IMG/VR virus record: IMGVR_UViG_3300017818_000046
Coordinates: 1 to 36,702 of that record
From: a virus
Direction: 5' to 3' (one strand)
Length of the DNA: 36,702 nucleotides
Shown here piece by piece: positions 1 through 36,702 of this stretch. Positions within the stretch are counted from its first letter, which is position 1; each line of letters opens with the position of its first letter. The notes beneath the pieces were generated by a model that did not search any database, had not been told where the DNA came from, and worked only from the letters and a program-made list of their open reading frames with translations. The translations under genes and the position numbers were made by a program.

Positions 1-1116
1 CCACATACAATGAAAAGCGGAATTATCTCTTCTGCTTCAGCATTGGGAATTTCTGCCGTTGATTTGGCTACAGTAATATCATACGAAACTGCTGGAACAT
101 TCAATCCAAGAAAACCTGGCCCTACAACCAAATGGGGTCAACACAAAGGGTTAATTCAATTTGGAGAACCTCAGGCTACACAGTATGGAGTAGACTTTAC
201 TACAGAACAATCTGCAATAGATACTCAATTAGGATCAAATGGCGCAGTAGTGAAATATCTACGAGATGCTGGTGTGAAGCCAGGAATGGGACGATTGGAA
301 GTTTATTCTGCAATCAACGCCGGTGGAATTGGAGAGAAATACTATGGAAGAAGCGATAGTTCTTCTGGTGGAGCTGCTGGTACAGTCAGAGATAAAGTAA
401 ACAACCAAATGGCCGGACATGAAGTCAAAGCAAATAGACTCCTGCAAGGTACTGACGAGGCCAAATTTGTTGAACAAACTGTATTTATCGCAAGGAAGGC
501 TGGTATTTCTGGAAGTGATGGTGGGCCTAGAAAATCTAATCTAACTGATGGTGATGTTCTTTGGGAAGTTGCAAATAACGAAATTCAACAACAATCTGTG
601 AGTGAACAATTTGCAGAAGCCGAAGCAGCAGCTGCAACAACCTCAGATGGATATACCACAAACAATAAAGGAATTTCCAATACTCCTGCTGAAAACAAAC
701 CAGCGGCTGTACAACAAAAAGAAAATAGTATTGATGAAACGGATTTGTTTAAAGAACCAGATAATCCTTATGCAGCAGAATATCCATACAATAAAGTTTT
801 GTTTACTGAGTCGGGACATATTCAAGAATTTGACGATACGCCTGGTGCAGAAAGAATACATACTATGCACAAGTCAGGAACATTTCAAGAGATACATCCA
901 GACGGCACGACAGTAACAAAGGTTGTGAAGGATAATTATCAGATTGTCTTTGGAGAAAATAACATATATGTGAAAGGGAATCTGAACATAGTCGTAGATA
1001 AAGATGTAAATATAAAAGTGAGTGGCGCTGTTGATGCCCAGATTGGTAAAACTCTGAATTCGCAGAGTGGTGGAAATACAACAATCAAAGCACCAAGAAT
1101 AGATCTAAACCCATAG
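1..1116 (+). CDS. 5: Baseplate hub spike / tail lysozyme gp5, 5' end missing
   Basis: Central spike of the baseplate that cuts peptidoglycan during tail contraction. The frame is open from base 1, so the first ATG (base 10) is probably internal and an N-terminal OB-fold would lie upstream. Counting from that ATG, residues 18-60 look like a soluble-lytic-transglycosylase-type domain: a candidate catalytic Glu at residue 26 in the motif SYETAGTFNP, then GLIQFG. A low-complexity Ala/Thr/Asn/Lys-rich linker follows at about 195-245. The C-terminal third carries the gp5 needle signature (DDTPGAERIHTMHKSGTFQE, then HPDGTTV) and short alternating beta repeats (GENNIYVKGNLNIVVDK) expected of a trimeric beta-helix. 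The reading frame ends at TAG, 9 bases before gene 25. The role is known from T4 gp5; the transglycosylase assignment is from motifs only. Confidence 0.9.
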   Translation, partial: PHTMKSGIISSASALGISAVDLATVISYETAGTFNPRKPGPTTKWGQHKGLIQFGEPQATQYGVDFTTEQSAIDTQLGSNGAVVKYLRDAGVKPGMGRLEVYSAINAGGIGEKYYGRSDSSSGGAAGTVRDKVNNQMAGHEVKANRLLQGTDEAKFVEQTVFIARKAGISGSDGGPRKSNLTDGDVLWEVANNEIQQQSVSEQFAEAEAAAATTSDGYTTNNKGISNTPAENKPAAVQQKENSIDETDLFKEPDNPYAAEYPYNKVLFTESGHIQEFDDTPGAERIHTMHKSGTFQEIHPDGTTVTKVVKDNYQIVFGENNIYVKGNLNIVVDKDVNIKVSGAVDAQIGKTLNSQSGGNTTIKAPRIDLNP

Positions 1117-1125
1117 GAAACTAAA

Positions 1126-1587
1126 ATGGCAACACTTCAGACGAATAAAGATTTTGATTTGAAATTCACCAGAATGCCTAGTGGTGATGTGAAAATTAAA
1201 ACAGATAAACCACAACTAAATCAATTTCCGGCAATAGAACAGAGTTTAATTAATATTTTGTTAACAAATAAAGGAGAAAAACCTTTTAATCCGGCTTTCG
1301 GTGGTGATTTATATGCAAGTTTGTTTGAACTCATTCCAGATATTGAGTTTTTATCTATTCCAGGCCAGATAAATATAAAAGAAAATATAAAATTAGTTCT
1401 AGAAGAATATGAACCAAGAATCAATGTAATGGAAGTTAATTTTGTTGGAGATGGAGAAAATAGATATGGTAAAGGTTCAGTTCATAAATCTACTGATAAT
1501 AATCAGATCAACATTGAAATTAAATATATTGTTCCACCAGCAACACAAATGTATGAATATACACTACAAGTAAAAAGAGTAAGATAA
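1126..1587 (+). CDS. 25: Baseplate wedge subunit gp25
   Basis: Small wedge protein of the GPW/gp25 family that links wedge to hub and sheath in contractile tails. The 153 residues are close to the 132 of T4 gp25. The family signature LLTNKGEKPFNPAFGG lies at residues 45-60, followed by the C-terminal strand motif EPRINVMEVNF near 96-106. The start ATG has an AGGAAA ribosome site 6 bases upstream. The stop TAA directly abuts the ATG of gene 6, so translation is probably coupled. The position between genes 5 and 6 is the usual one in marine T4-like phages. Confidence 0.95.
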   Translation: MATLQTNKDFDLKFTRMPSGDVKIKTDKPQLNQFPAIEQSLINILLTNKGEKPFNPAFGGDLYASLFELIPDIEFLSIPGQINIKENIKLVLEEYEPRINVMEVNFVGDGENRYGKGSVHKSTDNNQINIEIKYIVPPATQMYEYTLQVKRVR

Positions 1588-3630
1588 ATGGCCAAGAACA
1601 TTAACATATCCGAATTAGATTTCAATTCAATTAAACAATCTATCAAGGCATATATGCAGTCAGACGAGACTTTCAAAGATTATAATTTTGAAGGATCTGC
1701 CCTTAATACTCTTACTGATATATTAGGATACAATACATATTATAATTCATTTTATTTGAATATGATGGCAAATGAAATGTTTCTTGAGACTGCAAGGTTG
1801 AGAGATAATGTTGTTTCTAAGGCGAAATTGCTGGGTTATACACCGACATCAAACAAATCTTCTGAAGCAACTATTGTTGCTACATTCGTGATAGAAAATT
1901 CTGTGAGCGATAGATTAAATTCAAAATATACAAATATTAAAATTGATAGAAATTTTGTTTTCAAATTGAATGCAGATGGCGCAGAGTATAGATTTGTCCC
2001 TAAAATTAATAGAGTTGTAAATCGTTCTCAAAATCCTATAGATATGGGTAACGGAAAATATCGCCACATATATGAAATATTTGATTTGGAATTGATTCAA
2101 GGAAACGAAGTTCAAGAAATGTATACAGTAGATACTTCTGATCCAAATCAGAAATTTTATATTTCAAATCAAAATGTAGACATATCCTCTCTTAAAGTTT
2201 ATGTAAAAGAAAATCAATTTAGCGATACAATTGAAGAATATAGCATCAATACAGATACAATGTCGTTAACAGATATTTCTACAAGATATTTTTTACAAGA
2301 ATCTACTGATGGAAAATATGAAATATTATTTGGAGATGGTGTTCTAGGAAAAGAATTAGTGTCTGGTAATGTGATAACTATAAAATATATTACTACTGCT
2401 GGTGCAGCAGCAAATGGTTTTGGTGGAAAAATGACTTTGTTGGGTAAAAGTATTCCAGACGGAATCAAACCAGCATCATCTACTTTGGTTCCAAACAACC
2501 TTGAAATTGTCGGAAGAACTTACAATGGCGCAGATAAAGAAAGCATAGAATCTATCAAGTTTTATGCTCCAAGAACTTTTGAAGGACAAAATAGGGCAGT
2601 AACTGCTAGAGATTATATGACAATTGTTCCAAAAATATATCCACAGACTGCATCAATGAATATTTGGGGAGGAGAAGATAATAACCCACCCCAATACGGT
2701 AGGGTTTTTATTTCAATTAAACCTAATACTGGATTATATCTTTCACAACTTGAAAAACAATCGCTTCAAAATAATTTGATAAAGAATTATTCAGTATTGG
2801 GGCTGACTCCTGTCATTGAAGATCCAGATTTTATTAAACTAAAATTAAACATTCAAGTTAAATATGATAATGAAGCAACACTTTTAGATGAAGCAGATTT
2901 ACTAGGCGCAGTAAAAAATTCTATTGTAGATTTTAATGAAAAGTTTTTAAATGATTTCAATAGTTATTTTAGATATTCTCAATTTTTGGCTAAAATTGAC
3001 CAAACAGATGAGTCCATCACAAACAACTTGACTACCATGATTTTAATTAATGAACAAATAGCAACACTCAATACTGCTTCTGCATATAACTTTAACTTCA
3101 GTAATGCAGTTTCTCCAAACTCAATTTATTCTAATGCTGTTTATGTGTCTGGTGGAGATGTTCCATATTATATTGATGATAATGGACTTGGTTCTATTAG
3201 AATGTATTATATCAATAATTTTAATACAAGAGTATATAATACTCTTCCAATCGGAACTATAAATTACACTACAGGAACGATCAATATTCCAGATTTAAAT
3301 ATATCTGGAGTTTTAGGTGGAGATGTGTTTGGGGTTGCATGTACTCCAGCATCAAATGATATCTTTCCCGTAAGAAATCAAATTATATTTATTGATATGG
3401 AAGAACTGGATGTAACTATGTTGCCAGACACAGACGAATTCAACGAGAACTATGATATTTCAACTCAGAGAGTTGTTGTAAGTAGAAATGTTTCTACAAC
3501 ATATAACACAGGAAATTCATCTATTTCATCATCTGGAGCAAATTCTTCAATAACGAGAGTTTATAGTGACAGCGGGCAAACAAGTTCTGGTTCGTCTGGA
3601 ACCAATACTGGTACTGGTAGTGGATACTAA
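1588..3630 (+). CDS. 6: Baseplate wedge subunit gp6
   Basis: Wedge scaffold protein, Baseplate_J-like, which as a dimer forms the continuous inner ring of the T4 baseplate and couples dome-to-star rearrangement to sheath contraction. Its 680 residues compare with 660 in T4. The N-terminus (residues 1-95) has the family pattern EGSALNTLTDILGYNTYYNS followed by NEMFLETARLRDNV. The central core near 327-379 has the sequence NRAVTARDYMTIVPKIYPQ. Residues about 510-610 look like an inserted beta domain. The last 50 residues are Ser/Thr/Gly-rich and probably disordered, unlike T4. The start directly follows the gene 25 stop (TAAATG). The stop TAA lies 2 bases before the gene 7 start. Confidence 0.94.
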   Translation: MAKNINISELDFNSIKQSIKAYMQSDETFKDYNFEGSALNTLTDILGYNTYYNSFYLNMMANEMFLETARLRDNVVSKAKLLGYTPTSNKSSEATIVATFVIENSVSDRLNSKYTNIKIDRNFVFKLNADGAEYRFVPKINRVVNRSQNPIDMGNGKYRHIYEIFDLELIQGNEVQEMYTVDTSDPNQKFYISNQNVDISSLKVYVKENQFSDTIEEYSINTDTMSLTDISTRYFLQESTDGKYEILFGDGVLGKELVSGNVITIKYITTAGAAANGFGGKMTLLGKSIPDGIKPASSTLVPNNLEIVGRTYNGADKESIESIKFYAPRTFEGQNRAVTARDYMTIVPKIYPQTASMNIWGGEDNNPPQYGRVFISIKPNTGLYLSQLEKQSLQNNLIKNYSVLGLTPVIEDPDFIKLKLNIQVKYDNEATLLDEADLLGAVKNSIVDFNEKFLNDFNSYFRYSQFLAKIDQTDESITNNLTTMILINEQIATLNTASAYNFNFSNAVSPNSIYSNAVYVSGGDVPYYIDDNGLGSIRMYYINNFNTRVYNTLPIGTINYTTGTINIPDLNISGVLGGDVFGVACTPASNDIFPVRNQIIFIDMEELDVTMLPDTDEFNENYDISTQRVVVSRNVSTTYNTGNSSISSSGANSSITRVYSDSGQTSSGSSGTNTGTGSGY

Positions 3631-3632
3631 GA

Positions 3633-6600
3633 ATGTCAAGCAACATCAAAGATATATCAAATTATATAAGACAACAACTTCCTTACTATATTTCTTCTGA
3701 TGAAGATTATGGTAAGTTTGTAAGATTTCTAGAATTATATTATGAGTGGTTATCTCAACCATCAAATGTATCTGATGTAACAGGAAAAATTATTGATTAT
3801 ACCGATTTAGACCAAACTCTTGACCTTTTTGTTTCTATGTTCAAAAGCGAACTGGCTGATAGTTTTCCAAACATTACCAGAATAAAAGGTATTGAGTTTT
3901 CAAATGAAAATACAGAAAATAATACACAATCTGCAACTATTACAACTTCAGATCAAAATTTCTTTGCAGATGGGTCGAATCATACTTTTAAATTAAATTA
4001 TTTCAATCCTCTTTATTATCTTGGAAACCCAGATGATAATAGTAAAGTTGTAGAGATTAAGGTTTTCACAAATTTAGCAGGATCGGCGAGAGGGACAGAT
4101 AGTTCTTTGGATGGGGTTCTTGATTTCTTAACATCTCCTGATGTCGATCCAAATGGTTCTGCTGGTTCATATAATTTACTCGTAGAAAATACTGATTATG
4201 TTTTGATTGACAATACAATTAAATTTATTGATATTAATGGTGACCCTGAAGCTCCAACCAATAATGATTTAATTAAAGTTAGATTTTATATTGAGTCTAT
4301 ATTACAGACAACAGGAACTGCTGATAGTGAAGATGATGTTAAGAAAATTGTCTCTGATGCATCTATCAAAAAAACTAGTTACACAAATCAAAAAAACTTT
4401 TTGAAGTTTATGAAAGATTTCTATCAATCAAAAGGAACAGAACCATCATATAAATTTTTGTTTCGTTCTATTTTCAATGAAGATATAGATATCTATTATC
4501 CAAAAAATAATTTATTCAAGCTGAGCAACAATGTTTGGGACAGCACTAGAAGTTTAAGAGCAATTCCATATTCTCCTTCAAAGGTTACTGATCCTAAAGT
4601 AGAAACTCCATATAGAATAAAAGGTAAAACATCTAATGCAACCGCTACAGTAGAATATTATAATGATGTTACTATTGGTTCATATTCGGTTAGAGAATAT
4701 TTTATAACAAATATCTCTGGTGATTTTATAAATAAAGAAAAAATTGAAATTCTTCAAACAAATAACACAACATATGAAGAGGAATTATATGTATGTGTGG
4801 TTGGATTTGATATTATTGAGCCCGGCCAAAACTATCCAAGAAATAGACCTCTCACAAGTTATGTTTCTGATGCTGGTTCTGGGACTGGATTTTCTGCAAT
4901 GATTCAACACACAACGATGGGTTCTCTTGATGAAATTGAAATCATTGGATCTGGTTCTAACTATATTACTGGCGAACAAATAGATTTTGCAGAAACTGGT
5001 TCGTTAGGATCTGGTGCTCTTGGTGAAGTGAGCGAAATTGACTCAGTTACTACAGACTATGAGGTTGTTTTCAATCAAAATCCAGAGTCTTTAGAATATC
5101 CTGTTCTGTCATTTGATATTTCTCTTTCTGGTGATATATATCCTTCAAATTCCACAAATACAATAGTTTCAATTGAAAATATTGATTCTAAAACAAACGA
5201 TGTTTTAATTTTATATGATTATGAAAATTTAATTCGTGATAGAAGAGTATATCAAAATGGAATGTCATTTCATGGGTTTTTGTTGGATAAAAAGTCAAAT
5301 ACAATTGCATATAGACACAAAGCATCTCTAATGCCTGTGGAAAATCCACTCGATACTGTAGTAAATACAAATTTTGGAGAAGTTACTGATACTAGAATTA
5401 GACAAGATTTGGATATTAGAGTCGATTCTGTAGATGCAAATGGTGGTATTACTTCAGCATCTGTTATTACTCCTGCGGCTAATCCAACTTCGATTTTTCC
5501 TAATATAATTCAATTAACTAACCAAACAGCAGTCTTAAACAATGGCCTTGGATTTGGAGCCAGTTTTGATGTTGTTGTTGAGAATAATACTATTACTAGT
5601 CTCACTTTAAATGCCGATGATAATTCTCAATTATATTCAATTAATGATATTGTAAAAATTGATGGTTCTACTTTTAGACCAGATGGCGAGAGCATTAATG
5701 ATGATGTATTCATTAAGATCACAGCTGTTGCGGGTGGAGTTGTTGTGACTGATATTGAAAGCGATGCATATACAACAACTAGTGTAAACGGTACTGGCGC
5801 AGTTTGGGATATTGATACTACACAAGCAACATATCCAAAACTAATATCAGTTTTATTGAGTGATGCAGATTCTAATGGAAATCCATCTCCTACTAGTGGA
5901 TATGAAGTGGGAGATTCATTTACGATACCTGGCTCAGTTATCAACGGCACTGATGGTGAACACGATCTGACGATTGAAGTTACTGAAGTGGATAATAATG
6001 GAAGAATTCACAGTTTCCAAACGCTAGGTCGTCCACAGGGCGGACAGATATCATCATTTACACAAGAAAATTTTCCAACACTACCAGATGCAAAACATGA
6101 ATTCTATAATCCAACATTTGTTGCAAACAATCCAAACGGCGGGCCCGTTGGTGTTGGATTAAAATTTTCTGTGAATGTAGATGGAAGTTCATATTCTGTT
6201 ATAAATCCTTTTGGTGTGTCTCGTGGCTCAGGATATGAGGTGGGAACTACTCTTACTATCAATGGTGAATTATTGGGAGGAACTACTGGTGTAAATGACC
6301 TTGTAATTCGAATTGATGATGTAGTGGACAATATTAGAGATGGAGAGTTTATTTCTGGACAAGTAAAAGAGTTGTCTGTTGTTAGTGGAACAGCTGTAAA
6401 TAAAACAACATATAGAAATGTAAGTGTACAAAATGGAAAAGGAAGGGGTGCTAGATTTGATGTTGCTGTTAATTCTGGAACCTATTCTATTACAATTCCA
6501 GCGGGAAAAGAGGGAACTGGATATTCTATAGACCAAACTCTTACTATTCCTGGCCAAGTTCTTGGTGCCCAATGGATTAAAGATGGATTTGTGGCTGGTT

Positions 6601-9497
6601 TGGATCAAGTTGGAGAGTATGCTCTTCACACAGATTTTGGATATGCCAGAACAGATGATGTCGATGAAATTCTATCAAATAGCTTAACAAATAATGAATT
6701 GACTTTAGATTTTTGGTATTTTAGAAAATCAACATCCATAACTGATTTAAATTCTCCTGGCTCATCAATATTTTCTTTCAATGTTGAAGATGGTGGAGAT
6801 CAAAAAACAATTCTTTGGCAAAAAACAGACGGAACACTTTTATTAGAAGATAGTCTTGGAAATCAATTAACAACTGCACAATTAGAATTTGGAAAATGGC
6901 ATCATATCGCTGTTTATTTTAGCGACAATGCAACTACAATATATGTTGATGGAAAAAAAGAAGATACTATTGCGTCCACAAACATGCTTGAATATACTAC
7001 AGGTACTAATTTTTATGTCGGCGCTAGACAAGACGCTGGACCAGACTATGTAATACTTGATTATACTTTAGGTTTCTTTGGTAGTATGAGATTTACCAAA
7101 GGACAGAGATATGAGGAACAACCAATTAATGGGGATGGTAATATTTTAGTTGAAGATTTGGGAACAGAAAATGTGTTGTCTGGAAATGGACTAAATCCTG
7201 TAAATGTAAATCCAGTTCCAAGTTATAGAAATATTAGAAATTCAGTAAAATTGACAAACTCCTTTGTTGCAACAGAAGGACAAACTGTATATGCATTAGA
7301 TTATGACTCAACACAACAGATTGTAATTACTATCAATGATTCTCCAACAACCGCATTTTCTGCGACAGATGGATATGAAATTACTTTTGATAGTGGTTTG
7401 ACTGCTGGTGATGTTGTAGTTATTTCTTCATATTCTGTTATAAATGATGATCTTGAATATATCATTTACGATTCAAATAATGCAGTTGCTGCGAATACGA
7501 TCCTTCTAAGAAGAATGGATTCTGATGGAATCTATTCGTCATATCAACTTCCAGATGGACATTCATTGAGAATAAAATATTCTGCGCGGCCACCGGCGGG
7601 AGTAAGCAAAACAAGACTTATTACTGGTGGTAGTAATTATATTCGTTATTTGTATGGTTATGTAAAAGACAAAACTATGGATTATAATTCAATTGGTGAT
7701 GGCGCATTTTTCTTAGGCAAAGGAAAAACTGTTGGCGGGATTAGTAAAATCAATATTTATGAAAGCAATATTCAAGATCAGTATGATGGGTTTGGAGTTG
7801 GTTACGATACACCACCGACTCTAGACCTATCTCAACTTGGAGATGGTACTGCACAAGTAAATGTTTTGACAGGGCCGGTTTGTGTTAGAGAAGGACAATA
7901 TATTAATGATGAAGGTTTCTTATCGGCAGATAATAGAATAACTGACAGTTATTTGTGGCAAGATTATTCATATGTTATCAAAGTTGGTAGATATATTGAT
8001 GAGTGGAGAAAAATCGTTAAGAAAGTAGTTCATCCGGCCGGACTAATGATGTTTGGTGAATACTCAATTACTACCACGGCGGAATTGAGAAAGACTGCAA
8101 ATGCAGCATGGAGTCAATTGATATATGAGATTATCAAAAATATCAACTTAAAAGTCAGAAATATGGATGGTTTGGGAAGATGGACATATGGATCTTCATT
8201 TCCAATGAACACCAATGACTTAAATTCTTATGGGTATAAAATTGTCTATGATAATAGACAACCAACAATAAACAGCACGATTGATGGATTGTATCAGGGC
8301 GTGGGTACTGGAGAGGTATCTGATGATACAATTGGAGCAGCCACAGTTGACACGGGTTCTGGTAGATATGCACTTTTAGATGAAAATCAAGATGATGCAT
8401 ACCAATGGAATGTTGTAAAATATATTGCATTGAACTACAAAGATGCGTTTGGAAAAGATTATGAAAATTATTACGAATCAGAACTTATTGGAAATACAGT
8501 AACTGTATATGATTTGTCTGATACTGAAATTACAAATGATGAATACATAAACACACGTCCTTGGGCGAAATATCAAATCACTTCAATTGAATTTGATGAT
8601 GATGCTGAAGATAGAATAGTCACATTTACTGTGAAATATTTGAAACATTATAAAAATATTCCAACACTTTCCCCAGAAAACAAAGTAGAATTCAGATGGG
8701 ATAATATCTTTAGAGGAAATGTGGACAGAATGAACAACTATTGGGTCGGTTCTACTCTAGATGGTGCCAATCCAAGAGATGAAAAAATGATCATAAATAT
8801 TTCTGGAAGATATAATAATAACAAAGAAGGAGATGTGCCTACTTTACATACAACCTATCGTTCTCTAGAAAGATTTAAATTCTACTTTACAGCATATTAT
8901 CCTTGGCAAAATCTAGCAGCACTGTTGTTTAGTCCACAGAGAGAAATGGAAGCTTCCCCATACTGGAATAGAAGAAAATTAATTCAAGGCAATCAACTCA
9001 CTCATGTTCCAAGACGGCCTACAGAATTTAATATGTGGTATTTCTTGCCAGTTGAGGTTGCTGGAGATTATGATTGGATTGCAAATACGGATGGAACTGA
9101 CCATCAATGGACTAATACTAGAATTTCTGAAATTACAGAAAAATCGGATAGAAAATATAGAGCAGTTCTAGATTCACATTTAGATTTGAATCCTGTATAT
9201 TTGGTAATGAGTGAAGAAAATCCTAATTCTAGTACTAGAAAAAGAATGGGCCCTACTAATTTATCAGTAGAAAGAGCTAAATTCAATGAAAAAACTCAGA
9301 TGATAGATTATAATGTAGACAGAATTGATTATAACGAAAATGAGTTGTATATGAACACATTTGGAAAATATATCGTTCCCGGCGGGTTACATAATAAAAC
9401 TAATTTTGCTTCTGAATCGAGCATAATAAAATTCCGTTCAGAACCAACCACATTGGAAGAATTGAATAATATGATAAGTTCAACTATGATTGACTAA
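3633..9497 (+). CDS. 7: Enlarged baseplate wedge protein gp7-like, with lectin-like domain
   Basis: Assigned to gp7, the initiator of wedge assembly, mainly by its place between genes 6 and 8; T4 gp7 is 1032 residues and this is 1954. Residues 1-60 (ISNYIRQQLPYYISSDEDYG) and 249-290 (FLKFMKDFYQSKGTEPSYKF) match the opening of large marine T4-like wedge proteins as I remember them. Residues about 400-990 hold repeated beta modules of the form GxGYxVGxxLTIxGxxLGG. Residues about 1020-1160 look like a LamG/concanavalin-type domain (FGKWHHIAVYFSDNATTIYV, then DGKKED). Residues 1423-1476 carry a conserved block (DSYLWQDYSYVIKVGRYIDE, then HPAGLMMFGE). No convincing Shine-Dalgarno lies before the ATG; coupling to gene 6, which ends 2 bases earlier, is likely. 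The C-terminal 450 residues have no domain I recognise. Confidence 0.78.
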   Translation: MSSNIKDISNYIRQQLPYYISSDEDYGKFVRFLELYYEWLSQPSNVSDVTGKIIDYTDLDQTLDLFVSMFKSELADSFPNITRIKGIEFSNENTENNTQSATITTSDQNFFADGSNHTFKLNYFNPLYYLGNPDDNSKVVEIKVFTNLAGSARGTDSSLDGVLDFLTSPDVDPNGSAGSYNLLVENTDYVLIDNTIKFIDINGDPEAPTNNDLIKVRFYIESILQTTGTADSEDDVKKIVSDASIKKTSYTNQKNFLKFMKDFYQSKGTEPSYKFLFRSIFNEDIDIYYPKNNLFKLSNNVWDSTRSLRAIPYSPSKVTDPKVETPYRIKGKTSNATATVEYYNDVTIGSYSVREYFITNISGDFINKEKIEILQTNNTTYEEELYVCVVGFDIIEPGQNYPRNRPLTSYVSDAGSGTGFSAMIQHTTMGSLDEIEIIGSGSNYITGEQIDFAETGSLGSGALGEVSEIDSVTTDYEVVFNQNPESLEYPVLSFDISLSGDIYPSNSTNTIVSIENIDSKTNDVLILYDYENLIRDRRVYQNGMSFHGFLLDKKSNTIAYRHKASLMPVENPLDTVVNTNFGEVTDTRIRQDLDIRVDSVDANGGITSASVITPAANPTSIFPNIIQLTNQTAVLNNGLGFGASFDVVVENNTITSLTLNADDNSQLYSINDIVKIDGSTFRPDGESINDDVFIKITAVAGGVVVTDIESDAYTTTSVNGTGAVWDIDTTQATYPKLISVLLSDADSNGNPSPTSGYEVGDSFTIPGSVINGTDGEHDLTIEVTEVDNNGRIHSFQTLGRPQGGQISSFTQENFPTLPDAKHEFYNPTFVANNPNGGPVGVGLKFSVNVDGSSYSVINPFGVSRGSGYEVGTTLTINGELLGGTTGVNDLVIRIDDVVDNIRDGEFISGQVKELSVVSGTAVNKTTYRNVSVQNGKGRGARFDVAVNSGTYSITIPAGKEGTGYSIDQTLTIPGQVLGAQWIKDGFVAGLDQVGEYALHTDFGYARTDDVDEILSNSLTNNELTLDFWYFRKSTSITDLNSPGSSIFSFNVEDGGDQKTILWQKTDGTLLLEDSLGNQLTTAQLEFGKWHHIAVYFSDNATTIYVDGKKEDTIASTNMLEYTTGTNFYVGARQDAGPDYVILDYTLGFFGSMRFTKGQRYEEQPINGDGNILVEDLGTENVLSGNGLNPVNVNPVPSYRNIRNSVKLTNSFVATEGQTVYALDYDSTQQIVITINDSPTTAFSATDGYEITFDSGLTAGDVVVISSYSVINDDLEYIIYDSNNAVAANTILLRRMDSDGIYSSYQLPDGHSLRIKYSARPPAGVSKTRLITGGSNYIRYLYGYVKDKTMDYNSIGDGAFFLGKGKTVGGISKINIYESNIQDQYDGFGVGYDTPPTLDLSQLGDGTAQVNVLTGPVCVREGQYINDEGFLSADNRITDSYLWQDYSYVIKVGRYIDEWRKIVKKVVHPAGLMMFGEYSITTTAELRKTANAAWSQLIYEIIKNINLKVRNMDGLGRWTYGSSFPMNTNDLNSYGYKIVYDNRQPTINSTIDGLYQGVGTGEVSDDTIGAATVDTGSGRYALLDENQDDAYQWNVVKYIALNYKDAFGKDYENYYESELIGNTVTVYDLSDTEITNDEYINTRPWAKYQITSIEFDDDAEDRIVTFTVKYLKHYKNIPTLSPENKVEFRWDNIFRGNVDRMNNYWVGSTLDGANPRDEKMIINISGRYNNNKEGDVPTLHTTYRSLERFKFYFTAYYPWQNLAALLFSPQREMEASPYWNRRKLIQGNQLTHVPRRPTEFNMWYFLPVEVAGDYDWIANTDGTDHQWTNTRISEITEKSDRKYRAVLDSHLDLNPVYLVMSEENPNSSTRKRMGPTNLSVERAKFNEKTQMIDYNVDRIDYNENELYMNTFGKYIVPGGLHNKTNFASESSIIKFRSEPTTLEELNNMISSTMID
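4825..6570 (+). repeat. Degenerate beta-module repeats inside gene 7
   Basis: Protein-level repeats within the gp7-like protein. The clearest copies begin near bases 5896 (GYEVGDSFTIPGSVINGTDG), 6228 (GYEVGTTLTINGELLGGTTG) and 6516 (GYSIDQTLTIPGQVLG), with a weaker one near 5632. Two start with GYEVG, and two continue with a DLxI strand about 8 residues after the turn (HDLTIEV, NDLVIRI). A related unit occurs in the 1500-residue protein at 29748-34250. The DNA copies have diverged, so this is old duplication, not recent slippage. Confidence 0.65.
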
Positions 9498-9504
9498 AAA
9501 AGAT

Positions 9505-9512
9505 TATAAATA
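9505..9512 (+). promoter_or_regulatory. T4-type late promoter TATAAATA upstream of gene 8
   Basis: An exact match to the T4 late-promoter element lies in the 48-base gap between genes 7 and 8. With T4 spacing (element at -13 to -6) transcription would start near 9518, giving a leader of about 28 bases with the ribosome site AAAAGGT 7 bases before the gene 8 ATG at 9546. It would be read by a gp55-like late sigma factor, which lies outside the window. Confidence 0.72.
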
Positions 9513-9545
9513 GTAAAAACTTACAAAGACTTAAAAGGTAAAAAA

Positions 9546-11216
9546 ATGGCAGCAATTATCACAAACAAATTGAGGATTTTCAACGCACAAGAATTCCTAC
9601 AATCAATAAACCGTTCTTCTCCTGTCTGGACAACTAATAGAGCATATTCTGCTGGGGATTCTGTAGTAAATAACAGAAACCTTTTCATTGCAGTCTCTAA
9701 TGGAACTTCTGCAGCAACAGGAACAGGGCCTACGCCATCTTCTCTTACAGATGGTACTGTAACATGGGTACATCAAGGTCTTGCAGTATATAACAATCTG
9801 TATATGTCAGTTGCAAGACACACTCCTTGGGTGAATGATGCAAATCCTCCAACTCCACAAGATTCTATTGGATATGGTTATTCAGTAAATGCAGATGCGA
9901 TTGCAATGAAAAAGATCAATTATGCTGATATGACTCTCGCTATTCCAAGAATTAATTGGACTTCTGGAAGAGTTTATACAATGTTTGAACACGATTCCCC
10001 AGAAGAAATCATTCCAAACAATTATGTAATTACTGATTCTGGAAATCAATACAATGTCTACAAATGTATTAGTAACCAAAGATATATTGACGATTCAGTT
10101 GGTGTTCAAGCTGTCGCATCTACTGTCAAACCTACTTCTACTTCTACTACTTCATTTGAGACAACTTCAGACGGATATGTGTGGAAGTATATGTATTCTA
10201 TTGAACTCTCAAAGGCCTTAAAGTTTTTGACTAAAGACTATATTCCAGTCGATTCTGTTTTATATGAACCCGTTGATACTACTAGTGCAGAGTATGTACA
10301 GTGGCAAATTCAACAAAATGCGGCATCAGTTGATGGAGAAATTGAATTTATTAAAATTGAACCAAACGAACCAGGCGGCGCTGTCTCTGGTGGTGCTGGT
10401 TATCATCCAAATATTAATAAAACTGGTGTAACTTTAAGTGGAAATACTCTAAGTATTACAAATTTACCAAACAATTCTCTTGATTATACAGGATATTTTG
10501 TAGTTGATTTAGGTAATAACGAACAGTTTGAAATCACAGAATGGAATGTAACTGGAACAACTGCTAATGTTACGGTCAATGGAACATTTACTGGTGGTGC
10601 AGACAGAAATATTATTGTTGCCCCAGGCGTATCTATTGCTGGTAATGGTTCTGGTTTCTCTGCATATGGTCTTGTAACTATTGACAAAATTTCAGAAATG
10701 AGAATTACCGCTCAAGGTGCAAATTGGAGCGCAGTTGATAGTGCAACTATTGATACTGTAAATGTTCCAGCATTTGGCGGTGATGGAAATCCAAATGTAA
10801 ATGCGTGTAAAATCAAACCTATTATTTCTCCAGATTTTGGTCATGGTTATAATGCCATTGAAGAGCTTGCTGGATATTATGTCATGATTTCAATGAGATT
10901 AGAATATGATGAACAATCCACAAGAAATAACAGTTTGGGTAATAGTGAAACCAAAGTAATGTTCCCTGTTTCTGGAGATGAAGCACAATTCAGACAAATT
11001 GCTGTTGTTGCAGACCCACTAGAAGCAACCACAGACAATCCACCAGCTACGGAAGAATCTTATAGGGGCCCACAACACCCAGATTTTGGTACAGCAGACG
11101 AAGAACCTTTTGACATATTGACAGGTTCTGGTAAAGTACTTTATACAGAAAACAGACAGCCGGTTGCCAGAGCAATCGACCAAATTGAAGATATTAAAAT
11201 AGTATTCGAATTCTAA
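9546..11216 (+). CDS. 8: Baseplate wedge subunit gp8
   Basis: Wedge protein that in T4 is a dimer at the outer part of the wedge, contacting gp7, gp10 and gp6. Three segments line up with T4 gp8 from memory: TLAIPRINWTSGRVYTMFE (residues about 132-150), the DGYVWKYMYSIE block near 211-222 (T4: DGYVWEYLFEIP), and the C-terminus YTENRQPVARAIDQIEDIKI, VFEF (T4: YMENRPPIIMAMDQTEEINI, LFTF). IAVVADPLEA also matches T4 ISIITNPLEA. The protein is 556 residues against 334 in T4. The extra length is a small chitin-binding-like module near 24-75 (AYSAGDSVVNNRNLFIAVSN) and a beta-rich insert at about 260-430. It has its own late promoter. Confidence 0.93.
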   Translation: MAAIITNKLRIFNAQEFLQSINRSSPVWTTNRAYSAGDSVVNNRNLFIAVSNGTSAATGTGPTPSSLTDGTVTWVHQGLAVYNNLYMSVARHTPWVNDANPPTPQDSIGYGYSVNADAIAMKKINYADMTLAIPRINWTSGRVYTMFEHDSPEEIIPNNYVITDSGNQYNVYKCISNQRYIDDSVGVQAVASTVKPTSTSTTSFETTSDGYVWKYMYSIELSKALKFLTKDYIPVDSVLYEPVDTTSAEYVQWQIQQNAASVDGEIEFIKIEPNEPGGAVSGGAGYHPNINKTGVTLSGNTLSITNLPNNSLDYTGYFVVDLGNNEQFEITEWNVTGTTANVTVNGTFTGGADRNIIVAPGVSIAGNGSGFSAYGLVTIDKISEMRITAQGANWSAVDSATIDTVNVPAFGGDGNPNVNACKIKPIISPDFGHGYNAIEELAGYYVMISMRLEYDEQSTRNNSLGNSETKVMFPVSGDEAQFRQIAVVADPLEATTDNPPATEESYRGPQHPDFGTADEEPFDILTGSGKVLYTENRQPVARAIDQIEDIKIVFEF

Positions 11217-11237
11217 TTAATTTGAGAGAAGAAAAAC

Positions 11238-14200
11238 ATGGCCTTAAATCTTAATGTAGCTCCTTATTTTGATGATTATGATGTAAATAAGGGGTACTTA
11301 AAAATACTCTTCAAACCTGGCAATTCTGTTCAAGCCAGAGAAATGACGCAACTTCAGACAATACTGCAAAATCAAATTGCCAATCTATCTGATCATTTCT
11401 TTAAAGAAGGTTCTTTGGTAATTCCTGGCCAAGCAGCTCTTGATTTGAAAGCAAATTATGTAAAAGTAGAACTTGGTGGAACTCTCTCTACTGCAAATGG
11501 ATTTGTAGGAAAAATTGTTCAGGGTAAAAGCACAGGAATTAGGGCATTAGTTGTAAATTATGCAGATGCTGTTGATTTAAATAATGATGATGTTATCGAT
11601 GGTTCTAATGATGAGTTAACTACCCTATATGTTAAATATTTAGATAGCACAACTTCAGGAAACACAACATTCTCTGATGGCACAACAGTAAATATTTTAG
11701 AAAATGGAACAGCAAATTTTACAATAAATGGCCAAACTGTATCTTTAGCAGAAGGACAAACTTCCACCTTTGTGGAAGGAGAAGAACTTGTTACAACAAC
11801 CGACGATGGTGTAAACTTAACTTGTACCGTTCAAAATAATTCTCAAGTTTTAAATCCTATTGGAATTGGTTCTCTCGCATTTATCGAAGAGGGAGTTTAC
11901 TATATTGGTGGTAAATTAGTAAGAGTCGCATCACAAAGTATTATTCTAGACAAATATAATAACAAACCATCATATAGAATTGGATTGGAAATTTCTGAAA
12001 GTATTGTATCTCATAATGACGATACTAGTTTATTGGATAATTCTTTAGGAACTACAAACTTTAATTCTCCTGGCGCCGACAGATATAAAATTCAACTCAC
12101 TCTTACCAAACGAGATTATGATGTTATTGACACAAATAATTTTGTAGAATTGATAGCAGTTAAAGATGGGTATATTAATAGTTATGTTCAAAATACAGAC
12201 TATTCTGTTTTAATGAAAACATTAGCAAGAAGAACATATGACGCGGATGGAGATTTTACAATTCGTCCATTCAAATTAGATATCAGAGAATATTATAAAG
12301 AAAATAATAATGGTGGTGTGTTTTCAATGTCAGATTTTGAATTTGACACAGAAGTTGCTGCAAGACAGTTTGCATTTGATTGGGGATTTAGTGATGACAT
12401 TGGATGGGTGATCAACGGCCAAGGTCAGGCGCATACTATTTCTTCTATTGACAGATTAAATTATCCAGAACAAAATTTAGATGAAACTGGTTTAAAATAT
12501 TATCCGGCAAATAACCATGAAAATCTTATGGTTGCAATTAGAGACAAATTAGCCATTGGGGTAGAATCTGGGAAGGCTTATATTAAAGGATATGAAATTG
12601 AACGCAAACCTTCTTCAAGACAAGGAAAATATATTGTATTTGATAAATCTAGAAGCAATTATCAAATAAACAACAAATATATGCCTGTGAATTTAGGAGC
12701 ATTTGTTTATACCAGCGACTCCAAAGGTTTATTTAAAATAGACGAAGAAGTAAAATTGGTAAATGTTCATATTTCTAACTCAGGCCTTACAAAATTTATA
12801 AGTGTAAATGAGAATGTTGATGAATCGGAATCGAACTATTTAACAACTATTACATATGATGAAGATGATACATTTTATCAAGGTGGCGGAACTGCATTAG
12901 GAACGAATATATATGGAACTGATGTTATTGCAACTGCAAAAGTAAAGGCAGTTGAATATTTTGCAGATTCATCTTCTGATGCAAAGAAAAATAATTATTT
13001 ACAATCTAGCTATCGTCCAACAACAGATGTTGAAAAAAGTAAAGAATCTGCAATCTATAAAGTATATTTATATGATATAGAGTATGAAACAAATCCTAGA
13101 ACATCACAACCCTATAATATGTCTAATGCTCGGTCTATTGTTTCTTCTGCTGAGCAGACTCCAGCGGGAATTGGTACTCCAATTTATGAAAATGGTGCCA
13201 ATATTCTTACGCAATTGCAGTTGACAGATGTTCAAGGCGGATTCACCTACAAAAGTATGATATATGATAAATTTAATGTGAACTTTAGAGGAATTAACTA
13301 TTATTACAATTCGATTTATTCAATTATGTTGGTTAAACCTTTAAACTCTGGAAATATTGCCAGTGGGGCCGAGGGTACAGGTGTTTTACCTTCTGCAACT
13401 TTTAATATAAATGAAGTTATTCAAGAAGCAATACCATCCACTGATGTTGCAAGTGTTAATGTAAATTCTTGGAATGGGTCTCAAACCGCTGATGTTGGAA
13501 ATGTTTCTGCAAGAATTTTTAGTAAAGCAGTTCTTCATAATACAAATGGTTCTAGTATTATTCCAATCGGACATGATTGGGTACAAACTGCTAGAAGTAT
13601 TGACCCTATAAGTGGTATTGCTTCTATTGATACACAATATTCAGTTATAAAAAGATTTGATAATGTAAGCACATCTCCCACGACAGGAAATGTAACACTT
13701 ACAATAACTGAATCTGATGCTTTTTTTGAAAATATTCCAAGTAAATATTTCATTTTTTCTTCCGCAACAACTACACAAAATAATGGAAACATTGGATTTA
13801 CTTCTAATTTTTCATTTTCTACGGATTTAAGAACAGTAACATTCAATGTTTCTGGTGATACCATTGCAAATGGTTCTGCCGGGCTTGTTGTATATGCACC
13901 AGTTAAGAAAACTTCTGCTAAAGAAAAAACAAAAACACTTGTAAAAAATTATGTTGAATTGCCGCTTACTTTGTTAAATGCTTCTGGAGCAACCATAACT
14001 CCAGTAGACTATAACAATAGTCTTAGTTTTGAAGATAATGATTCATCAGGAACATATGGTGTAGATATTTTAAAGACAAATAGCAGTAATGCTACTGGAA
14101 CTGTAAATCCGACTTTTGCTGTTGGTGCGAATTTAGATATGAGTTTGAGTTTATCAACTTTGCAACTGCAAAAATCAGACATTAGAGAATTGGTAAAACT

Positions 14201-17200
14201 TTATGATACATGTAATGTTAACAATGTTGCATATAGAGTTGATGTTGTGTCTGATACTAAAAAATATATTCATGAAATGACAGCAGATGATTTTGCTTTT
14301 GCAAGGAGTGCATATGAATTTTATGAACAAACAGGACAATCTCCATTCAATGTAAATTTGGACAATAATATTGTTACTAGTTTAGTTGACCTTGCAAATG
14401 CATTAACTATTAGTGAAATTGAAAATCCGTTTAAAATTCAGATGGAAACCGCCTGGGCCGCCGGTCAGTTGATCACAAATCCAACTGATGTTCCTGTTAA
14501 AATTAATGATATAACAGATAGATATGATTTATTTGACGGCCAAAAACCATCAATTATTCAGTTAGGAGAATTAAATTTAAAATCTGGAAGTTTACCCTGC
14601 GGAGGCCGTCCAATTGTTGTGTATAATTACTACAATCACGGCATAGGTGATTATGCGTCCGTAGATTCATATGTAGATGGATATTCGACTATAGGTTATT
14701 ATCAAAATTCTCGTTTATCAGATGTTATCGATTTCCGTCCAGCAGTTTCGTATCAACAGCTAACAGGATATCCTATAGGAGAGGGAGTTGTTTCTGATTC
14801 GACTGACTATCCAATTCATAATACCGCAATTAGTGCTGATATTAGAATATATCTTGCTAGAAAGGATAAACTATATATTGACAAATTAGGAAGAGTGAGA
14901 GTTAAATATGGTTCTCCTAGCGAAGACCCTTCAATGCCAGAAGATGCAGCCGATGGCATGGTAATTTACGAAATAAACACCGATCCATATACAATAAGTC
15001 CAAAAGCTCTTACTGTTAAAATGAGAGATAATAAAAAATATAGCATGAAAGACATTGGTAAACTAGAAAAAAGAATTGAAAATCTTGAATATTATACATC
15101 TCTCAATCTTTTAGAAAAAGACACTATGGATCTCGCAGTGAGAGATGAAAACGGAAATGATCGATTCAAAAATGGATTTATTGTTGATAGATTTGTAGAT
15201 CATACAGTTGGTGATGTTTTTGATCCAGATTATAAAGTTTCAATTAGTAAATCTGAAGGCGTTTTGCGGCCGTTCTTTACTGAAAAAAATGTTAACATGT
15301 CAATTAATGCAGCTGCATCTGATGGATATGCAATAAAAGAACAAAAACTGTATTTGCCATATACAAGCGAATATCTAATCACACAAGAAAAATCTTCAAA
15401 AACTGTGAATGTTAATCCTTTTGCTATTTTCACATTTAGAGGAAGTGTTGCTCTATTTCCGTCTACTGATGAATGGAAAGTAACAAATCAGGCTCCAGAT
15501 ATTGTAACTGATAGAAGAGAAGAGTATGAAAATATTTTTGGAGCGCTTCTTCCTGAAGATGGAGTTCTAGGCACAATTTGGAACGAATGGGAACAAAACT
15601 GGACAGGAGAGAGTTCAGATTCTACATCCAGCACACGAAGAGTGAATAGAAGTAATGCAACTTCTTCAGTTATTTCTGGTGGAAGAACATCTGGTGGCAT
15701 TAGAAACGAAACAACTACAATTACGACTACTACACTCACTGGACAACAAACAAGAACTGGTACTACAAATATAGTTCAGTTGCGCGATAATACAGAAACC
15801 GTAGGACAAAGAATACTTAGTACTGAAATTATTCCGTTTATGAGAGCAAGAGATGTTTATTTTAGTGCTGATAGATTGAAACCAAATACAAGACTATATC
15901 AATATTTTGATGGAGTAGACGTTTCTCAGTATTGTAAATCTTCTACTTTAGTAACAATTAATGACATTCCTTCAGCAACTGCTACATGGAGAAAAACCAA
16001 CCCAAGTATTGTGAGAGATAATATGGGGTTTGTTTTTATTAGAGGTGGATCTAGTGGAACAAATGCAAGAGTTTTTGATATTAATTATTTGACTTCTAGC
16101 AGTTTGCGGTTTCATTTACACCCAGACGCAACAACTGGATTTATAAGTGGAGAAAATATATTCATTGTCTATCCTGATCCAGAAGCATCTGGGGGGGAGA
16201 GAATTAGAAATGCTGGAAGCTGGCCTACCCTCAGTTCAAATATTATTGCTGGTGGAGATCTTGTCAAATCAGATGGTGCTGGATTTGTTTCTGGTACTTT
16301 TTCTATTCCAAATAATGATGATCTCAGATTCAAGACTGGAGAAAGAGTTTTCAAGCTTTCTGACCAACCTAACAATGCACAGGATGTAGATACGGAAGCG
16401 CAGACAACCTATGTTGCCTCAGGTGTCATTGAAACTGTTGCTGATCAAATTGTTCTAACAAGAATGCCAGACTTTCAAACACAAAGCGCAGAAGAATCCG
16501 AAGCAATTACTTCAGTAGAGGTAAATACAGTTGTTACTGCTGGAAACTGGTATGACCCTCTTGCACAGACTATTATGATTAATCAAGACGGTGGCTGTTT
16601 TATTACAGCAGTAGAACTATTTTTCTCTACAAAGGATGATAGTAAACCAGTTACTGTTCAGGTTAGACAAACTGTAAATGGATATCCAGGCCCTAAAATT
16701 TTAGGACAATCTGTAGTATATCCAGAAAATGTGTCCATATCAGATAATGGTGTTCTTCCGACTGAATTTGTATTTCCATCTCCTATCTATGTGCAAGACG
16801 AAACAGAATATTGTATTGTAATTCTTGCAGATACACAAGGATATCGTTGCCACGTTGCTAGAATGGGAGAACAATCTTTAGATGGAAGTGGAACTATTTC
16901 TCAGCAACCTTATGCGGGAGTATTCTTTAAATCACAAAATGCTTCAACTTGGACAGCAGATCAAATGGAAGATTTGAAGTTTAGAGTATCAAGAGCTAAG
17001 TTTGACACTTTAGCAAATTCTGAAATTTATCTTCAAAACACAGAATTAGATGATATGGGTAATGACCTTTGGTCAGAAAACTTTAAATCAAATTCAATGA
17101 AAGTTGCTGCTGGAGATACTAAAGTAACATTCTTTGTTTCGGATACAAGTGGTATGGTCCCGACAAGTGTTTGGAGATCTAATGGATACAATTATGTTAC

Positions 17201-18203
17201 CCTGCAAAATTTCTTTGGAACATATGGAGTATTCCCATCTACATCATTGAATGGTACTCATTTGGTTACAGACACAACAACAAATAGTTTCACTATTGAT
17301 TTGAGAAATCCATTCTTCCCTGCTGGTTTGACTACTGCCCAGACAGCATATTCTGGAAGTACCTTACCAACAGTTGATGATTTATTTACACCAAAATCAA
17401 ACACAAACAAATTACCTTCTGTTAAATCTAATTTCAAGTATGACTTGATAAAACCCGTAATTGCAAATTTAGAGTTCCCAAGAACATCTATGACTTTTGC
17501 AATGAGAGGATTGAGTGGAACTTCTCAAGATTCAGCAGAAGTTCCAGGCATTAAAGATTCTGGATATGTTGGATTTATTCCAAATACAAATTATGAACTA
17601 ACTTCTCCTAGAATGGTTGCAATAGATTTCAATGAAAATGAATATAACCAAGAGGCAGCTGCAATTGATAAAAAATCTCTTGTATTTAGAGTAAACATGA
17701 GAAGTGAAGTTGATAATCTGTCTCCTGTTATTGATACTCAAAGAATGAGTTCAATTCTTGTATCAAATAAAACTAACAGTCCAGAAAATGTTTCAAGGGG
17801 TGTATTGGGACATGTAAATACTGGATTTGTAGATGAAACCGAATCCACAGGTGGTTCCGCAGCAACTAAATATATGACAAGAGAAGTGACTTTGGACCAA
17901 CCAGCAACTTCATTAAGAGTTATTGCGGGAGTCAATAGAAGAGAGGGTTGTGATGTTGATTTTTATTATAGAATTAAAACATCTGAAGATCAGCTCTTCT
18001 CTAAATTGGCATATACACTAATCCCACGCAATAGTAACTATGATGTAGCGTCTATTAATGGAGAAGATTATAAAGAATTTGATTTTGACCTGAGAGGGTT
18101 GCCGGAATTTACTTCAGTATCTATAAAAGTTGTTATGAAAACTAAAAATTCTTCAATTGTTCCTAAGATTAAGGATTTAAGAGTTATAGCATTAGCGAGT
18201 TAA
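11238..18203 (+). CDS. Giant DUF4815 virion structural protein
   Basis: At 2321 residues this is the longest gene in the window. The N-terminus (YFDDYDVNKGYLKILFKPGN, then SVQAREMTQLQTILQNQIAN) is the signature of the DUF4815 family, large tail or baseplate-periphery proteins of marine T4-like phages. Their exact role is not established. A short coiled-coil-like segment lies near 1271-1295 (KLEKRIENLEYYTSLNLLEK). A Ser/Thr/Gly-rich linker spans about 1460-1513. A beta-sandwich-like module at about 1784-1880 (GGCFITAVELFFSTKDDSKP, later VNGYPGPKI) resembles carbohydrate-binding-like domains seen in these proteins. A GAGAGAAG ribosome site precedes the ATG. The position after gene 8 is where T4 has genes 9 to 12, so a peripheral baseplate role is inferred. 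A G7 run at 16191-16197 is intact in frame. Confidence 0.82.
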   Translation: MALNLNVAPYFDDYDVNKGYLKILFKPGNSVQAREMTQLQTILQNQIANLSDHFFKEGSLVIPGQAALDLKANYVKVELGGTLSTANGFVGKIVQGKSTGIRALVVNYADAVDLNNDDVIDGSNDELTTLYVKYLDSTTSGNTTFSDGTTVNILENGTANFTINGQTVSLAEGQTSTFVEGEELVTTTDDGVNLTCTVQNNSQVLNPIGIGSLAFIEEGVYYIGGKLVRVASQSIILDKYNNKPSYRIGLEISESIVSHNDDTSLLDNSLGTTNFNSPGADRYKIQLTLTKRDYDVIDTNNFVELIAVKDGYINSYVQNTDYSVLMKTLARRTYDADGDFTIRPFKLDIREYYKENNNGGVFSMSDFEFDTEVAARQFAFDWGFSDDIGWVINGQGQAHTISSIDRLNYPEQNLDETGLKYYPANNHENLMVAIRDKLAIGVESGKAYIKGYEIERKPSSRQGKYIVFDKSRSNYQINNKYMPVNLGAFVYTSDSKGLFKIDEEVKLVNVHISNSGLTKFISVNENVDESESNYLTTITYDEDDTFYQGGGTALGTNIYGTDVIATAKVKAVEYFADSSSDAKKNNYLQSSYRPTTDVEKSKESAIYKVYLYDIEYETNPRTSQPYNMSNARSIVSSAEQTPAGIGTPIYENGANILTQLQLTDVQGGFTYKSMIYDKFNVNFRGINYYYNSIYSIMLVKPLNSGNIASGAEGTGVLPSATFNINEVIQEAIPSTDVASVNVNSWNGSQTADVGNVSARIFSKAVLHNTNGSSIIPIGHDWVQTARSIDPISGIASIDTQYSVIKRFDNVSTSPTTGNVTLTITESDAFFENIPSKYFIFSSATTTQNNGNIGFTSNFSFSTDLRTVTFNVSGDTIANGSAGLVVYAPVKKTSAKEKTKTLVKNYVELPLTLLNASGATITPVDYNNSLSFEDNDSSGTYGVDILKTNSSNATGTVNPTFAVGANLDMSLSLSTLQLQKSDIRELVKLYDTCNVNNVAYRVDVVSDTKKYIHEMTADDFAFARSAYEFYEQTGQSPFNVNLDNNIVTSLVDLANALTISEIENPFKIQMETAWAAGQLITNPTDVPVKINDITDRYDLFDGQKPSIIQLGELNLKSGSLPCGGRPIVVYNYYNHGIGDYASVDSYVDGYSTIGYYQNSRLSDVIDFRPAVSYQQLTGYPIGEGVVSDSTDYPIHNTAISADIRIYLARKDKLYIDKLGRVRVKYGSPSEDPSMPEDAADGMVIYEINTDPYTISPKALTVKMRDNKKYSMKDIGKLEKRIENLEYYTSLNLLEKDTMDLAVRDENGNDRFKNGFIVDRFVDHTVGDVFDPDYKVSISKSEGVLRPFFTEKNVNMSINAAASDGYAIKEQKLYLPYTSEYLITQEKSSKTVNVNPFAIFTFRGSVALFPSTDEWKVTNQAPDIVTDRREEYENIFGALLPEDGVLGTIWNEWEQNWTGESSDSTSSTRRVNRSNATSSVISGGRTSGGIRNETTTITTTTLTGQQTRTGTTNIVQLRDNTETVGQRILSTEIIPFMRARDVYFSADRLKPNTRLYQYFDGVDVSQYCKSSTLVTINDIPSATATWRKTNPSIVRDNMGFVFIRGGSSGTNARVFDINYLTSSSLRFHLHPDATTGFISGENIFIVYPDPEASGGERIRNAGSWPTLSSNIIAGGDLVKSDGAGFVSGTFSIPNNDDLRFKTGERVFKLSDQPNNAQDVDTEAQTTYVASGVIETVADQIVLTRMPDFQTQSAEESEAITSVEVNTVVTAGNWYDPLAQTIMINQDGGCFITAVELFFSTKDDSKPVTVQVRQTVNGYPGPKILGQSVVYPENVSISDNGVLPTEFVFPSPIYVQDETEYCIVILADTQGYRCHVARMGEQSLDGSGTISQQPYAGVFFKSQNASTWTADQMEDLKFRVSRAKFDTLANSEIYLQNTELDDMGNDLWSENFKSNSMKVAAGDTKVTFFVSDTSGMVPTSVWRSNGYNYVTLQNFFGTYGVFPSTSLNGTHLVTDTTTNSFTIDLRNPFFPAGLTTAQTAYSGSTLPTVDDLFTPKSNTNKLPSVKSNFKYDLIKPVIANLEFPRTSMTFAMRGLSGTSQDSAEVPGIKDSGYVGFIPNTNYELTSPRMVAIDFNENEYNQEAAAIDKKSLVFRVNMRSEVDNLSPVIDTQRMSSILVSNKTNSPENVSRGVLGHVNTGFVDETESTGGSAATKYMTREVTLDQPATSLRVIAGVNRREGCDVDFYYRIKTSEDQLFSKLAYTLIPRNSNYDVASINGEDYKEFDFDLRGLPEFTSVSIKVVMKTKNSSIVPKIKDLRVIALAS

Positions 18204-18205
18204 TA

Positions 18206-18412
18206 ATGAAAGAAAGACATATTGTAGAAGAAAACAAAAACTTACAGAGAGACCTGCACTCAAAAGCTATAATAAATACTGATAGTAGAGCATATCGTGA
18301 TTATATGAACAAACAACATGCTATCAAAAGAAGAGATGAAGAGATTAGAGATTTGAAATCTGAAGTTGACGAAATTAAAAAAATATTAAACCTAATATTG
18401 GAGAAAATTTAA
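18206..18412 (+). CDS. Small coiled-coil protein, unknown role
   Basis: A 68-residue, highly charged and mostly helical protein. The C-terminal half (RRDEEIRDLKSEVDEIKKIL) has clear heptad spacing of Ile/Leu and is probably an oligomerising coiled coil. It has no signal peptide or membrane segment. It starts 2 bases after the stop of the DUF4815 gene, and its TAA abuts the ATG of the fibre gene, so the three genes are probably translated together. A small gene at this place is common in marine T4-like phages as far as I recall. A role as connector or assembly factor between the large protein and the fibre is only inference from position. Confidence 0.82.
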   Translation: MKERHIVEENKNLQRDLHSKAIINTDSRAYRDYMNKQHAIKRRDEEIRDLKSEVDEIKKILNLILEKI

Positions 18413-19825
18413 ATGGCCGTAGAATATCCAACACTAGTCAGTGTAATTCTGACAGATACATTTGAAGAATGGCGTATAAAAACAAATGCTATAATCGCGC
18501 ACACTGAAGCGGCGGCTCAGAATGTCGGAAATTTAAATTTTCTAAACACTGATGGAAAAACTACAATTGTAGATGCCTTGAATGAAGTAGATACTCACAC
18601 CGATACTAATACTACAAATATTGGTAATATGAGTGATATTGATAATAAAATCAAAAAGGCAACACTTGTAGACACCCTAAATCAAGCAGTCCAATATCAC
18701 GAAAAATATACAACTGATGCAGTGGCAGCAGAGGCAGCTATTCGTCTTGCAAAGGATAATTCTCTTCAATCTGAATTAGATGCAACTCAAACAGCAGCTG
18801 GTTTGACAAATAGTGGAACCTATGTTGCTCCTACTTCTACATATTTGGGAAATTCAACATCTATTATGGGCGGTATGTTAAATTTAGATACTAATTTGAA
18901 AAGTACAGCAGATTTATTGGAAGTTTTGATTGATACGGTTGGAGCAAATGAAAAGGGAGTATATAATTACACTGGAGATACAGTTTATTACTTACAGACT
19001 CCCACGACTGGAAATGCTAAAGTAAAAAGTGCATTGATTCAATTAGATAACCAGATACATTTAAATGCTGATAATATTTCAAATAACGTAACGGCACATA
19101 ATGATTTGGCCGGAATTGTTGACAATATCAAAACTTCTATTGGTTTATTAACTGCTGATGGCTCTTATGAGGCCGACGAAAGAAATGATTACGCGGGGGG
19201 CGTTGGGGCCACATCGGTCAGGGACGATATTTCATTCTTAGACAATCAAGTTGCATCAATTTCCAATAAACTAACAGAAGATGTAGATGATATCAATGAA
19301 GCAATAAAATTAAACATTGATAATATTTCAGCAAACGCAGTAGCACACAATACTTTGGCCGAACAAGTTGAAAGTTTGAGACAGGCACTTGGTATGATAA
19401 ATACCAGTTTTAACTATACCACAATTTCTGGAACAAACTATGCCAAAGGGACTACAGTTGCAGCAGATATTAAAGCACTAGACGATACCTTACATGGGGC
19501 CATTTTGCAACTTACCGGCGAAACAGAGACTTCTATCGCTAACATTTCAGGAGATTTATCTACAAAGGCAGATAAAGTAGTTGTTGGCAATAGAGAGGAC
19601 TTAAAGGGTGAGATTGGTAATACTTCTAACATTGTTGCAGCAATCAATTCTTTATATGACTTGGTGGCACCTCTCATCAATGGAGCGAGTACAACCCCAT
19701 TTGTTTTAAAAACTGGAGATACAATGTCTGGTACTTTAACTATAGATGGTGGCAATTTAATTGTAACTGGAAATCAAGGCCTATATATTAAATCAAGTGG
19801 TGATGTGATTGCATATGCTGACTAA
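18413..19825 (+). CDS. Tail fibre protein with coiled-coil/beta repeats
   Basis: A 470-residue protein with the look of a trimeric fibre shaft. The N-terminus (LTDTFEEWRIKTNAIIAHTE) is the attachment-type opening seen in many marine phage fibres. Four degenerate modules start near residues 127, 177, 244 and 327; each has aromatic/Gly beta turns followed by a helix ending in LD (for example DIKALDDTLHGAI), separated by helical linkers. The C-terminus has the fibre motif KTGDTMSGTLTIDGGNLIV and stops at SSGDVIAYAD. In many fibres the S74 intramolecular chaperone begins just after such a sequence, but none is present here. The ribosome site is TTGGAG, 8 bases before the ATG, inside the preceding gene. 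The next gene may supply the tip. Confidence 0.78.
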   Translation: MAVEYPTLVSVILTDTFEEWRIKTNAIIAHTEAAAQNVGNLNFLNTDGKTTIVDALNEVDTHTDTNTTNIGNMSDIDNKIKKATLVDTLNQAVQYHEKYTTDAVAAEAAIRLAKDNSLQSELDATQTAAGLTNSGTYVAPTSTYLGNSTSIMGGMLNLDTNLKSTADLLEVLIDTVGANEKGVYNYTGDTVYYLQTPTTGNAKVKSALIQLDNQIHLNADNISNNVTAHNDLAGIVDNIKTSIGLLTADGSYEADERNDYAGGVGATSVRDDISFLDNQVASISNKLTEDVDDINEAIKLNIDNISANAVAHNTLAEQVESLRQALGMINTSFNYTTISGTNYAKGTTVAADIKALDDTLHGAILQLTGETETSIANISGDLSTKADKVVVGNREDLKGEIGNTSNIVAAINSLYDLVAPLINGASTTPFVLKTGDTMSGTLTIDGGNLIVTGNQGLYIKSSGDVIAYAD

Positions 19826-19848
19826 ATCCTAATTAAAGAGTATTATAC

Positions 19849-22800
19849 ATGTCTATTACAGCTTTACCTGCCTCTGGAAGAATAACATTAGCACAAATTC
19901 AAGGCGAATTCAATCCCTCTGATAATTCAGCACCACATGCGTTATCTGAATATTATAGAGGACATGGCAATGTTGAAGATATTATTGAGAACGAAAATAT
20001 TCCAGCTGTTCAAAAGACTCAAATAAAATTTAGTGATTTCTTTGGCACCAGTGATGAGGTGGGACCATCTTCCGTCGATCTCCCTGCAATTAATGTTGAA
20101 GATTTTTGGCAAGAATGTCAGGGTGTTAATAATTGGAACGATATTCAGGATAATTGGAAACAATATGTAACTAGAATTAATGATAGACATGCGGTTGCAG
20201 TAGATGTTCGTTCTGAAAAAGCGAAAGTTGAAGTAGAATTTAATAATACAGGTTTTGGTCCTCCCATAATGATGGAGACTGGTGTTGGGGAAGATACTGG
20301 ATTTGAAAAACTCCTTAGAAATACGCAAGAAAATAAAGATTACTTTGAATTTGGTGAATGGGCTCTTACTGTACCAAATAAATTTTATAGATTTAGAATA
20401 GTTGCAACTGCTGGTGGTGGAAGTGGAAGTGTTCAAAAAACAGAATTGACAGGAGATGCTCTTCTCAATAAAGATTTGCCTGGATTAGAGGAATCTGGTT
20501 ATAAGGGAGGAGATGCAGTAATAATATCAAATGGTGCCACCGTTAAAATGTTTGGTGCTCCTGGCGGAACTGACCCTGATGGAATTCCTGATGTTTCAAT
20601 TATTCCAGAACAGGGACAATATACAGTTAAGAATAATGGAACAGTTACAGGAGATTATTTAAAAATATCTTCAACCACTGTTGAACATCCTTTGGTTGTA
20701 ACTAAAGGAAATTATATATTGGAAGCCGGCCAAAAACACACCATCAAAATTGTTGGCGGTGGTGGAGGCGGTGGTGCTGGCTCTGATGATTGGAAAGATT
20801 TTGGTGCGGTTGGTACGGCGGGTACAGCAACAACCATAGAAATTCTCAAAGAAGATGGAAGTGTTCACGAAACATATTCTGCAGCTGGCGGCCGCCGAGG
20901 TAAAGGTGGAGACAGGCCGAAATGGGGTGGTGGAGAAACCAGCACCCATACGCGATTGATTGGTCTTAAATATGGAGAAAGAGGCCAAAGTAGTACATTC
21001 GGGGCTGGTGGCGGTGGCGGCGCCCAAGGCAGTACTGGTAGGCACGGTACTGCTGGTGGCGCTGGGGGAAGAGGAGCCGGCGGCGGCGGCGGTGGCGCAG
21101 GAGTCAAATGGAGAACTGGATTTGGCGGTCAAGGAGGCGGGGCCGGAGAAGAAAAAACTGTTGAAATTGATTTGACAGGAAAGACTCAAAATTGGACTAT
21201 GAAAGTGACAGCCATAGGTCAAGGCGGCGCTGGAGGTCCAAGAGATGGTGGTAGCACAAAAGGTGGTGCAGGCGGCACGGGCGGAAATGGTGCTATAGAA
21301 TATAATTCAGTTATGTCGAGTGATAAACCAAGATTTGTTCAATTCTATTGGAGCAATAATGTAATTGAAAGTTATTATGCTGGAAATAATTCTCGCACCA
21401 CAGCACAGGAATATTCAGGCACTTCTTATAATTATATTTCAGAAGTAAATGAAATTTCAAGAGTAGGAGAAACTAGATACTATTCTCTCACAAGAATTCC
21501 AATTCCAGAAAGCGCCGATAATGATGGAGTTGCTGATGTCAATTGGAGTACATCTAGAAGCAATCTAATGGAAGTTTCTGGTGGAATTGAAACGAGTAAA
21601 CCACTTGGAAAATATATGCACAGATTTCCAGATTCAGCAAAAAGATATACTCAAGACAATATTGTAAACTATACTGTAGGGGAAGATGGAAACTTTATGT
21701 TGCCTATTGGGCCTCCTACGGGAAATGCGAGATTTTCTGTTTTTGGAGACCCATCAAAATATCCAATAAACATGTATTACAGAGAATTCGATCAAAGAGC
21801 TCAACATCAAGATAAAAAAGGTGGATCTGGTAAAGGCGGAAAATCGTTTTATGGGGATGGAACTGTAGGCGCAGCAGAATATCCAAATATTTCGGGCCCC
21901 GAAGGAACACCAGCTTTTGGAGCCGGTGGCGGGGCCGGTCAGCACGGCGGTAGAGGGAGTGATGCGTATGGCTATACTGAAACGTATGGTGGATATGGAG
22001 CTCCAACTGCATATCTAGGAGACTTCTCATGCGAACCAGGCGATATTATTAATATCCAAGTTCCACAGGGCGGTAGAGAATCTAGAAACGAATATACAGA
22101 ATATGATGAAGATACAGGTGATGGACAGAGATACGTTTCTAGAGCGGATCGCGGGGGAGATGGTTTAGTTCAGATATATGGACTACATGGTCCTTCATTT
22201 ACTGAAATGTCTCATGGCGGAATTGTTCTTATGGACGACACAGGAAGAGTTTTGAAAAATTTATATTCTAGTGGCACATCGAAACGTGGTGTAAATGAAG
22301 GCCTTCCTTCAATTCCAAACAAAATAAGTGTTGTTTTAAATGGAACAACCGATCCATCAAGTCCAAAAAGATATTATATTGGATATACAGCAAGAATTAG
22401 AAAGTCTGGTAAATTTAGAACTCCAACTAAATTTAATGCCCCAGGCGCAAAGGTCACTATCACTCCAACATTTACGGAAAATGTTACACCAACTGAGTTC
22501 CAACCAATATACTTGCTCCCAGACTATCAAGGACAAGAAGAGGTTTCAGTTGGAACTTTTGGCACTAGAGATGCTATTGATAATGAATTGGTTCCAAACT
22601 GGTTCATAAAGAAATGTGATGTAACTTTTACAGCCACAAGGGATGCTGGAGACAGTAATACCGCTACTTTTACTAAAGTGGAATCAACAAATGCGGATGT
22701 TGGACCAGATACCATTACTTTTGGCCCGAATGGCGGAACCCAAACATTTACAGTGGCAGAAGATGAAGTATATGCTTTGAGGCCCAGCAATATAACTAAC

Positions 22801-23247
22801 AATAGAGGCGCTGCTGGAGGAACTTACACCATAAAAACTTATGCTTATGAAGATGGAAGATTTCAGTTAGAAGACCGTTCCTCTGTTGATAGTTGGGCCA
22901 ATGCCGATCTTGGTGTTACTCCCTCTATGGGAAAATTCTATGTTGAGACTGGAGTGACATATTTTAGTTGTGGTAGAGAAACAAATTCTTCAGGAAGAAC
23001 TGCCGGAACAGTAAGGAATTATGTTGCAGCCGTGGTCATGTCCCATGATGATCCGGGCGCTTGGAAAAATGATAACAATAATGATGATCGAATCACATAC
23101 ACCTACACAGACACACAAGTCATAGTCGATTTCGGCAGCGGTATGGTTCATACACACGACAGAGTTTCCACCGACCCAGATGGAGTCCAAAGCGAGAATG
23201 GCGGTTTGGATCTGTTCTCCGGCAGCAGTTGGTTGGGTGGATGGTAA
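19849..23247 (+). CDS. Glycine-rich putative receptor-binding tail adhesin
   Basis: An 1132-residue protein. Residues 1-75 form a phage tail N-terminal domain (SGRITLAQIQGEFN, LSEYYRG, IKFSDFFG), a pattern found at the head of many phage tip proteins. Glycine-rich blocks follow at about 297-435 (IVGGGGGGGAG, FGAGGGGGAQG, GAGGGGGGAG), 457-483 and 656-720. They resemble the glycine-rich motifs of T-even gp38-type adhesins, which form polyglycine helices with host-specific loops. Residues about 780-1132 are beta-rich and not recognised; the end is SGSSWLGGW. The glycine blocks are clearly more GC-rich (runs of GGC/GGT) than neighbouring genes. It follows the fibre gene by 23 bases. A host-recognition role is inference from architecture and position. 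Confidence 0.75.
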   Translation: MSITALPASGRITLAQIQGEFNPSDNSAPHALSEYYRGHGNVEDIIENENIPAVQKTQIKFSDFFGTSDEVGPSSVDLPAINVEDFWQECQGVNNWNDIQDNWKQYVTRINDRHAVAVDVRSEKAKVEVEFNNTGFGPPIMMETGVGEDTGFEKLLRNTQENKDYFEFGEWALTVPNKFYRFRIVATAGGGSGSVQKTELTGDALLNKDLPGLEESGYKGGDAVIISNGATVKMFGAPGGTDPDGIPDVSIIPEQGQYTVKNNGTVTGDYLKISSTTVEHPLVVTKGNYILEAGQKHTIKIVGGGGGGGAGSDDWKDFGAVGTAGTATTIEILKEDGSVHETYSAAGGRRGKGGDRPKWGGGETSTHTRLIGLKYGERGQSSTFGAGGGGGAQGSTGRHGTAGGAGGRGAGGGGGGAGVKWRTGFGGQGGGAGEEKTVEIDLTGKTQNWTMKVTAIGQGGAGGPRDGGSTKGGAGGTGGNGAIEYNSVMSSDKPRFVQFYWSNNVIESYYAGNNSRTTAQEYSGTSYNYISEVNEISRVGETRYYSLTRIPIPESADNDGVADVNWSTSRSNLMEVSGGIETSKPLGKYMHRFPDSAKRYTQDNIVNYTVGEDGNFMLPIGPPTGNARFSVFGDPSKYPINMYYREFDQRAQHQDKKGGSGKGGKSFYGDGTVGAAEYPNISGPEGTPAFGAGGGAGQHGGRGSDAYGYTETYGGYGAPTAYLGDFSCEPGDIINIQVPQGGRESRNEYTEYDEDTGDGQRYVSRADRGGDGLVQIYGLHGPSFTEMSHGGIVLMDDTGRVLKNLYSSGTSKRGVNEGLPSIPNKISVVLNGTTDPSSPKRYYIGYTARIRKSGKFRTPTKFNAPGAKVTITPTFTENVTPTEFQPIYLLPDYQGQEEVSVGTFGTRDAIDNELVPNWFIKKCDVTFTATRDAGDSNTATFTKVESTNADVGPDTITFGPNGGTQTFTVAEDEVYALRPSNITNNRGAAGGTYTIKTYAYEDGRFQLEDRSSVDSWANADLGVTPSMGKFYVETGVTYFSCGRETNSSGRTAGTVRNYVAAVVMSHDDPGAWKNDNNNDDRITYTYTDTQVIVDFGSGMVHTHDRVSTDPDGVQSENGGLDLFSGSSWLGGW
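20738..21300 (+). repeat. GC-rich polyglycine-coding tract
   Basis: Dense GGN-codon stretch inside the adhesin-like gene. It includes several runs of five to seven consecutive glycines and contrasts with the AT-rich surroundings. Such tracts are prone to replication slippage and to recombination between related phages. Confidence 0.7.
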
Positions 23248-23275
23248 AGGTTGAAACTAGTAAGGATAAAATATA

Positions 23276-23314
23276 ATGACATTCGCAATACAAATATTTG
23301 AAGGTAGATATTAA
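23276..23314 (+). other. Possible 12-residue leader ORF overlapping the next start
   Basis: In the 66-base gap an ATG at 23276 is preceded by AAGGA (23262-23266, 9-base spacer) and reads MTFAIQIFEGRY. Its TAA shares its last base with the ATG of the next gene at 23314. A separate GAAGG site (23300-23304) serves that next gene. It could couple translation, but may be chance; there is no other support. Confidence 0.25.
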
Positions 23315-25362
23315 TGGCACAAAGATATGTAGATCCTAGCACTTTTACAAACTACGGAGTATCTAGACAAAGAAGTTCTTTCACCACACTTCAGGGTGTT
23401 GGTGAAATTTCTAGTGCTGGAGCGATTTCTGGCGGCGCGATGATGGTTCTTGCGACAGATTTGACTACAAGTTGGACTATGTATAATGGAGATCCTATTG
23501 CGGGAAATGAAATTATTGATCAGGATATTGCCAGTCCAGTGACTCCAATCACAAAACAATTTTTCACACAGGTTTCTTTGAATCGTCCAACCACTTCTAA
23601 TGGCGCGGGCTCTGGACCTTATGCTGGAGTTGCAAACTTTAGTCAACTCAATGCTGGAATTAATCCAGAACAACATGTTATGGTTTTTGAAACTAATGAC
23701 GATATTTTACCAAAAAGTGGTGCCGTTTCGAGAGGGATTGACCAAAATTATAGAATTAGATTTGAGTTGGATTTGCGTCCAAGACTTTATTTTGATGTGG
23801 CAGGAAATTCTGGTGATGTTGAATTTAACCAAGAATTATATCAATTAAATATTCGTATGAGTTCTAGGGGCGATCCGCAATATGCAGTTGGTAGTACAAT
23901 TGATGAAGCAACATTTGTTCCAGATTCTTATCATCCTGGCTATTCATTTACAGGAACATTAGCTTCTGGATGGGAGTTATCCACAGGAATACCAAATCCA
24001 AAATATGGTTGGTTCAAAGTAAATGTAGGAACCGCAAATCAAATATTAAATGATGGTAGTGTAGTATCTCCACAATTGAGTGGTGATGGACTTATTACAT
24101 TAGAAAACGGTTCGTCCACAAACACATCAGTTATTAGAAATCCTGGCGAAATGGTAGACTTATCTTTTGATGATGTTGTTATTGCTGCTGATGTTTCTAA
24201 TAGTGGCCCATATCATGTTTACGGAACTGAAACGGACACTTCTACATATGGCCTTAGTAAAGGATATTATTATCCATTGTATCTAGACCAAGCAGCTTCG
24301 AATGCAGCGGATATTGCAGCAGGAGGCACAGGAATATCTCATACTCATACTTTTACTGAATATCCTCTTGCCACCTTCTATATGCCAGATTCTGACCAAA
24401 ATCATACAATGGCAACCGCTCCGAGCTCTTCTAGTTACACAAGATATATAAACAATAGATCGATAAGATTTAGAAATAAAAGAAAAGGTGGTGGATGGTT
24501 TAAGAGATATCCTAAAACCGACCCTACTCTTGAAGGAACATATCCTTTTTCATATAGATTAACAATGACTGAAAGAGGATTAATTTTATATATGTATGAT
24601 GATGCGGCAAGTGATCAGGCAGATGATTATGCGTGGTTTTGCGTTCAAAGAACAGTAAGCAATGAAAGTGGATTACCAAGAACAGATGAGGGTTCAAAAT
24701 TTCCAGTTCACGCAATGTACTCATGTTCAAGAGAATCTTCATATTCTAGTGATGCAGGAGTTTATTTTTCCAGTCAGGCTGCAAATTTACAAACAGCAGA
24801 AACTATGGTTAATCAAGTTTACGACGATCAAGGAAATGAATATACGCTTGAAAATATTGATAATACTAAAACATTTTATATTTTGAGTCCATTTGATAGA
24901 GAAGATTATCTTGGAGATGAAGCAGCCGCAAAAAATATTTGGAGATTTGTTGTAAGAGAATTTGATATTCAAAAACCATCTGATGTTCATAAATTTGCAA
25001 CAAGACATCAAATTGATAGCAATGCAGTAATCAATCCACTGGAACAATTAGCAATCACAGACGAAAACAGATTTGTCATTACATTTCCAACGGGACTTAC
25101 GACACAAAGATTTATGTATCCAAAAGAAGAGATAGATCTTATTTGTTTTTCCTCTGCTGAAGTTGTTGCTGAAGGAAGTAATATTCCAATGGCAACATAT
25201 CTATACGATGGAGCTAGTGAAGATAAAAGACGCTATCAGGGAATGCGTTCAACTGCTGCATTTGGAAACGGTATGAGAATTATGGTTTTGGTTAATTCAC
25301 AATACATATTTAATTCGGATGTTAACTTAGATGCCAACGACCCTGTTGGAACAGGAACTTAA
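23314..25362 (+). CDS. Virion structural protein, shortest of three tandem paralogues
   Basis: A 682-residue protein not identified by name. It shares three modules with the next two genes: module A near residue 146 (NYRIRFELDL), module B near 394-475 (GGWFKRYPKTDP, then DDYAWFCVQRTV and FPVHAMYSC), and module C from about 543 to the end (IWRFVVREFDIQKPSDVH, INPLEQLAIT, YPKEEIDLICFSSAEV, FGNGMRIMVLVN). Here B and C are separated by only about 70 residues, whereas the other two carry inserts of about 560 residues. Its N-terminus (MAQRYVDPSTFTNYGVSRQR) differs from theirs. The ribosome site GAAGG is 9 bases upstream. It is probably an external tail or baseplate-attached component; that is inference from neighbours. 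No cleavage or enzymatic motif is visible. Confidence 0.72.
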   Translation: MAQRYVDPSTFTNYGVSRQRSSFTTLQGVGEISSAGAISGGAMMVLATDLTTSWTMYNGDPIAGNEIIDQDIASPVTPITKQFFTQVSLNRPTTSNGAGSGPYAGVANFSQLNAGINPEQHVMVFETNDDILPKSGAVSRGIDQNYRIRFELDLRPRLYFDVAGNSGDVEFNQELYQLNIRMSSRGDPQYAVGSTIDEATFVPDSYHPGYSFTGTLASGWELSTGIPNPKYGWFKVNVGTANQILNDGSVVSPQLSGDGLITLENGSSTNTSVIRNPGEMVDLSFDDVVIAADVSNSGPYHVYGTETDTSTYGLSKGYYYPLYLDQAASNAADIAAGGTGISHTHTFTEYPLATFYMPDSDQNHTMATAPSSSSYTRYINNRSIRFRNKRKGGGWFKRYPKTDPTLEGTYPFSYRLTMTERGLILYMYDDAASDQADDYAWFCVQRTVSNESGLPRTDEGSKFPVHAMYSCSRESSYSSDAGVYFSSQAANLQTAETMVNQVYDDQGNEYTLENIDNTKTFYILSPFDREDYLGDEAAAKNIWRFVVREFDIQKPSDVHKFATRHQIDSNAVINPLEQLAITDENRFVITFPTGLTTQRFMYPKEEIDLICFSSAEVVAEGSNIPMATYLYDGASEDKRRYQGMRSTAAFGNGMRIMVLVNSQYIFNSDVNLDANDPVGTGT

Positions 25363-25388
25363 TAAAGATATAAGGACTATTTTTTTTT

Positions 25389-25396
25389 TATAAATA
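25389..25396 (+). promoter_or_regulatory. T4-type late promoter TATAAATA, second paralogue
   Basis: Exact TATAAATA directly after a run of ten T. The predicted start is near 25402, giving a leader of about 23 bases. A 23-base stretch from 25383 to 25405, including the element and its AAAGAAAA flank, is identical to 29703-29725 upstream of the third paralogue. Confidence 0.8.
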
Positions 25397-25411
25397 TAAA
25401 GAAAAATACAC

Positions 25412-25418
25412 AAAGGAG
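25412..25418 (+). promoter_or_regulatory. Strong ribosome binding site AAAGGAG
   Basis: Near-perfect Shine-Dalgarno 6 bases before the ATG at 25425. It is much stronger than the sites before most genes here and fixes the start of the 1421-residue protein. Confidence 0.85.
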
Positions 25419-25424
25419 AATTTA

Positions 25425-28400
25425 ATGCCTATCGCCAGCGGATTCAGTATTCAAAGAAATGACATTATTGATGTCGCACACCGGACGCAGAAAGAAATGC
25501 ACACAGCAAATTCTGCGACCGATACCTATATTTTAAGATCAAAACCAGATTTCACTGATAAAGAGTGGGAATGGGATATCAGAATGGGTGAAGTCAGATT
25601 GTATCTGGATAGAAGAAAAGGAAATAATGTTCTTGCTATTCCAACAATGGCATCAGAAATAACAGAATGGCGCGGAAAAAATTATACGGAAGGTTCTTTA
25701 GTTGCTGGAGAAGGTGGTGTAATTTACGATAGTAGTGTTGGTGAATTTGGAGCATTAATATTTAGCGATCTTTCTAAACCAACTTCTGGCGAAATTGTTG
25801 AAATTCAATATAGTGAGGCACTAGAAAAATTTACTGGCAATGACGGCGGCCTTCTTTTCCAACTGGCACATGACCTTTGTGTTCATCCATATAATACTCC
25901 AGAAACTTTTAGGGCAAAATTTAGTAATGCAGAGACATTAAAAATTAATCCGGCCGGAGATGCGCTTGATCCAACCACTAATGGCATCAACCCAAGCCAA
26001 ACAATTACTGGAACTCTTCTTAGCCAAAACGGCGACAACCTATCGGTGTTCAGAAACGATTTATCTGTAAGATATAATCATGATTATTTAGAAGATGGAA
26101 CGAAGGCTGAACAAAGAGAAGGGTATCAGTTGTGGAAGGTTGTTACAGAACATAGAGAATCGGCCACTGTAGACCTTAGTGCTGGCGCTAACGCAACAAC
26201 TCCTATAACTTTGATGGACGATTTTCCTTTAATTGAAGGAGATCTTGGTTCTGGTGAATTTAGAGTTGCAATTAATGGAAGAGTTATTCCAAGAGATCAC
26301 TATACAATTAGTAGTGAGGTTGCTGATAGAAAATCTACATTCAAACTGATAAGAGATACAACTTTATATCCACTAACTTGGGTCGCAGATTTAGTTTCAT
26401 CGAATATTGTAATCACCTATCATTGGGCAAAATCGCTAGATGTTCCATATGGGGCATTAGTTGGTTATAAAGGAATGGGCCCAGATCAGGCAAATTTAAC
26501 ACAAACTAATGCAACTGTAAATCCAGCAGATGGTTCTTTTCCTAGACAGGGCGCAGATAAAGAGTATTGGGTATATAGTACTCCAATTTTAGCATCCCCT
26601 GCTACAACAGGAATTAACGGATTTGTTGGTTGGGTTTATGATACTGGTACAAACGCAGCAAATGTTGTAACAGATCAAAGTACGGTAGGTACACCTATTA
26701 CTACAGATGGAATGAGCGAAAGAAGAAAAAATCTTGCTACCGTTTCTGATGGAGATGTATTCTACTTATCTTTCGTTCAAAATGACGATTTTGCAAACCC
26801 ATTTGAATTGGTTTATCCAAAACCAGTAAGTTCTGAATCAGCTGATGTTAAAGCAGCGCTGAGAAGAATTACTAATAAATTTCTTGTTGAGTCAGATAAG
26901 GGTGTTGATTTATTGTCAGCATCAGATATGTCTTTCCTTAATAGTTATTCTCCTGTTACTGCAAGAAAATCACAGAGATGGAGAATTAGATTTGAATGGA
27001 ATGAATCTGACTTTGCATTAAAAGTAAATGTTGCAACACACCATCAATTAAAAGATGATATGACCATTACTCAGCCTCAAGGTAGAGATGGAATTAAGTC
27101 TCCAGTCTATAGAGAGCCTGGAGAACTTTGTGATGTTTATAAAGAACCTGTTATTGGAAAGGGTGCAAGCGTTCAAATTACAACAGCAAAACAACAGTGG
27201 TTCAAAAGAAATAAAATTGTTGATGAATTGTCCTTAACATATCCAATGTCATATCGTTTGACATGTACAAATCATGGGTTAGGATTATTTTTGTTCGATC
27301 AAGCCTCAGTAGATCAAGATGATGATTACGCATGGTTTGTTGTACAAAGACATGTGGATCAAACAACAGGACAGCCAGAATATACTGACAAGTCTCCCGT
27401 ACATTGTGTATATTCTCCATTCAAACCAACTGCTGATATATCTACCATTAATAGATATTATGCTGTAGATGATTTGGATGATTTATCTCAACCACCGCCA
27501 ATTGCGAATGCATTGGGAGATATTTTTAAATCCGAATCTCCAACGATTTTCATAGACAAAGATAATTCTATTTTTAATGGATATGTAAATGCTGTAGATT
27601 TTAATAGTTTTGGATACACCACTGGCGTATCTGCTGGTATTTCCACTGGTGGAAATATAGTTACCACAGATTTCAAGGCCGATTTGTTTAGAGGAATTAC
27701 AGGCACTTCTGGAATTCCTTCGACATCTCTCTGGTCAGCAACAACATATTCGTTTCAAATAGATGCTAATACAGCTGATCTTTCAACATTGGAAGATTCC
27801 GGCGCATTAATGGCTGGACGATATATTCAATTTGATGCTAATGATGCCTCATTTGCCTCAGCACCAAATCCAGCTGATGCCGTTGGCGGGCGTATTATAT
27901 CATATAACAAAAGCACTAAGGAATTGGTAATTTCTATGTCAGCAGACAAGAAAGCAGTTGCAGATGCTCTTGCGGGACAGGTGCCGGTTACTGCACACTT
28001 AGGAACAAGTGCGACTGGTGATGTGATAGGAATTAACGATTTTGCACAATCATCTCTTGCACAAGATTATGGGATTTTACATACTTTACCATATACAGGT
28101 GCGGACCAAGTTCTATTGACAACTCATAGTAGTGATTCAAATGCATTGTGTGTGAAGAATGAACTTGGAAATGTAAATGATTTGAATGTTGTTGGATTTA
28201 ACTCCCTTCCAAGAAGAAGAGAAACGGCAGTTACAATGGGTGCGTCAAAATCTCCAGTTCCACTTATAAGAGATTCTTTAGCAAATCCAGTTTCTATGAT
28301 TACTGCTACTTCTAATGGTAATAATTTTACAGCAAATCATCCAGCAGCTGCTCTGTGGGTAAATACATTAGATATGGCTCCTTCTGCTTCTGGTAATGTA

Positions 28401-29690
28401 GTTTTCCCAGCACAACTATTAGATAGAATGTCTACTTTTAGGACAGCATCATCAAGCGGAACAGGAGTTCCACCTGTTCCAGAAAATATTAGTCTTTCAG
28501 ATTATAAAGAAGGGGATTCTGCTGTTTTAGACATATTATATAACGCTCAACCAACAAACGCATCAAAAGTTTTTGAATCTATTGTTGTAGCAATTGATGA
28601 TGTTGAAGTTGTAAGAGACCCAGATGCATATGTTCTTACATATGATGAATGGGTAGCACACGGCGATCCATCTACCGCTGGAAAATTTTTAGAAATGCTT
28701 GAAGCGGCCGGTGCGGATAATATTGGACCAAACTTCAAACTTCCAGCAGTTAACACAACTGTTTCTAATCTATTGGGAGAGACAGTAGATGGAACAATAG
28801 ATGGTTCTGTTGTTAATAGAGTAACAAATCGTAGAATGTTTTTAGACAAAACTGGAGATTCTTTTGTAATCGCTTCTGGAAATTTAGTTGTCTCTACAAA
28901 CGATACAAAATTGAGTAGTTTATTGCCAGGTGATATTGTTTGGAAAGAAAACTCAACCACAGATGCTTCTAGAAATACATATATGTATGATTTCTGGAAC
29001 AAAACTTTAGTATTCAAATATGCTCCTAGAGCAAGTGCAAACTTTAGTATTTCTATGGTAAATTATACATCTTCTAATCCATCTCAAAATAGATATATTA
29101 TTGATGTTCCAGAAGATAGAAATTTCCCAGAAACAAATATGAATAAAATTAAAACAATTAATAGATTTGTTGTTAGAGAACAGGACGTATTAAAACCTTG
29201 GGATTATCATGTTTCTGCTACAATGCACGAAATTGACTCTCATGCGATCATCAATCCTCAAGAACAATTGTCCATAACACAGGATAGAAATTTTGTGTTC
29301 TCGTTCCCAACACAAATTACATCACAGAGGTTTTATTACCCACAAAGTGAACTTGATATTATTTGTGTATCTTCTGCTGATTTCTCTACTCAAGCTGGTC
29401 ATGTAGAAATAAATAAGTATGGAGATTCAGATGGGTTGAATGGAGTATTTTCTGGAAATGATTTTGTTCCAGCGGGCCTCGATGGTGACGAAGGCACAAG
29501 ATATGCTGGGCATGTTGGACCAGATGGAGAAAAATATATCTGGAGAAAGTCTGCAAGAAAATATGAAGGAATGGTTTCTACACTTCCAAATGGAAATGGT
29601 ATGCGAATTTTCATGCAAGTAACGGGATCTAGTATTAGATACAGTGATGTGTCGCCAGGAAAAGATCCGGGCTCCGTCTTAGGAACATAA
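25425..29690 (+). CDS. Virion structural protein, second of three tandem paralogues
   Basis: A 1421-residue protein of unknown name. The N-terminus GFSIQRNDII (residues 5-14) matches GFSIQRNEMV in the third paralogue, and DLCVHPY near 149 matches DLCLHPY there. Module A lies near 517-585 (RWRIRFEWNESD, GRDGIKSPVYREPGEL), module B at about 591-665 (QQWFKRNK, ASVDQDDDYAWFVVQRHV, KSPVHCVYSP) and module C at about 1222-1421 (DVPEDRNFPE, VREQDVLKPWDYHVSATMHE, INPQEQLSIT, LPNGNGMRIFMQV). Residues about 666-1220 are an insert unlike the first paralogue and probably the variable surface part. It has its own late promoter and a strong ribosome site, so high late expression is expected. Surface or fibre-like function is inferred. 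Confidence 0.75.
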   Translation: MPIASGFSIQRNDIIDVAHRTQKEMHTANSATDTYILRSKPDFTDKEWEWDIRMGEVRLYLDRRKGNNVLAIPTMASEITEWRGKNYTEGSLVAGEGGVIYDSSVGEFGALIFSDLSKPTSGEIVEIQYSEALEKFTGNDGGLLFQLAHDLCVHPYNTPETFRAKFSNAETLKINPAGDALDPTTNGINPSQTITGTLLSQNGDNLSVFRNDLSVRYNHDYLEDGTKAEQREGYQLWKVVTEHRESATVDLSAGANATTPITLMDDFPLIEGDLGSGEFRVAINGRVIPRDHYTISSEVADRKSTFKLIRDTTLYPLTWVADLVSSNIVITYHWAKSLDVPYGALVGYKGMGPDQANLTQTNATVNPADGSFPRQGADKEYWVYSTPILASPATTGINGFVGWVYDTGTNAANVVTDQSTVGTPITTDGMSERRKNLATVSDGDVFYLSFVQNDDFANPFELVYPKPVSSESADVKAALRRITNKFLVESDKGVDLLSASDMSFLNSYSPVTARKSQRWRIRFEWNESDFALKVNVATHHQLKDDMTITQPQGRDGIKSPVYREPGELCDVYKEPVIGKGASVQITTAKQQWFKRNKIVDELSLTYPMSYRLTCTNHGLGLFLFDQASVDQDDDYAWFVVQRHVDQTTGQPEYTDKSPVHCVYSPFKPTADISTINRYYAVDDLDDLSQPPPIANALGDIFKSESPTIFIDKDNSIFNGYVNAVDFNSFGYTTGVSAGISTGGNIVTTDFKADLFRGITGTSGIPSTSLWSATTYSFQIDANTADLSTLEDSGALMAGRYIQFDANDASFASAPNPADAVGGRIISYNKSTKELVISMSADKKAVADALAGQVPVTAHLGTSATGDVIGINDFAQSSLAQDYGILHTLPYTGADQVLLTTHSSDSNALCVKNELGNVNDLNVVGFNSLPRRRETAVTMGASKSPVPLIRDSLANPVSMITATSNGNNFTANHPAAALWVNTLDMAPSASGNVVFPAQLLDRMSTFRTASSSGTGVPPVPENISLSDYKEGDSAVLDILYNAQPTNASKVFESIVVAIDDVEVVRDPDAYVLTYDEWVAHGDPSTAGKFLEMLEAAGADNIGPNFKLPAVNTTVSNLLGETVDGTIDGSVVNRVTNRRMFLDKTGDSFVIASGNLVVSTNDTKLSSLLPGDIVWKENSTTDASRNTYMYDFWNKTLVFKYAPRASANFSISMVNYTSSNPSQNRYIIDVPEDRNFPETNMNKIKTINRFVVREQDVLKPWDYHVSATMHEIDSHAIINPQEQLSITQDRNFVFSFPTQITSQRFYYPQSELDIICVSSADFSTQAGHVEINKYGDSDGLNGVFSGNDFVPAGLDGDEGTRYAGHVGPDGEKYIWRKSARKYEGMVSTLPNGNGMRIFMQVTGSSIRYSDVSPGKDPGSVLGT
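27297..27355 (+). repeat. 59-base near-identical segment, copy 1
   Basis: Encodes DQASVDQDDDYAWFVVQRHV. It differs from copy 2 at 31725-31783 by only 3 bases, including a 29-base perfect stretch, although the flanking regions of the two genes are much less alike. This suggests gene conversion or recombination between paralogues. Confidence 0.75.
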
Positions 29691-29708
29691 ACATAGGAAA
29701 AGTTTTTT

Positions 29709-29716
29709 TATAAATA
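29709..29716 (+). promoter_or_regulatory. T4-type late promoter TATAAATA, third paralogue
   Basis: Exact late-promoter element after seven T. The predicted start is near 29722 with a leader of about 26 bases. Its surroundings duplicate those of the promoter at 25389, so the promoter was probably copied along with the gene. Confidence 0.8.
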
Positions 29717-29733
29717 TAAAGAAAAGCAACTTT

Positions 29734-29740
29734 AAAGGAG
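29734..29740 (+). promoter_or_regulatory. Strong ribosome binding site AAAGGAG
   Basis: Shine-Dalgarno 7 bases before the ATG at 29748, the same sequence as before the second paralogue. It supports this start for the 1500-residue protein. Confidence 0.85.
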
Positions 29741-29747
29741 AACATAA

Positions 29748-32700
29748 ATGGCTACCTCACTAGCAACCGAATTTTTGTCAGGTGGTTTTTCTATCCAAAG
29801 AAACGAAATGGTGTCTATGCAGCAACAGAAACACCGCCAAAAGTTTCAGTTTTTGAATAGTTTTAACCAAACATATACAAGACTCGATAGACCAGCACAA
29901 GGAGAATTTGATAGAATTCGTCCTTATTCACTATCATCTGAAAAAAGACAATTTATTGGTGGGACTGTTACTACAGTAACTACTCCATTAACACAAACAT
30001 ATAGAAATGGAAATCAAAAAGCACAACTAGGAGGTATCACTTTAAACTCACAGGGTGGTATTGTAACTCTCAATGTTCTTTCTGGTGGATATGGTTATGC
30101 TCCTAGTACAACATTTAATGTGATCTTTAGAGGTGGCCAACCAGATGTTGGAACTTTCGAGCAATGTTACGCTACAGCACAATCAGACGGTGAGGGTAGA
30201 ATTGTTTCTGTAGATATTCAAGTCACTGGATTGAACTATGATGAAACAACTGGTGCCGAAATTACAGCAGAAATAGATGAGTCTCCTACTATTGGACAGT
30301 TCTATGTTTCTTTCTTTGATGGGGTTGGTGCTATTACTGGAGTTGATATTGAAAGTGGAAACACAGGACATCGCCCTGGCGTTTATTTTGTAGAAGCTGG
30401 CACGGTTGCTGTTGGTGTCGGTGAGGATGGTGTAACTCCAAACGCTTCAGCAGGTTCTGGTGGTACTTTCCAAGTGCATGTTGATAATAGCGGCGCTGTT
30501 ATTAAAGTAGTTCCTCTTACTTTTGGACAAGATTATCTTGTCGGAAATGAAATTACTATTCCAGCAACACGACTTGGTAATAATGGAACTCAGTTAACAC
30601 CAGTTACCGATCTTGTTATTAGTGTCAGTTCTGTTGTTGACGCCGATCAGTTTGCCCTTGATTATGGAACAGTCACTTGGAGAAGTGAAACCTTTCAAGT
30701 TGGCGATACTGTTGTTTTAGAATATTTTATCGATACTTCTAGAGATACAAGAGCTGTTGATGGTGTTCTTAGAACACTTGCTACTGATTTGTGTCTACAT
30801 CCATATGGAAACTATTATAGTTCTGCATTTTCAACTGTCCAACAAAGAAATGCTGTTTTGACTTGGGATGCTGCTCCGACTTATGGTGTTACTACATTTA
30901 CTGCCACTTTAACAGATGCTGTTTCTGGATTTGCTTTAACAGCAGATACAGGATTTCAACCAGGCGATGTTGGTAAAAGAATTATTGAACCAAATAAAAC
31001 TGGCGCTGCAAAAATTATATCTGTAGATGCCGCTGGTGTTGCTACAGTAACTATGGATAATGTTTTGGAACCAGATACAAGAGAAGTAAATGCATTTGAA
31101 AGTTCCACAAAAACCACATATTCGGTAGGAGAATGGAGACTTGCGATTGCAACATCTGAATTTGAATCGCAACCATATAATATCATTTATCCATATCTCA
31201 ATTCAGATGCAACTTCTCCAATTCCAATCGCAGTTGATGGTCAACAAAACCATAGAGATGTTAAAACATGTATCAATAGAATTGGTGATATGTTTATTGT
31301 AGAATCTGAAAAGGCAACAGACCTTCTTTCTTCGAAAGCAGATATTAACTCTGCTACTTCAGCTATACCATCTTCGGTTTCTTTGACACAACCAGTAAAA
31401 GATGCTAGAAAACCACAAAAATGGAGAATGAGATTCTTCTATGACCAAAGAGATGAATATCTTTATGTAAATATAGCAACTTCTCTTCAAATTAAGGACA
31501 ATGGAGATTTGACAAAAGGTCAAGGACGTGATGGTATTAAACAGGCAGTATTTAGACAGCCAGGAGAATTAAGTGAAATTTATTACAATTTCTCCAATGA
31601 TACTAACAAAGCAAAATCTGGTTGGTTCCGTAGACAAGGTAAAACAACAGACGATATTGAAAGCGGATATCCACTTGCATATCGTTTAACTTGTACTGAC
31701 CATGGCACAGGACTGTTCTTGTTTGACCAAGCATCAGTAGATCAAGATGATGACTACGCATGGTTTGTTGTACAAAGACATGTTAACAATGTTTCTGGAA
31801 GAATCGAATTTGAAGATGGAAAATCTCCAGTACATTGTTTATATTCACCATCTACAAGGCCAGAAGAAACATCAAACTATAATGTAGGTTTCTTTGCAGA
31901 AGTTGATGAAGATTTGGATGTTATCAGTGGACAAACTACAATAACATCAAAATCTCTTGAAGAACTTCAAATCTATGATGTGAATGGTAGATTGCTTAAA
32001 CCAGGCCTACCAGTAGATGTATCTATTGTTACAGATTCTAGTCCTGTGGAATTTAGAACTACTCCATATTCGGGCGGACCTAAATATCTCGCTCCAACTC
32101 TTGCTGCTGGCGGTGTTGCCGGTGTTGGTCCGTATGATGGAATTTCATTTGTCGATACCGCGACACTAGGAACAGATTCCACAACTGGATATACAATTAT
32201 TAATGACCAAGTGCTTATGCCAGCAATTACTGGTGGTGCGACTGGAACATATGAAGATCTAGCTATTTCAAAAAGTGCTGGATTTACAGGAGCAACTATT
32301 ACTGATAGAACTCAATTTTCTCTGAATTTTGCTAAGGGATATGGAACAACTTTTGTTCCTGTGGGACAATTTATCACTGCACTAGAACAAACGAATAGAT
32401 TTACAGCTAATGTGGATGAAGATATTGCAAAAACCGCAGCAGACATAGGAGACTCCAGAACCGTTGTTGCAAAGGCTGGATTTACTATTGGTGGTTTGGA
32501 TAACTTTAACGCAGCAAGAAATCAGATGACGGGCCCTGCTAGACTCGGATTGACGCCATCTAGAATTAGACATAGAAGTAGATCTGGTGTTGATACATAC
32601 TTAGAGGTTTCCGATTTCCAATTCCTTGATAAAACTGAAATTGCACCAAGGGTAAATCCAAACGGCAAGGCAAGAGAACTTCCAGTCGTTTCATCTGTAG

Positions 32701-34250
32701 CAATATTTAAACCTCTTTCTGGATTTGCAAAAAATCTAGTAAACCAACAAAGAGTGAGAATAATTCACGTTACTCCTGTAACAGCTACATATTCTGCTGG
32801 TTCAAATATTCCAGTAATAGCACTACAGGCCGCTGGATCAATTACTGGACCGGTAACTGGATTGACAGATGATGTAAATGCAGAAATTGTTCCAATCCCT
32901 TACGCACAATTGGGCGGAAGCACAGCAGGATTTATTACAGACTATTCTGGTCTATCAGAAGCAACTCCAACCAATAATGGATTTATTACTGGTGGCAGCG
33001 GTTTTACTGACATGTTTATTACTGCTCCAGGCTCTGGAACTTTAGATATGGCTGTGGGTGATATGATTACAACTAAACAAGAAGCTGTCAAAGTTGATGC
33101 TACATATCTTGGAGCGCCAGGAGCGCCAATTGAGGGTTATAGAGTTGATGCTATTGTTGATACTTTCTCAGAAGGTGATGGTTTCATTTATGAATATGCA
33201 TGGGAAGGTGCTGGATTTGGTAACACATATACAAACTTCTATGGAAGATCTGGTACTTCATCCAACCCACTATTTGAAGTAAATAGATTGAAAATATTTG
33301 TTGATGGTGCAGAAGCAGATGCTGCTGTTTTCGGACAAAACTATACTATCAACTCAGCGGGAGAAGTAGAGTTTGGTACAACTAATAAGAGTTTGGAATA
33401 CTTTGGTGTTGAGAAACCAATGTATGCGTATAACTTGACAAACGACACATGGACTTTCAATGAAGTAATTGAAAATGGAACAGTTGTAAAACTTTCTTAT
33501 GAAAACTATAATGATATCGAAGAAAGAGATACAGGTAAATCAACATACTTGATTAAAGTTCCAGAGGATAGAGATATTCCAAGCATTTGGAATGATATTC
33601 ACAGAGTTGCCAAAGGTATCTACAGATTCTGTGTCAGAGAAGCCGATGTGTTCAAACCTTGGGATTATCATGTATCTGCTGTAATTCCACAAGTAGATAG
33701 CCCTGCATGTATTAACCCTGTAGAACAGTTGTCAATTACACAAGACAAGACAGTTATCTTTAACTTCCCAACACCTCTTGCATCACAAAGATTTATCTAT
33801 AGTGATGCTGAAATGGACTTGATTTGTGTCGCAGGCGCAGACAGTTCAACTCAAGGTGGTATTATCAAAACTGCTTCTACAAAGTATGACTTGGATGCTG
33901 CACAAATCTCTGCGGTTACTGATGGACATACTCCAGGCACTGAAAATATATCAAGCAATGGAGATAAAATGAATTTCCGTCAACCATATGATTGGCACAA
34001 CACTCACCAAGGAGTTCACTCAGCTACATTGGCTACAAATGGTGGAGTTGCATCTTTTAGAGATGGAGCTGTGGCTGTTGATACCATTTCGAACTCAACA
34101 CACAGAACATATGTTGGTATGATGAGTACAAAACCTTTTGGTAACGGCATGAGAATCTTTATCTTAACAAGAGGTGGGCCAGTTAGACCACAATATAGTG
34201 ACTATACTCCAAGAGATATTAGAGCAGAAAACGAAAATACATTTACATAA
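29748..34250 (+). CDS. Virion structural protein, third of three tandem paralogues
   Basis: A 1500-residue protein of unknown name. The N-terminal GFSIQRNEMV is at about 13-22. A beta-repeat insert follows at about 95-300 (GGYGYAPSTTFNVIFRGG; FGQDYLVGNEITIPATRLG), which resembles the modules in the gp7-like protein. DLCLHPYGNYY is near 347. Module A lies at about 558-620 (KWRMRFFYDQRDEYLYVN, GRDGIKQAVFRQPGEL), module B at about 625-701 (GWFRRQGK, DDYAWFVVQRHV, KSPVHCLYSP) and module C at about 1264-1500 (VPEDRDIPS, FKPWDYHVSA, CINPVEQLSIT, FGNGMRIFILTRGG). The insert at about 702-1260 is unlike that of the second paralogue. It is driven by the promoter at 29709 and followed by a terminator 30 bases after its stop. 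It is probably surface exposed; function not established. Confidence 0.75.
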   Translation: MATSLATEFLSGGFSIQRNEMVSMQQQKHRQKFQFLNSFNQTYTRLDRPAQGEFDRIRPYSLSSEKRQFIGGTVTTVTTPLTQTYRNGNQKAQLGGITLNSQGGIVTLNVLSGGYGYAPSTTFNVIFRGGQPDVGTFEQCYATAQSDGEGRIVSVDIQVTGLNYDETTGAEITAEIDESPTIGQFYVSFFDGVGAITGVDIESGNTGHRPGVYFVEAGTVAVGVGEDGVTPNASAGSGGTFQVHVDNSGAVIKVVPLTFGQDYLVGNEITIPATRLGNNGTQLTPVTDLVISVSSVVDADQFALDYGTVTWRSETFQVGDTVVLEYFIDTSRDTRAVDGVLRTLATDLCLHPYGNYYSSAFSTVQQRNAVLTWDAAPTYGVTTFTATLTDAVSGFALTADTGFQPGDVGKRIIEPNKTGAAKIISVDAAGVATVTMDNVLEPDTREVNAFESSTKTTYSVGEWRLAIATSEFESQPYNIIYPYLNSDATSPIPIAVDGQQNHRDVKTCINRIGDMFIVESEKATDLLSSKADINSATSAIPSSVSLTQPVKDARKPQKWRMRFFYDQRDEYLYVNIATSLQIKDNGDLTKGQGRDGIKQAVFRQPGELSEIYYNFSNDTNKAKSGWFRRQGKTTDDIESGYPLAYRLTCTDHGTGLFLFDQASVDQDDDYAWFVVQRHVNNVSGRIEFEDGKSPVHCLYSPSTRPEETSNYNVGFFAEVDEDLDVISGQTTITSKSLEELQIYDVNGRLLKPGLPVDVSIVTDSSPVEFRTTPYSGGPKYLAPTLAAGGVAGVGPYDGISFVDTATLGTDSTTGYTIINDQVLMPAITGGATGTYEDLAISKSAGFTGATITDRTQFSLNFAKGYGTTFVPVGQFITALEQTNRFTANVDEDIAKTAADIGDSRTVVAKAGFTIGGLDNFNAARNQMTGPARLGLTPSRIRHRSRSGVDTYLEVSDFQFLDKTEIAPRVNPNGKARELPVVSSVAIFKPLSGFAKNLVNQQRVRIIHVTPVTATYSAGSNIPVIALQAAGSITGPVTGLTDDVNAEIVPIPYAQLGGSTAGFITDYSGLSEATPTNNGFITGGSGFTDMFITAPGSGTLDMAVGDMITTKQEAVKVDATYLGAPGAPIEGYRVDAIVDTFSEGDGFIYEYAWEGAGFGNTYTNFYGRSGTSSNPLFEVNRLKIFVDGAEADAAVFGQNYTINSAGEVEFGTTNKSLEYFGVEKPMYAYNLTNDTWTFNEVIENGTVVKLSYENYNDIEERDTGKSTYLIKVPEDRDIPSIWNDIHRVAKGIYRFCVREADVFKPWDYHVSAVIPQVDSPACINPVEQLSITQDKTVIFNFPTPLASQRFIYSDAEMDLICVAGADSSTQGGIIKTASTKYDLDAAQISAVTDGHTPGTENISSNGDKMNFRQPYDWHNTHQGVHSATLATNGGVASFRDGAVAVDTISNSTHRTYVGMMSTKPFGNGMRIFILTRGGPVRPQYSDYTPRDIRAENENTFT
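31725..31783 (+). repeat. 59-base near-identical segment, copy 2
   Basis: Partner of 27297-27355 with 3 mismatches over 59 bases, in the same module-B position of the third paralogue. Confidence 0.75.
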
Positions 34251-34271
34251 TATAAAAGTATCATAGTTTTA

Positions 34272-34279
34272 GATAAATA
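34272..34279 (+). promoter_or_regulatory. Possible variant late promoter GATAAATA
   Basis: One mismatch to TATAAATA, just before the terminator and 42 bases before the last gene. With T4 spacing the start would be near 34285, inside the terminator's left arm. GATAAATA also occurs inside coding sequence elsewhere (near 19397), so chance is a real alternative. Confidence 0.3.
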
Positions 34280-34280
34280 A

Positions 34281-34307
34281 GGGGAGGCACTTAGCTTCCC
34301 CTTTTTT
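34281..34307 (+). terminator. Intrinsic (rho-independent) terminator
   Basis: GGGGAGGC (34281-34288), a 5-base loop, then GCTTCCCC (34294-34301) form an 8-pair stem with one G-T pair, followed at once by six T. It lies 30 bases after the stop of the third paralogue and ends the structural transcript. Confidence 0.9.
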
Positions 34308-34320
34308 GTTGCAGAGAAAA

Positions 34321-36702
34321 ATGTCAGTCGTAAATATATTTTTATTTAGAGATATAGTAAAAGTTAAGATTGGAATAGGTTCGCCTTCCAATCCTGGCAC
34401 TCCTACGGATGGTCAAGAGATCTCCGAGGGAAACATAACATATGTTTACAATGCGTCTACAACAAATTGGGATATTACAACAAAAACAAATCAAGTTTTT
34501 GTGTCAGGATTATCTTCTGCTATAACTATAAATTTTTCAGCCGGTGATATTATAAAAAATGGTAATAGTGTCGGAACATCTACCACAGTAGATAATGGAG
34601 ATACCGTTAGGCTTTCAGTTACAAGTCCTGTATTAAATACGGTGAACAATTATACGTTCACTGCTGATTCTACAACATTAGAATTTAATGTGGAATTAAA
34701 TGATCCAGTAACCGCAAATTATGATGTAGAAAAAGCCGAAACAATTTCTAATAACGACGACTTAGAAAAAGAAGATGAAAATGTAAATTTAATTTCTGGT
34801 GCAACAGAAAATTTATTTCAGAATATTGCAAAACAGACTCAAACAACAGAGCGTGATGCTCTAATAGTAAAAGATACTATTGAAAAATATGTACAAGAAA
34901 GAGTTGGTAGTAATTTACTTGAGCCAGATTTTGCAGATATTGATATTATTACTGAAATTGCAAAGTTAGAAGGAATCAATCTTGAATTTATTGCTGACAT
35001 AGAAACTATTACTCTAAGAGATTTTATTTTAGCATATCTTCAAGATACAGAACTGAAAACTTTAGAATATACTCCTACAGAAGAAACAGTAGAAGAAAAA
35101 TCTCAAGAATCTATTGAAGAGGAAGAAACTTTACAAACTTCTGAAACCGAAAAATCAGAAGTTTTAGAAACAATTTCTACTACAGATGCTTCTTTGTTGG
35201 AAACATCTGATAGCGATTCTTTATTAGAAACTAATCTAATTGAAGATTCAGAAACCATTACTTCTTTAGAAACTGCAAGTGCGGAGATTACAGAGATTAT
35301 ATCTGCAAAAGATGCGGAGATTAATAATGTTACAGACACTATTGAGACAACACAGACATCTACATTTGAAGATATTGAAGAGATCTCTTCTCAGGAGACT
35401 TCTACATTAGAAGAAACGGAAACAATAACAACTTCTGAAACAGACAAGGCAGAAGAGACAGAGTTTGTTTCATTCACAGAAACTTCTACTCTAGAAGAAA
35501 CCGAATCTACTTCAATCACAGAAACTTCTACTCTAGAAGAAACCGAATCTACTTCAATCACAGAAACTTCTACTTTAGAAGAAGTAGAGGATGTTTCATT
35601 TACTAATATTGAAGCTGATGAAGTTCTTGAGCAGGCCAATTTACTAGAACAAATTAAAAACGAGCTTCAAGAACTCACAGAAACGAAACAATCTGAAATA
35701 CTAAGTGAACTAGAAAATATTTTTCTGAATAATTTAGAAAATTTTTCTGAACAGATTACGGTAGATTTTATATCTCAAAATTTAGCAGATATTTTAGAGA
35801 AAGAAAATTTATCAGTACCAGAATTCAATAGTTTTGAAGAATTACAACAGTTTCTTCAAAATGAATTAGATTCTACTACCGAGATCACTTCTCTGCGTCA
35901 ACTGAATTTAGGAGAAATTGATGAAATAATTTCCGTTTCTCTTCAGGAAACATTTACGGATAGCGTAGTCGATTCTTTATTGGACACGCCTATCAATGAA
36001 ATAATAGATTCTGTTGAATTTGCAGATCCAAACATACTGAATGAAATTGAGACTTTTATAGAAACTAATTTCCCTCAAGCTTCTATAGAAGAAACCACAA
36101 CATTTATAGAACCAAGAGAAAGTTCAAACGAAGCTGAAACAGTAGAAGCACAAGAAAAAATTACTGGTGCGACAGAACTTGTTTCTGGGGTTGATGACAC
36201 TGATGATTCTTCAGTAAGTTCTGCTGTAAGCACAGATACTTCAGTAGAAGATTCTTCTTTAGAAAATGCAGCAAATCCTGATCAAACCGAGGATTTTATT
36301 CCAGTATCGGGAGTTTCAGAAACGACAATTCCAGAAACTGAAACATCAGAATCTGAAGATTCTTATGAATTCGAAAAATTTAGTGATGAAGAAATCAATG
36401 AAGTAAAAGAGATAGAAACTACATCAACAGATGAAATTAATGATACAAGAGAATTAGAATCTTCAACACCAGACGAAAGTGAAAATTTAAGAGAATTGGA
36501 TTTTGGTTCCGATTCGGATGTTGTTGAAACACAAGAAAAAATTACTGGTGCGGTAGAACTTGTTTCTGGTTCTGATGATACTGAAGATTCATCACAACCA
36601 ACTGCTGTATCTACTGAAGGCACTGAAGATTCATCACAACCAACTGCTGTATCTACTGAAGGCACTGAAGATTCATCACAACCAACTGCTGTATCTACTG
36701 AA
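34321..36702 (+). CDS. Giant acidic Ser/Thr/Glu-rich repeat protein, 3' end missing
   Basis: Open from the ATG at 34321 to the last base (794 codons, no stop), so the true protein is longer. I do not recognise it. Residues 1-135 form a beta domain: VSGLSSAITINFSAGD then VDNGDTVRLSVTSP, a pattern common in Ig-like repeats of phage and bacterial surface proteins. From about 140 on it is dominated by Glu, Asp, Ser and Thr, with no Cys or His, one Trp and no Met after the start. It has few basic residues and no membrane segment. Helical, less repetitive stretches occur at about 150-240 and 435-595. Two unrelated 14-residue tandem repeat families occur (TSTLEETESTSITE; TEDSSQPTAVSTEG). The ribosome site is weak (AGAG, 4-base spacer), and the gene lies just after a terminator. 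It is possibly a long extended virion filament or disordered tether; that is inference. Confidence 0.8.
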   Translation, partial: MSVVNIFLFRDIVKVKIGIGSPSNPGTPTDGQEISEGNITYVYNASTTNWDITTKTNQVFVSGLSSAITINFSAGDIIKNGNSVGTSTTVDNGDTVRLSVTSPVLNTVNNYTFTADSTTLEFNVELNDPVTANYDVEKAETISNNDDLEKEDENVNLISGATENLFQNIAKQTQTTERDALIVKDTIEKYVQERVGSNLLEPDFADIDIITEIAKLEGINLEFIADIETITLRDFILAYLQDTELKTLEYTPTEETVEEKSQESIEEEETLQTSETEKSEVLETISTTDASLLETSDSDSLLETNLIEDSETITSLETASAEITEIISAKDAEINNVTDTIETTQTSTFEDIEEISSQETSTLEETETITTSETDKAEETEFVSFTETSTLEETESTSITETSTLEETESTSITETSTLEEVEDVSFTNIEADEVLEQANLLEQIKNELQELTETKQSEILSELENIFLNNLENFSEQITVDFISQNLADILEKENLSVPEFNSFEELQQFLQNELDSTTEITSLRQLNLGEIDEIISVSLQETFTDSVVDSLLDTPINEIIDSVEFADPNILNEIETFIETNFPQASIEETTTFIEPRESSNEAETVEAQEKITGATELVSGVDDTDDSSVSSAVSTDTSVEDSSLENAANPDQTEDFIPVSGVSETTIPETETSESEDSYEFEKFSDEEINEVKEIETTSTDEINDTRELESSTPDESENLRELDFGSDSDVVETQEKITGAVELVSGSDDTEDSSQPTAVSTEGTEDSSQPTAVSTEGTEDSSQPTAVSTE
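35479..35583 (+). repeat. 42-bp tandem repeat, family 1
   Basis: Two identical 42-base units (35479-35520 and 35521-35562) and half of a third, with one change, up to 35583. They encode ETSTLEETESTSIT in frame. A diverged earlier unit (ETSTLEETETITTS) starts near 35397. Confidence 0.92.
36150..36200 (+). repeat. Dispersed in-frame duplication, copy 1
   Basis: Encodes AQEKITGATELVSGVDDT. Copy 2 begins at 36531 (TQEKITGAVELVSGSDDT), exactly 381 bases (127 codons) downstream. After both copies the protein continues with an Asp/Ser-rich stretch containing DDSS or EDSS. Confidence 0.8.
36531..36581 (+). repeat. Dispersed in-frame duplication, copy 2
   Basis: Second copy of the segment at 36150. 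It runs directly into the 42-bp repeat array at 36580. Confidence 0.8.
36580..36702 (+). repeat. 42-bp tandem repeat, family 2, cut by window end
   Basis: Units at 36580-36621, 36622-36663 and 36664-36702 (39 bases, cut by the window end) are identical with no mismatch. They encode TEDSSQPTAVSTEG. The array is still running at the last base, so the copy number is unknown. Perfect identity points to recent expansion. Confidence 0.95.

Follow-up and report, generated by a model that had tools for sequence, protein, structure and literature searches.

A giant acidic protein with a register-locked 14-residue repeat encoded in the baseplate region of T4-like phages

In phage T4, the genes for fibritin (wac) and for the short and long tail fibers are located between gp8 and gp13. 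The gene described here is like these in its character of a late structural gene and in occupying the same segment before the neck genes, but its highly acidic product has no sequence match with fibritin or the tail fibers. Short repeats with fixed positions are also known from beta-rolls: RTX nonapeptide beta-roll repeats are Asp-rich and ordered by Ca2+, and YadA-type beta-roll repeats are 14 residues long. The acidic array shares a short unit with fixed positions with both, and its period is about equal to that of the YadA type. The RTX beta-roll, however, is glycine-rich with a period of 9/18, whereas neither 9 nor 18 ranks among the leading lags of the acidic arrays, which also lack any Pfam match. 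In Prochlorococcus phage P-SSM4, the corresponding segment between VrlC and gp13 encodes a giant repeat protein labeled YadA domain-containing; unlike the acidic array, this protein is 9% acidic and its lag 14 identity is at background. This structural protein measures 2,657 aa, contains repeats of 52 residues and is encoded before the neck genes (L200:14009-21982). Finally, the tandem repeats of archaeal Borg elements are reported to create disordered protein regions and to be rapidly evolving and recently formed (PMC9879509). The acidic gene likewise carries in-gene tandem DNA repeats that give disorder-like protein, but its units are diverged, in register and under purifying selection.

Here we describe the gene, its complete form and its relatives. 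We tentatively favor the view that the protein is a late-expressed part of the tail tip or baseplate region in a T4-like phage lineage, where it would form an extended polyanionic strand of the virion.

The acidic gene and its neighborhood

The window (the whole 36,702-base viral record) covers a T4-like baseplate region. Among its products are a hub-lysozyme protein, wedge proteins of the baseplate (one of which matches gp25 in Pfam), a phrog_358 protein of 2,321 aa that carries the annotation VrlC in related phages, and other large proteins. These tail-protein neighbors bear out the placement of the acidic gene next to virion genes in an earlier note on this DNA. Over its last 500 residues, the product of the gene immediately upstream shares 70-71% identity with the corresponding proteins of G003 and G004. 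The three adjoining phrog_12249 proteins (23314-25362, 25425-29690 and 29748-34250) are labeled tail sheath, a label that may be doubtful; a separate sheath-like gene of 1,061 aa lies beside the terminase gene in G001 (4914-8099), judged by position and sequence start only.

The acidic frame opens at an ATG and runs for 794 aa to the end of the window without a stop codon, and the contig ends there inside perfect 42-bp repeats (Table 1). The same phage is present in a 203,815-base record, G001, which has 10 mismatches over the 36,702 window bases and none in the acidic gene. Extension to the stop codon in G001 gave a complete protein of 1,877 aa with a net charge of -443 (254 D, 247 E, 31 K, 27 R), in which the Asp-rich array spans residues 749-1784 and comprises 74 units. 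The earlier note had described a giant acidic repeat protein with few basic residues and no Cys or His, and this description holds: residues 136-794 are 53% D/E/S/T with 178 acidic against 25 basic residues, and His and Cys are absent both from the 794 window residues and from the complete protein. Its acidic part of more than 650 residues is real, although that length was understated. The tandem repeats it had noticed were recovered by Tandem Repeats Finder in the complete gene as 42-bp and 84-bp arrays with identity up to 100%.

Table 1. Positions of the acidic gene, its parts and its upstream signals in the window.
Feature	Position	Strand	Basis
Upstream neighbor of 1,500 aa, phrog_12249 type, with two more such proteins in the window	29748..34250	+	PHROGs
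Late-promoter motif GATAAATA, fits cyanophage consensus NATAAATA	34272..34279	+	In 5/5 members compared
Terminator-like GC hairpin with T tract, immediately downstream of the late-promoter motif	34279..34303	+	In 5/5 members compared
N-terminal 794 residues of the 1,877-residue acidic repeat protein, truncated by the record end	34321..36702	+	Open frame and G001
Beta N-terminal domain, residues 1-130	34321..34710	+	AlphaFold2 and sequence identity
Fibre-type stretch, residues 25-59	34393..34497	+	Profile of nine fiber N-termini, E 4.3e-7
Predicted helical region, residues 150-250	34768..35070	+	AlphaFold2
Glu-rich 14-residue repeats, residues 263-430	35107..35610	+	Repeat analysis
Predicted helical region, residues 435-605	35623..36135	+	AlphaFold2; conserved in groups 1 and 2
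Start of Asp-rich 14-residue array, residues 749-794	36565..36702	+	Perfect 42-bp tandem repeats at window end

Upstream of the start codon, the order of an ATAAATA motif, a GC hairpin with a T tract and the ATG is kept in all five members compared. NATAAATA is reported as the late promoter of cyanophage S-PM2 (PMC2984593). Because the promoter motif stands directly before the hairpin (34272-34303), the transcription start would fall at the hairpin. The earlier note had put the gene behind a terminator, with which the terminator-like hairpin agrees, and had called it a separate transcription unit, which fits the start of the gene only. In G001, the acidic gene and the following fiber-like gene are 6 bases apart and the PAAR gene overlaps the end of the fiber-like gene, so that the three likely form one late operon.

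This order of acidic, fiber-like (887-1,771 aa) and PAAR (95-102 aa) genes was found in all ten records that reach that far (G001, G002, G004, G005, G006, G007, G008, L195, L196 and L197). Pfam confirmed PAAR for one protein per group (E 3.8e-19, 9.7e-13 and 1e-14). The downstream fiber-like proteins are homologous across groups (G001 against L196, E 1e-44; against G006, E 0.0). Their label comes from the G001 protein, which matches jumbo-phage tail-fiber families; the L196 protein matched no tail-fiber family in Pfam or PHROGs. The G001 fiber-like protein (L025:6839-12028) itself contains an aromatic, FYExxKxI-like 14-residue repeat at residues about 876-1120. The idea that this repeat forms a partner lattice was dropped, as it was above threshold in only one of seven downstream proteins (that of G001).

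The charge of the protein and its place in this gene group would also suit the main rival to a virion strand: an assembly factor, that is, a polyanionic chaperone or scaffold that separates basic-surfaced tail proteins or nucleates the tip and that the mature virion lacks or retains only in part. The net charge is very high, and the gene lies directly before those of a large tail protein and PAAR. We nevertheless consider this role unlikely, as the fiber-like beta head and the conserved cap described below look like structural anchors, and a 14-residue register has no obvious use in a simple charge sink. Grouping with PAAR is also in keeping with a lumen protein or a delivered one, riding on the PAAR tip or inside the tail tube and handed over when the tail contracts. 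That no effector domain was found with Pfam, and that the number of units varies widely among relatives, unlike a length-measuring part, makes such a protein improbable. For the virion strand that we prefer, the PAAR gene order and the late-promoter motif both count in favor.

A family in three groups of phages

Searches with the N-domain and the cap, together with a DNA pattern describing the acidic repeat, identified at least 16 IMG/VR records, window included, that carry the acidic gene. They fall into three groups: group 1 holds the window, G001, G002, G003 and G004; group 2 holds G005, G006, G007 and the records of L184, L185, L186 and L188; and group 3 holds G008 (L060) and the records of L195, L196 and L197. 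Open full-length frames measured 1,877 aa (G001, G002) and 2,325 aa (G004) in group 1, 1,663 aa (G006, G007) in group 2, and 1,143 aa (L196) and 998 aa (L197) in group 3. All share one architecture, in which a beta domain stands at the N-terminus, a long array of Asp, Glu, Ser and Thr follows, and a conserved cap closes the C-terminus. The acidic gene of G005 (L175, record 41029-46085) is split over several frames, by either a real mutation or an assembly error.

Half of the 16 records found end within the acidic gene (the window, G003, G008, L184, L185, L186, L188 and L195). At five of these eight ends (window, L184, L185, L188, L195), the last two repeat periods are at least 97% identical; at the other three, the identity is 0.70 (L034, of G003), 0.69 (L186) and 0.38 (L060). 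The break sites (window 36577-36702, the ends of L184, L185 and L188, and the start of L195) consist of perfect or near-perfect 42-, 84- or 126-bp repeats, indicating that short-read assembly tends to fail in the acidic gene. With 8 of 16 records ending there, the family is probably under-detected and commoner than databases suggest.

Searches for relatives outside the family returned little. Pfam gave no family at E 0.1 or better for the full-length G001, L196, G006 and G007 acidic proteins, PHROGs gave none for the window protein (E up to 0.001) or L196 (E up to 0.1), and a PDB sequence search gave no match at E up to 10. A tblastn search of 50,697 phage records with the window protein, the N-domain, the group 2 cap, the first 650 residues of L196 and the L196 cap found no family member, with the low-complexity filter on and the arrays hardly covered; weak matches were to an IPT/TIG protein of Synechococcus phage Sf-CH1b, phage NCTB and a Streptococcus phage. 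A scan of genome_contigs limited to the N-domain patterns of groups 1 and 2 gave 232 stretches, none of which was confirmed. In six further phages (L036-L038, L198-L200), the baseplate or neck stretch contained no acidic 14-residue array. Searches of open-licence PMC papers showed no comparable protein, and the claim that it is not in print has that scope. The absence of any known family, as the earlier note had it, thus extends to Pfam, PHROGs, PDB sequences and, apart from weak or unrelated matches, the phage records, and the strong full-length match to a fiber, whisker or scaffold family that the note had named as a test was not found in Pfam or PHROGs. In the searches made, we could not match the repeat of this phage tail-region protein to any known one.

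In a terminase comparison, the nearest isolates among the matches listed were Methylophilales phage Melnitz and Synechococcus phage S-SRM01, at 57-58% identity. Melnitz (L198:6220 onwards, record about 86225-87694) has a 491-residue low-charge frame with its top lag identity at 14 (0.18). A DNA-pattern scan of viral_contigs for acidic arrays gave at least 120 stretches, and among the best 45 of 117 scored frames, which were inspected, many were simple DxDx-type repeats. Another strict 14-residue repeat, ETSADWDSTYTSVS, occurred among the matches listed in large viral frames (L047, L135, L140) that are weakly acidic and reach 2,049 residues; it is unrelated in composition to the acidic array.

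The 14-residue register and its conservation

Sequence identity within the arrays peaks sharply at multiples of 14 residues. Identity at lags 14/28 was 0.31/0.41 in G001, 0.25/0.34 in G004, 0.44/0.46 in G006, 0.42/0.46 in G007, 0.47/0.48 in L196 and 0.42/0.41 in L197, against a background of 0.07-0.17 at lags 13 and 15 in the six arrays, and identity at lag 14 or 28 was far above that of shuffled sequences. The top lags were 28, 14, 56 and 42 in five arrays and 14, 28, 42 and 56 in L197. With profiles built without the tested block and its flanks, nearly all blocks fell in one phase (23/23 in G001, 29/30 in G004, 20/20 in both G006 and G007, 9/9 in L196 and 8/9 in L197). The phase also held between proteins: a cross-protein profile scored 125 in the common phase of G001, against -417 in the best other phase and a shuffle maximum of -406, and 21 in the common phase of G004, against -565 in the best other phase. 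Single units are often degenerate, and 55 of 73 (G001) and 61 of 93 (G004) scored best in the common phase.

We rotated the columns so that the most Asp-rich became column 8, a step that fixes column 8 alone. The acid fraction in G001, G004, G006 and L196, respectively, was then 0.93, 0.94, 0.97 and 0.84 at column 8, 0.85, 0.68, 0.73 and 0.58 at column 4, and 0.00, 0.02, 0.03 and 0.03 at column 13, with Ser/Thr at column 10 in 0.46, 0.82, 0.66 and 0.42 of units. L196 departs from the others in its extra acid-rich columns 3, 11 and 14 and in Gly at columns 2 and 10; Gly is rare in the arrays of groups 1 and 2. Each unit carries about 4 to 5.5 net negative charges. The array is therefore a register-locked 14-residue repeat rather than plain low complexity, and its column pattern is common to four proteins from three groups.

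Structure prediction gave a different picture. AlphaFold2 found no fold for the array (9-row alignment, mean pLDDT 39.9), and by composition all six arrays fall on the disordered side of the charge-hydropathy line. A fibritin-like coiled coil was not indicated, as no helix was predicted in the modeled part of the array (at very low confidence) and no two array columns paired as heptad hydrophobics, with Pro in several columns. Since a plain disordered chain needs no register, we hypothesize that divalent cations, or a partner that is itself periodic, could impose order on the array and so account for both findings.

Selection was compared in two pairs, with approximate domain limits. Between G006 and G007, dN/dS was 0.17 for the Asp array, 0.28 for the Glu array, 0.19 for the N-domain and 0.20 for the whole gene, against 0.10 and 0.08 for the upstream and downstream genes; the cap had no synonymous and one nonsynonymous change, and hence no ratio. 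Between L196 and L197, values were 0.17 for the array, 0.01 for the cap and 0.13 for the whole gene (dS of the N-domain was saturated), against 0.10 and 0.09 for the neighbors. The acidic gene is thus less constrained than its neighbors, yet clearly constrained. Gaps within the array were whole units (14 and 14 in G006/G007; 28 and 28 in L196/L197), while gaps outside the array in L196/L197 were 1, 26, 2 and 60. Whole-unit gaps are also expected from tandem duplication, and the informative part is the absence of other gaps in the array. Between landmarks (residue 736 in both proteins and the L of TRPRLSV), the arrays of G001 and G004 differ by 434 residues, or 31 x 14, a figure that depends on the landmark copy: counted from the first G001 copy (609), it is 307, which is not a multiple of 14.

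These data bear on whether the array could be a near-neutral low-complexity expansion, with tandem repeats growing and shrinking to no specific purpose. Recent 42/84-bp duplications, unit numbers that differ among relatives and the lack of a predicted array fold are all in keeping with this, but an array dN/dS of about 0.17, one register across diverged units and a column pattern that recurs in three groups make it the least probable of the explanations considered, and highly improbable in itself. For a virion strand, the common register, the array dN/dS and the whole-unit gaps count in favor. Against it stand the absence of an AlphaFold2 array structure, the disorder-side composition, the degenerate single units and the weaker constraint relative to neighboring genes.

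Terminal domains and a possible role at the tail tip

The N-domain (residues 1-130) is 55-69% identical to that of the window in groups 1 and 2. It extends to group 3: L196 and L197 gave BLASTP E values of about 1e-8 and 1e-5, respectively, and E values of 9.7e-8 and 4.8e-6 with a profile of the group 1 and 2 N-domains. AlphaFold2 predicted 13 strands in residues 5-127, with moderate confidence only (pLDDT 38-76 per 10-residue block over residues 21-120, lower at both ends). The earlier note had proposed an Ig-like head; a beta N-terminus agrees with the model, and an Ig-like nature is plausible, although Foldseek with the first AlphaFold2 model found nothing in PDB at E 0.001 or better (best E 0.044).

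The head was also compared with fiber proteins of the same phages. These begin FPxSPxNGQ...YxYN...W, and their N-terminal module resembles a stretch of the G001 and G004 acidic proteins. A profile of nine fiber N-termini from G001 and G004 matched residues 25-59 of the G001 acidic protein and residues 26-58 of the G004 protein (E 6.6e-8). Of about 245 ORFs, 14 scored above the inclusion threshold, nine of them the training set. The matching stretch is only about 35 residues long, starting near residue 25, and the fiber proteins differ from the acidic protein in having 4-12% acidic residues and no 14-residue register. The profile did not match L196 or L197 of group 3, which also counts against a virion strand, while the match in G001 and G004 speaks for it.

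Between the head and the Asp-rich array, the predicted helical region at residues 435-605 aligns in groups 1 and 2 (41% identity in G004, 25% in L059). A version common to all groups was dropped, as BLASTP with group 3 was not significant (best E 0.019).

The C-terminal cap is short and is the most conserved part of the acidic protein. Its identity to G001 is 68-70% in G004, 47% in three group 2 members and 32% in L060, with 15 invariant columns among six sequences. Receptor-binding tips are usually variable. A receptor-binding fiber, with the array as a long stalk and a host-binding tip at the C-terminus, would account for the fiber-type N-terminal stretch and the tail-protein neighbors, but a short cap that is the best-kept part of the protein (68% between G001 and G004; dN/dS 0.01 in L196/L197) is hard to reconcile with it, and we think such a fiber distinctly unlikely.

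From the sequences, we infer instead a virion protein in which the beta head and the C-terminal cap would bind virion partners and the array would be an extended polyanionic strand, either projecting from the tail tip or lying along it. In each 14-residue unit, the repeated [DE]xxxDx[ST] element may make one turn. Inside the cell, where divalent cations are scarce, charge repulsion would keep the array loose; outside, Ca2+/Mg2+ could order it into a long fiber or brush close to where the tail meets the cell. This cation-ordered array is a hypothesis drawn from the fixed Asp positions. The fuller proposal, that these proteins represent a new class of protein repeat, with a 14-residue unit in one register that is disordered in the cell and becomes a cation-ordered polyanionic fiber or spring at the tail tip, is bolder and to our minds rather doubtful.

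The acidic chain beside the tail-tip genes takes about 3-7 kb of genome in these phages. An array of disordered appearance that nevertheless holds a single register under purifying selection offers a useful test of how far structure prediction should be trusted, and of whether phage tails deploy charged, extended chains at the cell surface.
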